The position numbers were made by a program, and so were the translations under genes. A stretch of 64,000 nt of DNA from Flavobacteriales bacterium. Lineage in GTDB: Bacteria > Bacteroidota > Bacteroidia > Flavobacteriales_F > PHOS-HE28. The notes under the pieces are model-generated. The model had not been told where the DNA came from, did no database searches, and saw only the letters and a list, made by a program, of their open reading frames with translations. The stretch is from the NCBI GenBank assembly GCA_026129465.1, contig JAHCIA010000001.1, forward strand, positions 3,369,583 through 3,433,582. The letters are read 5' to 3'. This document shows positions 1-64,000 of this stretch, piece by piece. The stretch's first letter is position 1; each line of letters opens with the position of its first letter.

Positions 1-19
1 TTTGCTGTATCTGAGAGAT

Positions 20-143
20 TGTCCGTTGTCTTATGAGGGTTGACGATTGCTGGCGGGTCTGGTAGGTAACGCAGTCCGAGAGGATCGCACTACCTGCCAA
101 ATGGGTGAGCGGCATAAGACAACCGACATAGGACATAGGACAG
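20..143. repeat. Short inverted/direct repeats left of the S23 gene
   Basis: The string CATAAGACAACCGAC begins at 113. A near-perfect inverted copy (GTCCGTTGTCTTATG) lies at about 21-35. Two tandem copies of CATAGGA follow at about 128-141. Related strings (CGGACATAGGACAGC at about 589-603 and CATAAGACATCGGAC at 616-630) lie on the other side of the adjacent four-helix-bundle gene, so that gene is bracketed by one repeat type. Whether the unit moves as a cassette cannot be told from one copy. Confidence 0.5.
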
Positions 144-147
144 CCAC

Positions 148-528
148 CTAGCTCCGCACCGGCCGCTTCTTGTGTTTCGTTTCCAGTTGTTCCTGCAGTT
201 TGAAGATCCGGTTCATGATGTGGTCCAGCTCTCCGGTGATCTTGTCCGATTGGGCGCGGGTGATATAGCCCAGCTCGCAAGCGATCATGGACTGTGTGTA
301 GAGCTCAGCAGCCGAACCGCACGCAATGCCTAGGAAGTGGTAGAACTCGCCATCGTGGTTGCGCGCCGCACCTTCAGCGATGTTGCTGGGCACGGATACG
401 CCTGCACGCTGCATCTGGCTTGCCAGCCCATAGACCTCCTTTTTCGGGAATTTCTCCGTGGCACGATACACTTCCACTGAGAGGTTCAGGGCCTGTTTCC
501 ACACGTCGAGTTTCTTGAAGCGGTTCAT
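148..528 (-). CDS. Four-helix-bundle (S23/IVS-type) protein
   Basis: The product is 126 residues from the ATG at 528; an upstream in-frame start at 573 would add a tail unlike the family. It matches the small four-helix-bundle family first seen in intervening sequences of 23S rRNA genes. Visible family features are the opening F-K-x-L-x-V-W-x-x-A pattern, the central VPSNIAEG motif and a later E-L-x-T-x-x-x-I-A stretch. No catalytic residues are expected; relatives form pentameric bundles, and the Avd proteins of diversity-generating retroelements belong to the same fold. No rRNA or reverse transcriptase lies nearby. The gene stands alone and is flanked by short repeats on both sides, which suggests a repeat-associated insertion. 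The leader contains AACCCCACATCACC before the ATG rather than a Shine-Dalgarno sequence. Confidence 0.85.
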   Translation of the reverse strand: MNRFKKLDVWKQALNLSVEVYRATEKFPKKEVYGLASQMQRAGVSVPSNIAEGAARNHDGEFYHFLGIACGSAAELYTQSMIACELGYITRAQSDKITGELDHIMNRIFKLQEQLETKHKKRPVRS

Positions 529-582
529 GGTGATGTGGGGTTGGTGGGTTTCGCTCTTGTTAGGCTCAAGCAACTGTCAACA

Positions 583-632
583 GTCATCGGACATAGGACA
601 GCAACCGTCAGCCTTCATAAGACATCGGACAG
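583..632. repeat. Repeat cluster right of the S23 gene
   Basis: This stretch contains CGGACATAGGACAGC (from about 589) and CATAAGACATCGGACAGCC (616-634), diverged copies of the repeats at 113-143. It fills most of the gap between the S23 gene and the end of the fadN-like gene. Confidence 0.5.
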
Positions 633-635
633 CCA

Positions 636-3020
636 TCAATTCCGTAAAACCTTCCCCGTCGTTATGATGCTCTGCAACCTCTCCAACGTCTTCTTCTGCA
701 TGCACAACTCCACGAAGGCCTTGCGCTCCAGGTCGAGCAGGTACTGCTCGCTCACCTCGGTCTTCTCGCTGAGGTCGCCGCCGCAGAGGACGTAGCCGAG
801 CTTTTCGCTGATGAGCGCATCGTGCTCGCTGATATAGTTGCCGCTGAGCATGCTGTTGGCGCCCACGTAGACGATGCCGAGTCCTTCCTGGCCCATCACG
901 GTGATGTCCTTGCGCGGCGCGGGCTTGGTGTAGCCCTTGTTCCAGAGGTCCAGCGCGCATTGCTTGGCGTAGGCCAGCTGGTGGGCGCGGCTCACGATCA
1001 CCTCGTCCACGCCGGGACGCAGGTAACCGAGACCGAATGCCTCGTGACCGCTGGTGGCCACCTTGGCGGTGCCGATGGTGAGGAAGCGCTCGCGCATGCG
1101 GTTGATTCGGATGTCGCCTTCCTTCAGTTCATCGCTGAGGCGCAGGGCGAATTCCTTGGTGCCGCCGCCGCCAGGGATGACGCCCACACCGAACTCCACC
1201 AGGCCCATGTAGGTCTCGGCATGCGCCACCACCTTGTCGGCATGCAGGCACAATTCGGTGCCGCCGCCGAGGGTGAGGTTGTGCGGCGCCACCACCACGG
1301 GGATGCTGCTGTAGCGCACGCGCATCATGGTGTTCTGGAAGGTGCGCACGGCCATTTCGAGGTCCTCGTACTCCTGCTGCGCGGCCATCATGAAGATCAT
1401 GCCCACGTTGGCGCCTGCGCTGAACACGGCGGCATCGTTGTAGATCACCAGGCCCTTGCCGCTTTCCTCGGCGAGGTCCATGGCCTTGTTCAGGCCCTGG
1501 ATCACCTCCGCACCGATGGTGTTCATCTTGGTGCTCCAACTCAGGCATAGGATGCCGTTGCCCAGGTCGCGCACCACGGCGTTGGGGTTCTTCCACACGA
1601 TGCTGCTGTCGGGCAGGTCGGCCAATACGATGAGGCCCTCGCCACGGGGCACGGGCTTGTAGCTCTTGCTGGCGGCATCGTAGTACATGCGCTTGCCGCC
1701 TTCCACTTTGTAGAAGCTGGTGTGTCCGGCCTTCAGCATGTCGCCGATCCATGCGGCCATCTTCACGCTGGCGGCTTCCATATCCTTCACCGCCTTCTCC
1801 ACACCGATCGCGTCCCAGTACTCGAAGGGACCGAGTTCCCACGCGAAACCGGCGCGCAGGGCATCGTCGATCTTGTAGAGCTCGTCGCTGATCTCGGGGA
1901 TGCGGTGGCTCACGTACGCGAACAGCGCGTGGAAGCTCTTGCGGTAGAACTCACCCGCCTTGTCCGTGCCGTCGTAGAGCACGGGGATGCGCTTCACCAG
2001 GTCTTCCTGCTTCTTGGCGGCTTCCAGCGTGGCGAACTTGGGCTTCACCTGCTCGCGGTACTCCAGCGTGTTGAGGTCCAGCGCGAGGATGTCGCCCTTC
2101 GCACTGCTGCGGTCCTTGAAGAAGAAGCCCTTGCCGGTCTTGCTGCCGAGCATGTTCTTCTCCACCATCGTCGCGAGGTAGTCGGGGATGGCGAAAAGGG
2201 CGTTCTGCTCGTCGTTCGGGCAGTTGTCCTTCAGGCCCTTGGCCACGTTCACCAGGGTGTCCAGGCCCACCACGTCGGCGGTGCGGAAGGTGGCGCTCTT
2301 GGGGCGGCCCAGCACGGGACCGGTAAGGCGATCGATCTCTTCCACGGTGAGGCCGAACTCCTTCACGGAATGGAACAGGCCCATGATGCTGAACACGCCG
2401 ATGCGGTTGGCGATGAAGGCGGGCGTGTCCTTGCACAGCACGGTGACCTTGCCCAGGATGCGCTGGCCGTAGTCCTCCAGGAAGCTGAGCACGGCGGGGT
2501 CGGTGTCCGGGCCGGGGATCAGCTCCAGCAAAGGCAGGTAGCGCGGCGGGTTGAAGAAGTGCGTGCCGCAGAAGTGCTTGCGGAAATCCTCGCTGCGGCC
2601 CTGTGCGATGGCGTTGATGGGGATGCCGCTGGTGTTGCTGGTGATGAGCGAACCGGGCTTGCGGTGCTTCTCCACCTTCTCCAGGAGCTGCTGCTTGATG
2701 TCGAGCCGCTCGATGATGACCTCGATGACCCAGTCGCAGTCCTTGACCTTGGCCAGGTCGTCGTCGAAGTTGCCCGTGGTGATGCGCTTGGCGAAGGCCT
2801 TGTCGTAGATCGGCGAGGGGTTGCTCTTCAGCGCGAAGGCGAGGGCCTCGTCGGTGATCTTGTTGCGCGCTGCGGGGTCCTTGCTGTCCACAGCGTCCTT
2901 CGGGACGATGTCCAGCAACAGCACCTCGGTGCCGGTGTTCGCGAAATGGCAGGCGATGCGGCTGCCCATGACGCCGCTTCCGAGCACGGCGACCTTGCGG
3001 ATGTTGCGTTTGTTGCTCAT
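636..3020 (-). CDS. fadN: 3-hydroxyacyl-CoA dehydrogenase/enoyl-CoA hydratase fusion (FadN type)
   Basis: The product of 794 residues is a bifunctional fatty-acid beta-oxidation enzyme. The dehydrogenase half comes first: the NAD-binding loop GSGVMGSRIA is at residues 14-23, followed by a NTSGI segment and GTHFFNP. The crotonase-like half follows, with an oxyanion-hole region rich in SAGAN and GGGTE/PGGGG. This order, and the length close to the 789 residues of Bacillus FadN, set it apart from FadB, where the hydratase comes first. It should oxidise 3-hydroxyacyl-CoA with NAD and hydrate enoyl-CoA in the cytoplasm. The ATG at 3020 overlaps the stop of the upstream MarR gene (ATGA), so the two form an operon and the regulator probably controls it. 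No thiolase or acyl-CoA dehydrogenase follows here; the operon ends in the repeat region. Confidence 0.92.
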   Translation of the reverse strand: MSNKRNIRKVAVLGSGVMGSRIACHFANTGTEVLLLDIVPKDAVDSKDPAARNKITDEALAFALKSNPSPIYDKAFAKRITTGNFDDDLAKVKDCDWVIEVIIERLDIKQQLLEKVEKHRKPGSLITSNTSGIPINAIAQGRSEDFRKHFCGTHFFNPPRYLPLLELIPGPDTDPAVLSFLEDYGQRILGKVTVLCKDTPAFIANRIGVFSIMGLFHSVKEFGLTVEEIDRLTGPVLGRPKSATFRTADVVGLDTLVNVAKGLKDNCPNDEQNALFAIPDYLATMVEKNMLGSKTGKGFFFKDRSSAKGDILALDLNTLEYREQVKPKFATLEAAKKQEDLVKRIPVLYDGTDKAGEFYRKSFHALFAYVSHRIPEISDELYKIDDALRAGFAWELGPFEYWDAIGVEKAVKDMEAASVKMAAWIGDMLKAGHTSFYKVEGGKRMYYDAASKSYKPVPRGEGLIVLADLPDSSIVWKNPNAVVRDLGNGILCLSWSTKMNTIGAEVIQGLNKAMDLAEESGKGLVIYNDAAVFSAGANVGMIFMMAAQQEYEDLEMAVRTFQNTMMRVRYSSIPVVVAPHNLTLGGGTELCLHADKVVAHAETYMGLVEFGVGVIPGGGGTKEFALRLSDELKEGDIRINRMRERFLTIGTAKVATSGHEAFGLGYLRPGVDEVIVSRAHQLAYAKQCALDLWNKGYTKPAPRKDITVMGQEGLGIVYVGANSMLSGNYISEHDALISEKLGYVLCGGDLSEKTEVSEQYLLDLERKAFVELCMQKKTLERLQSIITTGKVLRN

Positions 3021-3451
3021 ATCAGCAGTTCCTTGCGTTCGAGTAGGTCGTTGAGTTTGTCCATCACCGCGTGGAAGTTCGCGAGGTCCTTGGCGGGGAT
3101 CTCCTCCTGCACGCGTTGGTTGAATTTGATCACGGTCTCGCGGCTCACATCGCGCATCTGTTTGCCTTTCGGGGTGAGGTGGATGCGCACCACACGCTTG
3201 TCGTCCTGGCAGGCGATGCGTTTGATCAGCCCGGCCTCTTCCATGGTCTGCAGGGTGCGCACCAGGCTGCGGCTCTCCATGCCCATCTTCGGCCCCAGCT
3301 TGGTGCTGGGCGTGCCTTCCGGTTCGATGTTGAGCAGGATCTGCCCGATGGCCATGCTGCCCCCATACTTCGCCGCCTCGCTGTTGTATATCCGGGCGAT
3401 GCGGCTCCAGAGCTTGCGGATGTGGAAGTCGATGGTCTCTTCGGGTTTCAT
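3017..3451 (-). CDS. MarR-family transcriptional regulator
   Basis: A winged-helix protein of 144 residues. The recognition-helix region (MESRSLVRTLQTMEEAGLI, about residues 57-75) is followed by a wing with DDKRVVRIHLTPKG, the usual MarR signature. The chosen ATG at 3451 gives the normal family length. Its stop overlaps the start of the FadN-type gene by four bases, so the two are co-transcribed. By analogy with MarR/FadR-like control of beta-oxidation it probably senses an acyl-CoA or related ligand, but the ligand is not visible in the sequence. Confidence 0.9.
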   Translation of the reverse strand: MKPEETIDFHIRKLWSRIARIYNSEAAKYGGSMAIGQILLNIEPEGTPSTKLGPKMGMESRSLVRTLQTMEEAGLIKRIACQDDKRVVRIHLTPKGKQMRDVSRETVIKFNQRVQEEIPAKDLANFHAVMDKLNDLLERKELLI

Positions 3452-3540
3452 GTGGCAGGGACCAAGATAAGCAGAGAAAGTATGCGTGCATAACAATAAC
3501 GGCACATCACCTGTTCATGTTCGCCGGGCATGGTCCTTGG

Positions 3541-3548
3541 TACCTTCG
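3541..3548 (+). promoter_or_regulatory. Candidate -7 element TACCTTCG
   Basis: TACCTTCG differs at one base from the Bacteroidota -7 consensus TAnnTTTG. It lies 32 bases before the ATG of the lipoprotein gene at 3580. A TTC lies about 21 bases upstream where the -33 TTG is expected. Confidence 0.4.
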
Positions 3549-3579
3549 CACGGCCAGATCCGGCCTCATTCCCACCATC

Positions 3580-4494
3580 ATGCGACTCCAACCATTCGCT
3601 ATCGCCCTGCTCGGCGTCCTGCTCCTCGCTGCATGCAAGAAGGACGATCCGGCACCGGTGCCACCTCCCGTTGGCGGTGACCCCGCACCGCGGCTGATCC
3701 TGAAGTTCAAGTTCGACAGCACGCAGGTGCGCTTGAACAATGTGGGCCAGGTGGTGGGGATCCCCGCTGGCCATGGGGCACAGCATCCGAAGTTCCAGGA
3801 GATGAGCGCGCACTACGTGGAGTTCGCCCCATCGGCCTTCACGGCGCTGGGTGCGGGCAGCGTGGTCTACCATGCGCCGGAGACCAACGCCGGTGGCGCC
3901 ACGGCGATCGATTTCTCGCAGAGTGTGCGGGTGGGCGATGGTGGCACCTTCCTGAGCATTCCGCTCACCGAGCTCTCGGCCGGCACCTATCAGTGGCTGC
4001 GCGTGTCCTTGGCCTACCAGAAGTACGACGTCCGCTTTCGCCATGTGGAGCCCGGTTTCCCGCCCTTCGACATGAATGCGCGCCTGGCTTCCTTCATCGG
4101 CTACAACACCTGGATCGGCACCTTCCAAGTGGCACAGCAGAGCGTGGCGGTGAACGCCAACAAACTCCAGGGATTCTGGGCTTCCGAGGTGCTGGACCCG
4201 CCGATCCCTGTGCCGGTGCTGCAGGGCCAGGCCCCACCGGGCGCCACTACCGTGCCCAATCCCATCTTCGCCACTTCGCCCATTCCAGCCGGCAGTTGTG
4301 TGGTCACCGGCGCTTTCGCGGAACCGTTGGTGATCACCGGCAGCGAGACGAGCGATGTGGTCATCACTGTTTCGCTGAGCACGAACAACAGCTTCGAGTG
4401 GGTGGATGTGGCCGGTGACGGGATCTTCGAACCCGGCGCGGGCGACACCGTGGTGGACATGGGCGTACGCGGGATGGTCCCGATCGTCCACTGA
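3580..4494 (+). CDS. Secreted lipoprotein of unknown function
   Basis: A product of 304 residues from the ATG at 3580. The first 20 residues form a lipoprotein signal ending in a LLLAAC lipobox, followed by KKDD, a common start for Bacteroidota surface lipoproteins. A proline-rich linker follows. The rest is predicted to be beta-rich and ends with a D-x-x-G-D-G-x-F-E-P-G-A-G-D segment that looks like a calcium-binding repeat seen in MbnP-like lipoproteins. The resemblance to the MbnP lipoprotein at 18,048 is limited to these features, so no function is assigned. It is transcribed toward the convergent GH16 gene, whose stop is only six bases away. Confidence 0.75.
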   Translation: MRLQPFAIALLGVLLLAACKKDDPAPVPPPVGGDPAPRLILKFKFDSTQVRLNNVGQVVGIPAGHGAQHPKFQEMSAHYVEFAPSAFTALGAGSVVYHAPETNAGGATAIDFSQSVRVGDGGTFLSIPLTELSAGTYQWLRVSLAYQKYDVRFRHVEPGFPPFDMNARLASFIGYNTWIGTFQVAQQSVAVNANKLQGFWASEVLDPPIPVPVLQGQAPPGATTVPNPIFATSPIPAGSCVVTGAFAEPLVITGSETSDVVITVSLSTNNSFEWVDVAGDGIFEPGAGDTVVDMGVRGMVPIVH

Positions 4495-4499
4495 TCCGA

Positions 4500-5711
4500 T
4501 CAGCGGCCCAGCTCCAGACCGGCTTCCAGCATCAGCGGTCCGCGCGGGCAGGGATCGTCCCGGCTTTCCGCGCGCACCCAGGTCGGGCCATGCACGGTGC
4601 CCATGTTGCGCACGGTGATCCCACTCGCATCACGCGAAACGACAGCGACGCCTTCGCCTGTGCTCCAATGCAGGTCGCCGTGGGGGCCGGTGACCGTATA
4701 GCGCCGCTCCTGTCCGACGCGCAAGACGCCCTCGCCACCATCGGCCGCCAACTTGCGCGGTGCGGCGCACAGGTCCGCCAACCCGGCTTGTGGCTCGCGT
4801 TGGTACACGCGCACATGGTCCACTTCCAGCGCGGTGCCGGGCGCCCAGGCCACAGGCCGCTTAGGTCCCTTGCAGAAGCCCTTGGGGTTGCTCACGGCGA
4901 GATTGATGAGGATGTTCGTCGCATCGGTGCCGCGTGGATAATAGGGCGCGGTGGGATGCGTTCCTGCCGCTCTGTCGCAACCGGGCAATGGTCTTCCCCT
5001 GGCATCCACGAATCGCCCCTGTGTGAGCACGAGTTCGTCGTCCAGGTAGAAGCGGATCTCATCAGGCTCCCACTCCACGGCGTACACATGGAAGTTCTGC
5101 GCCATGTCGGGGCCCTTGTGGTTGCCGCCGCCCGAGTGCTTCTGCGCGCCCCAGCGGTGCAGGGCCATCTTCAGGTACTTCGTGCGTTCGCCGCACATCT
5201 CCAGAACATCGATCTCCGTTTCCCCGCCAAAGGTCCAGAACGCCGGCCAAAGCCCCTGGCCATAGGGGATCTTGGCGCGCATCTCGAAGCGCCCGTAGGT
5301 GAACTCCGCGGAGCCGATGGAGCGCACCAGTCCGGCCTCGTGGTCCTTGGTGTGGTGGTACCAGGTGGTGGGCTTGCTGGCCACGCCCAGGAGGAGTCTG
5401 CCCTCGTTCACCGACACCTGCGACTCGGTGAAGATGTTGTTGGTGCCGCTCATGTATCGGCAGTCGGCGCAGTTCTCGCTGCCGTCCTCGCTGAAGGGGA
5501 AGTAGGTGATCCATTTGCTTCGGTCCAGCGCGGCCCCATTGAACTCGTCGTGGAACACCAGCTTCCAGGCGGCGTTGTCGCAAGGTCCGCCGGGTGAGAA
5601 TTCCTCAGCGCCCAAGGTGCGTTTCTGGGCCTGCGCGGACAAGGGCAGGAGGATGATCAGCGCAGCTTGCGCAAGCAGGCGCCGTCGCGAATGGACATGG
5701 CAGGTGGGCAT
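4500..5711 (-). CDS. Glycoside hydrolase family 16 (beta-glucanase-like)
   Basis: A secreted protein of 403 residues. A signal peptide occupies about residues 1-28 and ends at AQA. The GH16 core follows. The catalytic motif EIDVLE spans residues 166-171, so E166 is the likely nucleophile, E171 the acid/base and D168 the helper. An upstream W-x-A-F-W-T-F strand and a downstream FHVYAVEW-x-P-x-x-I-x-F-Y-x-D-D stretch are typical of laminarinases and lichenases. A C-terminal region of about 110 residues after the catalytic domain is cysteine-containing and unrecognised. It probably cleaves beta-1,3 or mixed-linkage glucans outside the cell. No polysaccharide-utilisation locus surrounds it. Confidence 0.88.
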   Translation of the reverse strand: MPTCHVHSRRRLLAQAALIILLPLSAQAQKRTLGAEEFSPGGPCDNAAWKLVFHDEFNGAALDRSKWITYFPFSEDGSENCADCRYMSGTNNIFTESQVSVNEGRLLLGVASKPTTWYHHTKDHEAGLVRSIGSAEFTYGRFEMRAKIPYGQGLWPAFWTFGGETEIDVLEMCGERTKYLKMALHRWGAQKHSGGGNHKGPDMAQNFHVYAVEWEPDEIRFYLDDELVLTQGRFVDARGRPLPGCDRAAGTHPTAPYYPRGTDATNILINLAVSNPKGFCKGPKRPVAWAPGTALEVDHVRVYQREPQAGLADLCAAPRKLAADGGEGVLRVGQERRYTVTGPHGDLHWSTGEGVAVVSRDASGITVRNMGTVHGPTWVRAESRDDPCPRGPLMLEAGLELGR

Positions 5712-5720
5712 GCCGGCAAT

Positions 5721-6482
5721 TTATGACCGGAGCGCTACTTTCTTCGGCCGGCGTGGCTTGCCGTCCACGTGCAGAACCATGCCCAAGGTGGGGCTCCAAC
5801 GGTAGGTGATGCGATCGCCGCCCATGCGCAGATCGATGCCGCCAGCGAGGTCGTCATAGAGGTGGATCACCGGCACCTGGAAGCGGAAGAGGATGTCATC
5901 ACCATCCTTCATGACGCGTGTCACCGGCCCGATGCCTTTGAGCTTCGCACCGCCGTCCGCCTCAGGCAAGCTCACCGGTAGCGCCACATCCAGGAAGCCC
6001 AGTTCGTTGAACCCCCCGGCATCCAAACGGAAGACCTTCTGGCCCCAGCTCTGGCGTTCGCCCAAGTCGGCCAGTATGATCCACGCCGCGCTGTCGTGCG
6101 GATGCCGGAAGAAGGTGGGCAGCATGGTCCAGCTGTCGTAGGCTGGCCCGGAAGCTTTCAGCACCAGGGCCTGGCTGTCCGGCAGTACGCGGTACCTGTA
6201 CAGCCGAAGACCCTCGAACTTTTCGTCCACATGCGAGGCCACCATCACCTGGGTACCGTCACCGAGGTCGAAGGTGACCTGGATCAGAAGGGTGTCGTGG
6301 CGCACCTGATCATCCAGCATGGGATAGGTGAGTGGCGCGCCAAGGCCCGGTGACGCATTGGTCGCAGAAGGATCCGGCCCGATCTCCGGAAGTGTTCCTT
6401 GTCCATTCTCCGTTCCGCAGGCGCCCAATGCCAAGAGCAATGCGAAGAGTGGCAGCGGATCGGGTCGTACTGAGCTTCTCAT
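5721..6482 (-). CDS. Lipoprotein of unknown function
   Basis: A product of 253 residues with a short lipoprotein signal ending LALGAC-G (cysteine near residue 22). The mature part shows no family I recognise; it alternates short beta-like segments and ends in a basic tail (RRPKK). Its ATG overlaps the stop of the DUF2807 gene upstream (ATGA at 6479-6482), so the two are translationally coupled and probably form a two-gene envelope operon. Confidence 0.7.
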   Translation of the reverse strand: MRSSVRPDPLPLFALLLALGACGTENGQGTLPEIGPDPSATNASPGLGAPLTYPMLDDQVRHDTLLIQVTFDLGDGTQVMVASHVDEKFEGLRLYRYRVLPDSQALVLKASGPAYDSWTMLPTFFRHPHDSAAWIILADLGERQSWGQKVFRLDAGGFNELGFLDVALPVSLPEADGGAKLKGIGPVTRVMKDGDDILFRFQVPVIHLYDDLAGGIDLRMGGDRITYRWSPTLGMVLHVDGKPRRPKKVALRS

Positions 6483-7201
6483 TTCGCTTGGCGGATATCA
6501 CCGGAACCACGCACCTCACGCTTCGCGATATGTGGATCGCCATGGTAGCGGATATCGCCACTGCCATGAACGCTGGCCGAAAGTGATCCACGGGCGTTCA
6601 CCACGATGTCGCCCGAACCGCGCACCTCCGCCACGGCTTCTTCTGTTTCCAACCCGGCCGCGCGTATGTCACCGCTGCCATGGAGCCTGGCCACGAGGCT
6701 GCGGGTGGCGCCTTTCAGCACCATGTCCCCGCTACCCCGCAGATCGGCGGTCACCGAAGCCGAAGCGATCTCCAGCTCCATGTCTCCACTGCCATGGAGT
6801 TCAACAAGGACGGCATCGCTGCTGGATGGTATGGCACCCTTCACATCGCCGGAGCCGCGAAGCTTCACGGCAGCCAGTGAAGGTGCGGTGACATGCACGA
6901 TCAGCTTGCCACGCCCGCTGAGACAGCCCTCCATGCTGATGGTGAGGACCCCTCCCAGGACTTCAGCTTGTACCATTTCGCTCCACGAGGATGGGCCTTC
7001 CACCTCAACGCCATATTCAGCACCGGGGGTGACCTTGATGTCCATGGGGCCTTCGGCGATCAGACTCTGGAAGGGTTCCACCGAGATGGATCGGGTCTCC
7101 ACGACGCCTTCGGCGGAAATGCAGGGGCCGAAGTAGCATCCGCTATACAACAGGCTGATGGCCAGTCCTATGGAGAGCTTGAGGGGCGTCGTTCCGGTCA
7201 T
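6479..7201 (-). CDS. DUF2807 (head GIN domain) protein
   Basis: A product of 240 residues. A signal sequence with a YSGC-type lipobox near residue 22 is followed by the DUF2807 domain. The family hallmark is plain: the motif GSGD recurs six times, each at a turn of a right-handed beta-helix (for example LRGSGDV, LHGSGDM, VRGSGDI). Such proteins are common in Bacteroidota, where they are thought to be surface or periplasmic beta-helical proteins; their substrate is not known. The gene is coupled to the lipoprotein at 5721-6482. Confidence 0.88.
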   Translation of the reverse strand: MTGTTPLKLSIGLAISLLYSGCYFGPCISAEGVVETRSISVEPFQSLIAEGPMDIKVTPGAEYGVEVEGPSSWSEMVQAEVLGGVLTISMEGCLSGRGKLIVHVTAPSLAAVKLRGSGDVKGAIPSSSDAVLVELHGSGDMELEIASASVTADLRGSGDMVLKGATRSLVARLHGSGDIRAAGLETEEAVAEVRGSGDIVVNARGSLSASVHGSGDIRYHGDPHIAKREVRGSGDIRQAK

Positions 7202-7316
7202 CGCGGTCCGTTTCAGGCAAAGCTAAATGGCCAAACCCCGCAACCAAGGGACGAACGGTTGCGTATATCGACAAAAAGAGGCACTTTGCCGACAGTTATC
7301 CCAATTTCATCGTACA

Positions 7317-7904
7317 ATGTCCAGGTTGGTGCACATAGAGCAGCAAGTGGCGGATAGCACGGCTGGAAGCGGATGCACCGCGGACACGTTTGTTCCGCAT
7401 GTGCCAGTGCCAGATGCCACGATGGCCTTCGATCACCAAGGCTTGGTGGATCATGGGGTGGTGCATCGGTTGCTCACGATAGCCGAGGAGGCGAGTCTGG
7501 CATCGGGCGATCCCGTCGCCGCGCGCAAACGGCTCTTCAATGTGCTCACCGAGGGCTTGGAGAACATCCACCACCACCATTTGCCCAATTCAGCGGTATC
7601 CTCCTTCGCGCGCATGGTGCGGGCGCCTTGGGGGTATCGGCTCGTGATGGGCAATGTGGTGCCGGCCGCCACCGCGGCGCTGCTCAGCCACCGGGTGGAC
7701 ATCCTCAATGAGATGGATGATGCCGAGTTGAAGAGCCAGTACCTGAAGTTGCTTTCCATGCAGGAACGTACCGAGCACGGCGGCGCGGGCCTGGGGCTGA
7801 TCACCATGGCGCGCAAAAGCGATGGCCCCATCCGCACACATTGCCGTGACCTGGGCGACGGCACGGTCTGCTTCGCCTTGGAACTGACCGTGCGTGTGGC
7901 TTGA
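7317..7904 (+). CDS. SiaB-like (DUF6272) protein
   Basis: A product of 195 residues from the ATG at 7317; the open frame extends upstream to 7227, but that extension looks unlike coding sequence. The C-terminal half contains RLFNVLTEGLENIHHHH and, later, GGAGLGLITMARKS, which match the N-box-like and G-box-like motifs of the SiaB/DUF6272 family of histidine-kinase-fold proteins. In Pseudomonas, SiaB phosphorylates the anti-anti-sigma protein SiaC to control biofilm formation. No SiaC or SiaD partner is adjacent here, so its partner is unknown. Confidence 0.65.
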   Translation: MSRLVHIEQQVADSTAGSGCTADTFVPHVPVPDATMAFDHQGLVDHGVVHRLLTIAEEASLASGDPVAARKRLFNVLTEGLENIHHHHLPNSAVSSFARMVRAPWGYRLVMGNVVPAATAALLSHRVDILNEMDDAELKSQYLKLLSMQERTEHGGAGLGLITMARKSDGPIRTHCRDLGDGTVCFALELTVRVA

Positions 7905-7912
7905 GCCGTGGG

Positions 7913-9133
7913 TCAGGTCCCTGACGCGTATCCCTCCAGGTAACGGTAGGCCTCTGTGAGGTGCCCTTCGCGCGCGATCGTGGCACGGTCGACCATGCCT
8001 TCGGGATCGTCGCCGACCAAAGCAGGCAGGACGCGCGCCAACAAGTCATTGCCGAATGCTTCGGAAGCGTCGCGCGGCAATTCGCAGGGCAGGTTGTCCA
8101 CGGCCATGACCGTGATGCTGCCTGACGAACCTGCTGGCACCTCACGTCCGGAGACGGGATCATATCCGTAGAAGGGCTCCGCGATGGTGCTTGCCCGCAG
8201 GGTGCTGTCGATGGGGCCACCGATGTCGCAACTGATGTCCGCCACCACTTCGATGCTACGCTGTGGATCACGCAGGTCGTCGGCGGTCAGGATCTTGGGT
8301 CCGCGTGGATCGAAGAAGTGGCAGGCCATGTAGATGTGCGCCCGCCGGGCGTAAGGCAGGAATCGGGCGCGATGGCCGCTGGGATCATGGTGGAATGCGG
8401 CCTTGTCGAAGGGCCGGCCATCCTCACGTTCATACAGATCGGCCGAACCCAACACGCAGTAGATGGGACCACGGTGTTCCCCGGCCAGGAAGTCGGCCGG
8501 CGATATGCGTTCCACCCCGGCCCGTTCGAGCACGCCCATGGCGCCCTTGCCCACGCGCCCGCCACCGGTGAGTACGATCCGCAGGTCGTTCGGAAGCGGA
8601 TAGGCATGGAGATGGCGCTCCAGTTCCTCCAGGTCGTGGCATTCGTGCGCGGGCTTCAGCGGGATGCCGCCATGCGTCAGCCGCCAGGCGCGGATGCCGT
8701 TGTACGCACCCACCACGCCGGCCCAATAGCCGAAGGCCAGCACGCGCTCGCCCGCCGCATTGGTCAGCAGTTCATGGTCGATCAGGGTGATGCCCCGGTC
8801 CAGCACCGCACGCAAAAGTTTCCTGTTGTGGGGTTGTTCCTTGATGGTGTGGCTGAAGAACAGGTAGGCTTTGCCGGGCAGCAGCATGTCCACAGGAACT
8901 TCCTTGATGCCGAGGATCAGGTCGCGGTCGCTCAGGTCGTCCACCAAGGGCACGCCCGCGTCGGCGTATTCGGCGTCGGTGAATGCGCGCGCGGCAGCGC
9001 GTTGGACCACCAGGTCCACTTGGGGATGTTGCTCCGCGACGGCCCGGCACTGCGCGGGAGTGAGCGGCACGCGCCGGTCCGGCGGGACCTTGCCCTCGCG
9101 AATGATGCCCAGCTTGCTGAAGGGTGCTGCCAT
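7913..9133 (-). CDS. Saccharopine dehydrogenase (lysine-forming)/alanine dehydrogenase-like enzyme
   Basis: A product of 406 residues from the ATG at 9133 (a TTG five codons upstream is less likely). The N-terminus IREGKVPPDRRVPLTP matches the substrate domain of the alanine dehydrogenase/transhydrogenase superfamily, as in yeast Lys1. A central dinucleotide-binding loop GGGRVGKGAMGVLERAG lies near residue 200. C-terminal segments with ISCDIGGPIDST fit the Lys1-like subgroup. The likely reaction is NAD(P)-linked oxidative deamination at an amino acid or at saccharopine, in the cytoplasm. No lysine pathway genes are nearby, so the substrate is inferred from family only. Confidence 0.75.
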   Translation of the reverse strand: MAAPFSKLGIIREGKVPPDRRVPLTPAQCRAVAEQHPQVDLVVQRAAARAFTDAEYADAGVPLVDDLSDRDLILGIKEVPVDMLLPGKAYLFFSHTIKEQPHNRKLLRAVLDRGITLIDHELLTNAAGERVLAFGYWAGVVGAYNGIRAWRLTHGGIPLKPAHECHDLEELERHLHAYPLPNDLRIVLTGGGRVGKGAMGVLERAGVERISPADFLAGEHRGPIYCVLGSADLYEREDGRPFDKAAFHHDPSGHRARFLPYARRAHIYMACHFFDPRGPKILTADDLRDPQRSIEVVADISCDIGGPIDSTLRASTIAEPFYGYDPVSGREVPAGSSGSITVMAVDNLPCELPRDASEAFGNDLLARVLPALVGDDPEGMVDRATIAREGHLTEAYRYLEGYASGT

Positions 9134-9194
9134 TTTGAGCGGCGGCAAAGAAAAGCAGAACAGGGCCCCCCTTGCGGAGGACCCTGTTCAAGTG

Positions 9195-9590
9195 TGGAGC
9201 CGGAGGGGATCGAACCCTCGTCCAAACGACCGCGAAATGGGTTTTCTACATGCTTAGCCGCTTCATTGGTTTTCGATCCGCGCCTGGGGAAGGGCACCCC
9301 AGCGTGGACTTAGGTCCTGTGTCTTACCCGCGCTCCGGACCACCGCGCGGGCCAGCTTCCCAGGGCGACACCCCTGGTCCGGAAAGGAGGGAAACGGGCC
9401 TCTCCGAGGGGTACTCGTCCACGCTACTGTTGTTCACGTGGATAAAGCTTCAGAGCCTAAGGCTCTTAGGCAGCGAGAGCGTAGTCTACTTCGCCAGTTA
9501 TGGCGTTGTGGCACTGGGATACGGGCCGCACCACACGCCCGGCATGCTTGCCACACCTCACGAAGCCGCTGTCGAATCCATGTCGGCCCC
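9195..9590 (-). ncRNA. ssrA: tmRNA
   Basis: A 396-nt transfer-messenger RNA. The 5' end GGGGCCGACATGGATTCGAC (9590 leftward) and the 3' end GGTTCGATCCCCTCCGGCTC followed by an encoded CCA (ending at 9195) form the tRNA-like domain. The proteolysis tag is read at about 9466-9495 and ends D-Y-A-L-A-A followed by TAA; the likely tag is GEVDYALAA after the charged alanine, close to the GENNYALAA-type tags of Bacteroidota. It rescues stalled ribosomes together with SmpB, which is not in this window. Confidence 0.93.
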
Positions 9591-9612
9591 AAGGTTTTTC
9601 AATGAACTGCCG

Positions 9613-9620
9613 CAAAGGTA
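9613..9620 (-). promoter_or_regulatory. -7 element TACCTTTG upstream of ssrA
   Basis: TACCTTTG on the minus strand is a perfect TAnnTTTG match. It lies 22 bases upstream of the mature 5' end of the tmRNA, leaving a short leader for processing. No clear -33 TTG is visible. Confidence 0.5.
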
Positions 9621-9665
9621 CGGCGAACACCCACCTCGGCACGGTGACCAGGGACACCTGGCACA

Positions 9666-10214
9666 TCAGAAGCCCAGGCCCACGCCCACGCTCACGATGG
9701 GTCCCATGCCATAGTACACGCTGTTGGGGTCCTGCAGCACCTCGAACAGCACTTGGGCCACGATGCCGGAACGGCCACCCATGCGCTGTATGTAACCGCC
9801 GCCCACCAACAGGTGCGGCACCCAGATGCGCTGGTCAAGCGGGCCGAAGAGTTCGTTGCGTGCGCCGTCCACATTCATGTTCAGGAACTCCGCGTGCGCG
9901 AATGCCTGTTCAATGAAGCGGTAGCGGCTGAAGACCCGGTAACCGTATCCGGTGAAGGTCCAGGTGGGGGTGAAGCGCTTGTCGGCGAAGTGCCAGTAGC
10001 TGGGTCCTGTGCCCACCATGAAACGTCCCTCGCGATCCACCTTGTAGCCCACCATGGGATCGAGCTGGATGAAGGTGACGTTGCCGAACAGCAGGCCGAT
10101 GTTGCCACCGAACCAGAGCCGGTCGCCCAAGGGACGGTCGTCCTTCTTCTCTTCCTGCGCCATCGCGGACAGGGCCAGGAGCATCGGGATCGCCAGGGTG
10201 ATGGTGCGGATCAT
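9666..10214 (-). CDS. Putative outer-membrane beta-barrel protein
   Basis: A product of 182 residues with a signal peptide ending at SAMAQ (about residue 20). The mature protein alternates short amphipathic strands rich in aromatic residues and glycine and ends in VGVGLGF, a terminal phenylalanine typical of outer-membrane barrels. No specific family is recognised. It lies downstream of the MATE exporter with only nine bases between them, so the two may be co-transcribed. Confidence 0.6.
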   Translation of the reverse strand: MIRTITLAIPMLLALSAMAQEEKKDDRPLGDRLWFGGNIGLLFGNVTFIQLDPMVGYKVDREGRFMVGTGPSYWHFADKRFTPTWTFTGYGYRVFSRYRFIEQAFAHAEFLNMNVDGARNELFGPLDQRIWVPHLLVGGGYIQRMGGRSGIVAQVLFEVLQDPNSVYYGMGPIVSVGVGLGF

Positions 10215-10223
10215 GCGTCGAAG

Positions 10224-11561
10224 TTAAGCGTGCCGCATGGCGGCCGCGAGGCGGCCATAGCGGCGCTGGAAGTGCCAGGCGAGGAGACCACCACGCACGA
10301 ACATCCAGGCCAGGAAGGCGGCCCACACCGCGTGCAGTTCCCAGCCGAGCGCATCGGTGCCCCAGGCGATCGGCACGAAGACCAGGAAGGTGGACAGCAT
10401 CAGCACATTGCGCAGGACCAGGCCATTGCCAAGCCCTTTGTAGATCCCGTCGAAGGCGAAAGCCACCGCGTTGATCGGCTGGGTGAGGACCACCATCCAG
10501 AATACGCCGGCCAGCAGGGCGAGCACGACCGGGTCGCGTGTGAAGAGGCTGCCGATGAAGCCATAACCGAGGAGGTAGACCACCGCCAGCGCCGCGCCGA
10601 TGGTCACACTCATGCGCGTCACCTGCCAGCCCACCAGATGCAGTTGCCGCCAATCGCGCGCGCCTTTCAACCGTCCGGCGACCACACTTCCTGCGGCCGC
10701 GTATCCGTCGATGAAGAAGGCGCTGAAGAGCCAGATCTGCATGGCGATGCTGTGCGCGGCGATGTGCGCGTCGCCATAGCCCGTGGCATAGCGGTTGCCC
10801 AGGTAGTAACACACGTTCAACGCCAGCGTACGGGCGAAAAGATTGCCGCTCAAGAGCCACAGGCCGCGCAATTCCGGGTGGCGCCAGGTGCCGGGGAACA
10901 GGTCGAAGGGTGTACGCACGAGCATCACACGCACCGCGGCGGCGAACATCACCAGCTGGGCGACAAGGCTGCTCCACGCGCTGCCGGCGATCCCCAGGCC
11001 GGGCAAAGGTCCCCAGCCGAAGATCAGCACCGGATTCAGCGCCAGGTTCACCACGGCACCGAGCAGGCCGATCCACATGCTCCAACTCAGGTTCTGGATG
11101 CCGCGGAACGCGCCGGTGATGGCGAAGGTGGCCAGCACCACGGGGTGCCCGATGCTGCGGATGCGGTAGTACTCCACGGCCTTGGCCAGCACTTCGCCCT
11201 CGGCGTTGTACAGGCGGAAGATGGACTCGGCGAAATAGGCGGTGAGGGCGAAGAAGCCCAGGCCCAGCAGGAAGTTCATCCAGATGGCGATCGGCACCAG
11301 GCCTTTCACTTCATCGAGCCTGCCGGCACCATAGTAGCGCGCCGTCACCGCCAGCACGGCGCTCCGCGTTTGCGCCAGCACCCACACCACCAGAAGAAAA
11401 AAGCTGCTTCCGATGCCCACCGCAGCGAGGTCGGCCGTGCCCAGGCGGCCCACGAAGGCGGTGTCCACCAAAGCGATCACCGGTTCGGCGATGCCGGCGA
11501 TGATGGCCGGAATGGCCAGCCGGTCCAGGTCGCGGCGGGTGACGGGATGGGAACGGCGCAT
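10224..11561 (-). CDS. MATE-family efflux transporter (DinF-like)
   Basis: A membrane protein of 445 residues with about twelve hydrophobic segments in two halves. The N-terminus IPAIIAGIAEPVIALVDTAF followed by VGRLGT is the standard MATE/DinF opening, and a second copy of the pattern appears after about residue 220. Members export drugs or metabolites in exchange for sodium ions or protons across the inner membrane. The substrate cannot be read from the sequence. Confidence 0.9.
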   Translation of the reverse strand: MRRSHPVTRRDLDRLAIPAIIAGIAEPVIALVDTAFVGRLGTADLAAVGIGSSFFLLVVWVLAQTRSAVLAVTARYYGAGRLDEVKGLVPIAIWMNFLLGLGFFALTAYFAESIFRLYNAEGEVLAKAVEYYRIRSIGHPVVLATFAITGAFRGIQNLSWSMWIGLLGAVVNLALNPVLIFGWGPLPGLGIAGSAWSSLVAQLVMFAAAVRVMLVRTPFDLFPGTWRHPELRGLWLLSGNLFARTLALNVCYYLGNRYATGYGDAHIAAHSIAMQIWLFSAFFIDGYAAAGSVVAGRLKGARDWRQLHLVGWQVTRMSVTIGAALAVVYLLGYGFIGSLFTRDPVVLALLAGVFWMVVLTQPINAVAFAFDGIYKGLGNGLVLRNVLMLSTFLVFVPIAWGTDALGWELHAVWAAFLAWMFVRGGLLAWHFQRRYGRLAAAMRHA

Positions 11562-11604
11562 GGAGAACGGCGGCGCAAAGATGCCGTCGATCGGTCGGAG
11601 GCCG

Positions 11605-13059
11605 TTATCTCACGCGGTACAGGGTCCAGTCCACCGCGCGCTCGCCCCAATGGTATTGGTGCAGCGACCAGCGCGCCCATGCCGGATGCGATGCGGCGAG
11701 CGGGACGAACGCTTGACCCGATCGCATCTGGACCATGCCGATCTGCGCGGCTTGGGCGATCACATAGGGTGTTGTGATATGCCCGGTGATGGAATGAGGC
11801 GCGATGGCCGTATCGCCCGGTACCGGTGCGCGAAAGAAAGGCGGCAATGCGATCCGCCAGGCTTCCGAAGGCTCGATCAGGCAGGTGACCGGAGCATCAT
11901 CATCGGCACGCAGGGAATGGACAAAGGCCATGTTGCCGGTGCCTGCCGGTTGTGTCATCACCACGGCGAGTCCGGCGATGTTGAAGAGCGCGATGAACGT
12001 GATGGCGGTGCGGATCATCCAGAGGGGTATGCGCTCGCTGATGCCGGTATCGCGGAGTTTCGCCCAAGCGGCGATGATCGACCAGGGCGTCAGTATGGCC
12101 AAGGGATACAGAAAGCGGAGTTCCTTGTGCGGCAGCCAGGAATGCGCGATGAGGAAGGGCAGGATGCACCAGACCAAGGGATGCCGTCGATCATAAAGGA
12201 TCAGCGTCGCCAATGCGGCCAGCAGCATCAGGCCGATCGGTGGCAGCGCGTACTTGATCACCCAGGGCGGGTAATACCACCATGGCATCGCCGTGGTACG
12301 CATGTGCTCCGGAGGTCCGCTGATGCCGGTGAGCGAATAGTTCCAAGGGCTGAAGGTGACATGTCCATAGAACATGCTGTCGGCGACGAACAGGATGACC
12401 GACATGAGCACCATGCCCACCATGATCCGCACCATCGTCGCCCGGCTTTCGCCGCGCACCCCCACGAGCCAGGCGAGCAGGCCCGCCGCCGCCACCGCCA
12501 TGGGTGGCCTCAGCCACATGGAGGCCATCAAGCAGAGGCCCAGGAGCATTGGCCAACGTGTCGTGCGTCCTTCATTCAACGCCAGGAGCATGCCCAGGAA
12601 GAAGAGTATGCCACTCCATGTTTCACCGCTGTAGCGCACCAGTTGGAAGGGCACGAACCACAGCGACCAGGTGATGACGATGAAGGGGATACGAAGCCTT
12701 TCGGCCATGGCCGGCAGCAGCACGCGCAACGATCGATGCAGCACCAGCAAGGCGAGCAGTGCCGTGATGGCGCGGAGGATGAATGTGACCATCATCGGAT
12801 CGGTCATTCCCACCGCCCTGGTGGCCAACATCACGCCCACCGCGACCCACGGCAGGGCCGAAGGACGCATGGCCCGCTCGTGCTCCCACGCCAGATCTTT
12901 CACAGGAAGCTCGCCCAGGCGATGCTGCGCGAAGGCGATCACCTGGTGGTGTTCATCGGAAGCGTGGTACCCGCTGCTGTTCCAAGCGGTGATGGCGTAC
13001 AGCACGAACGCCGCCACGAAGGCATGGCGCAGGAAGCGTGCATCTCGCAGGGACAACAT
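11605..13059 (-). CDS. GT22-like (ALG9/PIG-B family) mannosyltransferase
   Basis: An integral membrane protein of 484 residues with roughly ten hydrophobic segments. Two family marks are visible: an early loop with HASDEHHQV (acidic pair in the first periplasmic loop, the catalytic region of GT-C enzymes) and the later HKELRFLYP, which matches the HKExRFxxP motif of the ALG9/PIG-B/GT22 family. It probably moves a mannose (or similar sugar) from a lipid-linked donor to an envelope glycan or glycolipid. It lies between the MATE gene and icd and has no glycan cluster around it. Confidence 0.8.
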   Translation of the reverse strand: MLSLRDARFLRHAFVAAFVLYAITAWNSSGYHASDEHHQVIAFAQHRLGELPVKDLAWEHERAMRPSALPWVAVGVMLATRAVGMTDPMMVTFILRAITALLALLVLHRSLRVLLPAMAERLRIPFIVITWSLWFVPFQLVRYSGETWSGILFFLGMLLALNEGRTTRWPMLLGLCLMASMWLRPPMAVAAAGLLAWLVGVRGESRATMVRIMVGMVLMSVILFVADSMFYGHVTFSPWNYSLTGISGPPEHMRTTAMPWWYYPPWVIKYALPPIGLMLLAALATLILYDRRHPLVWCILPFLIAHSWLPHKELRFLYPLAILTPWSIIAAWAKLRDTGISERIPLWMIRTAITFIALFNIAGLAVVMTQPAGTGNMAFVHSLRADDDAPVTCLIEPSEAWRIALPPFFRAPVPGDTAIAPHSITGHITTPYVIAQAAQIGMVQMRSGQAFVPLAASHPAWARWSLHQYHWGERAVDWTLYRVR

Positions 13060-13096
13060 CGCGGTCGCGGACGGATGCGAAGGTCAGCAAATGGGA

Positions 13097-13116
13097 ACGG
13101 GTCCCGAAGGACCCGT
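13097..13116 (-). terminator. Hairpin after icd
   Basis: ACGGGTCC and GGACCCGT form a perfect 8-bp stem around a four-base loop (TTCG as read on the minus strand), 26 bases past the icd stop. Only a weak T-rich tract follows. Confidence 0.6.
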
Positions 13117-13141
13117 CCACCGGCTGATGGGGTCCCGCTTC

Positions 13142-14362
13142 TCACATGCTGCGATCGAGTTCCTCGCGCAGTGCGGCCATGAAGTGCTCTGTGGTGAGGT
13201 AGTGCTCCGGCCTGGTGTCATCGCCGTGGATGCACATCGCCAGGTCCTTGGTCATTTTGCCGCTCTCCACGGTGCGGATGCACACCGCCTCCAGTTTGGA
13301 GGAGAAATCGATCAACGCGGTGTTGCCGTCCAGCTTGCCGCGGAATGCCAGGCCGCGCGTCCAGGCGAAGATGCTGGCGATGGGGTTGGTGCTGGTGGGC
13401 TTGCCCTGCTGGTGCTGGCGGTAATGGCGCGTCACGGTGCCGTGCGCGGCCTCGGCCTCCATGGTCTTGCCGTCGGGGGTGATCAGCACGCTGGTCATCA
13501 GGCCCAACGATCCGAAGCCCTGCGCCACGGTGTCGCTCTGCACGTCGCCGTCGTAGTTCTTGCAGGCCCACACGAAACCACCACTCCACTTCATGGCCGC
13601 AGCCACCATGTCGTCGATCAGGCGGTGCTCATAGGTGATGCCGGCCTCCTTGTAGGCGGCTTTGAACTCCTGCTCGTAGATGTCCTGGAAGATGTCCTTG
13701 AAGCGGCCGTCGTATTTCTTCAGGATGGTGTTCTTGGTGCTTAGGTAGAGGGGCCACTTCTTCTGCAGCGCAAGGTTCATGCAGCTGCGCGCGAAACCGG
13801 CGATGCTCTCGTCGGTGTTGTACATGCTCAGCGCCACCCCATCGCCCTTGAAGTCGTACACCTCCCATGTGACAGGTGCACCGTTCTCCGGTGTGAAGGT
13901 CATGGTGAGCTTGCCCTTGCCTTTGATCACCGCGTCGGTGGCGCGGTACTGGTCGCCGAAGGCATGGCGGCCGATGACGATGGGCTGGGTCCAACCCGGC
14001 ACCAGGCGGGGAATGTTGCTGATGACGATGGGCTCGCGGAAGACCGTTCCTCCCAGGATGTTGCGAATGGTGCCGTTCGGACTCTTCCACATCTGTTTCA
14101 GGCCGAACTCCTCTACGCGCGCTTCATCGGGCGTGATGGTGGCGCACTTGATCCCCACGCCATGTTTCTTGATCGCGTTGGCGGCGTCGATGGTCACCTG
14201 GTCGTTGGTGGCATCGCGGTGTTCCATGCCCAGGTCGTAGTACTCGATGGGCACCTCCACATGGGGCAGGATGAGTTGTTCCTTGATCCACCGCCAGATG
14301 ATGCGGGTCATTTCATCGCCATCGAGTTCCACCACGGGTTTGGCCACTTTGATCTTTGACAT
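13142..14362 (-). CDS. icd: NADP-dependent isocitrate dehydrogenase
   Basis: A product of 406 residues of the homodimeric, eukaryote-like class. The opening [16 protein letters not shown], the central [11 protein letters not shown] (metal-binding aspartates) and [12 protein letters not shown] (NADP-selecting segment) are diagnostic. It converts isocitrate to 2-oxoglutarate with NADP in the TCA cycle. Aconitase, the preceding enzyme of the cycle, lies at 18,957 on the opposite strand. The gene appears to be monocistronic, with a hairpin after its stop. Confidence 0.96.
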
Positions 14363-14525
14363 GCTCAGGAAGAAGTTGGGGGGTTGGAGGTTGGTATTTG
14401 CTAAAGGCCATTCAGCATGGCGCGGCGAAAATACCCATCCCCAGAAAGTGGTTTGATGCGGGCGCAGCCCGATCGCTGGAGAAGTCGATCAGCGATCCCT
14501 CAGCTGCTCAACACCCGACCGCCCT

Positions 14526-16226
14526 TCACCCCAGATCCAGGTCCAGTACATCCCTGAGCGTGGTCACGGCAGGGTTGCGCTCGGCCATCAGCTGGAAACG
14601 TTCCTTCGGCGTACCGCGTGGTTTGACGATCGTCTCCACCTTGGTCACCTCCAGTTCCAGGCCGGGGTCGCCCATGGCGCGGCGCAGGTAGCCCAGCAGG
14701 TCGGGCCGTTCGGTGCGGAGGTAGTTCTCCTGCACCTCGTTCACGATGGTGAAGCTCACCCGGCCGGGTCCGGCCACTTGTGGCTCGTGGGCCACCAGGG
14801 TGGCGTGCAGGCTGTTGCGGCCTTTGGCTTTCTGCTGCAGGGCGTAATCGTTCCACACCTTCATCAGCAGCGCGGGGTTCACCGCCTTGTCGCTGGTAGG
14901 CATGGCGCCCTCGTGATCGGCTTCCAGGGCCACGGCCTGCGCGGTTTCCACAGGCACCGCTTTGATGCTCACCTGGCCGGCCATGCGCCGCTTGGGCACA
15001 TAGGCAGGCGCTACCGGCGCGGGTTCCTGCGCCACGGGCACCTGTGCGGGCTTGGGTGGAGCGCCTACCGCCCCGGACCCGTTGCCGTCAGGACTTTTTT
15101 TTTCAACGGCCGGCGGAGCTTCCACCGAAGCGGTGGCCGGGCCTTGGCAGGCTTGGATCAGGGCAAGTTCCACCAGCAGACGTGGTTCCTTGCTGGACTT
15201 GTACTGGGCATCCACCTGGGCCAGGAGTTCCAGCCCTTTCACCAGCAGTGCACGCGGGGCTTGGGAAGCCTGCTGGGCATAGCGCGCACGCAGGTCCTCG
15301 CTCACCTCCAGCAATTCCAGCGTCCGGGGGTCCTGGCAAACAAGCAGGTCGCGCAGGTGCCGCGCCAGGCCGGTGACGAACAGGTGCCCGTCGAAGCCCT
15401 GCTGCAGGATCGCGTTGAATTCCACCAGGGCGCCGGCGGCATCGCCCGAGATCATGTCCCCTGTGATGCGGAAGTAGTGCTCGTGGTCCAGCACGTTCAG
15501 GTTGCGCACCACGTCCTGGTAGGTCAGGCGGTCGCCGGTGGCGCTCACCAGCTGGTCGAAGATGCTCAGGGCGTCGCGCAGGCCGCCGTCGGCCTTGACG
15601 GCGATGGTGTGCAGTGCTTGCGGTTCGGCTTCCACGCCTTCCGCCTTGGCCACACCCGCCAGATGCCGGGCGATATCACCCACGGAGATCCGCCGGAAGT
15701 CGAACACCTGGCAACGGCTCAGAATGGTCGGCAGGATCTTGTGCTTCTCGGTGGTGGCCAGAATGAAGATGGCATAGGAGGGGGGTTCCTCCAGGGTCTT
15801 CAGGAAGGCGTTGAAGGCCGCCTGGCTGAGCATGTGCACCTCGTCGATGATGTAGACCTTCTTGGTGCCCACCTGGGGGGCGATGGACACCTGCAGGATC
15901 AGGTCCCGGATGTTGTCCACGCTGTTGTTGCTGGCAGCGTCGAGTTCGAAGATGCTCATCGAATGGCCCTCCTTGAATCCCTTGCAGGGTGGGCAGGTAC
16001 CGCAGGCGACAAGGTCTTCGCCCAGATCCTCACAATTCACCGTGCTGGCCAGAATGCGGGCGCAGGTGGTCTTGCCCACCCCCCGGGGGCCGGTGAACAG
16101 GAAGGCCTGGGCCAGGTGCCCGCTGCGGATGGCATTCTTCAGGGTGCTGGTGACGGCCTCCTGGCCCACCACCGCATCGAAGGTGGCGGGGCGGTATTTG
16201 CGGGCACTGACGACGAAACGGTCCAT
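14526..16226 (-). CDS. dnaX: DNA polymerase III subunits gamma/tau
   Basis: The clamp-loader ATPase, 566 residues from the ATG at 16226. The AAA+ domain has the Walker A GPRGVGKTT, a four-cysteine zinc module (first C in VNCED, then CGTCPPC), the Walker B variant DEVH and sensor 1 TTEKHKILPT. Domain III ends near residue 365. A proline/alanine-rich linker and a tau-type tail that binds DnaB and polymerase alpha follow. At the domain III/linker boundary, codons 375-378 (GAA AAA AAA AGT) contain nine consecutive A. Slippage to either other frame meets a stop within about ten codons, giving a gamma-like form of about 379-387 residues. The promoter lies just upstream, back to back with rpsF. Confidence 0.95.
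   Translation of the reverse strand: MDRFVVSARKYRPATFDAVVGQEAVTSTLKNAIRSGHLAQAFLFTGPRGVGKTTCARILASTVNCEDLGEDLVACGTCPPCKGFKEGHSMSIFELDAASNNSVDNIRDLILQVSIAPQVGTKKVYIIDEVHMLSQAAFNAFLKTLEEPPSYAIFILATTEKHKILPTILSRCQVFDFRRISVGDIARHLAGVAKAEGVEAEPQALHTIAVKADGGLRDALSIFDQLVSATGDRLTYQDVVRNLNVLDHEHYFRITGDMISGDAAGALVEFNAILQQGFDGHLFVTGLARHLRDLLVCQDPRTLELLEVSEDLRARYAQQASQAPRALLVKGLELLAQVDAQYKSSKEPRLLVELALIQACQGPATASVEAPPAVEKKSPDGNGSGAVGAPPKPAQVPVAQEPAPVAPAYVPKRRMAGQVSIKAVPVETAQAVALEADHEGAMPTSDKAVNPALLMKVWNDYALQQKAKGRNSLHATLVAHEPQVAGPGRVSFTIVNEVQENYLRTERPDLLGYLRRAMGDPGLELEVTKVETIVKPRGTPKERFQLMAERNPAVTTLRDVLDLDLG
15095..15103 (-). promoter_or_regulatory. dnaX: A9 slippery run in dnaX
   Basis: Nine consecutive A bases on the coding strand, within GTTGAAAAAAAAAGTCCTGA. 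In the -1 frame (or after one extra A in the mRNA) the reading is AAA AAG TCC TGA. After loss of one A the frame ends at a TAG nine codons later. The same kind of run makes gamma in Thermus (transcriptional slippage), and A AAA AAG does so in E. coli (ribosomal frameshifting). Confidence 0.65.
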
Positions 16227-16236
16227 GGGGTGGCGG

Positions 16237-16244
16237 CGAAGATA
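16237..16244 (-). promoter_or_regulatory. Candidate -7 element of dnaX
   Basis: TATCTTCG on the minus strand, one base off TAnnTTTG, ten bases upstream of the dnaX ATG. It implies a very short leader. Confidence 0.4.
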
Positions 16245-16393
16245 GGTGGGGGTGAGTGAGGTTGAGGATCGAGAAGTCAGGGGGCAGGGGTGTTGCGGTC
16301 CAAGGGGGGGGTGGCCGGCCTGCGACGCTGCCTGCCTGCCTGCCGGCTTCAACATCCAACAGCACAACTTCCTCTCGTTCCACCAAATAACCC

Positions 16394-16401
16394 TACATTC
16401 G
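16394..16401 (+). promoter_or_regulatory. Candidate -7 element of the rpsF operon
   Basis: TACATTCG, one base off TAnnTTTG, 24 bases upstream of the rpsF ATG. No convincing -33 TTG is seen. Confidence 0.4.
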
Positions 16402-16425
16402 CGGCCCAATTCCACCGAAAGTCAC

Positions 16426-16791
16426 ATGACCAACCGGTACGAGGCCGTCTTCATCCTTACTCCCGTTTTGTCCGAGGACCAGACAAAGGAGGCGGTCAAA
16501 AAATTCAAAGACCTGATCAAAGCAGGCAGTGGCAAGGTCCGCCACGAAGAGAGCTGGGGGATGCGCAAGCTGGCCTATCCCATCCAGAAGAAGTCCACGG
16601 GCTTCTACCACCTGATCGAGTTCGAAAGCGAGCCTTCGCTCGTGGCCAAGCTCGAGACCGAGTACCGGCGCGACGAGCGCGTGATCCGGTTCCTCACCAC
16701 GAAGATGGACAAGCATCACGTGGCATTCGCCGAGCGCCGCCGCAACAAGCAGCGCGCCGAGAAGGAGAACGCAGAGACCACCAACGCCTGA
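16426..16791 (+). CDS. rpsF: 30S ribosomal protein S6
   Basis: A product of 121 residues from the ATG at 16426. The opening [11 protein letters not shown] and the [12 protein letters not shown] segment identify bS6. A charged C-terminal tail (residues about 100-121) extends beyond the core. It binds S18 on the 30S platform and is the first gene of the usual rpsF-rpsR-rplI operon. Upstream, an in-frame extension through low-complexity sequence is rejected as a start. Confidence 0.96.
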
Positions 16792-16794
16792 GCC

Positions 16795-17061
16795 ATGGCC
16801 GACAACAGCGAGATCCGCTATCTCACGCCGATCGCGATCGAGACCAAGAAGGACAAGTACTGCCGCTTCAAGAAGATGGGCATTACTTACGTGGACTACA
16901 AGGACGCCGACTTCCTGCTGCGCTTCGTGAACGAACAGGGCAAGATCCTGCCCCGCCGCCTCACGGGCACAAGCCTGAAGTTCCAGCGGAAGGTGGGCCA
17001 GGCCATCAAGCGCAGCCGCCATCTGGCGCTGATGCCCTATGTGGCCGACATGATGAAGTGA
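16795..17061 (+). CDS. rpsR: 30S ribosomal protein S18
   Basis: A product of 88 residues with the conserved bS18 core: [20 protein letters not shown], then R-R-L-T-G-T and [19 protein letters not shown]. It starts three bases after the rpsF stop and is followed by rplI after 20 bases. It partners S6 in the small subunit. Confidence 0.96.
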
Positions 17062-17081
17062 CACCCGACACGCCTACGACC

Positions 17082-17528
17082 ATGGAAGTGATCCTGAAAC
17101 AAGACGTGGAGCACCTGGGCTACGCCAACGACGTGGTGAAGGTGCGCGACGGGTACGCCCGCAACTACCTGATGCCGCGCGGCCTTGCCGTGCCGGCCAC
17201 CGCAGGGGAGAAGAAACAGCTGGCCGAGACCCTCCGCCAGCGCGCCCACAAGGAGACCAAGATCCGCGAGGCGGCCGAGAAGATGGCCAACAACCTCATG
17301 GACAAGGAACTCCGCATCGGCGCCAAGGTGGGCGAGAGCGGCAAGATCTTCGGCAGTGTCAACACCATCATGCTGGCCGACGCCATCAAGGCGCTCGGCT
17401 TCGAGGTGGACCGCAAGAACATCAAGATCAAGGGCGATACGATCAAGACCACCGGCAAGTACGAGGCCGAGGTGACCTTCCATCGCGAGGTGGTTCGCAC
17501 CATCCCCTTCGTGGTGGTGGAGGAGTGA
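17082..17528 (+). CDS. rplI: 50S ribosomal protein L9
   Basis: A product of 148 residues. The N-terminal domain MEVILKQDVEHLGYANDVVK with GYARNYLMPRGLA is the bL9 signature, followed by the long connecting helix and the C-terminal domain. It is the last gene of the operon, which ends at a strong hairpin 25 bases downstream. Confidence 0.96.
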   Translation: MEVILKQDVEHLGYANDVVKVRDGYARNYLMPRGLAVPATAGEKKQLAETLRQRAHKETKIREAAEKMANNLMDKELRIGAKVGESGKIFGSVNTIMLADAIKALGFEVDRKNIKIKGDTIKTTGKYEAEVTFHREVVRTIPFVVVEE

Positions 17529-17552
17529 CCGATCCGTCCTGAGAAGATCCGA

Positions 17553-17578
17553 AGGAGCGGGCCACGGCCCGCTCCTTA
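17553..17578 (+). terminator. Terminator after rplI
   Basis: AAGGAGCGGGCC and GGCCCGCTCCTT form a perfect 12-bp inverted repeat with a two-base centre (effectively a small loop), followed by ACGTTTCC. Confidence 0.8.
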
Positions 17579-17619
17579 CGTTTCCGCCTGCGGATACTTG
17601 ACCGCGATCAGGGACCCGC

Positions 17620-18033
17620 ATGCAGGCCATGATACCTTGGCCCCCCGGTATGAGGCGCCGCGGCCGCCACGGCGCTGCCTTCACCATGATCGGCAGGGCC
17701 AATGGCAGCAATGCCCAAGCCTACCGGATAGGCCACGGCATGAGCACCACCGCCGAATTCTTCCGCCGCTGGGATCTGGGTGGGAGCACCAAACTGATGC
17801 CCTCTTTCGGTGTGTACCACGAACTAACCGGCCGCGACGTGGAGGGTATCGACCACGTGGCCGGCACCGGTGGTTCCACATTTTTCGCCCATGTGGGTTT
17901 CCGCATGTGGTGGCGCTCCTGGGGCTTCCAGGCCATGTTCCAGAAAGCCATGGCCCACGACCTGGGCCAGTTGATGGTCCCCAACCGCGAACGCATCGTC
18001 TCGGGGATCTCCTACAATTTCAACCGAAACTGA
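17620..18033 (+). pseudogene. 3' fragment of an outer-membrane barrel gene
   Basis: An open frame of 137 residues reads like the last strands of an outer-membrane protein: alternating segments ending FYNFNRN-like (ISYNFNRN), with G-S-T-F-F-A-H-V-G-F and a MWWRSWGFQAMFQ strand. There is no signal peptide, and no N-terminal half lies between it and the rplI terminator. Barrel proteins of this kind often precede MbnP-type lipoproteins, as here (the MbnP gene starts 15 bases later). I infer that a deletion removed the 5' part. A genuine short protein starting at 17620 cannot be excluded. Confidence 0.5.
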
Positions 18034-18047
18034 ACGCTCATAAGCAC

Positions 18048-18806
18048 ATGAACAAGTTCCTTTTGGCCATCACGGCCATCACCCTGCTGACGCTCACCGC
18101 CTGCAAGAAGGACGAGCCACTTCCACCCACACCGGATCCCACGCCCACCGAGGCCACCATCCGCATGGCCTTCCACTGGAAGAGCGGCTTGGCGGACTTC
18201 AACATCAACAACACCTATCAGGATGGTGCCGGCAATCCCGTCCGTTTCACCTTCCTGAAGTTCTACGCCAGTGACTTTCACCTCACCAATGATGACGGCG
18301 CCCAAGTGGCGGAGTTCCACAACAAGGTGTTGCTGGTGGATGCCGCCTCGAGCAACAACACTTTCACCTTGGGCACCATGCCGCCCGGCCATGTCCACGA
18401 GGTGCATCTGGTGCTCGGCCTGGACAGTGCCACGAACCACGCCGACCCCATGCAGGCCCCTTATCCGTTGGACCAGCCGAACATGCATTGGTTCTGGAAC
18501 CCCACGGCCGGCTACATCTTCCTGAAGGCGGAAGGCTACGTGGACGTCAATGGCAATGGCAGCTTCGATCCTGGCGTGGACCAGGGCTTCGAGTACCATT
18601 GTGCCACGCTGGCCCTGCGCCGGGAGAAGCACATGCACATGCATATGGATGCGATGGCCGGCCAGACGCACACCCTGGAAGCCCAAGTGGACGTGAACAT
18701 GCTGTTGATGGGACTGGACCTCCTGGCCAACCCCGTGGGCCATGGCGGTGGGGCCAACGCCCAAGCGATGATGGACAACCTGGTGACCGCGATATCCGCC
18801 CACTGA
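18048..18806 (+). CDS. MbnP-family lipoprotein
   Basis: A lipoprotein of 252 residues. The signal ends LTLTACKKDE (cysteine at about residue 19). The mature protein has the MbnP pattern: early F-N-I-N-N-T-Y-Q-D-G-A-G-N-P-V-R-F, a FYASDFHL strand, a VHLVLGLDSATNHADP stretch, a W-F-W-N-P-x-x-G-Y-I-F-L-K-x-E-G segment and a histidine/methionine-rich cluster (HMHMHMD). MbnP proteins are periplasmic metal-linked partners of MbnH di-heme enzymes; the HM-rich cluster suggests copper. No MbnH gene follows, and the preceding barrel gene is a fragment. Confidence 0.8.
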   Translation: MNKFLLAITAITLLTLTACKKDEPLPPTPDPTPTEATIRMAFHWKSGLADFNINNTYQDGAGNPVRFTFLKFYASDFHLTNDDGAQVAEFHNKVLLVDAASSNNTFTLGTMPPGHVHEVHLVLGLDSATNHADPMQAPYPLDQPNMHWFWNPTAGYIFLKAEGYVDVNGNGSFDPGVDQGFEYHCATLALRREKHMHMHMDAMAGQTHTLEAQVDVNMLLMGLDLLANPVGHGGGANAQAMMDNLVTAISAH

Positions 18807-18830
18807 GTGACCGGCCAACATACCCATTGA

Positions 18831-18865
18831 AAGGCGGGCGCTCCGGCAACGGGGCGCCCGCTTTG
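18831..18865 (+). terminator. Terminator after the MbnP gene
   Basis: GCGGGCGC (18834-18841) pairs with GCGCCCGC (18854-18861), flanked by AAG and CTTTG. Confidence 0.6.
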
Positions 18866-18908
18866 TTCATGGCACATCCCACCGCCCATCGCTTCCCACC
18901 GCCCCGGT

Positions 18909-18916
18909 TACCTTTG
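18909..18916 (+). promoter_or_regulatory. -7 element TACCTTTG of the aconitase gene
   Basis: A perfect TAnnTTTG match 41 bases upstream of the aconitase ATG. There is no clear -33 TTG. Confidence 0.5.
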
Positions 18917-18956
18917 CGGCGCCATTCCAAGGCACCATCGAAAGACATCAGACCAA

Positions 18957-21230
18957 ATGAGCCAGACCTTCGACCTCGACATGATCAAGGCGGTTTACGA
19001 CCGCTATCCCGCACGCGTGGCAGCCGCCCGCAAGGTCCTGGGTCGACCGCTTACGCTCACCGAAAAGATCCTCTACAGCCACCTGTGGGATGGTGATGCG
19101 AAGTCCGCCTTTGGCCGTGGCCAGGACTACGTCGATTTCGCACCGGACCGCGTGGCCATGCAGGACGCCACCGCCCAGATGGCCCTGCTGCAATTCAGCA
19201 CAACCGGCCGCAAGAAGGTGGCCGTGCCCAGCACCGTGCACTGCGACCACTTGATCCAGGCCCGTGTGGGTGCGAAGGAGGACCTGCAGGAGGCGCTCAA
19301 CAAGAGCAACGAGGTCTTCAACTTCCTGGAGAGCATCAGCAACAAGTATGGCATCGGTTTCTGGAAGCCCGGCGCCGGTATCATCCACCAGGTGGTGTTG
19401 GAGCAGTACGCCTTCCCCGGCGGCATGATGATCGGCACCGACAGCCACACGGTGAACGCCGGCGGACTGGGCATGATCGCCATCGGCGTGGGCGGGGCCG
19501 ATGCCTGCGACGTGATGAGCGGCCTGGCGTGGGAGCTGAAGTGGCCCAAGCTGATCGGCGTGAAGCTCACCGGGAAGATGAGCGGCTGGACCAGCGCCAA
19601 GGACGTGATCCTGAAGGTGGCCGGCATACTCACCGTGAAGGGTGGCACCGGGGCCATCGTGGAGTACTTCGGACCGGGCGCCGAGAGCATGAGCTGCACC
19701 GGCAAGGGCACCATCGCCAACATGGGCGCCGAGATCGGGGCCACCACCAGCACCTTCAGCTACGACGACAGCATGCGGCGCTACCTGAAGGGCACCGGCC
19801 GTGCGGAAGTCGCTGCCATGGCCGACAAGATCGCCGAGCATCTGCAGGGCGACCCCGAGGTCTACGCCGATCCCGCCAAGTACTTCGACCAGGTGATCGA
19901 GATCGACCTCAGCACGCTGGAGCCGCACGTGAACGGTCCCTTCACGCCCGACCTGGCGCATCCGATCAGTGAGTTCGCGGCGGCGGTGAAGAAGAACGGC
20001 TGGCCGGCCAAGCTCGAAGTGGGTCTGATCGGCAGCTGTACCAACAGCAGCTACGAGGATCTTACGCGCGCCGCCTCGCTCGCCCAGCAGGCCGTGGACA
20101 AGAAGTTGAAAGCGAAGGCGGAGTACACCATCACTCCCGGGAGCGAGCAGGTGCGCTACACCGCCGAGCGCGATGGCCTGCTGAAGAAGTTCGATGCCAT
20201 CGGCGGCGTGGTGCTGGCCAACGCCTGCGGACCCTGCATCGGCCAGTGGGCGCGCCACAGCGACGACCCGAACCGCAAGAACTCGATCATCACCAGCTTC
20301 AACCGCAACTTCGCCAAGCGCAACGACGGCAACCCCAATACGCACGCCTTCGTGGCCAGCCCGGAGATCGTCACCGCCTTCGCCATCGCCGGCGACCTCA
20401 CCTTCAATCCGCTCACCGACACCTTGGTGAACGAAGAGGGCCAGGCCGTGAAGCTCGATGAGCCTCAGGGCATCGAGCTGCCGCCCATGGGCTTCGATGT
20501 GAAGGACGCCGGCTACAAGGCCCCCGCCGAGGACGGCAGCGGTGTGCAGGTGATCGTGAAGCCCGGCAGCGAGCGGCTGCAGTTGTTGGAGCCCTTCCCC
20601 GCCTGGGACGGGAAGAACATCACCGGCGCCGTGCTGCTGATCAAGGCCCAGGGCAAGTGCACCACCGACCACATCAGCATGGCAGGCCCCTGGCTGCGTT
20701 ACCGCGGCCACCTGGACAACATCAGCAACAACACGCTCACCGGTGCGATCAACGCCTTCAACAGCGAGGCCGACAAGGTGAAGAACCAGCTGACCGGCGC
20801 GTATGGCAAGGTGCCCGATACGCAGCGTGCCTACAAGGCCGCCGGGGTGCCGAGCATCGTGGTGGGCGACCACAACTACGGTGAAGGCAGCAGCCGGGAG
20901 CACGCCGCCATGCAGCCGCGCCACCTCGGGGTGCGGGCCGTGCTGGTGAAGAGCTTCGCCCGCATCCACGAGACCAACCTGAAGAAGCAGGGCATGCTCG
21001 CCCTCACCTTCAACAACGAGGACGATTACGACAAGATCCAGGAGGACGACCGCGTGGACTTCGCCGACCTCACGGCATTCGCTCCGGGCAAACCGCTCAC
21101 GCTGGTGTTCAAGCACAGCGATGGCAGCAGCGACAGCATCAAGTGCGCACACACTTACAATGCACAGCAGGTGGAGTGGTTCAAGGCAGGCAGTGCATTG
21201 AACATCATCCGGGCGCAGCAGGGGGTGTAG
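18957..21230 (+). CDS. acn: Aconitate hydratase (mitochondrial type)
   Basis: A product of 757 residues that interconverts citrate and isocitrate through a [4Fe-4S] cluster. Cluster cysteines are C361 (GSCTNSS), C424 and C427 (ACGPCIG). The substrate-binding GTDSHT loop and the C-terminal swivel domain with [19 protein letters not shown] are intact. The size and sequence are of the mitochondrial class, shorter than the AcnA/IRP class of about 890 residues. It works in the TCA cycle with icd at 13,142. Its own promoter element lies 41 bases upstream. Confidence 0.95.
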
Positions 21231-21241
21231 CCGTGCCATCC

Positions 21242-21931
21242 ATGCGCAGCCTGGCCGTCGTCAGCTTGCTGGCCATGTCCTTGGTGGGGCATGGGCAGGA
21301 CAGTACCCGCGCCCGTCCACAGTTGCTGTTGGAAGCAGGCTGGGGCCGAACCTGGTTCACTGCCTCCGGAGACGACTACCAGTATTTCGACACGTATTGG
21401 CAGGAGGGTGAAGCACTGAGTGGTGGTCTCCTGCTCCGCGCTCCCATTTCACGCACGTTCGCTTTGCGGATCGGCGCACGGGTCTTCTCACGGGAGTTCG
21501 GCTCCCTCACCTTCGACTACCGGACACCCATCAACTCCCAGCAGAGCGGCTACTCGCCAAATCGTCAATTCACACGGATGGCCATGCTGGGTGTGCCCAT
21601 GGCCGTGGAGTACATGCCCATCCGCTGGGTCTCCCTGTCGGCGGGCATGCAAGTGCTGAAAGTGTTGGACCAGACCAGCAACCCTTGGGGCGACAACCAT
21701 TCCGCGCCGGTGAAGGTCGCGGCCATGGAATGGATGGGGCAGTTGGACCTGTGGCCGGTGCGGCGCGTGGGTCTCTCTTTGCGCTACCTGCATCAGGCAG
21801 CGCCCATGCGCGAGCAGTCCATCTGGACACCGGATCGCGTCTATCGGCGTACCACCCATTGGCGCACGGTGGAAGCGGGGTTGATCTTCGTGCTGGTGGG
21901 TGCCCAAGGCGGGGGTGATACGAGCCACTGA
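21242..21931 (+). CDS. Putative outer-membrane beta-barrel protein
   Basis: A product of 229 residues from the ATG at 21242, 12 bases after aconitase (a GTG at 21233 is an alternative). A signal peptide ends near SLVGHGQ. The mature part has repeated amphipathic strands (for example GGLLLRAPISRTFALRIGAR) as in PorT-like barrels. Specific function unknown; it may be co-transcribed with aconitase by position only. Confidence 0.6.
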   Translation: MRSLAVVSLLAMSLVGHGQDSTRARPQLLLEAGWGRTWFTASGDDYQYFDTYWQEGEALSGGLLLRAPISRTFALRIGARVFSREFGSLTFDYRTPINSQQSGYSPNRQFTRMAMLGVPMAVEYMPIRWVSLSAGMQVLKVLDQTSNPWGDNHSAPVKVAAMEWMGQLDLWPVRRVGLSLRYLHQAAPMREQSIWTPDRVYRRTTHWRTVEAGLIFVLVGAQGGGDTSH

Positions 21932-22017
21932 GCATCCCGGCTTCAACGGTACATCATCACGCAGGCTGGTTTCGGCATGGACTTGGTCTTGGCCCGCGCC
22001 ATCCGAACAAGCTTACC

Positions 22018-22704
22018 ATGAGAACCCTGACGATCATCGCATCCATCGCGCTCGGCATCTTGTCGGCGCACGCACAATTCGACCTCGGCGGCAAGGCCGG
22101 CCTCAACTACCACTTCCAGGACGCACGTCCGGGTGACAAGGCGCCCGCCGGCATGGAACGGCCCGATGGGGACAACGGCCTGGGTTGGCACGCGGGCCTG
22201 TTCGCGGAATTCTCCTTGGGCGATCGGTGGCTGTTGCGTCCCGAGGCGCTCTACAGCACCCGCCTCACACGCAGGGAGATCAGCAGCACCATAGGCATGG
22301 GTGGCACCACCACCGCGATCGAAAGCGATGCACGCGGCACGCTCAGCTACCTGGAGGTGCCCGTGCTCATCGGCCGCCGGCTGGGCGAGTGTCTCACGCT
22401 GCAGGCGGGTCCGGCCATGGGCTTGTTGTTGGGCAACCAGGTGAAGGTGACCGGCACACAGCGCGTCACCACCGACGGCAACACGGTGACCACCAGCCTG
22501 GATGCCACCACCAGCAGCACGGATGGCCTGAACGCGGTGGAGTTCGCCGGGGTGATCGGCCTGGGCTACCGCTTGGACAACGGTATGGACCTGGGCTTGC
22601 GCTTCTGGAACGGCTTCACACCCCTGCAGGAGGACACGGACATCATACGCACCAAGCAGCGTTTGATCCAGTTGTCCGTGGGATGGGCCTTCAAGCGCGG
22701 CTGA
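22018..22704 (+). CDS. PorT-like outer-membrane beta-barrel protein
   Basis: A product of 228 residues with a signal peptide ending AHAQ. FDLGGKAGLNYHF is followed by GWHAGLFAEFSLGDRWLLRPEA and LSYLEVPVLIGRR. These are the strand and turn patterns of the PorT/outer-membrane-beta-barrel family (pfam13568 type) widespread in Bacteroidota. A threonine/serine-rich insert (about residues 150-170) forms a likely surface loop. Function is not assigned beyond the fold. Confidence 0.75.
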   Translation: MRTLTIIASIALGILSAHAQFDLGGKAGLNYHFQDARPGDKAPAGMERPDGDNGLGWHAGLFAEFSLGDRWLLRPEALYSTRLTRREISSTIGMGGTTTAIESDARGTLSYLEVPVLIGRRLGECLTLQAGPAMGLLLGNQVKVTGTQRVTTDGNTVTTSLDATTSSTDGLNAVEFAGVIGLGYRLDNGMDLGLRFWNGFTPLQEDTDIIRTKQRLIQLSVGWAFKRG

Positions 22705-22968
22705 ACGGTCCGTGGCAATGCCTTGGCTTGGATGGCTGATACCTGGAACCGACCCCCACTTGGGCGGTCCACATGGCAACGGCCATTGATAGGGCCCTCG
22801 CATGATGATGTGATGCCCGTGGAGGGCCTACTCCCGCAGGGCATACGGGGCCCTTCCACCGGGTCCGGTGAATAAAAAGGCGCTCATCGTGATCCCAAGC
22901 ATGCCATAGGATCGGTGGATGGCCTATGTTTGACGCGTTCCTTAGCACTCAACCAAACCAAACAGACA

Positions 22969-23535
22969 ATGAAGAAGTTGATCCTTTCAGGCATGGCCCT
23001 GGTGATGGCCGGGGGCATGATGGCCCAGTCCAACCAGCTCTCCTTCGGCTTGGACCTGGCCCTCCCCATGGGTGATTTCGGTGATGCTTACACCTTGGGT
23101 ATCGGTCCTGCCGTTGGCTTTGAGCTTCCGGTCGGGGACAACCTGGGCATCACCGCACAGTTGAGCTACCAGATCTTGATGGTGGACAGCGACCTGAGTG
23201 ACTTCATCAAGAGCGCATCGATGATGCCGATCCAAGTGGGCCTCAAGTACTATTTCTCCGAGCAGCAGGCAGGTTTGTATGGCCATGCGCAGGTGGGTGT
23301 GCATAGTTCCAGTGTGACCACCGAGGACATCGATCTCGGCCCCTTTGGCAAGATCGAGGGCACCACGAATTCCAGTTCGAACTTCAGCTGGGCCATTGGA
23401 GCGGGTTACCAATTGGAGAAGCTCGATATCGGACTTCGTTACAATTCGATCTCGCCCGACAGCGACGCGCCGGATGGCACCTCGTCCTCCACCTACATCG
23501 GTCTCCGTGTGGGTTACATCCTGAGCCTGAAGTAG
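22969..23535 (+). CDS. Outer-membrane beta-barrel protein
   Basis: A product of 188 residues. The signal peptide MKKLILSGMALVMAGGMMAQ is followed by an eight-stranded-barrel pattern: FGLDLALPMGDF, GPAVGFELPV, LKYYF, SWAIGAGYQL and a final GLRVGYILSLK. Similar small barrels are abundant in this phylum, and the role is unknown. The transcript ends in a strong hairpin at 23557. Confidence 0.75.
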   Translation: MKKLILSGMALVMAGGMMAQSNQLSFGLDLALPMGDFGDAYTLGIGPAVGFELPVGDNLGITAQLSYQILMVDSDLSDFIKSASMMPIQVGLKYYFSEQQAGLYGHAQVGVHSSSVTTEDIDLGPFGKIEGTTNSSSNFSWAIGAGYQLEKLDIGLRYNSISPDSDAPDGTSSSTYIGLRVGYILSLK

Positions 23536-23556
23536 TGCAGGCCCAATACTTCTTCA

Positions 23557-23588
23557 ACGGGGCGGCCACTGGCCGCCCCGTTCGTTTT
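23557..23588 (+). terminator. Terminator after the barrel gene
   Basis: ACGGGGCGGCC and GGCCGCCCCGT form a perfect 11-bp stem around ACT, followed by TCGTTTTC. Confidence 0.85.
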
Positions 23589-23708
23589 CCACCGATCGGC
23601 ATGGCATTGGCAACGCCGCCGCAAAGGTCATCCGGCCTTCGCCCTGTGCATGCCCGTCGCTAACTTGGCGCGCCTTCCAGAAGGCCCCACGCCACCAGAC
23701 CACGATCC

Positions 23709-24881
23709 ATGAAACACACGCATACGCTCACCCTTCTCCTGGCCATGGCCTGCCTGCCCTATGCCATCCACGCGCAGGACGATGAGAAGAAGGACGAGAA
23801 CCTCATCCTGAACGGCAGCTTCGAGGAGATGGACGGCAAGCTCAAGCGCTTGGGTTCCATCGAGATGGCCAAGGGCTGGAAGAGTCCCACGGGTGTGCCC
23901 GCCGACCTGTTCAGTGAAACGGTGGCCGGCTCCCCGGTGAGCGCACCGCGCAACCAGTTCGGCGATCAAAGCGCCCTGAGCGGCGTGAACTACGCCGGCG
24001 TGCTGTGGTGGAGCTACCAGAACAAGCAGCCGCGCAGCTATCTGTCGGCCAAGTTGAAGACGCCCATGCGCAAGGGCCAGAAATACTGCGTGAAGTATTA
24101 CGTGAGCCTCGGTGATCTGAGCAAGTACGCCACCAACGAACTGGGCGCCTACCTCAGCAAGATCCAGGTGGCCAAGAAGGAGACCGCCAACCTCACCTAC
24201 AATCCGCAGATCCCCGTGCTGCGCAACAAGATCTACGACGACATGTTCAGCTGGCAGGGCGTGTGCGGCGTTTACGAGGCGCAGGGCGAAGAGCAATACC
24301 TGATCATCGGCAACTTCGCCGCCACCGAAAAGACGGACACCTCCAAGCCCAAGCGGCCCAAGGGCGAGAACCGGCCGCAGCAGATGCTCGCCTACTACTT
24401 CATCGACGATGTGAGCGTGACGCCCGTGAAGAGCGCCGCCGAGTGCACCTGCGAGCAGATCGACAAGGCCGAGAGCGAGTACATCTTCAGCCGCCGTGGG
24501 GCGACCACACCCGGCATGAAACCCGCCCAGCGTGTGGACGCCATGGTGATCTACTTCAAGCGCTTCCAGCGCAACATCGACCCCGCCATGGAATCCTGGA
24601 TCGAGGAGATGGCCAGGTTCATGGAAGAGGACCCCACGATCCGGGTGCGCCTCACCGGTTTCATCGATGAGACCGAGAAGGACCGCATGCGCATGCGCCC
24701 GGACCTGGAAACGCTGGCCGTGGAGCGCGCCGAAGCGGTGAAGGAAGCCTTGGTCGAAGCGGGCATCCCGGCTTCACGCATATCCACCGCCGCGAAGGGC
24801 GCCGAGGAACTGGCCGACGATGCCGGCACCGAAGTGGCCATGAGCAAGAACAGGCGGGTGGAGGTGGAGTTGGTGCGGTAG
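23709..24881 (+). CDS. OmpA-family protein with N-terminal T9SS-cargo-like module
   Basis: A secreted protein of 390 residues (signal to AIHAQ, about residue 23). The N-terminal module begins NLILNGSFEEMDG and resembles the NLVPNxxFE domains of the T9SS cargo at 34-37 kb. The C-terminal 100 residues form an OmpA-like peptidoglycan-binding domain, recognisable from IRVRLTGFIDETE, LAVERAEAVKEALVEAGIP and the closing MSKNRRVEVEL. The protein probably anchors an outer-membrane structure to peptidoglycan. It stands alone. Confidence 0.8.
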   Translation: MKHTHTLTLLLAMACLPYAIHAQDDEKKDENLILNGSFEEMDGKLKRLGSIEMAKGWKSPTGVPADLFSETVAGSPVSAPRNQFGDQSALSGVNYAGVLWWSYQNKQPRSYLSAKLKTPMRKGQKYCVKYYVSLGDLSKYATNELGAYLSKIQVAKKETANLTYNPQIPVLRNKIYDDMFSWQGVCGVYEAQGEEQYLIIGNFAATEKTDTSKPKRPKGENRPQQMLAYYFIDDVSVTPVKSAAECTCEQIDKAESEYIFSRRGATTPGMKPAQRVDAMVIYFKRFQRNIDPAMESWIEEMARFMEEDPTIRVRLTGFIDETEKDRMRMRPDLETLAVERAEAVKEALVEAGIPASRISTAAKGAEELADDAGTEVAMSKNRRVEVELVR

Positions 24882-25004
24882 AAGTCGATCGGTCCCATTG
24901 CTGTACCACTTTCCAGAGCGCGATAGGTGGAAAGTGCAAAAGCGGAAGGTGTCCGAGCACATGCCCGCATGACGTGGTGAACGGCAAGGCCCTACATTTC
25001 CCCC

Positions 25005-26336
25005 ATGAAGAAGGGCGACCCCAGGGTCATCCGTGGCTGGACGATGTACGACTGGGCCAATTCGGTCTACTCGCTCACCATCACCACGGCGGTCTTCCCG
25101 GTCTTCTACCTCGCCATCACGCACGATGGTGATACCGATCTGGTGCTGGAGCGCCACGGTCTGCCCTCGCAATCGCTGTATTCCTACGCCCTCAGCGCCG
25201 GCTTCCTGCTGGTGGCCCTGATCACCCCGGTGCTCAGCGGTATCGCCGACCACACCGGCAGCAAGAAAAAGTTCCTCCAGGCATTCTGCTATCTGGGCGC
25301 CGCGTCCTGCGCGGGCCTGTTCTTCTTCGGCCTGGACACCCTGTGGATCGGACTGCTGATGGTGATGCTCGCCTGCGTGGGCTTCAGTGGCAGCCTCATC
25401 TTTTACGACGCCTTCCTGCCCGAGATCGCCGAGCCCAAGGACCATGACCGCGTCAGTGCGAGAGGCTACACCATGGGCTATCTCGGCAGTGTGATACTGC
25501 TGGTGCTGAACCTGCTGATGGTGATGAAGCCCGGGTGGTTCGGCATACCGGATCGGGATGGGCTGCCCGCGCGGATCACCTTCCTCACCGTGGCGGTCTG
25601 GTGGGCGGGCTTCGCGCAACTGGCCTTCCGGGTGCTGCCCGACAATCCCTACGGCCGCAAACCCACCGGCGACATCCTGCTGAACGGCTACCACGAGTTG
25701 CGCAAGGTGTGGCGCGAATTGCGGAGCACCAAGCGCCTCAACGGCTATCTCATGGCCTTCTTCGTCTTCAACATGGGCATCCAGACCATCATGTACCTGG
25801 CCGTGACCTATGCCAAGGAGGAAGTGAAGGACCACGACGCGTTGGGCGCCATCGTGCCCATCAGCGACCAGAGCCTCATCGTCAGCATCCTGCTGATCCA
25901 ATTGGTGGCGGCGGTGGGCGCCTACCTCTTCGTATGGCTCAGCAAGCGCTTCGGCAACCTGGGCGCGCTCACCATCGGCTGTTGCGTTTGGATCGCGTTG
26001 TGTGCCGGGGCCTATGGCATCCAATGGGCCTGGGAGTTCCATCTGCTGGCTTGCGGGGTGGGCCTGGTGATGGGCGGCAGCCAGGCGCTCTCGCGCAGCA
26101 CCTACGCCAAGTTCCTGCCCGACACCATCGACCACGCCAGCTACTTCTCCTTCTACGATGTGAGCTTCTACGTGGGCACCGTGCTGGGCACCTTCGCCTA
26201 CGGCCTGGTGTACCAGCTCACCGGCGATCTGCGCAACACGGTCATCATCATCGGCGGCTTCTTCGTGGTGGCGCTGGTGCTGCTGCTCCTGGTGCCGCGC
26301 CGCGAGGTGGCCCTGCCTGCGGAAGCCGCGTCCTGA
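25005..26336 (+). CDS. MFS transporter, UMF1 (Atg22-like) family
   Basis: A membrane protein of 443 residues with about twelve predicted helices. The opening RGWTMYDWANSVYSLTITTA is characteristic of the UMF1/Atg22 family. FYDAFLPEIA and a GYTMGYLGSV-type loop follow the family pattern. Substrates of bacterial members are not established; the yeast relative exports amino acids from the vacuole. A TACATTTC string directly before the ATG may be its -7 element. The next gene, lhgO, starts 24 bases after its stop. Confidence 0.85.
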   Translation: MKKGDPRVIRGWTMYDWANSVYSLTITTAVFPVFYLAITHDGDTDLVLERHGLPSQSLYSYALSAGFLLVALITPVLSGIADHTGSKKKFLQAFCYLGAASCAGLFFFGLDTLWIGLLMVMLACVGFSGSLIFYDAFLPEIAEPKDHDRVSARGYTMGYLGSVILLVLNLLMVMKPGWFGIPDRDGLPARITFLTVAVWWAGFAQLAFRVLPDNPYGRKPTGDILLNGYHELRKVWRELRSTKRLNGYLMAFFVFNMGIQTIMYLAVTYAKEEVKDHDALGAIVPISDQSLIVSILLIQLVAAVGAYLFVWLSKRFGNLGALTIGCCVWIALCAGAYGIQWAWEFHLLACGVGLVMGGSQALSRSTYAKFLPDTIDHASYFSFYDVSFYVGTVLGTFAYGLVYQLTGDLRNTVIIIGGFFVVALVLLLLVPRREVALPAEAAS

Positions 26337-26359
26337 GGCCCTTTACCTTCGCGCCACAA

Positions 26360-27604
26360 ATGCGCGGCATGGACGACAAGAAGCCTTGGGACGTGGTGAT
26401 CGTGGGCGGTGGCATCGTCGGCGCCGCCACCCTCTTCAAACTCCAATCCCGCTTCCCGGCGCTGCGCATCCTGCTGCTCGAGAAGGAGCGCGAACTGGCG
26501 GCCCACCAGACAGGCAACAACAGCGGGGTCATCCACAGTGGCATCTACTACAAGCCCGGCAGCTTCAAGGCGAAGAACTGCGTGCATGGCCGCCGTGAAC
26601 TGGTGGCCTTCGCGCGGGAGCATGGTGTGAAGCATGACATCTGCGGCAAGCTCATCGTGGCCACGGACCAGGAGGAGTTGCCCCGTCTGGAGAAGATCCA
26701 CCGCACGGGCATCGCCAACGGCATCGAGGACATGCGTGAGGTGGACGCGAACGGGATCCGCGAGATCGAGCCGCACTGCAAGGGCATAGCCGGACTACAC
26801 GTGGGTTGCACGGGCATCATCGATTTCCGTGGCGCCACCAACAAGATGGCCGGTATCGCCCTGGGCATCAACCCCGCCAGCCGGGTGGCGTTGGGCGAGG
26901 AAGTGTCGGGCATCGCCCAGCAGGACGGCCTCAGCGTGGTGCGTACCTCCAAGGGCACCCACCGCGCCCGCTTCGCCATTTTCTGCGGCGGCCTGCAGAG
27001 CGATCGCCTCGCCAAGTCGGATGGCGCCGTGGTGCGCGAGCGCATCGTGGGCTTCCGCGGCGACTACTACGACCTCACGGACCAGGGGCGGCACAAGGTG
27101 CGCAACCTCATCTATCCGGTGCCCGATCCGCGCTTCCCTTTCCTCGGGGTCCACTTCACCCGCATGACCGACGGCAGTGTGGAGTGCGGACCCAATGCCG
27201 TGTTCACCTTCAAGCGTGAAGGTTACGGCAAGACCGACTTCGACCTGCGCGACAGCTGGGATGCGCTCACCTACGGCGGCACCTGGAAACTGTTCCTGCG
27301 CAACATGGGCTACGGCATCAACGAGTACCGCCGGGCCTTCAGCAAGCGCCTTTTCCTGCGCACCCTGCAGCGGCTTATCCCAAGCCTCACCATGGAGGAC
27401 ATCAAGCCTGGCCGGGCGGGCGTGCGCGCCATGCTGCTGGGCACCGACGGCCACATGGTGGACGACTTCCGCATCGAACGCCGGGGCGCCCACATCCACG
27501 TGCTGAACGCCCCTTCGCCGGCCGCCACCGCCGCGCTGGCCATCGGCCAGTGGGTGGTGGACATGGCCACGGAGGAATTGGGGATCGCGGGACCCGTGCG
27601 CTGA
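26360..27604 (+). CDS. lhgO: L-2-hydroxyglutarate oxidase/dehydrogenase
   Basis: A product of 414 residues (ATG at 26360; a second ATG at 26369). The FAD-binding loop VVIVGGGIVGAAT is at the N-terminus. HQTGNNSGVIHSGIYYKPG is the LhgO signature. GPNAVFTFKREGY and a C-terminal NAPSPAATAALAIG complete the family pattern. It oxidises L-2-hydroxyglutarate, a side product of metabolism, to 2-oxoglutarate and passes electrons to the respiratory chain. It follows the MFS gene closely, which may be its operon partner. Confidence 0.92.
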   Translation: MRGMDDKKPWDVVIVGGGIVGAATLFKLQSRFPALRILLLEKERELAAHQTGNNSGVIHSGIYYKPGSFKAKNCVHGRRELVAFAREHGVKHDICGKLIVATDQEELPRLEKIHRTGIANGIEDMREVDANGIREIEPHCKGIAGLHVGCTGIIDFRGATNKMAGIALGINPASRVALGEEVSGIAQQDGLSVVRTSKGTHRARFAIFCGGLQSDRLAKSDGAVVRERIVGFRGDYYDLTDQGRHKVRNLIYPVPDPRFPFLGVHFTRMTDGSVECGPNAVFTFKREGYGKTDFDLRDSWDALTYGGTWKLFLRNMGYGINEYRRAFSKRLFLRTLQRLIPSLTMEDIKPGRAGVRAMLLGTDGHMVDDFRIERRGAHIHVLNAPSPAATAALAIGQWVVDMATEELGIAGPVR

Positions 27605-27609
27605 ACCGG

Positions 27610-28152
27610 TCAGACGACCCGGTACTGCTCCAGCACCTCGGACCAGTTCCAGATGAAATAGCCCATGAGGCCATTGAGGCGCTTCAACACGATGGGGTTC
27701 GGCGCGCGCTGCTCGCGGAAGTAGCTGTCCTGGAAACAGAACAGATCGTACTCATGGAAGATCGCCTTGCCCATGGCGTACACCGTGTTCTTGCTCGGAT
27801 AGTTGTATCGCTCCATCCGGCCGATCAGATCACGCACCTCCTGTTCCACCTCGGCACCGTGGCGGTCGAAGGCCTGGGCGAACTTCGATACCGACAGCGC
27901 GAACAGGCGGCGGTCCAGGCCCGGACCCGCCAGCCGCTGCATCTCCATCAGGTTGGCCGCCAGCACGATCCGCGCGAAGGGCTCATCGTCCGTGGGCTTC
28001 AGCCCGGGATGCTCCACGAACTCGGGCGATTCGTTCAATTCGTCGGAGACCAGCGCGAAGCCTTCGGAAGCCAGTTCCAGGACAGCGTTGACGAACAGGT
28101 TCGCGAGCTGCTCCTCGCCGATCTTCTTCTTGCCGAAAATGGTGGCGATCAT
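27610..28152 (-). CDS. Conserved hypothetical protein
   Basis: A product of 180 residues, soluble and mostly helical, with no signal peptide. The strand and length are clear, and codon use matches neighbouring genes, but I recognise no family. It is convergent with lhgO (stops five bases apart) and divergent from the DinB gene. Confidence 0.6.
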   Translation of the reverse strand: MIATIFGKKKIGEEQLANLFVNAVLELASEGFALVSDELNESPEFVEHPGLKPTDDEPFARIVLAANLMEMQRLAGPGLDRRLFALSVSKFAQAFDRHGAEVEQEVRDLIGRMERYNYPSKNTVYAMGKAIFHEYDLFCFQDSYFREQRAPNPIVLKRLNGLMGYFIWNWSEVLEQYRVV

Positions 28153-28246
28153 GGGGTCTTCGTCCTCGCGAAGGTCCGCATGATGCGGGGGCGGGTCCTT
28201 TCGCTTCCTTTACCCGTTGTTAACAAGGTTATCCACCCACCACCAC

Positions 28247-28729
28247 ATGCTGGACCTCATCCACCACTACGCCGACTATGGCCTGTGGGCCAACTTGCGC
28301 TTCGTGCGACGCCTGGAACGCGAGCCGGACGAAACGCTCGATGCGCCCGCGCCGGGCAGTTTCCCGACACTTCGTGCCACGCTGACGCACATCCGCGACG
28401 CCGAACATACCTGGTGGGGCAGGCTCACCGGCACGCCGACCACCTGGCCCGCTTCAAGCGATCGTTCCATCGCAGGAACGGAGGAGCACTTCCAACGCTT
28501 CCATGATCTTGTGATGGGATGCGATGAAGTCGCGTTGCGCATGGTGAAAGAGTACCACGACCTGCGCGGTAACGCGCACCGGCAACCGGCCTGGCAGATG
28601 ATCATGCACTGCATCAACCACGGCACCCAACACCGGGGCCAGCTGATCACCCAAATGCGTTCCTTGGGCCTCGCGGAGATCCCCGCCAACGATCTGGTGG
28701 CCTACCAACGTTCCATCGCCAAAGGCTGA
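28247..28729 (+). CDS. DinB-family protein
   Basis: A product of 160 residues from the ATG at 28247. It has the DinB four-helix fold: H48 in TLTHIRDAEHTWW and two histidines in CINHGTQHRGQ form the metal-binding triad. The opening HHYADYGLWANLRF is typical. DinB proteins of this type are thiol- or metal-dependent transferases of varied role, and the substrate is unknown. The porin gene begins seven bases after its stop. Confidence 0.85.
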   Translation: MLDLIHHYADYGLWANLRFVRRLEREPDETLDAPAPGSFPTLRATLTHIRDAEHTWWGRLTGTPTTWPASSDRSIAGTEEHFQRFHDLVMGCDEVALRMVKEYHDLRGNAHRQPAWQMIMHCINHGTQHRGQLITQMRSLGLAEIPANDLVAYQRSIAKG

Positions 28730-28735
28730 AGCGAC

Positions 28736-29941
28736 ATGCTGATGACACGATACGCCATGGCCCGCCTGCTGGTGGTGCTGGGCATGCTGATGCCCATGAC
28801 GCTGTTGGCCCAGCAGGAGGTGGACGAACGCGCCTTGCTCGACGTCAAGGACGGCATCAGCATCCGCAAGGATTCGCTCTTCCTGCTGAATCTCCGCTTC
28901 CGCATCCAGAACCGCATCGGCTTCACCACCCTGGCGGGTGATGACCTGAGCCCGGCGAATGTGGATGCGCGCGTGCGCCGCCTGCGTCTGCGCTTCGACG
29001 GCTTCGTGCTGCAGCGAAAACTCCAGTACTACATCCAACTCTCCTTCACCAAGGCGGACATGGAGTTGGAGACGGGCCAGATCCCGCAGCCCATCCGCGA
29101 CGCCATGGTGTACTACCATTTCAACCGGCGCTTCTATCTCGGCTTCGGGCAAAGCAAGTTGCCAGGCAACCGCCAGCGCGTGATCTCCTCGGGCAACCAG
29201 CAGTTCGCCGACCGATCGATCGCCAACGGCCTCTACACCATCGATCGCGACTTCGGGGTGTTCGCCTATTACACACAGCCCATCGGCACCCAGCAGGTGC
29301 AGTTGAAGGGCGCCTTCACCACGGGGGAGGGCCGTGGCGCGTCACCAGGTGATGCGGGGATGGCCTATACCGGCCGTGTGGAATGGCTGCCCATGGGCGC
29401 CTTCACCAATGCGGGTGATTACTCCGAGGGCGACCTGGAGTTCGAGCCCAAGCCGCGCGTGAGCCTGGCGGCGACCTACTCCTGGAACGAGCGCGCGCGC
29501 CGCACCGGCGGCCAACTCGGCTTCGACCTGTACGAGCGCCGCGACATCGGCACCTTCATCGCCGAGGCGCTGCTGAAGTACCAGGGATGGGCCTGGAGCA
29601 ACGAGTACTTCGATCGCCGCAGCCCCGATCCGTTGACCTATTCGCCGGAAGGCGCGGTCCGGGCCATACAGGTGGGCCAGGGTTTCAATACGCAGCTGAG
29701 CAAGCTCTTCCGCAGCCGGTACGAAGTGGCCACGCGCTACACCTTCGTACTGCCTGAGCGCGGTGTGGACGGACAAACACGCCACACGGAGGAGATGCTG
29801 CTGGGTGGAACGCGCTACTTCAACGGCCATCGGATCAAAATGCAGCTGTATGCGGGCTACCGCTGGTTCGAAGGCCGCATGGCCCTGGATGCGCCCGGCA
29901 ACGCCTGGACCACCATGTTCCAGATGGAGTTCGGCATCTGA
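28736..29941 (+). CDS. Phosphate-selective porin O/P-type porin
   Basis: A product of 401 residues with a signal peptide ending LLAQQ. Features are the DGISIRKDSLFLLNLRFRIQ opening, LRFDGFVLQRKLQYYIQLSF and GFGQSKLPGNRQRV, a pattern of the OprO/OprP-like porin family in Bacteroidota. It ends with FQMEFGI. It should form a beta-barrel channel in the outer membrane, and selectivity for phosphate is only a family-level guess. Confidence 0.8.
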   Translation: MLMTRYAMARLLVVLGMLMPMTLLAQQEVDERALLDVKDGISIRKDSLFLLNLRFRIQNRIGFTTLAGDDLSPANVDARVRRLRLRFDGFVLQRKLQYYIQLSFTKADMELETGQIPQPIRDAMVYYHFNRRFYLGFGQSKLPGNRQRVISSGNQQFADRSIANGLYTIDRDFGVFAYYTQPIGTQQVQLKGAFTTGEGRGASPGDAGMAYTGRVEWLPMGAFTNAGDYSEGDLEFEPKPRVSLAATYSWNERARRTGGQLGFDLYERRDIGTFIAEALLKYQGWAWSNEYFDRRSPDPLTYSPEGAVRAIQVGQGFNTQLSKLFRSRYEVATRYTFVLPERGVDGQTRHTEEMLLGGTRYFNGHRIKMQLYAGYRWFEGRMALDAPGNAWTTMFQMEFGI

Positions 29942-29947
29942 TGCCGC

Positions 29948-30649
29948 CTATTCCGTGATGGTACTGTCGGCTACAGGGACTTCCGGTGCCTCGCCCACCG
30001 GCACGGGATCGCCGAGGTAGCGCGGCCGCGTGCCGAAAAGCAGGTCCAGGAAGACCTTCACACGGGCACCTCGCTCGCGCCACCACGTCCTGATGCTGCG
30101 CCGGCCGGTGACATCCTTCGCCGCGTAGCCCACCGCTTCGATGCCCAGACGGCCCGCGATGTAAACGGCGCGTTCGGCATGGAAACGCTGGCTCACCACC
30201 GTGAAGCGCTGCTGACCGAAGACCTCCCTGGCGCGCACCACCGAGTCGAAGGTTCGGAAGCCCGCGTGGTCCATCACGATGTGCGTGCTGTCCACGCCGA
30301 GGCGTATCAATGCGCGGCGCATCACCAGCGGTTCATTGTAGCCCACCGTGGCGTTGTCGCCGCTCACCAACAGGTATCGCACGCGCCCGGCGTGGTAGAG
30401 TTCGGCGGCGGCGCCCATGCGGTGCGCGAACCAGGGGTTGGGTCCCCCATCGCGGCTGCGGTGCGAGGTGCCCAGCACCAGGCCCACATCATGCACGGGT
30501 ACTTCGGACAGGCGGTCGTACATGCGCGCTTCGGTGTGCTTGCGGATCACACGGTCGCACCACCAGGCGTTGATCAGCACCAGCAGGCCAAGGATGAGCA
30601 GCCGCCGCAACAGGCGACGCCAGGGTCCTCGTTTCCCGGCAGGGCGCAT
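29948..30649 (-). CDS. SanA/YdcF-like (DUF218) membrane protein
   Basis: A product of 233 residues with one N-terminal membrane helix (about residues 14-30) and a DUF218 domain outside. The signature is VLGTSHRSRDGGPNPWFAHR, then YLLVSGDN, and a late VSQRFHAERAVYIA. SanA affects envelope permeability and vancomycin exclusion in enteric bacteria; the enzymatic activity is unproven. Its stop is 11 bases from the following purB gene on the same strand. Confidence 0.85.
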   Translation of the reverse strand: MRPAGKRGPWRRLLRRLLILGLLVLINAWWCDRVIRKHTEARMYDRLSEVPVHDVGLVLGTSHRSRDGGPNPWFAHRMGAAAELYHAGRVRYLLVSGDNATVGYNEPLVMRRALIRLGVDSTHIVMDHAGFRTFDSVVRAREVFGQQRFTVVSQRFHAERAVYIAGRLGIEAVGYAAKDVTGRRSIRTWWRERGARVKVFLDLLFGTRPRYLGDPVPVGEAPEVPVADSTITE

Positions 30650-30660
30650 GGAAGGCGAGC

Positions 30661-32028
30661 TCAGGGTGTCACCCGGGCCAGCAGGTCGATGCCCGTGTAG
30701 TTGCGCGGTGTCAGCTCCTTCAGGCGGCGCTTCAGGTCATCGTCCACGTCGAGGCCGTCGATGAAGGCCGCGATGTCCTCCTGCGTCACGCGGTCCTTGC
30801 CGCGGGTGAGTTCCTTCAACCGTTCGTAGGGCTGCGCCACGCCGGCACGCCGCAGGATCGTTTGGATGCCCTCGGCCACCACGGGCCATTGCGCGTCCAG
30901 GTCGCGCAGGATGGCCGATTCGTTCAGCAGCAGCTTGCCAAGGCCTTTCTGGAGGGCCTCCACGGCGAGCATGGTGTGCGCCATGGGCACGCCGATGTTG
31001 CGCGTCACGGTGCTGTCGGTGAGGTCGCGCTGCAGGCGGCTCACGGGCAGTTTGTCCGCCAGGTGGAGGAAGAGCGCGTTGGCCATGCCCAGGTTGCCTT
31101 CGGCGTTCTCGAAGTCGATGGGGTTCACCTTGTGGGGCATGGCGCTGCTGCCGATCTCGCCGGGCTTGATGCGCTGGCGGAAGTAGTCCAGGCTGATGTA
31201 GTGCCACAGGTCGCGGCACAGGTCCATCAGCACGGTGTTCACGCGGCGCATGGCATCGAACAGCGCGGCCAGGTGGTCGTAGTGTTCGATCTGCGTGGTG
31301 AAATGCTGGCGCCGCAGGCCGAGCTTGTCTTCCAGGAAGCGGTCCGCCAGCTTCACCCAGTCCAATTCCGGATAGGCCGCGTGGTGCGCATTGAAGTTGC
31401 CGGTGGCGCCGCCGAATTTGCCGCTGAAGGGGATGTCACGCAGCAGCTTCAGCAGATCGTCCAGCCTTTCCACGAAGACCTGGATCTCCTTGCCCAGCCG
31501 GGTGGGCGAGGCCGGCTGGCCGTGTGTGCGGGCCAGCATCGGCACCTGCGCGTGCTCCATGGCAAGGCCATGCAGCCGGTCGCGCAGGCCGATCATCGCA
31601 GGCAGGTAGGCCTCGAAGACGAAGTCCTTCACCAGCAACGGCAGCGCCGTGTTGTTCACGTCCTGGCTGGTGAGCGCGAAGTGGGTGAACTCCTGCTGGG
31701 CGCTGAAGCCCGCCTCTTCCAAACGCTCTTTCAGGAAATACTCCACCGCCTTCACGTCGTGGTTCGTCACCCGCTCGATCTCCTTGATGCGTTGCGCGTC
31801 GCTGGTGCTGAGGTCGTTGATGCGGCGTGCCACGGGTTCCAACTTCGCGAGGTCCACGCCGCGCAATTCCTCCAAAGGGATCTCGCACAGGAAGGCGAAG
31901 TAGGCCAGTTCCACCTTCAGGCGGTAGCGCATCAGGGCCTGTTCGCTGAACCAGCGTGCCAGTCCGCGCGTGCGGTCGCGGTAACGGCCGTCGATCGGCG
32001 AAATGGCGGTGAGGGGGTTGAGTTCCAT
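30661..32028 (-). CDS. purB: Adenylosuccinate lyase
   Basis: A product of 455 residues from the ATG at 32028. The fumarase/aspartase-superfamily signature SSAMPHKVNPIDFENAEGN contains the mobile catalytic loop. The TSQDVNNTA and ARTHGQPASPT stretches carry the other active-site residues. It acts twice in purine synthesis, on SAICAR and on adenylosuccinate. The E. coli-like class is indicated by the opening LTAISPIDGRY. A perfect TACCTTTG -7 element is 20 bases upstream. Confidence 0.96.
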   Translation of the reverse strand: MELNPLTAISPIDGRYRDRTRGLARWFSEQALMRYRLKVELAYFAFLCEIPLEELRGVDLAKLEPVARRINDLSTSDAQRIKEIERVTNHDVKAVEYFLKERLEEAGFSAQQEFTHFALTSQDVNNTALPLLVKDFVFEAYLPAMIGLRDRLHGLAMEHAQVPMLARTHGQPASPTRLGKEIQVFVERLDDLLKLLRDIPFSGKFGGATGNFNAHHAAYPELDWVKLADRFLEDKLGLRRQHFTTQIEHYDHLAALFDAMRRVNTVLMDLCRDLWHYISLDYFRQRIKPGEIGSSAMPHKVNPIDFENAEGNLGMANALFLHLADKLPVSRLQRDLTDSTVTRNIGVPMAHTMLAVEALQKGLGKLLLNESAILRDLDAQWPVVAEGIQTILRRAGVAQPYERLKELTRGKDRVTQEDIAAFIDGLDVDDDLKRRLKELTPRNYTGIDLLARVTP

Positions 32029-32047
32029 GCTTGGCGATGGGAAAGGG

Positions 32048-32055
32048 CAAAGGTA
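32048..32055 (-). promoter_or_regulatory. -7 element TACCTTTG of purB
   Basis: A perfect TAnnTTTG match on the minus strand, 20 bases upstream of the purB start codon. Confidence 0.5.
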
Positions 32056-32065
32056 GCCGGGGGGT

Positions 32066-32203
32066 GAAGTTGAAGGTTGTGGAGTTGAGGGGTTGGAGGT
32101 TCGTTGGGATGACCGGTCGATCGGTGATCCCGTGGCCGGCGATCTTCGCTCCGCGAGCATCCTTTCGCTCACAACATTCAACCTCCCACCCCTCAACTTC
32201 GCC
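32066..32203. repeat. Imperfect palindromic element between purB and the EI24 gene
   Basis: AGTTGAGGGGTTGGAGGTT (about 32083-32101) is matched in inverted orientation by AACCTCCCACCCCTCAACTTC (32180-32200). A nested GGATG/CATCC pair lies inside. The arms resemble a GGGGGGTTGGAGGTTGG string at about 14,376 downstream of dnaX, so the arm motif is dispersed. It fills the divergent promoter region. Confidence 0.5.
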
Positions 32204-32210
32204 AACCACC

Positions 32211-33023
32211 ATGACCTTCTTCAACCAAGCGGCCCACGGCCTCAACGGCTACATGCGGGCCTTTGGCTTCGCGTTGCGCCATGGCATGGGCTGGATGTTC
32301 CTGATGCCGGCGCTGCTTTGGGTGCTGCTGGCCTTCGGGCTCTACGCGGTGTTGCAGGGCCCTGTGCAGACCTTGTCCGACTGGGTGGGCGGGTACCTCG
32401 CCATTCCGGTGGCCGAGGGAGAGAACGGCGCCTGGCACGACATCAAGGCCTTCATCAATGGCGCACGTGGACTGGTGGTGGCCATCGTGCTCAAACTCGC
32501 CATCGCCTACCTGCTCTTCGTGGCCAACAAGTACATCGTGCTGGTGCTGCTCTCACCGCTGCTGGCCTATGCGAGCGAGCGCGCGGAGGAGATCCTCACG
32601 GGCCGCAGCTGGCCTTTCAGCTGGGGGCGCCTGCTGAAGGATGCGCTGCGTGGTTCGCTGGTGGCGCTGCGCAACGGCATCCTGGAATTGTCCATCAGTG
32701 TGGGCGTATGGGTGCTCACGCTCATGGTGCCGCTCTTCGCGCCACTGTCGGTGGTGGTGCTCTTCATCGTGTCGTCGTACTTCTATGGCTTCAGCATGTT
32801 CGACTATCTCTTCGAGCGGCGGCGGCTGCGCATCGGCGAAAGCGTGCGCGCGGTGAATGACCGGCTCGGTGCGGTAATGGCCAACGGCGCCCTCTTCAGC
32901 CTGCTGATGAAGCTGCCGCTGCTGGGCCTGATGTTCGCGCCACCCATGGCCGCCATCGGCGCGGTGCTGGCGGAGGTACGCATGGAGGCCAGGCGCACGA
33001 AGGCGGTCCCTCAGAACGGATAG
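32211..33023 (+). CDS. EI24-domain membrane protein
   Basis: A product of 270 residues with four to five hydrophobic segments. The opening FNQAAHGLNGYMRAF, the central YIVLVLLSPLLAYASERAEE and the RNGILELSISVG region match the EI24/CysZ family of Bacteroidota. CysZ members import sulfate in other bacteria; here the role is unknown. Its 3' end overlaps the stop-side end of a broken BamA-like gene on the other strand by 13 bases. Confidence 0.8.
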   Translation: MTFFNQAAHGLNGYMRAFGFALRHGMGWMFLMPALLWVLLAFGLYAVLQGPVQTLSDWVGGYLAIPVAEGENGAWHDIKAFINGARGLVVAIVLKLAIAYLLFVANKYIVLVLLSPLLAYASERAEEILTGRSWPFSWGRLLKDALRGSLVALRNGILELSISVGVWVLTLMVPLFAPLSVVVLFIVSSYFYGFSMFDYLFERRRLRIGESVRAVNDRLGAVMANGALFSLLMKLPLLGLMFAPPMAAIGAVLAEVRMEARRTKAVPQNG

Positions 33024-33256
33024 CCGATCCCCAGGTTGAAGTTGAACTGGGTGCGGTAGTTCACCGGTGCGCCCACGGTTTCGCTGAGCGCGGCTTCGTA
33101 CTTGTCCTTGGGCTGGAAGAGCCAGCGTTCGCCGGGCGGCAGGCTGGGGTCCTTGGTCTGCATGCCCAGGTCGAAGCGCACGATGAAGAAGTCGAAGTTG
33201 AGCCGCGCGCCCACGCCGGTGCCCACGGCCAGCTCGCTGAGGAAGTCGCCCACCGC
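33011..33256 (-). pseudogene. 3' remnant of a BamA/TamA-like outer-membrane protein gene
   Basis: About 80 codons encode the C-terminal strands of an Omp85-type barrel: GDFLSELAVGTGVGARLNFD, FFIVRFDLG, a PPGERW turn and the final FNLGIGYPF ending in phenylalanine, all typical of Bacteroidota BamA/TamA homologues. Upstream of about 33256 the frame continues without homology-like features, and no POTRA or other barrel part is present, so roughly 90% of the gene is missing. Confidence 0.7.
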
Positions 33257-34057
33257 CGCTGGTCTCCTGCAAGGGATCCAGGGTCCCTTTTCCGGTGTTG
33301 TGTCTTCCATGGCTGCTCCCATTGTGCCATATATGCATTGGGAGCGCTGCAGGCCATGCTGGGATGTGGGCGTGAGCGGTGATGTCCGCCATTTGAACAG
33401 TTTTTTCCCCAGGCATACGGGATGCACGGATCCTCATGGATACAAGCGAACGATCTCCATTCGGCCATGAAATGTGTGTCTCAGGATATGTAATAGTTCC
33501 AACAAGATGATATGAAGTATCGCACATATCCTTGGTGGATGCCAATTGGATCCCTATGTTCGAAAGGTTGAAACTGCGATACCCTGTTTCCGGGAGGGTG
33601 TTCCGCAGGTTGGAGAAGGCCGAAGTCAAACCCATGGCGATCCATGGACCTGGATCACAGTACATACCACCGCAACAGGCCAGGCGCAGCATCCAAGACG
33701 GCAGCGGGTGCGCGCGCTCCGTCACCGCGACGAAGTGACCGGTCTCTCTCTCTACAATGACGCGGCCTGCACGGGCTGCACAAGAGAAGCCCCCAGCGCT
33801 TGCGACGCCAGGGGCCCTGTCACTCATGTCCCACCTAACTGCGACGTAAGATGAACACAAGCTGAAGCAAAGGTACAGACCCTTGGGGAGCAGGCGCTTG
33901 CCCCAAGGGCGCCGGGTACGGCGGGCGGGCCACAGGCTCGCCCGCACGGGCAGGCAGCGCATCCATGGTGGTGCGCTGTCTACCTTACCCAGGAGCGCCA
34001 GCATGTTTCTGGGCCGGAACGATGCTTCCGGCTGATACGAACAAGCACACGAACACG
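33257..34057. other. Gene-poor stretch with hairpins
   Basis: I see no intact gene in this 0.8 kb. Part of it (about 33,410-33,600) is clearly richer in A+T than the surroundings. CCCTTGGGG at 33880-33888 pairs perfectly with CCCCAAGGG at 33901-33909. GCGGGCGGGCC (33921-33931) pairs with GGCTCGCCCGC (33935-33945) with one mismatch. A perfect TACCTTTG element on the minus strand lies at 33868-33875, pointing left with no recognisable gene behind it. A hairpin with T-rich tail follows at about 33,790-33,822, so a short leftward RNA is possible. Confidence 0.5.
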
Positions 34058-35083
34058 ATGAACACCGCCAAGACATGCGCCATTGAGCAAGGTTTGCTGC
34101 TTGTGGTGGCCTTGATAGTGGCGGTATTCCGCATACCCTCTGCCACATACGCCCAGAACCTGGTGCCCAACCCGGGGTTCGAGGAGGCGGACACCTGCTC
34201 CACGATGAGCTTCGGTATTGAAGGGCCACTCCATTGGTTCAGCGCCAACGGAAGCCCCGATCATCTGCAAAGCTGTTTGCCCTATGGTGCCTTCAATGGG
34301 TTGCCCTTGAATTTCTTCACCTACCAAGAGCCGTTCGAGGGTTCCTCCTGCGTGGGTATGCACACTTACTATCAGAATGGCCAAGCCGAGTACCGGGAGT
34401 GGATCATGGCTCCGTTGTTGGAACCCTTGGTGGTGGGGCAGACCTACTACGGCAGCTTCCGGGCGAACGCGGCTTTCGGCGGCAACGCCCAGTATCCCCA
34501 GCAGTGGTTGGCCAATGACAAGGTAGGTATGCTCTTCACCATGCAGGACCGGCCGTGGGCCGATGGAGACCCGTACCCTGTGCCGCCCAATTATGCACAC
34601 ATAGTCCATCCGCAGATCCTTGCGGATACGGTGGGCTGGACCTTGGTGAGTGGCAGCTTCGTGGCGGACAGTGCCTACCAGTACGTGATGATCGGGCAGT
34701 TCTTCAGCAACGCTTTGACGGATACACTGCATCTCGCTCCACAAGGAGACCCCTGGTTCTGGTACCCTCGCGCATATACCTTGGTGGATGCGGTTTGCGT
34801 ATCGGCGAGTCCGGGCGGTTGCGATCTGGGGCAAGGGGTGGTCGATCCGCAGGCCACAGGCCTTTTGCTGTTCCCCAATCCTGCGCAGGACCAGTTGATC
34901 GTGGGCCAGCGGGCCGGGGCTGAGGTGCAGGTGCTGGATGCTGTGGGGCGCTTGCTTTGGCAGGGCCGGATCACGAGCGACCGTTGGGTGTTGGATGTGG
35001 GGTCTTGGGCGCGCGGTGCCTATTTGTTGCGCATGGCGCATCGCGGCCGGGTGGAAACGCACAAGTTCGTATTGACCGATTGA
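34058..35083 (+). CDS. T9SS type A sorting-domain secreted protein
   Basis: A product of 341 residues from the ATG at 34058, with a signal peptide ending SATYAQ. The mature start NLVPNPGFEEADTC is a common opening of T9SS cargo. The last 80 residues are a type A sorting domain: LLLFPNPAQDQLIVG, then VQVLDAVGRLLW, LDVGSWARGAYLLRM and a basic KFVL end. It is exported by the Por system and attached to the surface or released. The gene at 36,168 is a paralogue: both carry a FVADSAYxYxxIGxFFxNAL stretch. Confidence 0.85.
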   Translation: MNTAKTCAIEQGLLLVVALIVAVFRIPSATYAQNLVPNPGFEEADTCSTMSFGIEGPLHWFSANGSPDHLQSCLPYGAFNGLPLNFFTYQEPFEGSSCVGMHTYYQNGQAEYREWIMAPLLEPLVVGQTYYGSFRANAAFGGNAQYPQQWLANDKVGMLFTMQDRPWADGDPYPVPPNYAHIVHPQILADTVGWTLVSGSFVADSAYQYVMIGQFFSNALTDTLHLAPQGDPWFWYPRAYTLVDAVCVSASPGGCDLGQGVVDPQATGLLLFPNPAQDQLIVGQRAGAEVQVLDAVGRLLWQGRITSDRWVLDVGSWARGAYLLRMAHRGRVETHKFVLTD

Positions 35084-35128
35084 TCGCATCGTTCCGGTCC
35101 TTTCAGTGAACACCTAACATGAACGGAC

Positions 35129-35686
35129 ATGAGAACGAAGAGTTTTTTTAAGCACCTGATGCTGGGTGCGCTCTTGCTCACCACAGGCAAGGTGGCGGGG
35201 CAAGTGACTACTGCCAATAACGTGGCTAACGCCGGTACCGATTTTCTGGGCTGGGATAACACCTTCCCGGCGAACAACTTTCCATTGCGGGTACGGCATG
35301 ATCTGAACCAGCCGATCGAGTGGTACACGGCCGCGGTGCGGCTGCTGCTGCTGCTGCAGAACGCCACTTACGCCATCGGCCCCTTCGGCGGGCAGGTGAA
35401 GAACGGAGCCCTGCTGCTGAGCCCGGATGTGGACCAGTTCTACGGCAACGGGGCGCCGGGCCCATACAGCCTGCTGCATCTGGCGGCAGCCAACAATAAT
35501 GCCCAGCAGGACAGCTACCGGCCGTGGATGAACACCGGCATCACCTTCACGGGCAATGATGATCAAGGCTACATCGGTCAGAAGGCGGGTGAGCTGGACT
35601 ACACCGACTTGGTGATCCACTGGAGCGACAACCCCAACGGCAGCCCCTGGGTCGTTGATCGGATAGTTCGTGTAGGCAACAATTGA
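35129..35686 (+). CDS. Secreted protein related to the N-terminus of the 37,226 gene
   Basis: A product of 185 residues with a signal peptide ending KVAGQ. The segments GTDFLGWDNTFPANNFPLRVRH and later RPWMNTGITFTGNDDQGYIG parallel GGDYLGADATSIAPLHLR and RPWMRTGTLCTLGSDLMYVG in the longer protein at 37,226. It therefore looks like the N-terminal domain alone. It lacks a T9SS sorting domain. It might be a natural short form or a truncated gene; the stop at 35684 is followed by a repeat-rich spacer. A run of six leucines (residues about 71-76) is encoded by a CTG repeat. Confidence 0.65.
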   Translation: MRTKSFFKHLMLGALLLTTGKVAGQVTTANNVANAGTDFLGWDNTFPANNFPLRVRHDLNQPIEWYTAAVRLLLLLQNATYAIGPFGGQVKNGALLLSPDVDQFYGNGAPGPYSLLHLAAANNNAQQDSYRPWMNTGITFTGNDDQGYIGQKAGELDYTDLVIHWSDNPNGSPWVVDRIVRVGNN

Positions 35687-36167
35687 GCTATCGAGTTTTC
35701 CATCAAGCATGCACGGATTGGATACTTCTACTACATTCACCATCATGAACGCGCGGCCTGCCTTCTTCACTTTGGCGCCACTGGGCCGCAGAGCCGCAGA
35801 GCCGCAGAGCCGCAGAGCCGCGTAGGTACCAGCACGACAAGTTCCCCACGCACTGCGAACCATTCACCGCGCACGTCTTCGTTTTCTCCACAACCCAATT
35901 GCTTCGCCATGGAGCGCACCCCACCATACCACTTGTAGGCGCGGTCCGTTGATCGCGGGGCAGTGGGATCATCTGATCGACCGATCGTCTGATCTTCTGA
36001 TCGTCTGATCGATCCATTGCCCCGGCCCCTCCCGGCCGCCGAATGGGAGGACGTACGCTGCGCTTCCTGCGCAGCGTACAGTAGATTTGGAATGAAGACC
36101 GGAGCGATGCGTGCCCTGGTGTTGCGCTTGGGTACTGCAACACGAACGATCGATGCTGCACCATTGG
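35687..36167. other. Spacer with short tandem repeats and a hairpin
   Basis: No gene is supported in this 480-base spacer. It contains at least four tandem copies of the 8-mer GCCGCAGA (about 35785-35821). It also has an array of TCTGATC-type units (about 35968-36012). A perfect 11-bp hairpin, GTACGCTGCGC and GCGCAGCGTAC around TTCCT, is at 36053-36079. Confidence 0.65.
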
Positions 36168-37190
36168 ATGAATGGCGCGTGGCGGCCTGTAGCCGCAAGG
36201 CTTATGGTCTGCTTCCTGCTGTTCATCACCGCCTACATTGCTTCTGCCCAAGGCAACTTGGTGCCCAATGCGAGCTTCGAGCTGATCGATGAGTGCCCCA
36301 CGTTCCCCACCATGCTTGGTTTTCAGGCCACCTCAAAGCCCACCTATTGGGAGAAGTGGCTGAACAGCCCGGACTATTTCAACGCCTGTGTGGATACCAT
36401 GACCGGTGTGCCCGGTAACGTGTTCGGCCACCAGCATCCTCGGGATGGTCATGCGTACATCGGTATGTGGACCTACGGTAATTTCGGTGATGAGTTCCGA
36501 GAGATCGTAGGCGTGGAACTGATAGAACCGCTCCAGGTCGGCGTTAACTACCACCTGAGTTTTGGGGTATGTGCGGCTGAAGGGACCACCTCGCCACCCG
36601 GTGCTGCGCAGCCCACCCATTGGGCGGCCAACAACATCGGGTTGTTGTTCACCATGGAGCATAACATCTGGACAGGCTTCCAAGGCCCCCCGTTCCCGCC
36701 ACGCAACTATGCGCACTTGCATGCACAGGAGGTGGTGGCCGATACGGCGCAATGGATGCTCATCAGTGGGGAGTTCGTGGCGGATAGCGCGTATCGATAT
36801 CTGGCTATCGGCAACTTCTTCGAGAACGCGCTGACCGATACGGTGCATGTGACTCAAGGGCCTTCTTCGGGTGCCTATGTCTATGTGGATGCCGTGTGTG
36901 TGACACAGAACTCGGCCGGATGTGAATTCACCAGTGGCGTCGGCACGCATAGTGGGCCATTGGAAGTTTTGGCCTATCCCAATCCTGCAATGACCACCTT
37001 GGAGGTCAGGCTGGGCCAACATGCCGATGTCGAATGGGTGGTTACGGATGTGCTTGGGAAGTCCGTGGACCATGGACGTACGGGTGGGCAAAATGTCCGA
37101 TTGGATGTCAGCACGTGGCCAATGGGTCCATACAGCATGCTGTTTGGCGGCGTAAATAGAAGCGTGGTTCGATTCGTTGTGGTGCATTGA
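36168..37190 (+). CDS. T9SS type A sorting-domain secreted protein (paralogue)
   Basis: A product of 340 residues; the ATG at 36168 gives a plausible signal peptide ending AYIASAQG. NLVPNASFELIDECP opens the mature protein. VVADTAQWMLISGEFVADSAY matches the same region of the 34,058 protein. The C-terminus has the sorting-domain pattern (VLAYPNPAMTTLEVRL, then WVVTDVLGKSV, STWPMGPYSMLF), although its final residues are less basic than usual. It is probably a surface or released protein of the same expanded family. A further upstream start at 36111 is less likely because it would bury the signal peptide. Confidence 0.82.
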   Translation: MNGAWRPVAARLMVCFLLFITAYIASAQGNLVPNASFELIDECPTFPTMLGFQATSKPTYWEKWLNSPDYFNACVDTMTGVPGNVFGHQHPRDGHAYIGMWTYGNFGDEFREIVGVELIEPLQVGVNYHLSFGVCAAEGTTSPPGAAQPTHWAANNIGLLFTMEHNIWTGFQGPPFPPRNYAHLHAQEVVADTAQWMLISGEFVADSAYRYLAIGNFFENALTDTVHVTQGPSSGAYVYVDAVCVTQNSAGCEFTSGVGTHSGPLEVLAYPNPAMTTLEVRLGQHADVEWVVTDVLGKSVDHGRTGGQNVRLDVSTWPMGPYSMLFGGVNRSVVRFVVVH

Positions 37191-37225
37191 GCAACGTCCG
37201 GTCTTCGTAGAGCAACACGAAGACC

Positions 37226-38506
37226 ATGAAAACTTCAAGAACAATTTGCCTGGCTGTTGCCATAGGAGCAGCGGCCCAGGGCATGGCACAGTGGGAAACG
37301 TTCGGGAACAGTGTTGCTGGTGGGGACTACTTGGGCGCTGATGCCACGAGCATCGCCCCTCTGCACCTTCGCACGATCCCCCACTTGCCGATCCACTTCA
37401 GCACCAGCGATACGCTTCGGATGCGGATCAACCCCTACTTGCCCAGTGTGGATGTTGGCGAGGAATGGCCCGGCCAGAACCTATCGGGGTTTGTCGGCAT
37501 CGGGGACTTCAGTACCACGGTGGTGAACAGGCCCGTATCGCTGCTGCATCTGGACCACAAGGGAGGCGTGCTGGTAGGCTGGCGCCCCTGGATGCGCACT
37601 GGCACGCTGTGTACCCTGGGTTCCGATCTGATGTACGTGGGTACCAAGCAGGAAGCGCCGGACCGGGTGGATGCGGTGATCGCATGGGCTGACAATGTGG
37701 AGGATGTCTCGGCCTTCGGACCCGATGCCTTGCGCTTCATCTTCACCCGGGCGCCTTACCAGACCGGCGCTGCTGCGGACACCAATGGCTTGGAGATCGC
37801 ACGAATGATCCCCGATACCACAGGCAACGAAGGCTTTCTTGGCCTTGGTGACTTCTTCAACGCCGGAACGCAACCGGATGAAAAGCTAGATCTGCTGGAT
37901 CGCACCATCCGCCTGCGGGATTTCGTGCATCCTACGCTCTACCGGAATGATTCGCAGGACCGTGTTCTGGTGGCCGACTCCACCGATGGCCGGGTCTTTT
38001 GGCGGCCATTGAACGGCCTGACCGATTGCGCCTCGGGATGGGCAATGAACGGTGCCGACCCGGTGACGGCGTACAATGGGCATCCGTGCCCGCCACAGGC
38101 CATCAACCGCGTGGGTATCGGCCTGGCCGAGCCACTGGCCAAGTTGCATGTGCTGAAGGTCCTTTCCAATGCTTTGCAGACCGAACGCGCAGGGTTCTTT
38201 CATATCCGGACCGCGGCACCGGTCAATATCGGTATGGACGGTCTTTCTGACGGAAGCGAGACCAATGTCCTGAACGTGGGCGGACGCGGCAACGGAACGA
38301 ACAGCCCAACGGCATACGGCCTTTGGGGCATAGCAGACTCGCCGTTCGGAGGCGCCAAGAACATCGGTGTGAAAGGGGATGCGATGGATGGCCAGCAGAA
38401 CTACGGTAGGGGAGGCCGATCGAAAGGTACAAGTCTCCCAAATCACCCCAAAAACCCCGATTCCCGCGCCACTGTAGGCCACGCACAGCCCCAGAGCGCC
38501 CGGTGA
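37226..38506 (+). CDS. Secreted repeat protein interrupted by the prophage
   Basis: A signal peptide (to GMAQ) and a domain with GGDYLGAD and RPWMRTG precede a region typical of Bacteroidota tail-fibre-like or adhesin proteins: RVGIGLAEPLAKLHVL, then GLWGIADSPFGGAKNIGVKGDAMDGQQNYG. Such proteins normally continue with further GVxG repeats and a C-terminal chaperone or sorting domain. Here the pattern stops at NYG (about 38407) and the frame runs on into prophage end sequence for about 33 codons. I infer that phage integration removed the C-terminus. The rest may lie at the far prophage end, outside the window. Confidence 0.72.
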   Translation: MKTSRTICLAVAIGAAAQGMAQWETFGNSVAGGDYLGADATSIAPLHLRTIPHLPIHFSTSDTLRMRINPYLPSVDVGEEWPGQNLSGFVGIGDFSTTVVNRPVSLLHLDHKGGVLVGWRPWMRTGTLCTLGSDLMYVGTKQEAPDRVDAVIAWADNVEDVSAFGPDALRFIFTRAPYQTGAAADTNGLEIARMIPDTTGNEGFLGLGDFFNAGTQPDEKLDLLDRTIRLRDFVHPTLYRNDSQDRVLVADSTDGRVFWRPLNGLTDCASGWAMNGADPVTAYNGHPCPPQAINRVGIGLAEPLAKLHVLKVLSNALQTERAGFFHIRTAAPVNIGMDGLSDGSETNVLNVGGRGNGTNSPTAYGLWGIADSPFGGAKNIGVKGDAMDGQQNYGRGGRSKGTSLPNHPKNPDSRATVGHAQPQSAR

Positions 38507-38700
38507 CGCGCCGATCGAATGGTACAGATCCGATGATCCGCCGCCATCGTACCGCCTGCGCAGAAGCTGTTCAACGCTATTGAACCGCCGTTAGCGCCTC
38601 CTGGTGCCCTTCCCGCACTGCCGTAGCGCCATCGCCCCAGCTCTGATATGGCAGCGGCCGTGCGCCGACCTTTGGCCGTGCCAAACGAATCGTACAGATC
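38415..38700 (+). promoter_or_regulatory. Three repeated transposase end sites (L1-L3-like)
   Basis: Three copies of a roughly 20-base sequence with consensus GCCGATCGAATGGTACAGAT lie in the same orientation at 38415-38435, 38510-38530 and 38680-38700. The first is a few bases from the inferred phage end. The spacings (95 and 170 bases) are like the L1, L2, L3 arrangement recognised by MuA. The shared core is CGAAnnGTACA. Confidence 0.65.
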
Positions 38701-38767
38701 GAACGGCCTGGGCATACCCTTGGGCATACCTATCGTCGCCGGGTCGCCCTTGGAGGGCTAACAAGGA

Positions 38768-38793
38768 GAAGGCCCGCAATCCTGCGGGCCTTC
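38768..38793 (-). terminator. Terminator of the leftward early operon
   Basis: GAAGGCCCGCA and TGCGGGCCTTC form a perfect 11-bp stem with a four-base loop. It lies 47 bases past the stop of the last early gene, and a T-rich stretch (TCTCCTTGTT) follows on the minus strand. Confidence 0.8.
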
Positions 38794-38840
38794 ATTGTGA
38801 GGTCGCAGCGCCGGAGCGCTCGACCTGTCGATATGGGCGT

Positions 38841-39395
38841 TCACTGAATCCCCTCGGCGAGGTTCAGGCTGTCCGTAGCCGCCTGGAAGGGCATGATACG
38901 AGCCACCTCGTATGTCTCTGCCTGGCCCTTCTTGACCTCCACGATGCGGTCACCGTAGACGAACCACCAGGCCCCATTCGAGAGCTTGCGGCTGTGCGTT
39001 GGCTCGCCAATCTGGTGCATCAGCGTGTCGGCATCCATGCCCGTATACACAGCGCTCAGGTCCCATATCTTCACAGCGGCCTCGGGCTGCTGGACTGCTG
39101 GGATGTCGGCTTCCTGAAGAGCTTCACGAACTGCTTTCCGGCCCTGCTCCATCCCCTTCATGCGATTGCTCCAGTCGGCCTCGATGCTGGAGACCCTTCC
39201 GCGCTCCATCACCACGCCGGTGGAGCCGTAACGGTAGACCTGGAGGAACATGACTTGCTCGATGGCGTCTGGCTCGCCAACGGCAGCGACCAGCTCCTCG
39301 GCGGTCATGCCCTCCTGGACCTTGCTCGCGTCGAACGAGGAACAGGCCGCGAGGAGGGTGACAGCCAGTAGTATGGGTATCAACTTCGTCTTCAT
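38841..39395 (-). CDS. BamE/SmpA-like lipoprotein carried by the prophage
   Basis: A product of 184 residues with a clear lipoprotein signal ending LLAACSS. The mature part holds two copies of the SmpA/BamE-like pattern: GMTAEELVAAVGEPD with YRYGSTGVVMERGRV, and GMDADTLMHQIGEP with WWFVYGDRIVEVKKG. It is the last gene of the early operon, next to the phage end, a usual place for cargo genes. A surface or periplasmic lipoprotein in such a place could block superinfection or change envelope properties, but that is inference. Codon use and GC do not stand out. Confidence 0.7.
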   Translation of the reverse strand: MKTKLIPILLAVTLLAACSSFDASKVQEGMTAEELVAAVGEPDAIEQVMFLQVYRYGSTGVVMERGRVSSIEADWSNRMKGMEQGRKAVREALQEADIPAVQQPEAAVKIWDLSAVYTGMDADTLMHQIGEPTHSRKLSNGAWWFVYGDRIVEVKKGQAETYEVARIMPFQAATDSLNLAEGIQ

Positions 39396-39407
39396 GATGA
39401 CAGGGGT

Positions 39408-39725
39408 TTAGGGTTTGGAGTTTCGGCGTGGTCGATAGGTGCTCTTGAACTTCTCGCAGCTCTCGAATGTAACGGTGAACGGCAACTTGCCACGAGTGAG
39501 CGTACCGATGCTCACGTACACGCGGATGGAATCGTACGGGCATCCTATGTATTGCGCGGCATCAGGGTAATTCAGGTCACCCTCGGCGGCATCGCGCAGC
39601 CTCGTGGTGCTCTTGCGGGTTTGCGTCTTGGCCAGTATGCGGGCTGCACGCTCGTCGGCGATACGCGCAATGAAACCCTGAACACGTGGGTGGGCCAGTA
39701 GCTCGTTTATCTGCTCGTCGGTCAT
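39408..39725 (-). CDS. Phage protein with possible DNA-binding C-terminus
   Basis: A product of 105 residues. An N-terminal helical part (TDEQINELLAHPRV) precedes a segment LNYPDAAQYIGCPYDSIRVY that resembles the helix-turn-helix of excisionase/MerR-like domains (AAxYxG..x..xRxY). The C-terminus is basic. It overlaps the upstream gene by four bases (ATGA). Function is unknown; a small regulator is plausible. Confidence 0.55.
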   Translation of the reverse strand: MTDEQINELLAHPRVQGFIARIADERAARILAKTQTRKSTTRLRDAAEGDLNYPDAAQYIGCPYDSIRVYVSIGTLTRGKLPFTVTFESCEKFKSTYRPRRNSKP

Positions 39726-39925
39726 GACAGAAGGTCCTTGAGTTTGCGTAGTATCTCAGCCTCTCCGCTTGAAACGCCGAGCCGATCTTCAGCGTCACGC
39801 ACTGCCAGGTCCATGCTTCGGGCCACCTGGCCTAAGTCGCACTCTGCATTGGCGCGGCCTATCCGCTTCCACTCCCCACGACGGAGGAGCAGGTCCAGGA
39901 ATTCGACTGTGATGGAGTACTTCAT
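39722..39925 (-). CDS. Small phage protein
   Basis: A product of 67 residues, helical, with many acidic and basic residues (LLLRRGEWKRIGRANAECD). No family is recognised. It is coupled by a four-base overlap to the gene downstream and starts three bases after the stop of the gene upstream. Confidence 0.55.
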   Translation of the reverse strand: MKYSITVEFLDLLLRRGEWKRIGRANAECDLGQVARSMDLAVRDAEDRLGVSSGEAEILRKLKDLLS

Positions 39926-39928
39926 CGT

Positions 39929-40336
39929 TCAAGTGTGATCCAGCCAACGCTCTGCACGCAGGTAGCTGGCTGGGTATTGCAGGTGTTTCCTATCGCGGCG
40001 GCAGGCATCCTTGTACCTGGAGATATAGTCGAAGGCGAGCTGCCTGCTGGCCTCTGGCATCCGCTCCCAGGCCTTCATGGTATCCTTCTTCCCCTCCTTG
40101 TAATCGTACTTCCGCCAGAAGTCCTCGAACGTGACGTTGAGCACGGTGAGCTTCAGGTGGGCAGCTCGGAACACGGCCTTCACATCCTGCTCCCGAAGCG
40201 GTGCGTGACGGAAGGGCCACACCTGTGCGGTCTCGTTGGGCATGTCCTCCACTTGGACCTCGCTCAGAAGGCCATTCCCATCATAGCCCAGGATGACGCG
40301 ACCAGGGGACTTTGTGCCGGTGATCAGGTAACGCAT
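39929..40336 (-). CDS. Phage protein with replication-type C-terminal domain
   Basis: A product of 135 residues from the ATG at 40336. The C-terminal half FEDFWRKYDYKEGKKDTMKA with KHLQYPASYLRAERWLDH fits the pattern FxxFWxxYxxKxGKxxAxxxW..PxxYLxxxxW that ends many phage replication-initiation and DnaT-like proteins. The N-terminal part is short and unlike a DNA-binding module. The likely role is an accessory replication factor, with low certainty. Confidence 0.55.
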   Translation of the reverse strand: MRYLITGTKSPGRVILGYDGNGLLSEVQVEDMPNETAQVWPFRHAPLREQDVKAVFRAAHLKLTVLNVTFEDFWRKYDYKEGKKDTMKAWERMPEASRQLAFDYISRYKDACRRDRKHLQYPASYLRAERWLDHT

Positions 40337-40341
40337 GGTGA

Positions 40342-40437
40342 TCAGGGTTTGCGCCAGCCTTGGATGCGGTCCAGTACCACGATGACCAGGGCAAGGAAAG
40401 CCTCCAGGGGGATGGTGATGATGCGGTGCCACTGCAT
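40342..40437 (-). CDS. Small hydrophobic peptide (31 residues)
   Basis: The short frame ATG at 40437 to TGA at 40342 encodes MQWHRIITIPLEAFLALVIV and a short basic tail. It has a single membrane-spanning segment and fits exactly in the gap between two early genes (3 and 5 bases either side). Tight packing is the main support. Confidence 0.45.
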   Translation of the reverse strand: MQWHRIITIPLEAFLALVIVVLDRIQGWRKP

Positions 40438-40440
40438 TGC

Positions 40441-40662
40441 TCAGCTCAGGTGTAAGGGTTCGACATCGTACTGGCGGGTGTCGCTGGACAGGTCCTGACG
40501 GAGCTTTTCGGCCATGTACTTCGTGAGGTGCATCGCCATGCCCACCGATGGGGTGTGGTAGGTGGTGGTACACACGGGGTGCCTTGCCACTTCATGGAGG
40601 AACAATCGCTTGCCATCGAAGTAGGTGCTGAGCACGTATCGGGGTTTACACGGCCGTGCCAT
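40441..40662 (-). CDS. Small phage protein
   Basis: A product of 73 residues from the ATG at 40662, whose first base pair is shared with the end of the upstream gene. It is rich in histidine and basic residues (RLFLHEVARHPVCTTTYH). No family is recognised. Confidence 0.5.
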   Translation of the reverse strand: MARPCKPRYVLSTYFDGKRLFLHEVARHPVCTTTYHTPSVGMAMHLTKYMAEKLRQDLSSDTRQYDVEPLHLS

Positions 40663-41117
40663 CACGCTTCAGCTTTAGGTCCGTTGAACACATTGCGCAT
40701 GGCTGCTCGCTCTGCCTGGCATTTTTCGCATCGACAACTGGCCCGCTGCGCATTCACCACGTTGGTAATGGCCATTCGGCACACGGCTCCCAGCTCTTGC
40801 AGTGCACCATCTCGCCAGTTTCGACTTGCCCCGCCGGTGGCCACACGGCCATCTGCAAGCACGCGCACCAGCACAACAGCATCACAGTTCTTGTCCTCTT
40901 GCATCACCTTTCCCATGAGCTGCACGGCTGCACTGCGCTGGCCAGGTGTCATGTCCGCATTCTCCGTGCTGGTGGCAACGCGCTCAATGAGCTTCTCCAT
41001 AACGGCCTCGGTGAGCTGCTCCAGCGCCTTTGGTCCCTTCAGTTTCAGGAGCTGGTCGTCGAAGCTGTCCAGCACGCTGGCCACGGCGAACTTCAGGTTG
41101 TTCTCTTGCTCAGCCAT
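40662..41117 (-). CDS. Phage early protein of unknown function
   Basis: A product of 151 residues. A helical N-terminal part is followed by a central LMGKVMQEDKNCDAVVLVRV segment, and the C-terminal region has C-x-C-x-x-C (CRCEKC) that could bind a metal. No family is recognised. It is packed between early genes. Confidence 0.55.
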   Translation of the reverse strand: MAEQENNLKFAVASVLDSFDDQLLKLKGPKALEQLTEAVMEKLIERVATSTENADMTPGQRSAAVQLMGKVMQEDKNCDAVVLVRVLADGRVATGGASRNWRDGALQELGAVCRMAITNVVNAQRASCRCEKCQAERAAMRNVFNGPKAEA

Positions 41118-41120
41118 GGC

Positions 41121-41342
41121 TCAGGAGTTTGCGAAGCGCGCAACCTCAGCCTGCTGGTTGCGCCAGGCCGCGATGCGTTCGTGCTGGTCCTCGGCAATCC
41201 GGCGGGCCACGTCCTCGGGTTCGCGGCCGCAGGCCCAGTCCTCTTCCACAAGGACGAAGTGTTGATCGAAGTCGAGCACGGTGGCGCAGCCGCGCTTGTG
41301 CAGTTCGTCGTTCAGTTCGTCCAGCCAGTCGGGCTTGCTCAT
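41121..41342 (-). CDS. Small phage protein
   Basis: A product of 73 residues; the ATG at 41342 overlaps the stop of the upstream gene (ATGA), favouring it over an in-frame ATG at 41354. It is acidic at the start (PDWLDELNDELHKRG) and unrecognised. Confidence 0.55.
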   Translation of the reverse strand: MSKPDWLDELNDELHKRGCATVLDFDQHFVLVEEDWACGREPEDVARRIAEDQHERIAAWRNQQAEVARFANS

Positions 41343-41695
41343 CCAGTGGTGCATGGGGGTGGGGATTTGGGGGTTACGGTGGTATAGGCGGTCATTTTGG
41401 GGTCCAGCTCGGCGAGCAGTATCCTCAGTTCGGTGCGCGCCCGACCCTCCTCGTAGAGATCCAGACCCACCATGCATATGCGCCGGAACGCCAGCGCTTG
41501 GTACACTGGCAGTATCAAGCGATACTCCATCTTGCGCTCGGCATGGCGACGGCGCATTCGAACGTCCAAACCCTGGACGATGCTGTGCAACATGTTCAGC
41601 GATTCCCCCCGTGGCCGCTCTTCGAGGAATTGGTCCATCAAGTTGATCACGATGCCCATCTGGTCGTGATTCATTCGGAAGCGCACGTCAGCCAT
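41339..41695 (-). CDS. Phage early protein of unknown function
   Basis: A product of 118 residues from the ATG at 41695, which lies inside the end of the Gp16-like gene. It is helical with no recognised domain: LMDQFLEERPRGESLNMLHS, then RMRRRHAERKMEYRLILPVY. The overlaps on both sides indicate translational coupling. Confidence 0.55.
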   Translation of the reverse strand: MADVRFRMNHDQMGIVINLMDQFLEERPRGESLNMLHSIVQGLDVRMRRRHAERKMEYRLILPVYQALAFRRICMVGLDLYEEGRARTELRILLAELDPKMTAYTTVTPKSPPPCTTG

Positions 41696-42110
41696 GGTTC
41701 TGCTGTATTGCCCTGTAGTCACTCGCCACGATGGCCTCCGCCTGGCTCACCAGCTTGGGCAGCTCTGCCACGGTGTAGGCGTTCAGCTCCTTGCCCAAGT
41801 ATCCATACTTGCGCACCCAGGCATACACATGCGCCATGTCCGGCTTGCCCTGGACATTCACTGCGCCACGAGCTGCAAGGATGCCGATGATCTTGCGGCG
41901 CATTCTCTGGCCAGCCTGGAGCCTCGGATTCATCTGCATCTCTTCCATCCGGCGTTCCAGTCGGCGCAGCTCCACTACGGTCAAACGGCGCAGGCTATCC
42001 GTGCCTCCGCGAGTGAACTCCCGCACCAGCTCACCATGGTTCTCGTATGGCCAATGAGGGTCGCTCTTGGCATCCTTCCATAGCAGGAAGAATCGGCTAT
42101 ATGTGCTCAT
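41688..42110 (-). CDS. GemA/Gp16-like protein
   Basis: A product of 140 residues. The C-terminal RRKIIGILAARGAV, with a glycine- and tyrosine-containing AHVYAWVRKYGYLGKELNAY and TVAELPKLVSQ, fits the Mu Gp16/GemA (DUF1018) arrangement: a helix with R-K-I-I, then an L-x-x-L-T-x-x-E-L-x-x-L-type end. In Mu, Gp16/GemA modulates host gene expression and DNA supercoiling early in infection. The match is by pattern only. Confidence 0.55.
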   Translation of the reverse strand: MSTYSRFFLLWKDAKSDPHWPYENHGELVREFTRGGTDSLRRLTVVELRRLERRMEEMQMNPRLQAGQRMRRKIIGILAARGAVNVQGKPDMAHVYAWVRKYGYLGKELNAYTVAELPKLVSQAEAIVASDYRAIQQNHG

Positions 42111-42354
42111 CGTCTGAGTTTGAAGATGTCGTCGATCGCTTTGAGCCGTGCGCGTTGCACGGCAATGGCTCGTTCATCGCTGCTGTCCAGCTTTGAATGG
42201 CGAGTTCCAGCTCGGCCCTTTCCGGGTCCGTCCGTGCATCCTTGAGCTGCCTCCGGAACTGCTCTATCATGTCGCTTATCGCCTGCCGATGCTGGTCGTC
42301 GAACAGCGTGAGGGTGGCCGTGCCATTCACCTGGGTATGTCGGCGGGTCGGCAT
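42097..42354 (-). CDS. Small phage protein
   Basis: A product of 85 residues from the ATG at 42354 (a GTG at 42369 is possible). It has a helical middle with many charged residues (DMIEQFRRQLKDARTDPERA). Its end overlaps the Gp16-like gene start by 14 bases. Unrecognised. Confidence 0.5.
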   Translation of the reverse strand: MPTRRHTQVNGTATLTLFDDQHRQAISDMIEQFRRQLKDARTDPERAELELAIQSWTAAMNEPLPCNAHGSKRSTTSSNSDDEHI

Positions 42355-42384
42355 GCAGGATGTATTCACACCAATCGTGTGCGA

Positions 42385-42633
42385 TCACTTGCCCGCGTAG
42401 ATGTTGTGGTCGCGCAGATATTGTCGCACGGCCTTGCCCACGTCGAGGCGGATGCCTTGGCCAGTGCGGTTCGATCCGCATTTCCGCCAGAGCTTTCCCC
42501 GCTTCACCTCCCATCGCAGGTGTGTCACGTTGATGTTCAGCTCACCGATGCGGTGCGAGCCGATGATCGGCTCATTCGCCAGGTCCTTCAGGGCCTGGTC
42601 GTATTCCTGCCAGTGGGTGCAGTCGCGGTCCAT
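42385..42633 (-). CDS. Small phage protein
   Basis: A product of 82 residues from the ATG at 42633. The basic central part (RWEVKRGKLWRKCGSNR) and a C-terminal VGKAVRQYLRDHNIYAGK could bind nucleic acid, but no family is recognised. It follows the tRNA-like sequence at 42658. Confidence 0.5.
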   Translation of the reverse strand: MDRDCTHWQEYDQALKDLANEPIIGSHRIGELNINVTHLRWEVKRGKLWRKCGSNRTGQGIRLDVGKAVRQYLRDHNIYAGK

Positions 42634-42657
42634 CGTGTTCGGGGTTGTGGTGTTGGG

Positions 42658-42729
42658 GGGCCGGAAAAGGGATCGAACCTTCATCGCCGGTAGCTAGCCG
42701 ACTGCCTATCCAGTTTCAGCCATCCGGCC
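42658..42729 (-). tRNA. tRNA-like gene in the early operon
   Basis: Read on the minus strand, GGCCGGA (42729-42723) pairs perfectly with TCCGGCC (42665-42659) as a 7-bp acceptor stem. The D-arm has GG in its loop. The anticodon stem GTCGG/CCGGC encloses CTAGCTA, giving AGC. The T-arm carries the standard TTCGATC loop. No CCA is encoded. Oddities are a U at position 37, a three-base variable loop, and no G3:U70 pair although AGC would read alanine. It may be a decayed or unusual phage tRNA. Confidence 0.5.
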
Positions 42730-42798
42730 CGTGTGGCCCGACGGAGGTGACAGAACCGCCGGGCCTGGGAAGCGGGCACTCCTACCCGCACTTGGTCT

Positions 42799-43449
42799 TC
42801 ACATGCGGCTCCAGTTCATGGTGATGTCCTGCCAGCGGCCTTGCTCATCCTTGCGGTACGCGCGGATGTATGTCTGGCTGCTGGTGGGCTTGTAGCTCTT
42901 CGCCAGCAGGTCCAGCGCCTCGCTGAAGCGGGGGTCACTGACATCTTCCTCGTGCTTGCGCAACTTGGCCACAAGGCGTTCATCGTAGTCACCCTTGCTG
43001 TTGCGCATCAGGATGCTGTCGATGATCTTGTACATGCCCTTGTTGCGGCCCTCGAACTTGTCTCGCAGCACCTGGCGGATGGTCTCGATGGCCATGATGC
43101 TGGTCTCGTCGTACTCGCAGCGCCACTGGCGCTCTATCACCACCTTGCGCAGGCCGTCGCTGCTGGTGAGGGTGTAGCTGTCTATGCCCTCCTTGGGCTC
43201 GCGGTCGTAGGCCAGGTACATCTTCTCGTGCAGCTCCATCCCCAGCTTCACGGCGTGGTCCTTGAACTCCTTGAGGGTGGCGCTCAGCTCGGCCATCTTG
43301 CCGAAGCAGGTCTCCAGGTACTCATCGCGCAGGCGGTCGTACTCGCGGCGTTTGGCATCGGCCTCGGCCTTCTCCTTGGCCTTGGCCTCCTTGGCCAGGC
43401 GCGAGAGTTCGGCCGCGCTCAGGCCCTTGATGTCAGCAGTTGCTCTCAT
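42799..43449 (-). CDS. DUF3164-family phage protein
   Basis: A product of 216 residues found in Mu-like phages. The N-terminal half is a long charged helix (LAKEAKAKEKAEADAKRREY). The C-terminal half has the DUF3164 pattern: SDGLRKVVIERQW, then SQTYIRAYRKDEQGRWQDIT. In related phages it sits between the transposition genes and gp16, as here. Its function is not known. The leader before the ATG reads AAACCCAACCCCAACACC. Confidence 0.75.
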   Translation of the reverse strand: MRATADIKGLSAAELSRLAKEAKAKEKAEADAKRREYDRLRDEYLETCFGKMAELSATLKEFKDHAVKLGMELHEKMYLAYDREPKEGIDSYTLTSSDGLRKVVIERQWRCEYDETSIMAIETIRQVLRDKFEGRNKGMYKIIDSILMRNSKGDYDERLVAKLRKHEEDVSDPRFSEALDLLAKSYKPTSSQTYIRAYRKDEQGRWQDITMNWSRM

Positions 43450-43900
43450 GGTGTTGGGGTTGGGTTTGCTCGTTCTTGGTGTCGGCAGGAGGTCTTATCA
43501 CCAGCACGCTTTTGCCTTCCACCATCTTCATCCACAGGTCGAATGCCCGTGCGTAGTGTGCCGTGTAGCGCAGTGTGTAGGCTTCCTTCAGCAATGCCTC
43601 ACGCTTCCAGTCATTAGGCTGGTGCGGCACCAGGCTTTCTGGGCCGAACCACTCTGCCCAGAGGCGCACCTCGAATGCACGCCACGCCATTTCGTAGAAC
43701 GTCCACCAGCCGATAGCGGCGAGGTGCTCGCGGTACTGTGAGCACGCCTCCAGGCTTACGGTGCCTACCGGTCGCACCAGATCATCCAGGCATTGACAAC
43801 CGCTCTCCAGTATCAGCAGCTGGTAGCTCAGGTCGTCCATGCCGGTGGCCTCCTGTATGCCCGTGCGGGCCTCGTTGCTGCGTTGTATCAAGGCGTTCAT
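43433..43900 (-). CDS. Phage early protein of unknown function
   Basis: A product of 155 residues, tryptophan-rich in the centre (AAIGWWTFYEMAWRAFEVRL). It overlaps MuB by four bases at its start and DUF3164 by 17 bases at its end, so it is coupled to both. No family is recognised. Confidence 0.55.
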   Translation of the reverse strand: MNALIQRSNEARTGIQEATGMDDLSYQLLILESGCQCLDDLVRPVGTVSLEACSQYREHLAAIGWWTFYEMAWRAFEVRLWAEWFGPESLVPHQPNDWKREALLKEAYTLRYTAHYARAFDLWMKMVEGKSVLVIRPPADTKNEQTQPQHHESNC

Positions 43901-44814
43901 GCCGCGATGCGGGACTTCTTCACCTGGATCCTAGCGTAGCGCAAGCCGCGCCCCATGTCCTCCAGGCTGCGTGTTACGACCGCCTCCAGGCGCTCGGGGT
44001 CCGTAAGTCCATTGGCCCTGCACACCTGCATCACCTGCTGCTGTATGAACTTGCGCTGCGCGTGTGGCTCCTGCGGTACCACATGTAGGTATCTGCCACC
44101 AAAGCGGCTGTAAACCTCCTCGAAGCTGTTCCGCTTCAGGCGGATGCTGTTCTCGATGCGCTTGCGGAGGTCGGGAGCGCCTACCATATAGAAGCCGCAC
44201 ACGAATTCAAGCTCGTTGTAGAGCCGCTTCAACAGTCTGTAGGTGCTGTTGTCCATGTCACCGGCCTCGTCAATGATGAGGATGGGCCGCTCCAGGCTCT
44301 TCAGGTAGTAAGTGAAGTCTGCCAGTACATCCTCGGCGCTGCCCTTGGCTTCGATGCCAGCAGCCTGCGCCAGGGCGCGGATGAAGCGGAACCGATTGGG
44401 CGCTAGACCGCCGTTGATATAGAAGGCGTTCCGGTGCGTGGCGGCGAACTCCTTGCACACATGTGTTTTTCCGATCCCAGCGCGGTCGCAGAACATGGCA
44501 GCGAGGCTTTCCGCCTGGCACACCTCAAGCTGCTTGCTGATGGTGAGGTAGGTCTCCGTGCGGGCCGTCACCCACTTCTCCGCAGGCGTGAACTCGAAGC
44601 CCACCGACCTGGCGATGCGCAGCCACTTGCTGTGGCTCAACAGCCGGTCGTTGCTGGCCCATTTCTCGGAGGCGATGTTGCTGAAGTCGCTGCTGTTGAT
44701 GCCGATGCTAACGGCATACTTCGCCCGGCTGCTGAAGCCGCTCTTCTCATATGCTTCCATCAGTTTGGCACCGATGGCCTGCTTCTGTTCGTGGGTCAAC
44801 GTGGGCTTGTTCAT
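43897..44814 (-). CDS. MuB-like AAA+ ATPase (transposition target selection)
   Basis: A product of 305 residues. The Walker A motif is GIGKTH with K116, and the Walker B is ILIIDEAGD. An N-terminal region of about 90 residues (including IGINSSDFSNIASEKW) resembles the helix-turn-helix that binds DNA in MuB. The C-terminal VTRSLEDMGRGLRYARIQVK fits a lid. In Mu this protein coats target DNA, stimulates MuA and gives target immunity. It directly follows MuA and one small gene, as in Mu. Confidence 0.88.
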   Translation of the reverse strand: MNKPTLTHEQKQAIGAKLMEAYEKSGFSSRAKYAVSIGINSSDFSNIASEKWASNDRLLSHSKWLRIARSVGFEFTPAEKWVTARTETYLTISKQLEVCQAESLAAMFCDRAGIGKTHVCKEFAATHRNAFYINGGLAPNRFRFIRALAQAAGIEAKGSAEDVLADFTYYLKSLERPILIIDEAGDMDNSTYRLLKRLYNELEFVCGFYMVGAPDLRKRIENSIRLKRNSFEEVYSRFGGRYLHVVPQEPHAQRKFIQQQVMQVCRANGLTDPERLEAVVTRSLEDMGRGLRYARIQVKKSRIAA

Positions 44815-44819
44815 GGCGT

Positions 44820-45032
44820 TCAGGCTATGGTGGTTCGTGTCACGTCCGTCAGGTTGCGACGATCAGTTTCAGGATGGCGGTGAGAAAGGCCGAATTCGGC
44901 TCGGCCCAACATCAGGTCCTTCAGTCCTAGGTTCAGCTCCTGCCTGGCCATTGCGATGGCCTCCTTGCGCAGGTACTCGGGTAGCCCGTGGTAATTCACG
45001 CTTACAGCCTTGGTCGTATCGATGGTTTCCAT
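44820..45032 (-). CDS. Small phage protein between MuA and MuB
   Basis: A product of 70 residues with a helical middle (EYLRKEAIAMARQELNLGLK). It is not recognised. It starts 12 bases after MuA and ends five bases before MuB. The leader has AAACCCCACGAACC before its ATG. Confidence 0.5.
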   Translation of the reverse strand: METIDTTKAVSVNYHGLPEYLRKEAIAMARQELNLGLKDLMLGRAEFGLSHRHPETDRRNLTDVTRTTIA

Positions 45033-45044
45033 GGTTCGTGGGGT

Positions 45045-47084
45045 TTAGAGGTTGTCCACCGCGCGCTGCTGTATCTCAGCCTCGCTGTAGTTCCGTACGT
45101 GTTGCTGTGCGGCCTTGTGGCTGCCCTTGATCATGATGTAGTTCTTCTCCACCGCCTCTTGCTCTGGCGTCATCCGCATCACATCGTCCGTCTTGCTGCC
45201 TGCACGTGGTCGGCGCACCAGGCTCGCATCCAGCAGGAGCTGCTCGGCCAGGTAGGCCATCTGCTCCCTGTTATTCAGGATGCTGTCTATCGCTGCCTGG
45301 CTCAGCTCCTTCTTGAAGGATTCAGTGGCCGCGAGCTGTGCCCTGGTCTCAGGCGTGTGGTCCATGAGCGCCATTGGCATCGGCATCACTTCCGGCACCA
45401 GATATCGGCGCAGGCCGTCCATGCTGGTGGCCAGCACAGTGCTCAGGTCCTGCGGGTCGTAGGTGATGCGGAAGCGGGCACCCACCTCGCGCTGGAAGGC
45501 AGTGCTCAGCAATTGGTAGGGCCGCTCTTCTCCAAGGATGGTAGGGCATAGGCCTCGGTTCGTCAGCTCGTTCTCCCACTTGTGCTGCACACCGAACAGC
45601 TCCAGGTACTGCTCGCGGCCAATGGCGCGAAGCGTGCCGGCGGGCATGGCCTCCAGCGCCTGTCGGTATGCTGCAACCTTGTCGGCTCGCTCTGCTGCGA
45701 TCGCCTCGTGGATCTGTGCGATCACACCGTGCTCGTCCGGGAAGTGCTTTCGCAGGCTGTTCAGCGCTTCCGGGCTCGGCTGGTTTTCGCTCCTGGAGGT
45801 TACGTTGTGGCCGCTCCAGTTGTAGTTGCGGTTCACGTAGGTGTCGTTGTGGTGCTTGAACCAGGGCTCCACGATCTTGCTGCGGCTGTTCCTCGCCGCT
45901 GCCGGTGTATACTTCACGCCCATGCGCTCGTACCACTCGCCCAGCGTCTTGTGGCCAAGGCGGTCGCTTTGCACCTGGTAGGGCAGGGCGTAGCTGCCGG
46001 TCAGCTCCTTCATGTGCAGCACCGCGTTGGCCACCGCCTCCTGCGCCAGCGCAATGGTGTCCTGGTCGCCGATGGCGTAGCCCACCGGATACCACGTGTG
46101 CGGGTCCACCACCACCACTACCAGCTTGCGGTGGTGGTGCGTCACCTTGCCGCCCTCTTCCTTGCGGTATAGCAGCTCGTAGTCCGTGCCATCGTGCACC
46201 CACATGTAGGTGGGCTGCGTGGGCCTGCTGCGGTGTACCACTATGCCGTAGTTGTTACTGTACTGCGCGATGCCCTTGGCATAGATGCTGGCCGCGCGGC
46301 CATTGTTCCCATCGGCCAGAAAGCGCCGCACCGTGTTGGCGCTGATAGTTGGCCAGCCCTTCGCCGCAGCGATGCGGTTGTAGTCCGTGGCGTTGCGCTG
46401 TAGGCTGTAGTTCTGGTGGCGGCTGCAAACCATCAGCAGGGCCTTGCGCTGGTCATCGCCCAGCTTGCTACTGTTCGCGTTGCCCTGGCCACCGTGTATC
46501 AGCGTGGCCGCTCCAGGCTGGCCCTCGGCCTTGGCTGCCAGGTAGGCGCGCTTGCGCGCCTCCAGCCGGGCGAAGCTCGTGGGGAACTTCTTCGGGAGGC
46601 GCTCACGGTTGGCCTTGATGTAAGCCAGGATGGTTTCCTTCAGCGCCATCACCGTCATGCCAAACTCCGCCTGCACTGCCCGCGAGCCTCCCTCCTTCAT
46701 CACCTGGTCAAGCGTAGCCACCAGGTTCATGATGGCAGCGGCCTTCTTCAGCTCGCGGCGCTTCTCGGGTGAAAGGCCGAGGCCGTTGCTGCTCTTGAAG
46801 CCCTCGATGTGCCGCTCGTCCTCGGGCGTTAGGACCAGGTGGCGCTCCACAAGCTGCGCCTTGGCGATGTGCTCCGGGTCGCCACCAAGGTGCGCGGCAA
46901 CCAGCTCCTGGTACTTCGGTGCGAGGCTCTTCCAGTCGATCAGGGCAGGCCGTCCACCACTACCGCGCTGACAAATCGTTATGCGCCCCTCCCTCACGCC
47001 CTTGTCATAGGCGGGCTTGCTCAGGCAGCGGTCGTTCACCAGGTCGGCGAACTCCAGTAGATATGTGCCCTCAAGAACTACCAT
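45045..47084 (-). CDS. MuA-like DDE transposase
   Basis: A product of 679 residues. The catalytic DDE core is visible: D298 in VHDGTDYE (D301 is an alternative), D374 in QSDR and E406 in IVEPWF. The C-terminal Mu-transposase domain follows. The N-terminal half contains DNA-binding-like segments (for example ISANTVRRFLADGNN) that would recognise the phage end sites. It performs replicative transposition together with MuB. Its start overlaps the small gene upstream by seven bases. Confidence 0.9.
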   Translation of the reverse strand: MVVLEGTYLLEFADLVNDRCLSKPAYDKGVREGRITICQRGSGGRPALIDWKSLAPKYQELVAAHLGGDPEHIAKAQLVERHLVLTPEDERHIEGFKSSNGLGLSPEKRRELKKAAAIMNLVATLDQVMKEGGSRAVQAEFGMTVMALKETILAYIKANRERLPKKFPTSFARLEARKRAYLAAKAEGQPGAATLIHGGQGNANSSKLGDDQRKALLMVCSRHQNYSLQRNATDYNRIAAAKGWPTISANTVRRFLADGNNGRAASIYAKGIAQYSNNYGIVVHRSRPTQPTYMWVHDGTDYELLYRKEEGGKVTHHHRKLVVVVVDPHTWYPVGYAIGDQDTIALAQEAVANAVLHMKELTGSYALPYQVQSDRLGHKTLGEWYERMGVKYTPAAARNSRSKIVEPWFKHHNDTYVNRNYNWSGHNVTSRSENQPSPEALNSLRKHFPDEHGVIAQIHEAIAAERADKVAAYRQALEAMPAGTLRAIGREQYLELFGVQHKWENELTNRGLCPTILGEERPYQLLSTAFQREVGARFRITYDPQDLSTVLATSMDGLRRYLVPEVMPMPMALMDHTPETRAQLAATESFKKELSQAAIDSILNNREQMAYLAEQLLLDASLVRRPRAGSKTDDVMRMTPEQEAVEKNYIMIKGSHKAAQQHVRNYSEAEIQQRAVDNL

Positions 47085-47329
47085 GCGCCGAGGTCGCCCT
47101 TCAGCCGGGCGCGATCCAGGGTGATGCGGTTCGCTGTCTTCCAGATGCGCAACGCCAGGGCGGACTGCGCTTTGCGCTTCTCGGTCAGGACCTTCTTTAC
47201 ATAGTCCGGTGTGGCGCGGGTGATCTCTGCGATGAGAGCCTTGTCGCCCTTTCGCAGGTCCCTTGTGATGCGCTGCTTGGCGGCATCGGTTAGCCCATAT
47301 GCAGGGCGCGTCCTTTCTTTGTCCCTCAT
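47078..47329 (-). CDS. Small DNA-binding-like protein, first early gene
   Basis: A product of 83 residues, basic, with a helix-turn-helix-like stretch (KALIAEITRATPDYVKKVL). It is the first gene of the early operon, where Mu has ner, a negative regulator. A Ner-like role is therefore plausible from position. Its ATG lies nine bases from the -7 element, so the transcript has almost no leader. Confidence 0.6.
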   Translation of the reverse strand: MRDKERTRPAYGLTDAAKQRITRDLRKGDKALIAEITRATPDYVKKVLTEKRKAQSALALRIWKTANRITLDRARLKGDLGAW

Positions 47330-47337
47330 TACGGGGA

Positions 47338-47368
47338 CAAACGTATTGAGATAACTCTACACAGTCAA
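47338..47368 (-). promoter_or_regulatory. Early promoter of the prophage
   Basis: On the minus strand, TTG (47368-47366) is followed after 20 bases by TACGTTTG (47345-47338), an exact match to the Bacteroidota -33/-7 pattern TTG-N19-21-TAnnTTTG. It drives the leftward operon. The inverted repeat AGAGAcTTCTCT-like string at 47369-47379, just upstream, could be an operator for the divergent repressor. Confidence 0.7.
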
Positions 47369-47403
47369 GAGACTTCTCTGCATATAGTTTTCAACATGAC
47401 AGC

Positions 47404-47823
47404 GTGAGTACCATTATAGACCGCCTTCAAGAGTTGATCCAGGCGTATGGCCTGAACAATAACAGCCTCACCGTGAAGGCGGGATTGAGCGTGGGCCTCA
47501 TTGCTCAGTCGATCAAGAATGGGAAGGGGTTGCACTCTGATACTATACAGAAGATCCTCAATGCTTACCCTGAGGTCAGTGCCGAATGGTTCGTCATGGG
47601 CCGTGGCCAGATGAAGCGCACCGCCCAGCACCAGGGCCTTCCTATTGCCGCCGAACCACCAGCTCCCTATGTTACGCCATCTGAAGAACTTCTCAATGCC
47701 GCTCGTGAGGCAGGTCGGCAAGCAGCTCGAGAAGAGCTGAACGCCCTGCTCGAGCGAAAACGAACAAGCCCCGTCCTGGCGGGAGGCGCCAATAGCGACG
47801 GGGCAAAGCTGAAGAAGAGTTGA
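47404..47823 (+). CDS. Repressor-like helix-turn-helix protein
   Basis: A product of 139 residues with a GTG start at 47404. The N-terminal domain has an XRE-type helix-turn-helix (NNNSLTVKAGLSVGLIAQSI) followed by ILNAYPEVSAEWFVMGRG, the usual ending of prophage repressor DNA-binding domains in Bacteroidota. The C-terminal half is an alanine/arginine-rich helix, with no peptidase domain, so it would not respond to RecA by self-cleavage. It is divergent from the early operon across a 74-base operator region. Confidence 0.8.
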   Translation: MSTIIDRLQELIQAYGLNNNSLTVKAGLSVGLIAQSIKNGKGLHSDTIQKILNAYPEVSAEWFVMGRGQMKRTAQHQGLPIAAEPPAPYVTPSEELLNAAREAGRQAAREELNALLERKRTSPVLAGGANSDGAKLKKS

Positions 47824-47886
47824 CCGAATGGACCCCTACAGAAAGGACTTGCATCTTCCGCATGATTGATCGTGCTTAGATGCGTC

Positions 47887-48087
47887 ATGAACGCAGCGCA
47901 ACTCCAAAGCCTCATCAAGGGCGGCAACATCACCCGATGGAGCACCCTCGAAGCCGCCCGATCTCAGGCGACGGCGCAGCCCTACTACACGGTCATTCTG
48001 CTTGGCTGCGACGGCCGGTATTGGGTGCCAGCCACCCCACGCCCGGCTCGCCAACTCTTGGCCGCCGGGTACGAAGCTGCGGAGTAG
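47887..48087 (+). CDS. Small phage protein
   Basis: A product of 66 residues from the ATG at 47887. Compact alpha/beta pattern (QSLIKGGNITRWSTLEAARS, then YYTVILLGCDGRYWV). No family is recognised. It lies behind the repressor and before a possible terminator. Confidence 0.5.
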   Translation: MNAAQLQSLIKGGNITRWSTLEAARSQATAQPYYTVILLGCDGRYWVPATPRPARQLLAAGYEAAE

Positions 48088-48099
48088 TGTAGAACCGCT

Positions 48100-48131
48100 G
48101 GAACCCCAGTAAAACCAGGGGCGCCTTTTTT
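48100..48131 (+). terminator. Possible terminator
   Basis: CCCC (48104-48107) and GGGG (48118-48121) form a short stem, followed after CGCC by six T. It ends the repressor segment. Confidence 0.4.
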
Positions 48132-48188
48132 CCCCCATCCCGTTGATGCTCCATTGCGCGCGCTCTGCACAAGCCGGGCACCAACGCA

Positions 48189-48356
48189 ATGAAGCGCCTT
48201 CTGTACGCAGTGGTATTTTCGGTAGCTCTCTACTACAACACCATGGACCCATACTCACGCGCCGTGTGGCGCAGCATGGGTGCCAAGGCCATCATCGCGG
48301 CCGGGGCGCTGGTGCTGTGGGGCCTTATCGAACTGGTGCGCTGGCTCATTCCCTGA
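48189..48356 (+). CDS. Small membrane protein (55 residues)
   Basis: The frame from ATG 48189 to TGA 48356 encodes two hydrophobic segments: LLYAVVFSVALYY near the start and AIIAAGALVLWGLIELVRWL at the end, with MDPYSRAVWRSMG between. A two-helix small membrane protein in a phage middle region could be an accessory lysis or exclusion factor; no family is recognised. Confidence 0.5.
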   Translation: MKRLLYAVVFSVALYYNTMDPYSRAVWRSMGAKAIIAAGALVLWGLIELVRWLIP

Positions 48357-48427
48357 GGTCAACCTCCACGGTCCACATTTGACCGAGTGGTCCGGAACCC
48401 GCAGCATACGCGGCACGTACACGCGTC

Positions 48428-48688
48428 ATGGGCCGCAAGACGTGCATCGTGGTGCGTTGGAAGAAGAGTGGCAAATGGGAGGCCTGGTCCAGCTTGGCCG
48501 CATTCAGCAGCTTCCACCCGGGCTACCCGACAGGCTTCATCCGCAGGCGAACGGTTGAAGGTGTATTCGAGCACTATCGGTTCGAGTTGCGCCGTGTTGA
48601 ATGGCGGATCAGTCCCGTCCGCTTGCGCGTGAAGGGCCTTGCGCGCAAAAAGCCCGGCCCCAAAGCACCACGTACGAAGCGAACTTGA
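48428..48688 (+). CDS. Small basic phage protein
   Basis: A product of 86 residues, strongly basic at the end (RVKGLARKKPGPKAPRTKR). It has an AT-hook-like GLARKKPGPK element, suggesting DNA binding. It immediately precedes the methylase gene. Confidence 0.5.
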   Translation: MGRKTCIVVRWKKSGKWEAWSSLAAFSSFHPGYPTGFIRRRTVEGVFEHYRFELRRVEWRISPVRLRVKGLARKKPGPKAPRTKRT

Positions 48689-48726
48689 TGGGCCACTGGC
48701 GTACAGCGCTGCGCTGCTTCGCCGCC

Positions 48727-49473
48727 ATGATACTCACACGCCTAGGAAACAAGCGGCGTATCGCCGCCAAGATCCTGCCACACATTCCCGACCATAAACT
48801 CTGGCTTGAGCCATTCTTCGGTGCAGGCGGGTTGTTCTTCTCCAAACAGCCCGCCCAGCGCAGCATTGTGAACGACCTGGACGGCGAGGTCTACAACCTG
48901 TTCTGCGTCATCCTGGACAGGTCAGCAGAGCTGGAGGAGGCCTGGTACAATACGCCCATCCACGAGGACCTGTGGAAGCACTGGAAGAAGGAGATGCCGG
49001 ACGATCCCGTGTGGCGGGCCGTGCGCTTCCTGTTGCAGAGCAACTTCGGCTTCCTGGGCAAGCCGCAGACCCTCCAGTGGAACAAGAAGAACGCCAAGCG
49101 ACTGCTCCAGGAACGCATCGCAACCACGCGGGAGCTGCTCTACGATGTTGAGTTCATGAACTGCGACTTCCGCAACATGCTTCGGCGCATACCGATGAGC
49201 AAGAACGAACGGGCCAACGCCTTCCTTTACGCCGACCCACCATACCTGGGCACCGATAACAACTACGGCAGGGCCGCAGCTTGGTGCGAGCAGGACACCG
49301 GCGACTTGTTCACAGAGCTGCTTGCCAGTGGGCTACGCTTCGCAATCAGTGAGTTCGACAACCCGGTGGTGCTGGAGCTGGCCAAGGAGCACGACCTGCG
49401 CACCATCATCATCGGAGAGCGGCACAACCTGCGCAACCGGCGTACGGAGATAATCATCACAAATGTTGATTGA
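48727..49473 (+). CDS. DNA adenine N6-methylase (Dam type, D12 class)
   Basis: A product of 248 residues from the ATG at 48727 (an ATG at 48688 would add 13 residues). Motif I EPFFGAGG is at residues 28-35 and the catalytic motif IV DPPY at 170-173, in the order expected of the D12 class. LTRLGNKRRIAAKIL is the usual N-terminus. It transfers methyl from SAM to adenine. No restriction enzyme is nearby, so it is probably a solitary phage methylase for evading host restriction or timing gene expression. Confidence 0.88.
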   Translation: MILTRLGNKRRIAAKILPHIPDHKLWLEPFFGAGGLFFSKQPAQRSIVNDLDGEVYNLFCVILDRSAELEEAWYNTPIHEDLWKHWKKEMPDDPVWRAVRFLLQSNFGFLGKPQTLQWNKKNAKRLLQERIATTRELLYDVEFMNCDFRNMLRRIPMSKNERANAFLYADPPYLGTDNNYGRAAAWCEQDTGDLFTELLASGLRFAISEFDNPVVLELAKEHDLRTIIIGERHNLRNRRTEIIITNVD

Positions 49474-49524
49474 ACAGCCAGTTGTTCATTGTTGGGCATA
49501 CCCGTGATCGGTTCTTTGGGTTCC

Positions 49525-50094
49525 ATGGTATCGGAGGACTTGGGGCATGCGGGGGGGGCTGGCACTGCTGGGCTCCCTTGCCCCACGGCCGATGCGGCTG
49601 CGGTCGCATTCGTCCGCAGCTACCGGCCCGCCATCGATTGGGCCATCAGGACAGCGGCCATACCGCGCGCTGACCGTAACGACCTGGTGCAGGATATCAC
49701 CATCAAGGTGCTTGAGCGCTTTCGGCGTCATGGCCTCGTTAACACGAATGGCAGCAACCTCAGCTATGCGATCGCGGTGGCTCGCAGTTGTGCGTTCACT
49801 TGGCTCAAAATGCGGAAGCGAACAGCCACCGCGCACCTCGCCGCCGAGGCCGATGCTCGCTTGCGAGACGTCGACCAGGTAGTGGATGACCAAGTCATAC
49901 GCCAGGACGGCCATGCGCGCTTGCGATACGCCATCGCTAGCCTCACGCCGTTCCAGCGCTACTTGATGGAGCGCGTGATGGACGGTGCCACACCCACCGG
50001 GATCGCACGGGAGAACGGTTGGTCAGAACAGGCCACGAGAAAGGCGCACCGACGCGCGGTAAAGGAGTTGCGCAAACGACTCGTCCCACGATGA
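49525..50094 (+). CDS. ECF-like sigma factor of the prophage
   Basis: A product of 189 residues from the ATG at 49525. A region-2-like segment (AFVRSYRPAIDWAIRTAA with RNDLVQDITIKVLERF) and a region-4-like helix-turn-helix (SLTPFQRYLMERVM, then GIARENGWSEQATRKAHRRA) are present in the right order and spacing for a small sigma-70 factor. There is no anti-sigma gene. In Mu the late activators Mor and C occupy this position between early and structural genes. Here a sigma factor may do that job. Confidence 0.7.
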   Translation: MVSEDLGHAGGAGTAGLPCPTADAAAVAFVRSYRPAIDWAIRTAAIPRADRNDLVQDITIKVLERFRRHGLVNTNGSNLSYAIAVARSCAFTWLKMRKRTATAHLAAEADARLRDVDQVVDDQVIRQDGHARLRYAIASLTPFQRYLMERVMDGATPTGIARENGWSEQATRKAHRRAVKELRKRLVPR

Positions 50095-50180
50095 AGAACT
50101 CGAAGCCCCTGGCCGCAGTGGCCTTGGCCACATTCCTCCTCTCGCTGATCGCCCTTGTGCTCTGCGGCTGCTCCATTTGA
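50091..50180 (+). CDS. Very small lipoprotein-like peptide
   Basis: The frame ATG 50091 to TGA 50180 encodes 29 residues: MKNSKPLAAVALATFLLSLI followed by ALVLCGCSI. It has a signal-like hydrophobic stretch with a CGC end that could be a lipobox. Its ATG overlaps the sigma-factor stop (ATGA), which supports translation. Confidence 0.45.
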   Translation: MKNSKPLAAVALATFLLSLIALVLCGCSI

Positions 50181-50183
50181 CAC

Positions 50184-50369
50184 ATGGCAAGGAACAACGA
50201 CCTTATCGCAAGGCGCAATGCCCAGATCCGCAAGGACTATGAGAAGCTCCGTTCCGCGAAGCAGGGGCGAAAGCCCAAGTTCACGGCCGAATATGTGATC
50301 AGTCTGCTTTCCGAGCGCTATTACCTCAGCGAGCGCCGCATAGAAGACCTGGTGTGGACCAAGGGGTGA
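50184..50369 (+). CDS. Small phage protein
   Basis: A product of 61 residues, basic N-terminal half (ARRNAQIRKDYEKLRSAK) and a helical C-terminal half (YVISLLSERYYLSERRIEDL) of helix-turn-helix-like character. It is a frequent type of small protein in Bacteroidota prophages. It is convergent with the next leftward gene, with no gap. Confidence 0.55.
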   Translation: MARNNDLIARRNAQIRKDYEKLRSAKQGRKPKFTAEYVISLLSERYYLSERRIEDLVWTKG

Positions 50370-50609
50370 TCACCCCACCTCCAGCGTAGGCAGGTATGCC
50401 TGCACGGCCGCCGATACATGTTCATCGCCCCAGGTGCCATTCACGTAAGGCTGTGGCGGCAGCCTATGTAGAACGCGAAGGTTCGGGCCGCAGTCCAGCA
50501 CAATTGTTGGCGTGAAGGTCTGCTCGGCGGGCCGGTCAACGGTGTGCAGCACTTGCCATTCCGGGTCTTCCAGGATCACACCTGGGTGGGTATCCAGTTG
50601 TAGCCTCAT
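50370..50609 (-). CDS. Small phage structural-region protein
   Basis: A product of 79 residues, last gene of the leftward structural operon. It has proline/valine-rich beta-like segments (TFTPTIVLDCGPNLRVLH). It overlaps the preceding tail gene by four bases. Unrecognised. Confidence 0.5.
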   Translation of the reverse strand: MRLQLDTHPGVILEDPEWQVLHTVDRPAEQTFTPTIVLDCGPNLRVLHRLPPQPYVNGTWGDEHVSAAVQAYLPTLEVG

Positions 50610-52345
50610 GGTGGTGTTGGTGGTGTCCAGCGGCGAACAAAGAGACCGTAGCGGTTGGTGGTCGCGGCCTTGGATGCAGCGGTCGCGGTTCCTGTAGTTC
50701 CACCAGCGACAATTATGCCGTAGGCAGAGCCAACCGTTCCGGGCACCGTTGTGCCGGTGAACCAAGTGAATGAGGGTTGAAGGATCGGACCATAGTTCAG
50801 CACCCCAGCCTGCTTGTAGTTGAGCAAAGTCATGAGCACACGAAGGCCGGGCAGGTGCCAATCCGAATGGCCTGCGAAGGAGTGCGCTTCTGCGGCCGCG
50901 ATGATGTCTGTCCAGTTCGGGCCGGTAAGCGGCGAATTCGGCACATACCACTGAAGCCGCGTGAAGTGGTCAATGAAGGTTCGGTTGCCCGACACGTCAT
51001 AGGCTGTTCCGTCAGGCGCGGTGAACCGGTTGGTGTTCCCAAAGGCGTTGGGCCAGCCAAGGGTTTCTTCATCAACAAGGTACTGGTGCTTACTCAGGTA
51101 CCCGACGGTCTGAGTGAGGTCATACCAACCTTGCTGAAGCAACCAAGGGTCATCCCCCAGAACACTACTCGCTGCTGGGCCTGCGTGCAGGTGCCGACCG
51201 AAGTTGTAGATGATCGGGTCGCCCTCTTCCGGAAGCGTGTAGAACGGGTTGGTGATGTCGCGGTATGCGTGCGGCGTGACGCCGTCGGCCTTCAGTAGTG
51301 TGAACCTCGGGATCACGTAAGCCGGTCGAAGCAGCCCCCCGCCGTACTCGGTGTTGGAAGGCGCGGTTGCTGCCGTGTAGCCAGCTGCGTTGATATAGCG
51401 GTTGTTGCTTAGCGGCAAGTTCTCGCTCTCGCCAGCAGGCGTGACCTGCACGATCGTCGCGCCAGTAGTTGTCCGTGTAACCGCGTCAGGACAAACGTAC
51501 GGGGGGGCTCCGCCCTGCACAGTGCCGAGCAACGCGCCCGCACTGTTTCGGATCTCCACGGCCGGCAACAGGCTCTGCACGTAGTTCACCTGGTCTGGCG
51601 TCATCACCGCGTAGAGCTGCTGGGGCGTGGCTTCGCCCACCAGCGTCTCCAGGTCACCGGCATTGCCGCCCAGCAGGATGTACAGGTCCGCAGCCTGTTG
51701 CGTGGTCAAACTCTGCGCGATCACCTGCACCGTGGTGATGGGTATAAGCTGCTGTACCGTGGGACATTCACCAGGTGCAGGCGTGATGGGTGGCACCTCG
51801 CCGGTGACCGGCTCTATCTCCAGCTGGTGCGGTGGCATCAGGTACTGGAGCTGCGGGCTGGTGCTGTTGTCGTGTATGATGCAGCGGTAGGTCTGCCCGT
51901 ACATGTACATGTAGGGTGGCGCATCGGCCTTCCGCTGCATGCCCACGCGGCTTAGGGGCGAGTAGTGCTCGCCGCTCGCGTTGTGCAAAGCGACGTGCAG
52001 CTTTCGCATCAGGCCCACGAATTGCATGGCCCGGCGCTGGCCAGCGCTGCCGTGGGTGGTATCCTGCACGGTCTCGGTGGCCACCCACACGGTCACGTCC
52101 ATCTCCAGCTGCTGCGCCAGGTCGCCCACATCGTTCACCTGTGCGGCCTGGAAGTCCAGGAACACGGCCGGTGCGCGGAAGGGGAGCCATTTGCCATCGC
52201 TATCGATCACTTGGTCCTGACCGTAGTACAGGTCCACGTGCTTGATCTCCGGCACCTTGGCCTTTATCAACTCGCACAGCTCCTTGTACGCTTCGCCCCA
52301 GTCCTGGAAGATGGGATCTACGTTGTCGTTCGTGTTCCAGCTCAT
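50606..52345 (-). CDS. Tail protein (Gp37-like) fused to a DUF1566 domain
   Basis: A product of 579 residues. The N-terminal 150 residues (WGEAYKELCELIKAKVPEIK, then LDFQAAQVNDVGDLAQQLE, LHVALHNASGE) resemble tail-terminator/Gp37-type proteins of Mu-like phages. A variable linker with a VTGEVPPITPAPGECPT stretch follows. The C-terminal 150 residues are a DUF1566 (Lcl-type) domain: FIDHFTRLQWYVPNS, then WTDIIAAAEAHSFAGHSDWH and LPGLRVLMTLLN, ending YGLFVRRW. DUF1566 domains are often surface-binding and include variable tips in other phages. It overlaps the gpG-like gene upstream by four bases. Confidence 0.65.
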   Translation of the reverse strand: MSWNTNDNVDPIFQDWGEAYKELCELIKAKVPEIKHVDLYYGQDQVIDSDGKWLPFRAPAVFLDFQAAQVNDVGDLAQQLEMDVTVWVATETVQDTTHGSAGQRRAMQFVGLMRKLHVALHNASGEHYSPLSRVGMQRKADAPPYMYMYGQTYRCIIHDNSTSPQLQYLMPPHQLEIEPVTGEVPPITPAPGECPTVQQLIPITTVQVIAQSLTTQQAADLYILLGGNAGDLETLVGEATPQQLYAVMTPDQVNYVQSLLPAVEIRNSAGALLGTVQGGAPPYVCPDAVTRTTTGATIVQVTPAGESENLPLSNNRYINAAGYTAATAPSNTEYGGGLLRPAYVIPRFTLLKADGVTPHAYRDITNPFYTLPEEGDPIIYNFGRHLHAGPAASSVLGDDPWLLQQGWYDLTQTVGYLSKHQYLVDEETLGWPNAFGNTNRFTAPDGTAYDVSGNRTFIDHFTRLQWYVPNSPLTGPNWTDIIAAAEAHSFAGHSDWHLPGLRVLMTLLNYKQAGVLNYGPILQPSFTWFTGTTVPGTVGSAYGIIVAGGTTGTATAASKAATTNRYGLFVRRWTPPTPP

Positions 52346-52899
52346 TTAACCAGTGGTTCAACAATGGACTTGAGAATGATGCGCCGCATTTCCATACGCA
52401 GCACGTGGCTGTCACCCATGAACTTGCGCTGTGGTATCACCGTGTTCATCCTTCGGGTACTGGCCCTCACCTTGGCCTCCTTGCGCATGCGCGTACCGGC
52501 CTTGGTGCGGGCCATATGTGCGCGGCGATCGAAGGCGCGCACGGATACGGACTTGGATATGGTGCCGCCATCGTTGTGTATGGCGGCATAGGGCACATGG
52601 CTTCCGCCAGCCACCACTTGTATGTCGTTCCACTGCCACCGGACCAGGCGCACGCTGTTGCGCAGAAGTCCGAATTGGTAGAGGATGGTATGAGGTTTCT
52701 GCTTACCGCGCTTGGTCATGGGCGGTTTGGCGCGTTTGCGCCAGGGCACCAGGGCCTTATCGGTAAAGCCTTGGTTCTTGAAGCTGTTGCGGAAGTGCGT
52801 TTCGGCGGCCTGGCCGAGCTTCTTGGGTAGCTTGGTCACCAGGTCTTTCTGCATCCGCTGGATGCGCTTATCGAGGTTCTGTATCCCGTAGACCGGCAT
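52342..52899 (-). CDS. Mu gpG-like virion morphogenesis protein
   Basis: A product of 185 residues matching the phage virion-morphogenesis/tail-completion family (Mu gpG type). RNSFKNQGF with WRKRAKPPMTKRGKQKPHTI, LLRNSVRLVRW and VPYAAIHNDGGTI are the family's signature path: the W-x-x-R, L-x-x-S, Y-A-x-I-H-N-x-G motifs. It helps join head and tail. Confidence 0.8.
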   Translation of the reverse strand: MPVYGIQNLDKRIQRMQKDLVTKLPKKLGQAAETHFRNSFKNQGFTDKALVPWRKRAKPPMTKRGKQKPHTILYQFGLLRNSVRLVRWQWNDIQVVAGGSHVPYAAIHNDGGTISKSVSVRAFDRRAHMARTKAGTRMRKEAKVRASTRRMNTVIPQRKFMGDSHVLRMEMRRIILKSIVEPLVK

Positions 52900-52995
52900 G
52901 ATGTGCTATTTTTGCTCCAGGACGCCCCCTGATGTGCCCTTGCGCTGCAATGGCTTACGACGGCTTTGCTTCGGCACTGTGAAACGTCAAGAACA

Positions 52996-55887
52996 TCATC
53001 GGGCGTTCTTCTTTACCAGGTTGCCCATGCGATGCCTGCCGATTGTCTTGGCATCGGCCTCGTACCACGTCACCACGCGCATGGATGGCTCGGAACGGGC
53101 CTGTAATATCGCCCGTGCCTCCACCACGATGGTCTTTCCCTCGTAGTACCTGATGTACTTGTAATGAGCGGCCCCAGGGGTGTCCCTTTTCGATGAGCCG
53201 AGCAACCAGACCTCATCGGGCTGCTTCAGTACGTCAGGTATGGCGTGGGCCAGACCATAGCGCTTCTCTTGCTCATACCTCTGTTCAAATCCCTTGTGTC
53301 CGGGGTCGGTGTGCTTGCGGTAGGCGTCTCGCGAGAAGGACCAAGGTCTGCCTACGTGGTCATGGAAGGTGGTCTTGCTCTGCTGCGGCGTGGGGAACAA
53401 CAGCGCTTCGGCCTCTTCGCGCGATAGCGCACCTTGTGGCATGCCAGGCAGTTCGCGGCTCATGATATCCGCGTAGCGCTGTTTGCGCCACAAGCGGCCA
53501 TAGTTCTCCTTGATGCCCATGGCCTGGTCCAGCTTGCCCGTGTTGTAAGAGGCGTTCAGCTTGAACACCTCTCCCAGCTGTGACCTGTTCACGGCGAAGC
53601 CGCTGCTCTTCATGACCGCATACTCCTTGGGGTCAATGAACTCCTGTGCGCTGTGTTTGTCCTTGGGTAGCGCCTCAGTGCCGTCATCGATCGGCGTCAC
53701 GTAGCAGCGGCAGCGCCAGCCGTTCGGCGGGTAGATCTCCCTCCAGATGCTGTCGTTGTGATGGAAGACCTTGTTGTTGAGGCGGGCGTGAGCTTCGCGC
53801 ACCCGGCCGTCCTCCATGGTCTCATAACGCCAGAATGGGAGGGCATCGGCGCGCTCCTTCATGCTGTAGTAACGGCTGGCCTGCATTCCGCTATTCACAG
53901 CGTTGGCATACTCTGTGGCTCGGTATGCCTCGAATTTGCCGAACTTCTTACTCTCCACCACGCGGCGCTTGAAGTCGGCGAAGCCCTTTGAGGATCGAGC
54001 GATCTCGTTCATTTCCCGTGCCATGTACTCTGTCTTCAGGCCCGAGAACTGGTATATGTTGGCCTCCATAACGGTATGGGCCACTGTGTCAATGGCCTCG
54101 GGGTTCACAGGTGCATTCGGCCAGCCTCTGTCGAATGCGCTCTTGAGTGCCTCAGCAGTATGGTTGAAGTAGTGCTGGGAGAACAAACCGCCACTGTCTT
54201 CGATCTCGCGAAGAACGGCGTCTGCTTCCTCTTCGGTGAGCGGCACCAGCCCGCCCTCGGCGGTGATGTCCATATCCCGGCTCCCACCGCACACCCCACA
54301 GCTTCCAAGGCTCTTGCGCGGCCACTGCGCTGTGATGCCATCGCCGTCTTCATCCTCATCCTCCTCCCCGCCTTCCTCGGCTTCGCCCTTCTTCTTCCCG
54401 CTCTGCTTGCCGTTGCCTTTGGGCGGGGTGTCCGTGGGTGGCGGGTCGGCCTGCTTCATGCCTTCCAGCATTTGGTCGATGCGCTCCTCGGGCACCTTGG
54501 GAAAGGCCACGCGAATGAGCGGCCGCGCAACGGCTGCGGGAATCTCGCCAGTGGACACCTTGGTCATGAGGTCCAGCAGGCTGGCCACTTGTGCGCCGTT
54601 CATGGCCGTGTCCTGGATGCTCAGACCATCCGGCGATACAACAGGGTCGGCGGGGTCTCCACCTGGCCCGATCTCCCCAGGCATACGGCGTGCCCCCAGG
54701 ATCTTGATGCCGGTGCGCTCCTCCACGTGCTTGGGGTCGATGTCGAACACCACGCCGAGCTTGGCGACTGCTTCCACTGTTTCCATGGCACTCATGTCGC
54801 GCAGCTCGTCCCACTGGAAGCGGATGCCCTTCAGCGGGTAGCCCAAGGCGACCAGGCGCGGAAGTAGTTCCTGGTTGATCACATAGAGTGCGGCTGTCTT
54901 GTCCGCCTGGTGCCGGTCCTCGGCCACGCCCTGGAGCACCTTCATGGATCCGTAGGTGCCGCTGGCGTCCTTGTTGTCGGTGGTGCCATCCTGCCCCAGC
55001 ACGCGCTTGCTGATCTCGGAGTTCATCCTGGAGATCAGGTCGTCGAACACCTTGTGCGGGTCGCCACCAGGCGTGGGGCTGATGCCGAACTCCTCGTCGC
55101 CCTGGATCACTGCGTAGGCACTGCTCAGCATGTTCTGCATCACCTCCTCCAGCTGGCGCACGCGCCGGGCATCGCGGGCTGCTGTCTTCACCCAGCGGCT
55201 GGGGATGCCGTAGGTGCCCACGAATGCGCTCCAGCTTCCCACGGCATACTTCTTCACGATGGCCACCGGTGCCACGCGCTCCAGCAGGCCAAGGTCATCG
55301 GGCCTGCCCACTTCGATCAGGTAGCTGCGCAGAGGCTCCTCACGGAACTTGTAGCCGGTCTCTTCGCCCATGCGCCTGGCCACCACGCCGTGGAAGGGCA
55401 GCACGTTGCGCGGATCGATCCGGTTCACCGTTCGCAGGTCTCCGGGCTTGGGCAGCTCGCCCAGCTCGATGAGGGTGTGGCCCACGAACTCGGCCTCCAC
55501 CACGTAGCGTAGGAAGTCCTCGAACCATTGTGCCTCCAGGAAGGTGAGCAGCTCCGGCTTGGCCTTGCCGTCCGGCCCCACCAGCTTGAACTTCGATCGT
55601 TGCACCCGCAGCACTCGTGTCTCCAGCACGCTGCCAAGGTGGGCGTCCTTCACCAGGCTGTCGTAGAGGTCCATCAAGCGGCTGCGGTCGGTCCGGTGTA
55701 CGTTCTTGGCCATGTTCACCGCCACCTCCCAGTCGCGCATGTCCACGCTGCGGTGGGGCATGTTCCAGCGCTCCAGATCGGGCATGCGATCGCTCTGCTT
55801 CATGGCCAGGGGGAGGGCCGTTCCGGAAAAAGCCGCTCTAAGGCGCTCAAACAGGTTCGGACGGGGTGATGTACCAGCGAGGCGCAT
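52996..55887 (-). CDS. Portal (DUF935)-MuF head protein-PBECR nuclease fusion
   Basis: A product of 963 residues from the ATG at 55887; the frame is open further up to a GTG at 55971 inside the preceding gene. Three parts are seen. Residues about 30-400 are a DUF935 (Mu gp29-type) portal, with DLYDSLVKDAHLGSVLETR near the start and VLPFHGVVARR later. An acidic linker (EEGGEEDEDEDGDG) separates it from a MuF minor-head domain (about 560-780), recognised from RATEYANAVNSG, then ARLNNKVFHHNDSIW and PPNGWRCRCYV. The last 120 residues (HKGFEQRYEQEKRYGLAHAI, DEVWLL, VVEARAI, RVVTWYEAD) fit the PBECR family of Barnase/EndoU/colicin-like nucleases. Mu keeps gp29 and gp30 separate; the fusion is clear because the frame is uninterrupted. 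Confidence 0.82.
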   Translation of the reverse strand: MRLAGTSPRPNLFERLRAAFSGTALPLAMKQSDRMPDLERWNMPHRSVDMRDWEVAVNMAKNVHRTDRSRLMDLYDSLVKDAHLGSVLETRVLRVQRSKFKLVGPDGKAKPELLTFLEAQWFEDFLRYVVEAEFVGHTLIELGELPKPGDLRTVNRIDPRNVLPFHGVVARRMGEETGYKFREEPLRSYLIEVGRPDDLGLLERVAPVAIVKKYAVGSWSAFVGTYGIPSRWVKTAARDARRVRQLEEVMQNMLSSAYAVIQGDEEFGISPTPGGDPHKVFDDLISRMNSEISKRVLGQDGTTDNKDASGTYGSMKVLQGVAEDRHQADKTAALYVINQELLPRLVALGYPLKGIRFQWDELRDMSAMETVEAVAKLGVVFDIDPKHVEERTGIKILGARRMPGEIGPGGDPADPVVSPDGLSIQDTAMNGAQVASLLDLMTKVSTGEIPAAVARPLIRVAFPKVPEERIDQMLEGMKQADPPPTDTPPKGNGKQSGKKKGEAEEGGEEDEDEDGDGITAQWPRKSLGSCGVCGGSRDMDITAEGGLVPLTEEEADAVLREIEDSGGLFSQHYFNHTAEALKSAFDRGWPNAPVNPEAIDTVAHTVMEANIYQFSGLKTEYMAREMNEIARSSKGFADFKRRVVESKKFGKFEAYRATEYANAVNSGMQASRYYSMKERADALPFWRYETMEDGRVREAHARLNNKVFHHNDSIWREIYPPNGWRCRCYVTPIDDGTEALPKDKHSAQEFIDPKEYAVMKSSGFAVNRSQLGEVFKLNASYNTGKLDQAMGIKENYGRLWRKQRYADIMSRELPGMPQGALSREEAEALLFPTPQQSKTTFHDHVGRPWSFSRDAYRKHTDPGHKGFEQRYEQEKRYGLAHAIPDVLKQPDEVWLLGSSKRDTPGAAHYKYIRYYEGKTIVVEARAILQARSEPSMRVVTWYEADAKTIGRHRMGNLVKKNAR

Positions 55888-55936
55888 ATCGTGCAAGTTC
55901 AATGGAGTTAAACGGGTTCTAGGGGCCTTCTTGGGC

Positions 55937-56440
55937 CTAGAAGTGGTGGCCCTTGGGTATCCATGCGCCACCTACGCGGGGTATACCGGCGTCCAGGGAG
56001 GGGTCCTCCACTGCTGGAAAGTCCGGTACCTCCTTGCCGGCTGCCACCCTGTCCAGCCAGGCCAGGGTCTCGTCATGGTCGTCCTTCACCGTCTCGGGTA
56101 TCTTCCTGGGGTTGATGCGCCGGTACAGCAGGTACACGAAGATGTTGAGCACGTGCAGGATCACCAGCGGGTGGCGGTCGTCGTCCTCGGCAGCGAACAG
56201 TGCATCGTCGTTGAAACGGTTGTGCAACGCACTCCGCACCTTGGCGATCGCCATGCTCTCGCAGCTCAGCTCCACGGTCTCGCTGGTGGCCAGCGCTGCG
56301 GCATTTGCGGCCACGGCCTCGGCATCGTTCTCATCCGGCTCAGGCGCACCAGGATCCCAGTCGCGCAGGTCGTTCCGGTGTTCATCGCGGATGCGGCTGT
56401 TCACATCGGCGGCTGTCAGGAAGGCGTATTCGATGGCCAT
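55937..56440 (-). CDS. DUF1320 (Mu Gp36-like) protein
   Basis: A product of 167 residues. The DUF1320 pattern is plain: VRSALHNRFNDDALF, then ILHVLNIFVYLLYRRINPRK and DHDETLAWLDRVAAGK. In Mu, Gp36 is a head-tail connector. An alanine-rich insert sits near residues 40-55. It lies between the terminase and the portal fusion, three bases after the former. Confidence 0.82.
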   Translation of the reverse strand: MAIEYAFLTAADVNSRIRDEHRNDLRDWDPGAPEPDENDAEAVAANAAALATSETVELSCESMAIAKVRSALHNRFNDDALFAAEDDDRHPLVILHVLNIFVYLLYRRINPRKIPETVKDDHDETLAWLDRVAAGKEVPDFPAVEDPSLDAGIPRVGGAWIPKGHHF

Positions 56441-56443
56441 GGC

Positions 56444-57985
56444 TTACCAGATGTTCTTGGGGCGTGGTCGTGGAGCAACTACCGGGTCCGCCCATTCCCG
56501 GCTCACTACTTCGCGGCTGAGCACGCTGATGGCTTGCTCGTCCGCATCGGGTGCATCGTCGTGGCCGCTGTAGCCTGGTTCGATCCCTTTCAGTTGGGCC
56601 AGGGCCACCATGCTGTCGCTGTCGCCCTTCAGGCGATCGCTGTAAACCACGCGGCCGTTCTGGTAGTACGGGTGCAGGCTAAGAATGCGGTCGTACTTGT
56701 TGGCCTTGCTGCGTTCGGCCCGGCTGATGAGCAGCTGGTGCCGCTCCTCCTTGCACACGTCGGCAAGGGTGCGCTCAAGCTCGTCGTTCCAGAACTGCGC
56801 CTCGTACTGCCAGCGCACGGTAACACTGGCAGGCAGGTTGCGGTCGTAGTCCACCATCCAGCGTACAGCAGCGGCCATCTTGCTCTGCTTGCAGAAGGTG
56901 GCCAGCAACCAGTAGCGGTTATCCTTGCTTAGGCCCCACACGCGCACGGCGTTGTAGTCTGCGGTGCTCGTACCAGCGTAGGCCACATCCCAGTGGCCTA
57001 CGACATGCTCAAAGTGATCGATGCGCGGTGGCTTCTCGAAACTGAAGAGGTCGTCGGTGAAGATGCTCCCTTCCACGTGCGGCTCGTGCAGGTACTCAGC
57101 GCGTACGGCCAGGGTGCCGTTCTTGCGCTCCATGTCGCGCCAGTACGCATCATCGAAACCGTACTTCTCTGGCCATGCAGCCAAATAGGTGACGGGATCG
57201 TACGCCTTCACCTCGTTGCACACCCAGTCCTTGTGCCGCTCCAGCAGCCGGGTCTGTATCATGTCCGGCGCGAATCGGTTGTTCGCGATCACCAAGCGCT
57301 GAACGGGGCCGTCCATGGTACCGAGCACATCGGTCTCCACCCAGTGTACCATCTCGGCCAGGCGCTTGGGGTTTTTGCATAGCTGGCGGGTCTCGCAGTC
57401 GTCCAGCACGATGTAGGTTGGACGCAGCGCGCGCTTGCGCAGGCCGCGCACACTTTGGCCCATGCCCAAGGCAACGCCGGTGAACCCTCCCTTGGTGGTG
57501 AAGGAGCCGTCCTGCCAGCTGCCGCTCATCTGCTGATCACCGCAGTCGTGGATCAGCCGTGGGTTGGCCTCGAACTCTGCCTGCACGTCGCTCAGCAGGG
57601 TCTTGGCGCGGTCGTGGCTGCTGCCCACGATCACCAGGTACATGGGCTCGCCACGGAACCACAACCAAAGGGGTGTGATCACATCAGCCCATACGCTCTT
57701 CGCGTGGGCGCGTGCCCAGCGGAGCACGATGCGGATGTCCTTTGTGCGCAGTATGCGCCGTGCGGCTTCATCCTGGAAGGCGGCACACTTGCTGCTGGCG
57801 TAGTGTTTCAGGTAGGTCTCGGCGAAGACCACGGGGTCTGCTTTGGCCTCGGCGATGCGCAACTCCTTTTCAACGGCCGTTTCATGCGCTTTGAATCCAG
57901 CGCTGTTGCGCAGGATCTCCAGCTTGCGCCGGTACCCGGCCAGTAGCCGTTCCTCGGCCTTGCGGTTCCTGGCCTTCTTGCTCAT
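56444..57985 (-). CDS. Terminase large subunit (Mu gp28-like)
   Basis: A product of 513 residues. The ATPase half has LRWARAHAKSVW (a Walker A variant) and YIVLDDCE (Walker B). The nuclease half begins at VGHWDVAYAGTSTADY and ends with SGHDDAPDADEQA, giving the acidic metal-binding residues. It packages phage DNA from replicated, chromosome-integrated copies in Mu-like phages. Its start overlaps the small-subunit gene by four bases. Confidence 0.88.
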   Translation of the reverse strand: MSKKARNRKAEERLLAGYRRKLEILRNSAGFKAHETAVEKELRIAEAKADPVVFAETYLKHYASSKCAAFQDEAARRILRTKDIRIVLRWARAHAKSVWADVITPLWLWFRGEPMYLVIVGSSHDRAKTLLSDVQAEFEANPRLIHDCGDQQMSGSWQDGSFTTKGGFTGVALGMGQSVRGLRKRALRPTYIVLDDCETRQLCKNPKRLAEMVHWVETDVLGTMDGPVQRLVIANNRFAPDMIQTRLLERHKDWVCNEVKAYDPVTYLAAWPEKYGFDDAYWRDMERKNGTLAVRAEYLHEPHVEGSIFTDDLFSFEKPPRIDHFEHVVGHWDVAYAGTSTADYNAVRVWGLSKDNRYWLLATFCKQSKMAAAVRWMVDYDRNLPASVTVRWQYEAQFWNDELERTLADVCKEERHQLLISRAERSKANKYDRILSLHPYYQNGRVVYSDRLKGDSDSMVALAQLKGIEPGYSGHDDAPDADEQAISVLSREVVSREWADPVVAPRPRPKNIW

Positions 57986-58458
57986 GCGTGGATACGTGCT
58001 ACCTCATCGAGCAGCAGGCTTTGGAACTCCACCAGCTTCACGTGCGCGGCGGGGTCGTACTTCTGAAGTTCGCCGAACACCCACTCCATGATGCGCAGCC
58101 TGGCGCTGAGCGTGATGTCGTTCTCGGCGCGCACGATCTCCAGCGTCTTCGCCGTCTTTGCCAGCGCATCCACCAGGCGGGCCTTCTCCTTGGCCCCGCC
58201 CATGGCCAGGGCAAGGTCCTTGTCGCGCTCCATGTTGGTGAGCTGTTCGCTGTAGGTCTGGATCAGGCCACGCAGCGCATTCTCCACGTTCTTGCTGCTG
58301 GTGAGGTGTGCGGTGCGCAGGTCCTCCCAGTTGCCTTTGGTGGCCCAATCGCCCACGGTCTTCTCGCGCACTCCCAGCTTTTCGGCGATCTCCTTGCGCG
58401 TGATGCCCTGCTCCACGAAGTAGATGCGCGCGATGTTGCGTTCCTGGTCCTTGGCCAT
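57982..58458 (-). CDS. Terminase small subunit-like protein (DUF1804 type)
   Basis: A product of 158 residues from the ATG at 58458. The N-terminus YFVEQGITRKEIAEKLGVRE is a helix-turn-helix, followed by VGDWATKGNWEDLR, which is the classic small-terminase start in Mu-like phages (DUF1804/YfeC-like). It is coupled to the large subunit. The upstream region has a large palindrome. Confidence 0.78.
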   Translation of the reverse strand: MAKDQERNIARIYFVEQGITRKEIAEKLGVREKTVGDWATKGNWEDLRTAHLTSSKNVENALRGLIQTYSEQLTNMERDKDLALAMGGAKEKARLVDALAKTAKTLEIVRAENDITLSARLRIMEWVFGELQKYDPAAHVKLVEFQSLLLDEVARIHA

Positions 58459-58501
58459 GCTGCGAAGGTGGTCCCGTAGGGGTTCGCGCGCGCGCAATTT
58501 C

Positions 58502-58537
58502 TCCCATGGTGCGGGGCACCAACCCCGCACCATGGGA
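58502..58537. promoter_or_regulatory. Perfect 15-bp palindrome between divergent late operons
   Basis: TCCCATGGTGCGGGG (58502-58516) and its exact reverse complement (58523-58537) flank a six-base spacer. It sits in the 124-base gap between the leftward terminase operon and the rightward protease/capsid operon, a natural place for a shared late regulator site. A smaller CGGCC/GGCCG pair lies at 58563-58583. Confidence 0.6.
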
Positions 58538-58582
58538 ACTTTTGTTGGTGGCGGAGGATCGCGGCCCGCATGTTTGCGGCCG

Positions 58583-59674
58583 ATGATCAAGCGCCCGCTG
58601 CATATCACCGCCAAGCGCAACGGCAAGCGTGCCGATGTGCGCATCGAGGGCGTGATCGCGAGCTACACACGGGCGAACGCCCGCGACTTCGAGGCCAGCA
58701 TCGACGCGCTGGTGGCCAGTGGCGTGGCCGATGGCCATGTTTACATCGATAGCGAGGGGGGCAGCGTACTTGAGGCCAAGCGCATCCTGGGTGCGCTGCG
58801 CAAGCTCACGGGCCGGATCACGGGCGAGGGAGGTCCTGCTGTGATGAGCGCTGCCACGTACATCGGCCTGCACCTGGACGAGTTCCGTGTGCAGAGTACG
58901 ACTTCGTACATGATTCACAAGCCCAAGGCGATGGTGGACGGCGACGAGGACGAGGTGGAGAAAGACCTGAAGGGCCTGCGCGATGTGACCAAGGAATATC
59001 GCGCGGCTTACGCGAAGAAGACGGGGAAGAGCGAGGAAGATATCGAGGCACTTTGGAGCAAGGGCAACCGCTGGTACACCGGCGAGGAGGCTGTTGCCGA
59101 AGGCTTCGTGGATGGCCTGGTCGAAGACGAGGGAGAAGAGATCAATGAGGAAGCCGTTGCGCGCATCGCCGCATGTGGCTGTCCCGCCAATAAGTTACCC
59201 AAAGCCAGTTCGGCCAAAACCAAGACCACAACGATGGACATCAACCTGCTGCGTGCCACGCTGGGCATGCCCGAGACCGCAACCGAGGCTGAGGTCCTCG
59301 CCCGTCTGAATGCGCTGAAGGCCAGCGAGGCCAAGGCGAAGGCCGATGCCATCGCCCGCCGCACCCAGGAGGTGAAGAGCATCCTGGACAAGGCCGTTGC
59401 CGAGAAGCGCATGACCGAGGCGCACCGCGCCAGCTACGAGGCCAAGTTCGCCGCAGACTTCGATGCCACCAAGGCCGAAGTGGAGGCCCTGGTGGCCGCG
59501 CCCAATGTGGCCAGGGAGACCGGAGCCGATGGCGGTAGTGCCGCTGTGGCCAAGGGGCGCGAGAACTGGACCTACGCCGAGTGGATGGAGAAGGACGAGA
59601 AGGGCCTGAACGCCATGCGCAAGGACAACCCCGAGGCCTTCGAGGCGCTCTGGAAGGCGCAGTACGGCAAGTGA
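58583..59674 (+). CDS. ClpP-type head maturation protease with scaffold domain
   Basis: A product of 363 residues from the ATG at 58583. The N-terminal half is an S14 (ClpP-like) protease: YIDSEGGS at about residues 54-61, catalytic S89 in VMSAAT and H112 in YMIHKP. The C-terminal 146 residues after a KTKTTT linker are a helical, alanine/glutamate/lysine-rich scaffold with a MDIN-type internal start at 59234 (codon 218). In related phages the scaffold is also made alone from an internal start. It matures the capsid shell. Confidence 0.85.
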   Translation: MIKRPLHITAKRNGKRADVRIEGVIASYTRANARDFEASIDALVASGVADGHVYIDSEGGSVLEAKRILGALRKLTGRITGEGGPAVMSAATYIGLHLDEFRVQSTTSYMIHKPKAMVDGDEDEVEKDLKGLRDVTKEYRAAYAKKTGKSEEDIEALWSKGNRWYTGEEAVAEGFVDGLVEDEGEEINEEAVARIAACGCPANKLPKASSAKTKTTTMDINLLRATLGMPETATEAEVLARLNALKASEAKAKADAIARRTQEVKSILDKAVAEKRMTEAHRASYEAKFAADFDATKAEVEALVAAPNVARETGADGGSAAVAKGRENWTYAEWMEKDEKGLNAMRKDNPEAFEALWKAQYGK

Positions 59675-59731
59675 GTGGGGTGAACGAACACAGGACCAAG
59701 AGCAGAAAACAAGGCCAAGCCCGATATCAAC

Positions 59732-60781
59732 ATGAAGCACTTCATCAACTTCTTCACCGCGCTGTTTCTGTGCCTGTTCATGGCCGCAGCCGTAAGCCAC
59801 ATCACCGGCGCGGACCTCGGCACCGCCTTCGTTGGCTGCCTGGCCGGGTCGGCCATGCTATCGCTTGTGCCCATGCCGCAGGGCGTGGCCAATGCGGTGG
59901 CGCTCTTGCAGCTGTGGGAGTCGGCCATCATCAATCCGTTCGATGCGGACAGCCGCTTCCTGGATGGCGTACAGGAGAAGAACCAGTACGTGAACAAGAA
60001 CATCATCAACCTCACCGAGATCGGTGCGGACCCCGACGTGCTGGTGAACAACACGGTGTATCCCATTCCCAGCGATCAGCGCACGGACAACAACATTCCG
60101 CTGGCACTGAACAAGTATGAGACGACGAACACCACCATCACCGATGATGAGCTGTACGCGATCCCGTACGACAAGCCCGGCAGCGTGGTGAGCCGCCACC
60201 GCATCAGGCTGAACACCTTCTTCCTGGCGCACGCGGCCTACAATCTGTGCATCCAGGAGGACACGGCCACCACGCCCCTGCTGCGCACCACCGGCCCCGA
60301 TGATGGCACCGGCCGCCGCAGGCTGCTCCCCGCCGACCTGATCCGGTTGCAGCTGGCCATGGACCAGATCGACGCCCCGGATGATGAGGGTGAGCGCCGC
60401 CTGATCCTGAACGCGCAGCACTGCGCCGACCTGCTGATCGCGGACCTGAGCTTCGCCCAGCAGTTCCACAACGCCAAGAAGGGCCTTATCAGCGAGAACT
60501 ACTACGGGTTCCGCACCTACAAGTACACGAAGAACCCGCTGATCACGGCCGCTGGCCAGCGGAAGGCCTTCGGCTCGGCAGCAGTGTCCGGAGACCAGAA
60601 GGCGACGGTGGCCTTCCTGACGAGCCGCAGCTTCAAGGCGAGCGGTACCATGAAGTTCTACTACCGCGACGCGGCCACGAACCCCGAGATGCGGGAGAGC
60701 AACGCCGGTTACCGCTGGCATGCCATCGCCCTGCCGCTGAAGAACACGGGCTTTGCGGCCATCGCCAGCGCCAACATCTGA
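59732..60781 (+). CDS. Major capsid protein
   Basis: A product of 349 residues, expressed directly after the protease/scaffold gene. The body matches Mu-like/HK97-type capsid proteins of Bacteroidota: NAVALLQLWESAIINPFDAD, then FLDGVQEKNQYVNKN, an RRLILNAQHCADLL segment and TVAFLTSRSF near the end. The first 47 residues include two hydrophobic stretches (FFTALFLCLFMAAAVS and LGTAFVGCLAGSAMLSL), odd for a capsid; translation from the ATG at 59873 (MPQGVANAVALL) would skip them. Alternatively a small membrane protein has fused to it. Confidence 0.75.
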   Translation: MKHFINFFTALFLCLFMAAAVSHITGADLGTAFVGCLAGSAMLSLVPMPQGVANAVALLQLWESAIINPFDADSRFLDGVQEKNQYVNKNIINLTEIGADPDVLVNNTVYPIPSDQRTDNNIPLALNKYETTNTTITDDELYAIPYDKPGSVVSRHRIRLNTFFLAHAAYNLCIQEDTATTPLLRTTGPDDGTGRRRLLPADLIRLQLAMDQIDAPDDEGERRLILNAQHCADLLIADLSFAQQFHNAKKGLISENYYGFRTYKYTKNPLITAAGQRKAFGSAAVSGDQKATVAFLTSRSFKASGTMKFYYRDAATNPEMRESNAGYRWHAIALPLKNTGFAAIASANI

Positions 60782-60824
60782 GCCTGAACGAACAGAGGTA
60801 GCACACCTGCAATAGCACACTTAG

Positions 60825-62117
60825 ATGCGTGAATTGAAGCGATACAAGGAAGAGCTGGCCGTGATCGGCCTGCTCTCCTTGGTGCTCCTTGCCGTGAGGT
60901 GGGTGAGCGCCACCGTCTGGCCCACCACCGGCCAGTACGACCTGGCTGCGGAGACGGAGACCGTGTTCTGGGTGGGCCTCCGCCTGGTGATCTATACGTT
61001 GCTCACCTGGGTGGGCCTGCGCGTGGTGGCGCCACGGGCCTACAACTGGCTCAAACACGAGATCGTGGACCGCTTCGATGACCTCACCAGCGAGCAGAAG
61101 ACGAGCTACAGCATGCGCATGTACGCCATCCTGTTCTTTGGCCTTATGCTGCTGGCCCTGGGTGGTTGCGCCAGCGCAGCCACGTGCGATGCCCGCACCT
61201 GTGTGGTGGAGAGCGCCAGCGCCGATGTGGGTGTGCGCGAGCTCACCGGCAAGAACGACGGCCCCGAGGTGGAACGCTACCTGGCCCACGTGGGCCTTGG
61301 CAAGGGCTACCCATGGTGCGCTGCATTCGTATCGTATCATCTTTCCACGTGCGGGGTACCCAATCCCCTGAGTGCATGGAGCCCTGCCTACGCTACTGCC
61401 GCGAAGCAGGTGTGGACGCCCCGTAAGGCGTCCCGCTCACCCCTCCCTGGTGACGTGTTCTCACTCTACTATTCGAACCTGAAGCGGGTAGGACATGTGG
61501 GCTTCGTTCAGGCCCTGGAGGGCAGGTACATAACCACCGTGGAGGGGAATACGAACGGCCCAGGAAGCCGCGAAGGCGACGGGGTGTATTCACGCAAGCG
61601 CGAACTCTCGAAAGTCCATGCCATTACCAGTTACATACCGGACGCGCCTGCTGCTGCTGGCCGTTCTGCTTCTGGCGCTGTTCGCGCTGGGCGCATGCAA
61701 GACGCCAAAGAGCATACAGCACACCGTGGTGCAGCGCGACAGCGTGGTGGTCTACTGGCTGCCCAGAGACACGGTGATCACCGTGCCGAGGGACAGCGTA
61801 GTGCTGCATGTGCATTTGCCACCACCTGGTCAGAACTTGCCGCCGGTGCAAGTGACCGCAGGCAATGCCACGGCCGAGCTGTCCATCCTGGAAGGCCTGG
61901 CCAAGGTGCGATGCCTGTTCGACAGCTTGGCCCTGGAGGTGAGGCTGTGGGAGCGGTGGCAGAGGGAGAGCTCCTATCACCAGGATCACCGGGTGGAAGT
62001 GATCGTGGAGACACGGACGCCCAAGTGGGCGTGGTGGACGCTGGCCTTGGCCTTACTGCTCACGTTGTGGCGCCTTTGGCCGCTGCTGAAACGATCGATC
62101 AAACCCCTTTGACCTGA
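60825..62117 (+). CDS. Holin-like/CHAP endolysin frame with overlapping 3' tail
   Basis: The open frame encodes 430 residues. Residues 1-70 hold two hydrophobic helices (IGLLSLVLLAVRW, FWVGLRLVIYTLLTWVGL), holin-like. At M97 (61113) a lipoprotein-type signal starts (RMYAILFFGLMLLALGGC). It leads into a CHAP-type amidase/peptidase: PWCAAFVSYHLS carries the catalytic cysteine and VGHVGFVQ the histidine. The domain ends about residue 268 (ITSYIP). The remaining 160 residues are arginine/glutamine/alanine-rich and lie on top of the spanin-like gene in another frame, so I doubt they are functional. The real product may be a holin-endolysin fusion or two proteins from two starts. Confidence 0.65.
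   Translation: MRELKRYKEELAVIGLLSLVLLAVRWVSATVWPTTGQYDLAAETETVFWVGLRLVIYTLLTWVGLRVVAPRAYNWLKHEIVDRFDDLTSEQKTSYSMRMYAILFFGLMLLALGGCASAATCDARTCVVESASADVGVRELTGKNDGPEVERYLAHVGLGKGYPWCAAFVSYHLSTCGVPNPLSAWSPAYATAAKQVWTPRKASRSPLPGDVFSLYYSNLKRVGHVGFVQALEGRYITTVEGNTNGPGSREGDGVYSRKRELSKVHAITSYIPDAPAAAGRSASGAVRAGRMQDAKEHTAHRGAARQRGGLLAAQRHGDHRAEGQRSAACAFATTWSELAAGASDRRQCHGRAVHPGRPGQGAMPVRQLGPGGEAVGAVAEGELLSPGSPGGSDRGDTDAQVGVVDAGLGLTAHVVAPLAAAETIDQTPLT
61618..62112 (+). CDS. Candidate unimolecular spanin (u-spanin)
   Basis: A product of 164 residues. N-terminal lipoprotein signal (LLLLAVLLLALFALGACK), a periplasmic part with repeats of the type RDSVVVYW/RDTVITV/RDSVVLHV, a helical segment, and a C-terminal membrane helix (WAWWTLALALLLTLWRL). 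A lipidated start in the outer membrane plus an inner-membrane anchor at the other end is the u-spanin design (phage T1 gp11 type), which fuses the two membranes at lysis. It sits directly behind the endolysin, overlapping its frame by about 500 bases. Confidence 0.65.
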   Translation: MPLPVTYRTRLLLLAVLLLALFALGACKTPKSIQHTVVQRDSVVVYWLPRDTVITVPRDSVVLHVHLPPPGQNLPPVQVTAGNATAELSILEGLAKVRCLFDSLALEVRLWERWQRESSYHQDHRVEVIVETRTPKWAWWTLALALLLTLWRLWPLLKRSIKPL

Positions 62118-62623
62118 TGACGGCAGCGCAAGGCGCGGCGGCCTACTTCGCCGAGAATCCGGAGGTGGACAGCGTGCTGGCCACCAGCGATGGCAATGTG
62201 TGGCCGCTGGCCCAGCTGAGCCTGGCCACTCACCACGCCACGCGCAACAGCCTGGCGGCGCCTGGCACCGTGGATCGCGAGGACCTGGAGGAGGAGATCG
62301 CCGTGGCTGAGCTGATCCTGATGGCCATGGGCAGCCGCACAGACGCGAGCAAGGGCGTGACCAAGGTGGCCGTGCCTGTAGAGCCGGTGCAGCCCCCAAC
62401 CTATGAACAGGCTCGCGCCGAACTAGCCACCGCACTGGGCATCGCCGCACTGACCGACCTGGACGAGAGGTACACGGAGGATGGTGTGGTGCTGCTCGCG
62501 ATCGATGCGGTGATCGCCACCTGGTACCGCAGCGGCATGACCGTGGCCGCATGGGCCGCGCAGAGCAAGGCCGTGCGAGAAGCCGCCGTCGCGGCGGAGT
62601 TCCCTGACTTCATCACCCTGTAA
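62117..62623 (+). CDS. Phage protein with DGNVW motif
   Basis: A product of 168 residues. An early SDGNVWPLAQLSLATHHA segment matches DDGNVWLPGAKHLAYTHA of the next gene, so the two share a small domain. The C-terminal part is alanine-rich and helical. It starts inside the stop of the endolysin frame (TGATG) and ends in TAATG with the next start, so all are coupled. A tail-associated role is possible from position. Confidence 0.6.
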   Translation: MTAAQGAAAYFAENPEVDSVLATSDGNVWPLAQLSLATHHATRNSLAAPGTVDREDLEEEIAVAELILMAMGSRTDASKGVTKVAVPVEPVQPPTYEQARAELATALGIAALTDLDERYTEDGVVLLAIDAVIATWYRSGMTVAAWAAQSKAVREAAVAAEFPDFITL

Positions 62624-63015
62624 TGATCACCATGCACATCTCAAAGATCCATCTGGCCGCAGCCCTTGCTGTTTTCGCACAGTACGCAGATGCACAGGAA
62701 GTGTACGTGACCGATGATGGCAATGTGTGGCTGCCCGGTGCCAAGCACCTGGCGTACACCCATGCCAAGGCCAACAAGCTGCCAGCACCGACGCGCGTAG
62801 AGCGCAAGCATGCAGATGTGGTGGATGGTCTGCGGCAACTGCTGAAGGGCACCGACAAGGCCGCCGCCGACAAGGCTGCTGCCGACAAGGCCGCCGCCGA
62901 CAAGGCTGCTGCTGACAAGGCTGCTGCCGACAAGGCCGCCGCCGACAAGGCTGCTGCTGACAAGGCTGCTGCCGACAAGGCCGCCGCCAACAAGGCTGGC
63001 AAAAAGGGCAAGTAA
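62623..63015 (+). CDS. Phage protein with KAAAD tandem repeats
   Basis: A product of 130 residues. It opens with a signal-like stretch (HISKIHLAAALAVFAQYADAQ), a DDGNVWLPGAKHLA domain shared with the gene before, and then nine exact copies of DKAAA plus a basic end (NKAGKKGK). The repeats would form a long alanine-rich helix with alternating charges, as in TolA-like spacers. The 45-bp higher-order pattern of the DNA shows recent duplication, so length may vary. Function unknown; placed just before the tail sheath. Confidence 0.6.
   Translation: MITMHISKIHLAAALAVFAQYADAQEVYVTDDGNVWLPGAKHLAYTHAKANKLPAPTRVERKHADVVDGLRQLLKGTDKAAADKAAADKAAADKAAADKAAADKAAADKAAADKAAADKAAANKAGKKGK
62854..62988 (+). 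repeat. 15-bp tandem repeat (nine copies)
   Basis: Nine units of GACAAGGCNGCNGCN. Units 4-6 and 7-9 are identical as 45-bp blocks, marked by the GCT/GCC choice. A degenerate tenth unit follows to 63000. Confidence 0.95.
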
Positions 63016-63049
63016 CACCGCGCTCGAACGCGCATTGAACGACCGATAA

Positions 63050-64000
63050 ATGAGCTTTCGCGGCCCAGAGATATTCAAGCTGAACGGCGGCCTCGGCCAG
63101 ACCGCGCCCAGCGATCGCAACGTGTTCGGCTTGATCGTGGCCAATGGCTACGAAGTGAGCGACACCTTCGAGTTCGGCCAGGTCTACAGGCTCACCAGCA
63201 TCGAGGATGCCGAAGCCCTTGGCCTGAGTCCAGCCTCCGACGCCAACAACGCCGATGACACCACGGCGCTCATTTGGTACAACATCGACGAGTGGTTCCG
63301 CACCAACCCGGACGGCACGCTCTACGTGTTCAACGGAGAGGAGGTGGCCACCGCCAACCTCTTCGCGGCCAACGGTCCGGCGAACGCCCTGCTGTCGGCC
63401 TCCGAGAATGGCATCCGTGGCCTGGGAATCATCTTCGGCTTCGACCCCGAACCAGCAGAGCCATACACCATCACCGGCGGCTTCGCGGATTTCGTTACCC
63501 AGGCCCGCAGCGCGGCGCAGACCTGGGTGGAGGCCCGCGCTACCGAGCACATCTACATTGATGTGGTGGTGATCGAGGGCGCCTTCGCCGCACCGGTGCT
63601 GGTGGACCAGAAGACGGCCGATGCGCCGCAGGTACATATCACGGTGGCCTGCGATCATGGCTACCTGGATGAATACGACGAAGCCTTTCTGCGTACCGCC
63701 TCGGTGGGCACCGCCCTGGCCGCCATCGGTGTGCGCATGCTGAGCGAGAGCATGGGCAGCGTGGTGCTTGAGCGATATCCGAGCGCCGCACGCGGTCGAG
63801 CCAACTACAGCCTGGTGGACACCCGCCGTGGCCGATGGATGAAGCCTGGCCTGAGCAGCGGCGTGCTGGTGGCCGACACCACGCAGAGCTACCGCGATGA
63901 GCTGACCGACAAGGCGTATGGCTACGCGGGCAGCTACGAGAGCTATCCAGGCGTGTACTTCAACGCCGACCCCACCTGCACGCTGGTCACGGACGACTTC
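63050..64000 (+). CDS. DUF2586-type contractile tail sheath protein (partial)
   Basis: From the ATG at 63050 the frame is open to the window end (317 codons). The start SFRGPEIFKLNGGLGQTAPS and NVFGLIVANGYEV, with EFGQVYRLTSIEDAEALGL, VERYPSAAR-like (LERYPSAARG) and RRGRWMKPGLSSGVLV later, fit DUF2586, the tail-sheath family of Bacteroidota myophages. It marks the phage as contractile-tailed. The 3' end is outside. Confidence 0.8.
   Translation, partial: MSFRGPEIFKLNGGLGQTAPSDRNVFGLIVANGYEVSDTFEFGQVYRLTSIEDAEALGLSPASDANNADDTTALIWYNIDEWFRTNPDGTLYVFNGEEVATANLFAANGPANALLSASENGIRGLGIIFGFDPEPAEPYTITGGFADFVTQARSAAQTWVEARATEHIYIDVVVIEGAFAAPVLVDQKTADAPQVHITVACDHGYLDEYDEAFLRTASVGTALAAIGVRMLSESMGSVVLERYPSAARGRANYSLVDTRRGRWMKPGLSSGVLVADTTQSYRDELTDKAYGYAGSYESYPGVYFNADPTCTLVTDDF

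Follow-up and report, generated by a model that had tools for sequence, protein, structure and literature searches.

A fused portal-MuF-PBECR2 gene in a Mu-type prophage of Bacteroidota and a probable -1 frameshift signal at the portal/MuF junction of its two-gene relatives

The fused gene and its surroundings

The window, i.e., the whole stretch of DNA analysed here, comprises 64,000 nucleotides of the genome of a Flavobacteriales bacterium. Its minus strand carries a gene of 963 codons which extends from an ATG at 55887 to the stop at 52996 without a single internal stop; stops are abundant on the plus strand across the same interval. The frame stays open upstream as far as a GTG at 55971, and the homologues in the relatives L002 and L003 have their starts close to the ATG at 55887. 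The original prediction, which did not state the strand, had described at exactly this position one uninterrupted frame of 963 codons joining a portal, a MuF protein and a PBECR-type tail by a very acidic linker, with no stop between portal and MuF. The reading frame, the Pfam profile matches and the run GEAEEGGEEDEDEDGDG in the linker (Table 1) confirm this description.

All three domains exceed the curated Pfam cut-offs. Portal_Mu (PF06074) scores 208 bits against a cut-off of 23.9 and is matched over positions 1-336 of 336, i.e., as a whole domain. Phage_Mu_F (PF04233) reaches 53.6 bits (cut-off 29.6); the TIGR01641 match of the same domain (2.1e-9) stays slightly under its cut-off. The position of MuF is in the packaging module, beside the portal and between the gp36-like and gpG-like genes. 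PBECR2 (PF18810) reaches 39.7 bits (cut-off 27.1), with an E-value of 6.5e-10 in the whole protein and of 4e-11 when the domain is searched alone. When the sequence of the entire protein was searched against solved structures, no match was obtained. The full-length structure model is of low confidence (pLDDT 60 overall) and was used for linker disorder only: residues 456-586 are almost wholly below a pLDDT of 50. The CGVCG of the linker corresponds to a Cys motif found N-terminally in many MuF proteins that are encoded separately. A CGxC is present in the linker and in the head protease; its interpretation as a common cleavage motif was abandoned, the Cys pair being a feature of the separate-MuF N-terminus.

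The surroundings (Table 1), which also include an AAA ATPase, a possible MuB, are those of a Mu-type transposable prophage of Bacteroidota, and the fused gene belongs to its head module. The next gene downstream, 97 nt beyond, codes for the gpG-like protein of 185 aa. Some further features of the window deserve mention. The first ~50 residues of the major head protein are hydrophobic and resemble membrane segments; this start is kept in L003 and missing in the head protein of the P. gingivalis phage. A protein encoded at 50606-52345 (minus strand) matches phrog_6911 with its N-terminus and has a C-terminus which is Lcl_C-like, under the cut-off. A small ORF at 62623-63015 (plus strand) ends in a near-perfect short-repeat run (AAADKAAADKAAADK...).

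Table 1. Positions of the fused gene, its parts and neighbouring genes in the window
Feature	Position	Strand	Basis or remark
Portal-MuF-PBECR2 fused gene	52996..55887	-	ORF and Pfam; open to GTG 55971
Mu-type portal domain, residues 72-394	54706..55674	-	Pfam PF06074, E 2.7e-61
Linker, residues 401-545	54253..54687	-	low confidence in model; recombination junction
Very acidic run GEAEEGGEEDEDEDGDG	54337..54387	-	within linker
CGVCG motif (C530, C533)	54286..54300	-	within linker
MuF domain, residues 646-730	53698..53952	-	Pfam PF04233, E 4.4e-14
PBECR2 RNase-like domain, residues 838-957	53017..53376	-	PF18810, conservation, AlphaFold, BECR-fold matches
Codons of H859; T940	53311-53313; 53068-53070	-	PBECR2 domain
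gpG-like protein (Phage_tail_S)	52342..52899	-	Pfam; travels with MuF-PBECR cassette
Mu gp36-like head-tail adaptor	55937..56440	-	profile matches; conserved flank of cassette
Terminase large subunit	56444..57985	-	phrog_38, E 1e-59
ClpP-type (S14) head protease	58424..59674	+	PF00574, E 3e-15
Major head protein	59732..60781	+	phrog_267, E 4.6e-11
MuA-like transposase	45045..47084	-	phrog_310, E 1.9e-35; rve under cut-off

Relatives of the fused gene and exchange of a cassette

The uninterrupted fused frame is also present in relatives whose overall identity is 72% and 53%, in a relative of the same genus (965 aa) and in P. gingivalis phages (853 aa in one record; ten such records matched). 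Altogether, 25 fused portal and MuF frames were found among 150 loci. Because relatives carry the same uninterrupted frame, the fusion in the window is not a sequencing artefact. The three-domain architecture as such is already known. Iyer et al. (2017; PMC5512222) described fusions of PBECR, MuF and portal, i.e., single polypeptides with the three domain families found here, and proposed a virion-packaged RNase for them. Frameshifting is unmentioned in that study; here, the fusion is linked to a frameshift signal which relatives carry, and cassettes are shown to be exchanged at the linker.

In Mu the gene order and the protein families are those of the window, yet gp29 and gp30 are two genes with a separate start for gp30 and no slippery site, and the C-terminal PBECR reported for gp30, the MuF protein, is degenerate and inactive (Iyer et al., 2017; PMC5512222). 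Thus, the original statement that portal and MuF are separate in Mu is correct, whereas the nuclease domain is not an addition peculiar to the gene studied here.

Different pictures emerge when the domains of the fused relatives are compared one by one. Between the window and L002 the identities are 74% for the portal, 76% for MuF and 66% for PBECR; between L002 and L122 they are 90%, 40% and 36%, respectively. The switch point of identity falls within the fused gene itself, in its acidic linker, and an insert in the linker (about residues 401-480) is common to the window and L122 and missing in L002 and L003. The gpG-like gene tracks the cassette (window and L002, 74%; window and L122, 45%); the upstream gp36-like gene (70-72% identity) does not. 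MuF, PBECR and gpG constitute an exchangeable cassette which is joined at the acidic linker.

The C-terminal tail

Modelled by AlphaFold on its own, the tail (residues 829-963) yields a pLDDT of 88 and a pTM of 0.84. Foldseek alone found no significant PDB match for the C-domain (best E 0.04). In VIA, a second-look structural alignment, the five best matches are toxin or RNase chains: 7vd7, a chain of a toxin-antitoxin complex (Z 6.1), 3u97 BrnT (5.4), 3ao9, the C-domain of a sequence-specific RNase (5.0), and the CDI toxins 6cp9 (4.8) and 7m5f (4.4); Z-scores of 4-6 are moderate and can reflect a common arrangement. A His and a Thr define active PBECR domains (Iyer et al., 2017; PMC5512222). 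They correspond to H859, in a helix of the model, and T940, in a strand, and both are kept. This pair is conserved in most relatives and in nearly all fused ones; in L052 both residues are replaced together. The PBECR2 match, the H859/T940 pair and the VIA matches, the last with moderate Z-scores, are consistent with the nuclease fold predicted for the C-terminus. The tail is a predicted RNase which keeps the His/Thr pair of an RNase.

Other fused relatives have other tails. A CdiA_C domain is found in L046 (E 1.3e-12), in L118 (E 1.7e-7) and in one further A1 member (1.1e-4), probably L036, which is devoid of PBECR. The fused gene of L124, from the same genus, ends in an LPD1-like tail (E 2.6e-4, under the cut-off) with a HELGHH motif. 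The exchangeable C-terminal domain which characterizes MuF polymorphic toxins is therefore evident here, as PBECR2, CdiA_C or LPD1-like tails and as exchange of a block. Such toxins were found in temperate phages (Jamet et al., 2017; PMC5576092) and, like the window protein, combine MuF with a variable toxin-like C-terminal domain. Unlike them, the window MuF is fused to a portal and has no adjacent small immunity ORF: directly downstream no small immunity ORF was found, the next gene being gpG-like. For this reason the gene is not classed as a toxin-immunity pair, and the missing ORF argues against a simple pair of this kind.

What does the tail do? One reading is that the portal ring carries PBECR2 effectors which, once cut free, pass with the DNA into the new host and degrade host or phage RNA, or else serve in the competition among phages. 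Such a function has already been published as a hypothesis for MuF toxins, and it is in line with the intact H859/T940 pair in a BECR-like modelled fold and with the CdiA_C tails of L046, L118 and the A1 member and the LPD1-like HELGHH tail of L124. Yet no small immunity ORF occupies the 97 nt up to the gpG-like gene or follows, Mu keeps an inactive PBECR, and the link to the portal must be cut first. We rate this reading at slightly less than an even chance; the toxin or competition function originally envisaged is weakened, since no immunity ORF follows and a domain tied to the portal is not injectable unless cut loose.

We consider it rather unlikely that the tail has a structural role only, in head assembly, portal closure or binding of RNA or DNA, as a PBECR without catalysis. 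The inactive PBECR reported for Mu gp30, the co-variation of the MuF-PBECR block with gpG, a morphogenesis protein, and the lack of an immunity gene would agree with such a role. It is at odds with the conservation of the predicted catalytic pair in nearly all fused relatives and with the replacement of the tail by unrelated toxin-like domains in other relatives.

A probable frameshift signal in two-gene relatives

Of the 82 split pairs, 71 have a MuF gene that is read in the -1 frame relative to the portal. An in-phase X_XXY_YYZ heptamer is present in the overlap of 41 of the 44 non-redundant -1 pairs from Bacteroidota relatives, compared with a background of 5% in portal bodies and with 2/11 in other pairs. 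The types are T_TTT_TTC (19), A-type (16), G_GGA_AAG (5) and A_AAT_TTT (1). Within the last 70 nt, 43 T6 heptamers are in the slip phase and none in either other phase. T_TTT_TTC is followed after 5-6 nt by a hairpin, GCCCCN..N'GGGGC. All of its cells are paired (7 pairs, 100%), compensatory changes occur in three pairs with 12 doubly changed cells, and the covariation score was reached by 0 of 500 shuffles. The folding z downstream of the sites is -1.44 on average versus -0.12 in controls (mononucleotide shuffle). No clear hairpin is seen at A-type and G-type sites. A hairpin model recovers Hankyphage p00, the P. gingivalis phages and L118, none of which were in the training set; for a genome-wide scan the model is too short to be specific, and the 170 genomes with E <= 0.01 are mostly probably chance matches.

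For 38 of the 44 pairs, no ATG is encountered until more than 60 nt beyond the portal stop. A possible start, mostly GTG or TTG, is situated within 30 nt of the portal stop in 13/44, so separate initiation of MuF is possible for these. One may then ask whether MuF is generally made from its own GTG or TTG start by translational coupling, the heptamers being incidental. These nearby starts and an ATG at the portal stop of Hankyphage speak for it, yet we regard it as very improbable in view of the strict T6 phase (43:0:0), of the covarying hairpin at 5-6 nt, of L047, L063 and L075, which have no start of any kind before the MuF domain, and of Peternella, in which MuF-specific Cys motifs precede the first start. 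Equally improbable is slippage of RNA polymerase during transcription: T or A runs 6-9 nt long, and the T6/T7 difference within pairs like L117/L118, would permit it, yet G_GGA_AAG sites are unable to slip that way and the spacer to the hairpin is fixed at 5-6 nt.

Among cultured phages, in-phase sites are of the T-type in Hankyphage p00 and Elizabethkingia TCUEAP3 and of the A-type in Peternella and fF4; in BS-TP1 an A_AAT_TTT was seen by eye. No such slippery site exists at the portal/MuF junction of FPSV-S1, Mu and Mushu. The deposited MuF annotations in Hankyphage p00, TCUEAP3, Peternella and fF4 begin downstream of the signal; the deposited starts are 98 nt (Peternella), 113 nt (BS-TP1) and 275 nt (TCUEAP3) past the portal stop. 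In at least two of these cultured phages the annotated MuF proteins appear truncated.

The tail assembly chaperone genes G/GT of lambda have a -1 frameshift site. T_TTT_TTC operates in the tail assembly chaperone frameshift of PaMx73 (PMC4378225). The likeness to portal/MuF comprises the -1 slip, a virion gene, a short and a long product, and the same heptamer types. The differences are the genes, here portal and MuF, and a window gene which has no slippery site at all. Literature searches in open-access papers retrieved no description of a portal/MuF frameshift, an absence which is no proof of novelty; in PRFect (PMC10885494) MuF-like genes are merely listed among possible frameshift or fusion cases.

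Two side observations concern similar signals elsewhere. In the divergent pairs L018, L019, L021, L022 and L024 the portals end in ...LKKKY or ...LKKKH with A_AAA_AAR in phase, and an ATG close by is mostly missing; this may be another, separate case of frameshifting. The same slippery run and hairpin element as above are present in L166 (G370:C116:31398-31454) and L170 (G249:C1:393361-393416) where hsdM and hsdS of type I restriction systems apparently meet, the genes being identified by eye. The methylase frame ends in ...SFFV* or ...SFFH*, and a specificity-subunit-like frame, different from that of the methylase, goes on with FFRLSPFN.. or FFSLSPFN.., which suggests a frameshifted HsdM-HsdS fusion.

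Fused genes with and without the signal

Many fused genes of other clades still have the T6/T7 run, the spacer and the hairpin at the junction. The hairpin is present in 12 of 13 fused genes with a T6/T7 run; part of it could be kept simply through conservation of the protein motif FF..AP..GA. L117 and L118 are one T apart; in metagenomic contigs, a difference of a single T could stem from a sequencing error. A -1 slip in the signal-keeping fused genes would end translation after about 12-44 codons and leave the portal alone. The dnaX gene of E. coli yields its long product in frame 0 and its short product by a -1 slip. The logic proposed for the signal-keeping fused genes is alike in an unrelated gene; it is not applicable to the window's own clade. 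The fused gene L009 (229-2682, minus strand) has several slippery-like runs (A_AAT_TTT), a -1 stop within 0-5 codons and no hairpin.

The linkers of the window, L002 and L003 contain no slippery heptamer, and a search of the window's genome with the hairpin model gave nothing significant, the best match (E 0.18) lying beyond the window. Therefore, the fusion is the only product expected. A hidden frameshift at GKKKGE of the window gene was considered and rejected; the DNA reads aag aag aag and contains no heptamer. The portal tree requires at least 7 changes between fused and not fused, forced by starred branches, and the window's clade is nested in a clade (99*) whose portals comprise 13 of the frameshift and 6 of the fused kind. 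In the GC-rich clade of the window the signal has been lost.

A proposed model for the joined chain

The computed elements, i.e., the single frame, the domains, the active-site residues, the cassette exchange, the phase, the hairpin covariation and the lack of a nearby ATG, can be accommodated in one model. The joined portal-MuF chain is probably the conserved product, made via frameshifting or via in-frame fusion. In most two-gene relatives, some ribosomes would shift into the -1 frame where the portal gene ends and so make the joined chain as a minor product, the proposed slip sites being T_TTT_TTC plus hairpin, A_AAA_AAR or G_GGA_AAG. In other clades the genes are joined in frame, and those which keep the signal would free the portal alone by a -1 slip; the window's clade would produce the fusion only. 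That portal-MuF joining is conserved, along two routes and with an exchangeable tail, is in our opinion a likely explanation of the whole.

The window protein would then be a portal subunit followed by a flexible acidic linker and a MuF head protein ending in PBECR2. The linker may tether MuF and the tail to the portal ring. The ClpP-type (S14) head protease is a candidate processor which may cut the linker; the tail, a predicted RNase, may then enter with the DNA, and an uncut tail would stay in the particle. Frameshifting in cells, RNase activity, an orientation inside the head, release by the protease and entry with the DNA are the steps which we infer.

We further consider it likely that the conserved -1 signal sets the ratio of free portal to portal-MuF-effector, that the in-frame fusions are a constitutive end state, that others slip in reverse to free the portal, and that the rings are mixed with a controlled number of effectors. 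About a dozen effectors per ring, as originally proposed, is plausible for signal-free clades like that of the window and only for those, because elsewhere the frameshift signal would give two products.

Portal rings are usually treated as assemblies of identical subunits. A recoding signal by which a minority of the subunits would acquire MuF and a toxin-like tail would make the copy number and the delivery of MuF directly testable, and the signal is at hand in the cultured phages Hankyphage p00, Elizabethkingia TCUEAP3, Peternella and fF4.

Follow-up and report, generated by a model that had tools for sequence, protein, structure and literature searches.

A perfect palindrome between divergent late operons of a Mu-like Bacteroidota prophage is probably a helically phased operator

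What does a perfect 15-bp palindrome do in the gap between two phage structural operons that point away from each other? The question arose in a 64,000-nucleotide stretch of a Flavobacteriales genome, called the window here, in which the earlier note had placed such a palindrome between divergent terminase and protease genes. This location was confirmed. The gap is 124 bp long and lies between the start of a small terminase gene (58458, minus strand) and the start of a ClpP-like protease gene (58583, plus strand). The small terminase subunit (DUF1804; 57982-58458, minus strand; PF08822 2.7e-9, PF06056 5e-6 and PHROG terminase small subunit families) is the first gene of the left late operon, which also encodes the large terminase subunit (56444-57985, minus strand; phrog_38 1e-59, no Pfam match). 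The head maturation protease (58583-59674, plus strand; PF00574 2.1e-15, phrog_2976 1.4e-34) is the first gene of the right late operon, and the major head protein follows it (59732-60781, plus strand; phrog_267 4.6e-11, no Pfam match).

The gene content identifies the element as a Mu-like (predicted transposable) prophage, with a DDE transposase, a MuB-like ATPase and Mu-type portal and head genes. Pfam searches detected PF06074 (2.9e-61), Phage_Mu_F and Mu_Gp36. The MuB-like ATPase matched AAA_22 at 4.4e-12, the transposase matched rve only at 6.6e-4, which is under its cut-off, and both proteins match their counterparts in Peternella_1 and p00. A 991-aa protein encoded at 52996-55971 was found to combine Mu portal, Mu F-like and PBECR2 nuclease-like domains in one chain.

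The palindrome occupies 58502-58537. Its left arm, TCCCATGGTGCGGGG (58502-58516, minus strand, on the side of the terminase promoter), and its right arm, the exact reverse complement of TCCCATGGTGCGGGG (58523-58537, plus strand, on the side of the protease promoter), flank the 6-nt loop CACCAA and are 21 bp apart from start to start. We examined whether copies exist elsewhere in the host, a possibility that the earlier note had raised. The whole 36-mer has no second copy in the 3.88-Mb genome, and the 15-mer arm has no further exact copy and occurs at one other place with one mismatch. A dispersed REP-like element was excluded by this uniqueness. An Rfam search of the window returned a tmRNA only. 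The view that a perfect match of this length is very unlikely to arise by chance held for first-order Markov sequences (12 of 64 kb each), which contained no perfect arm of at least 15 bp and on average 0.08 of at least 12 bp (loop up to 20), but real host DNA is richer, with four perfect arms of at least 15 bp in a 400-kb sample, some of them terminator-like by eye. Because the host sample holds four such arms, the hairpin by itself is unusual but not unique in kind, and it is not decisive.

Outward-facing xAnnTTYG elements of the Bacteroidota -7 type were found on both sides of the palindrome. The element of the protease/capsid operon, CATGTTTG (58569-58576, plus strand), has the form xAnnTTTG in the window and in seven close relatives. 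It is preceded by a -33-like element, GTTGG (58544-58548, plus strand), which is aligned with TTTGG of the seven relatives, and the TTGG columns are invariant in all eight sequences. The element of the terminase/portal operon, CACCTTCG (58463-58470, minus strand), contains TTCG in four of these eight sequences and TTTG in four. The spacer of the terminase promoter carries an alternating CG tract (58485-58495), Z-DNA-prone by composition and present in 8/8 aligned sequences. On the minus side of this clade the CG tract occupies the -33 position, and there is no clear -33 element on the minus strand of the window. Compared with the consensus of the Bacteroidota sigma-ABfr promoter, given in the accessible text of PMC7366714 as TAnnTTTG at -7 and TTTG at -33, CATGTTTG and CACCTTCG both lack the leading T, and the minus-strand element is also one T short (TTCG).

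The palindrome and the -7 pair of the window share one axis, both being centred at 58519.5 and thus agreeing to the base, and each arm centre lies 42.5 bp from the centre of its own -7-like element, on the minus side and on the plus side. This exact register between the palindrome and the flanking promoter-like elements is the outstanding feature of the locus. In the window and the seven close relatives, the distance from the -7-like element to the start codon is 4-5 nt for the terminase and 6-10 nt for the protease. Because they are so near the start codons (58456-58470 and 58569-58585 in the window), the late mRNAs of this clade would be nearly leaderless. Leaderless-type transcripts are uncommon in Bacteroides thetaiotaomicron, in which about 3.7% of 5' UTRs are shorter than 10 nt according to the portion of PMC7366714 available to us.

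The same two genes diverge in the seven close relatives, and the 15-mer was lost in them. The earlier note had proposed its own test, the presence of the palindrome in relatives with the same gene order, and taken literally the exact sequence failed it, while its symmetry and spacing persisted. The -7 pair distance was 105-106 bp in all eight sequences, and the best gapless inverted repeat lay within 0.5 bp of the -7 axis in five of the eight. The off-axis exceptions, L003, L043 and L044, had 8, 13 and 4 of 22 positions complementary at the axis, and L044 had 11 complementary positions half a base off the axis versus 4 at the axis. By eye, L003, L005 and L006 contain a second short inverted repeat (e.g., CGGCGG / CCGCCG), which brackets the protease -7 element by the start codon.

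For a broader survey, loci were gathered with small terminase and protease queries from Bacteroidota genomes, phage records and unassigned viral contigs. The discovery set started from 53 loci with both genes (repeat fetches excluded), and removal of 10 near-duplicates and of one locus with the protease 2417 bp away left 42. For the validation set 87 loci were examined and 52 retained as non-redundant; two of the 52 (L048 and L054) came from the first viral scan. Among the loci in which both genes were recognised, none had the terminase/protease pair in a same-strand arrangement. The distances between paired -7-like elements fell into classes of 80-82, 102-107, 123-127 and 144-148 bp, in steps of about 21 bp. 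The motif and the spacing windows were set by eye on the discovery set, and the 34/42 regions in class there are so by construction; the 144-148 window was set from a single 144-bp case. Two classes are thin, with three loci at 80-82 bp and one at 144-148 bp, and L174 was counted through its 148-bp pair, though it was later grouped by its 107-bp pair.

In the validation set, any pair at 60-170 bp was found in 28/52 regions and an in-class pair in 24/52, against a mean of 0.88 and a maximum of 4 in shuffled sequences. Among the 34 validation regions with a confirmed divergent protease, 22 had any pair and 19 had one in class (shuffle mean 0.52, maximum 3). Overall, in-class pairs were present in 58/94 non-redundant regions, which are homologous phages and not independent draws, and in 54/5682 random windows of such loci. 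No in-class pair was detected in the other 36/94 regions, a group that includes 15 of the 34 validation regions whose divergent protease was confirmed. The spacing class changed at least 10 times on a terminase tree, and at least five changes are forced by well-supported branches for each main class; the tree was a quick one and the count is a parsimony minimum.

The letters of the -7 element were a selection criterion, so their conservation proves nothing. At unselected positions on the plus side, T was found at -24, -23 and -22 from the -7 start in 47, 57 and 49 of the 58 in-class regions (background 0.36), and on the minus side T was found at -23 and -22 in 40/58 and 37/58. These T-rich positions coincide with the TTTG -33 element of the Bacteroidota sigma factor (consensus from the accessible text of PMC7366714).

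Repeats, inverted or direct, exceeded dinucleotide shuffles at p<0.05 in 17/42 discovery regions and at p<0.01 in 11/42, compared with 2/42 and 1/42 for coding controls of equal length. The combined excess in the discovery set reached 1.8e-12 by Fisher's method, and 2.3e-11 when the window was left out. The gapless test detected no significant repeat in 25/42 discovery regions, which are weak negatives because such tests overlook imperfect arrays. Of the 30 direct repeats scoring at least 8 that lie between the -7 elements in the 58 in-class regions, 17 were spaced at 20-23 bp, where 1.0 was expected; the remaining spacing bins together held 13, against about 10 expected. Around the -7 axis, complementarity in successive 10-bp steps was 0.54, 0.47, 0.41 and 0.36 for the 102-107 class and 0.45, 0.48, 0.59 and 0.50 for the 123-127 class. 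When the axis was shifted by 0.5 or 1 bp, the inner three steps (30 bp) dropped to 0.16-0.34 (0.25-0.28 expected) and the fourth step remained at 0.29-0.41. The letters of the repeats vary from phage to phage, yet the repeats cluster in the gap, and a tight cluster of site matches was seen nowhere but in the terminase/protease gap of the records examined.

A variety of arrangements was observed in individual relatives. Three repeat copies, 22 and 23 bp apart, were found in L051 and L058, whereas L068 and L006 have two at a distance of 23 bp. L096 has three copies 21 bp apart, the third with 3 mismatches in 11. The Elizabethkingia phage TCUEAP3 (L198) carries GTATCATAC-like sites at three centres, 17199, 17221 and 17243, with the axis at 17221.0 and a -7 distance of 125 bp; it failed the automatic test, as its terminase start was set too far upstream, and it was checked by hand and stands outside the 58 regions. 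GTATCATAC is common to the host-genus prophage G007 (L006) and the Elizabethkingia phage (L220:17195-17247) despite their distant terminases. In L168, the axis bears a 13-bp palindrome, TACCGA-A-TCGGTA, and related sites lie 22 and 23 bp from it. L174, whose host belongs to another family, is a prophage with perfect 19-bp arms around a 5-nt loop, centred on the axis of its 107-bp pair; as judged from its sequence, it is a second example of the window's design. In L182, which has no in-class -7 pair, the same gap contains by eye a near-perfect inverted repeat, AACGTTCCCAA...TTGGGAACGTT, with arms of about 19 bp.

These results suggest that the palindrome is probably a helically phased operator for a phage late activator, common to two divergent late promoters. 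After the early genes, a phage-made regulator would bind each 15-bp arm, so that the left arm would be operator site 1 and the right arm operator site 2. Since the arms are 21 bp apart, or two helical turns, both proteins would occupy one face of the helix, and each would be placed just upstream of a promoter, about 42 bp from the -7 centre, where it would recruit RNA polymerase. The terminase/portal and protease/capsid operons would thereby fire together. The promoter role of the -7-like elements, the binding of a protein to the arms and its action as an activator, not a repressor, are inferred. An activator is preferred over a repressor from the position of the sites alone: they lie just upstream of each -33/-7 pair, two turns apart and mirror-symmetric. 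An activator in contact with RNA polymerase would be expected at such a position, which would serve the two operons alike. The earlier suggestion of a late-regulator site is thus favoured by the dyad on the -7 axis, by the helically phased repeats and by the outward promoter elements in relatives, at the level of a probable reading. Its companion suggestion, a hairpin in two overlapping transcripts, finds no support, because both promoter-like elements lie outside the palindrome and neither transcript should contain it.

A hairpin could also act in RNA as a terminator, halting antisense read-through, or could shape a leader. The earlier note had dismissed a terminator too strongly, since on the plus strand of the window the stem followed by ACTTTTGTTG passes a terminator scan, and perfect stems of like size, some terminator-like, exist in host DNA. 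The feature is not conserved in the relatives, however, and the intrinsic terminator was rejected on this ground: terminator-like sequences occurred on the plus strand in 6/18 and on the minus strand in 1/18 regions of the window's spacing class, but on the plus strand in 1/36 and on the minus strand in 8/36 regions of the 123-127 class. L003 and L008 have only 8/22 complementary positions at the axis, and some relatives have direct repeats at the two-turn spacing in place of inverted ones. The strand signature of the mismatches is weak (11 G-T versus 7 A-C in six sequences, the window and five relatives), and the plus strand folds more stably in only 22/42 regions. A function in RNA is thus very unlikely.

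The same sites could instead bind the immunity repressor or another phage repressor, which would silence both late operons in the prophage. G007, TCUEAP3, fF4, Peternella and MT835523 each encode, at one end, a repressor-like protein (XRE/S24-type by eye), and silencing of a CI-like repressor in hankyphage caused most genes to rise, as described in the available part of PMC12135933. The repressor-like proteins of G007 and TCUEAP3, the two phages with GTATCATAC, are 21% identical, and GTATCATAC first seemed to track the repressor gene. The TCUEAP3 protein, however, is more similar to the one in MT835523, a phage with a different site; the immunity-repressor operator was rejected as a candidate for this reason. 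In Peternella and TCUEAP3, moreover, the tight site cluster was found in the late gap only and was absent at the early control region, and the sites lie upstream of the promoter elements, not over them. We consider repression from the array unlikely.

A strong gyrase site (SGS) might lie in the gap, which is well inside the prophage. Mu requires a central SGS, and from the accessible text of PMC10052514 and PMC8705779 its presence in other transposable phages is not clear. Neither the two-start symmetry nor the alignment with outward -7- and -33-like elements would be expected of a gyrase site, and the site sequence varies between close relatives, which makes this reading highly improbable. 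It is extremely improbable that the arrays form a pac site bound by the adjacent small terminase. Small terminase subunits of other phages bind repeated sites, and the arrays are directly upstream of the small terminase gene, but the sites do not follow the enzyme: the sister terminases L058 and L118 have different sites, and the distant terminases G007 and TCUEAP3 have a common one. The small terminase is an unlikely binder of the sites for the same reason, as the sites do not track its tree. Hankyphage, moreover, packages by the headful from the left end with 29-31 bp of host DNA, according to the part of PMC12135933 at hand, and its relative p00 has a -7 distance of 124 bp in this gap.

The phased-operator reading calls for a regulator, and two candidate genes were found in the window. 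The first encodes a 61-aa helix-turn-helix-like protein (50184-50369, plus strand), and it faces the end of the left late operon. Homologues were found in 10 other loci, including G003, G006, G007 and G060, relatives whose contigs reach that place, as well as Peternella_1 and viral contigs of its kind; no match to the family was detected in p00, MT835523, fF4 or TCUEAP3. A single-sequence AF2 model predicted three helices, the last two helix-turn-helix-like, with a pLDDT of 80, and a Foldseek search of the PDB with this model returned nothing at E<=0.001. The second candidate, which adjoins the first gene, is an ECF-type sigma-factor-like protein (49489-50094, plus strand; phrog_1740 3.4e-11). 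Its own sigma domain matches are weak (0.037 and 0.066) and under the cut-offs, and at E up to 0.1 its homologues matched Sigma70_r2 in 5/5 and Sigma70_r4_2 in 4/5 cases. Among the loci searched it occurs in five, all of this clade, and it is fast evolving, with 30-42% identity among relatives. The predicted 61-aa protein may be the regulator, perhaps together with the predicted sigma factor.

Known late activators were searched for in the same genome. Mor (PF08765) had no match, with a positive control matched in B. subtilis, and Ogr_Delta (PF04606) had none, with a positive control matched in E. coli. The gene at 38841-39395, considered as the positional equivalent of Mu C, was rejected, since its product looks like a lipoprotein with a weak BamE similarity under the cut-off.

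The layout has a counterpart in phage P2, in which the PO/PP promoters likewise drive portal/terminase genes one way and scaffold/capsid genes the other. In the P2 record NC_001895, the annotated starts are at 3016 (minus) and 3127 (plus), and the one activator site, 3057-3087, lies within half a base of their midpoint. Here, too, portal/terminase and protease/capsid operons diverge. The palindrome is centred between the -7-like elements of the two predicted promoters. In contrast to P2, this genome has no Ogr_Delta match, the putative promoters resemble the Bacteroidota type, the spacing changes in steps of about two turns, up to three recognisable sites occur, and the site sequence varies among phages. 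By analogy, the gap appears to work on the P2 plan but is not a member of the P2 type, because the activator family is absent and no two-turn array is annotated in P2. The prophage is Mu-like, as is the phage with the Mor/C late promoters, but no Mor match was found in its genome. Mu has several rightward late promoters, whereas one divergent hub was seen here. Hankyphage p00 and Peternella_1 (Winoviridae) have the same divergent gene order; their -7 spacing of 124-125 bp places them in the 123-127 class, unlike the window, which is in the 102-107 class.

Mor/C has been regarded as a marker of transposable phages, yet it was absent from the Leptospira prophages surveyed, as stated in the accessible part of PMC8705779. 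Literature searches brought up no title or abstract opening that describes the gap, which does not prove that no such paper exists. Nor is it described in the available text of papers on the Mu gyrase site, hankyphage, Winoviridae and the phages or prophages of Porphyromonas gingivalis and Leptospira. For the late-gene switch of transposable phages that lack Mor/C, the gap supplies an exact address, a predicted two-turn geometry and, for this clade, two candidate regulators. Its arrangement also gives a sequence rule by which the late control hub could be located in metagenomic phages of this kind. A wider generalization is possible, although we regard it as doubtful: Bacteroidota transposable phages may have an undescribed late-activation system, in which phage-specific regulators would act on one to four phased sites, placed between two divergent promoters at intervals of 21-23 bp. 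A helix-turn-helix family of about 60-70 aa might replace Mor/C in one large subgroup, the number of sites would set the promoter spacing in two-turn steps, and site and regulator would change together, giving each phage its own late switch.

Two minor features of the prophage were also observed. The early module (39408-47329), with the transposase, the MuB-like ATPase and the genes downstream of them, runs opposite to that of the G007 prophage and has the same orientation as in G003. A small protein encoded at 62623-63015 contains a long KAAAD-type repeat in its C-terminal part.
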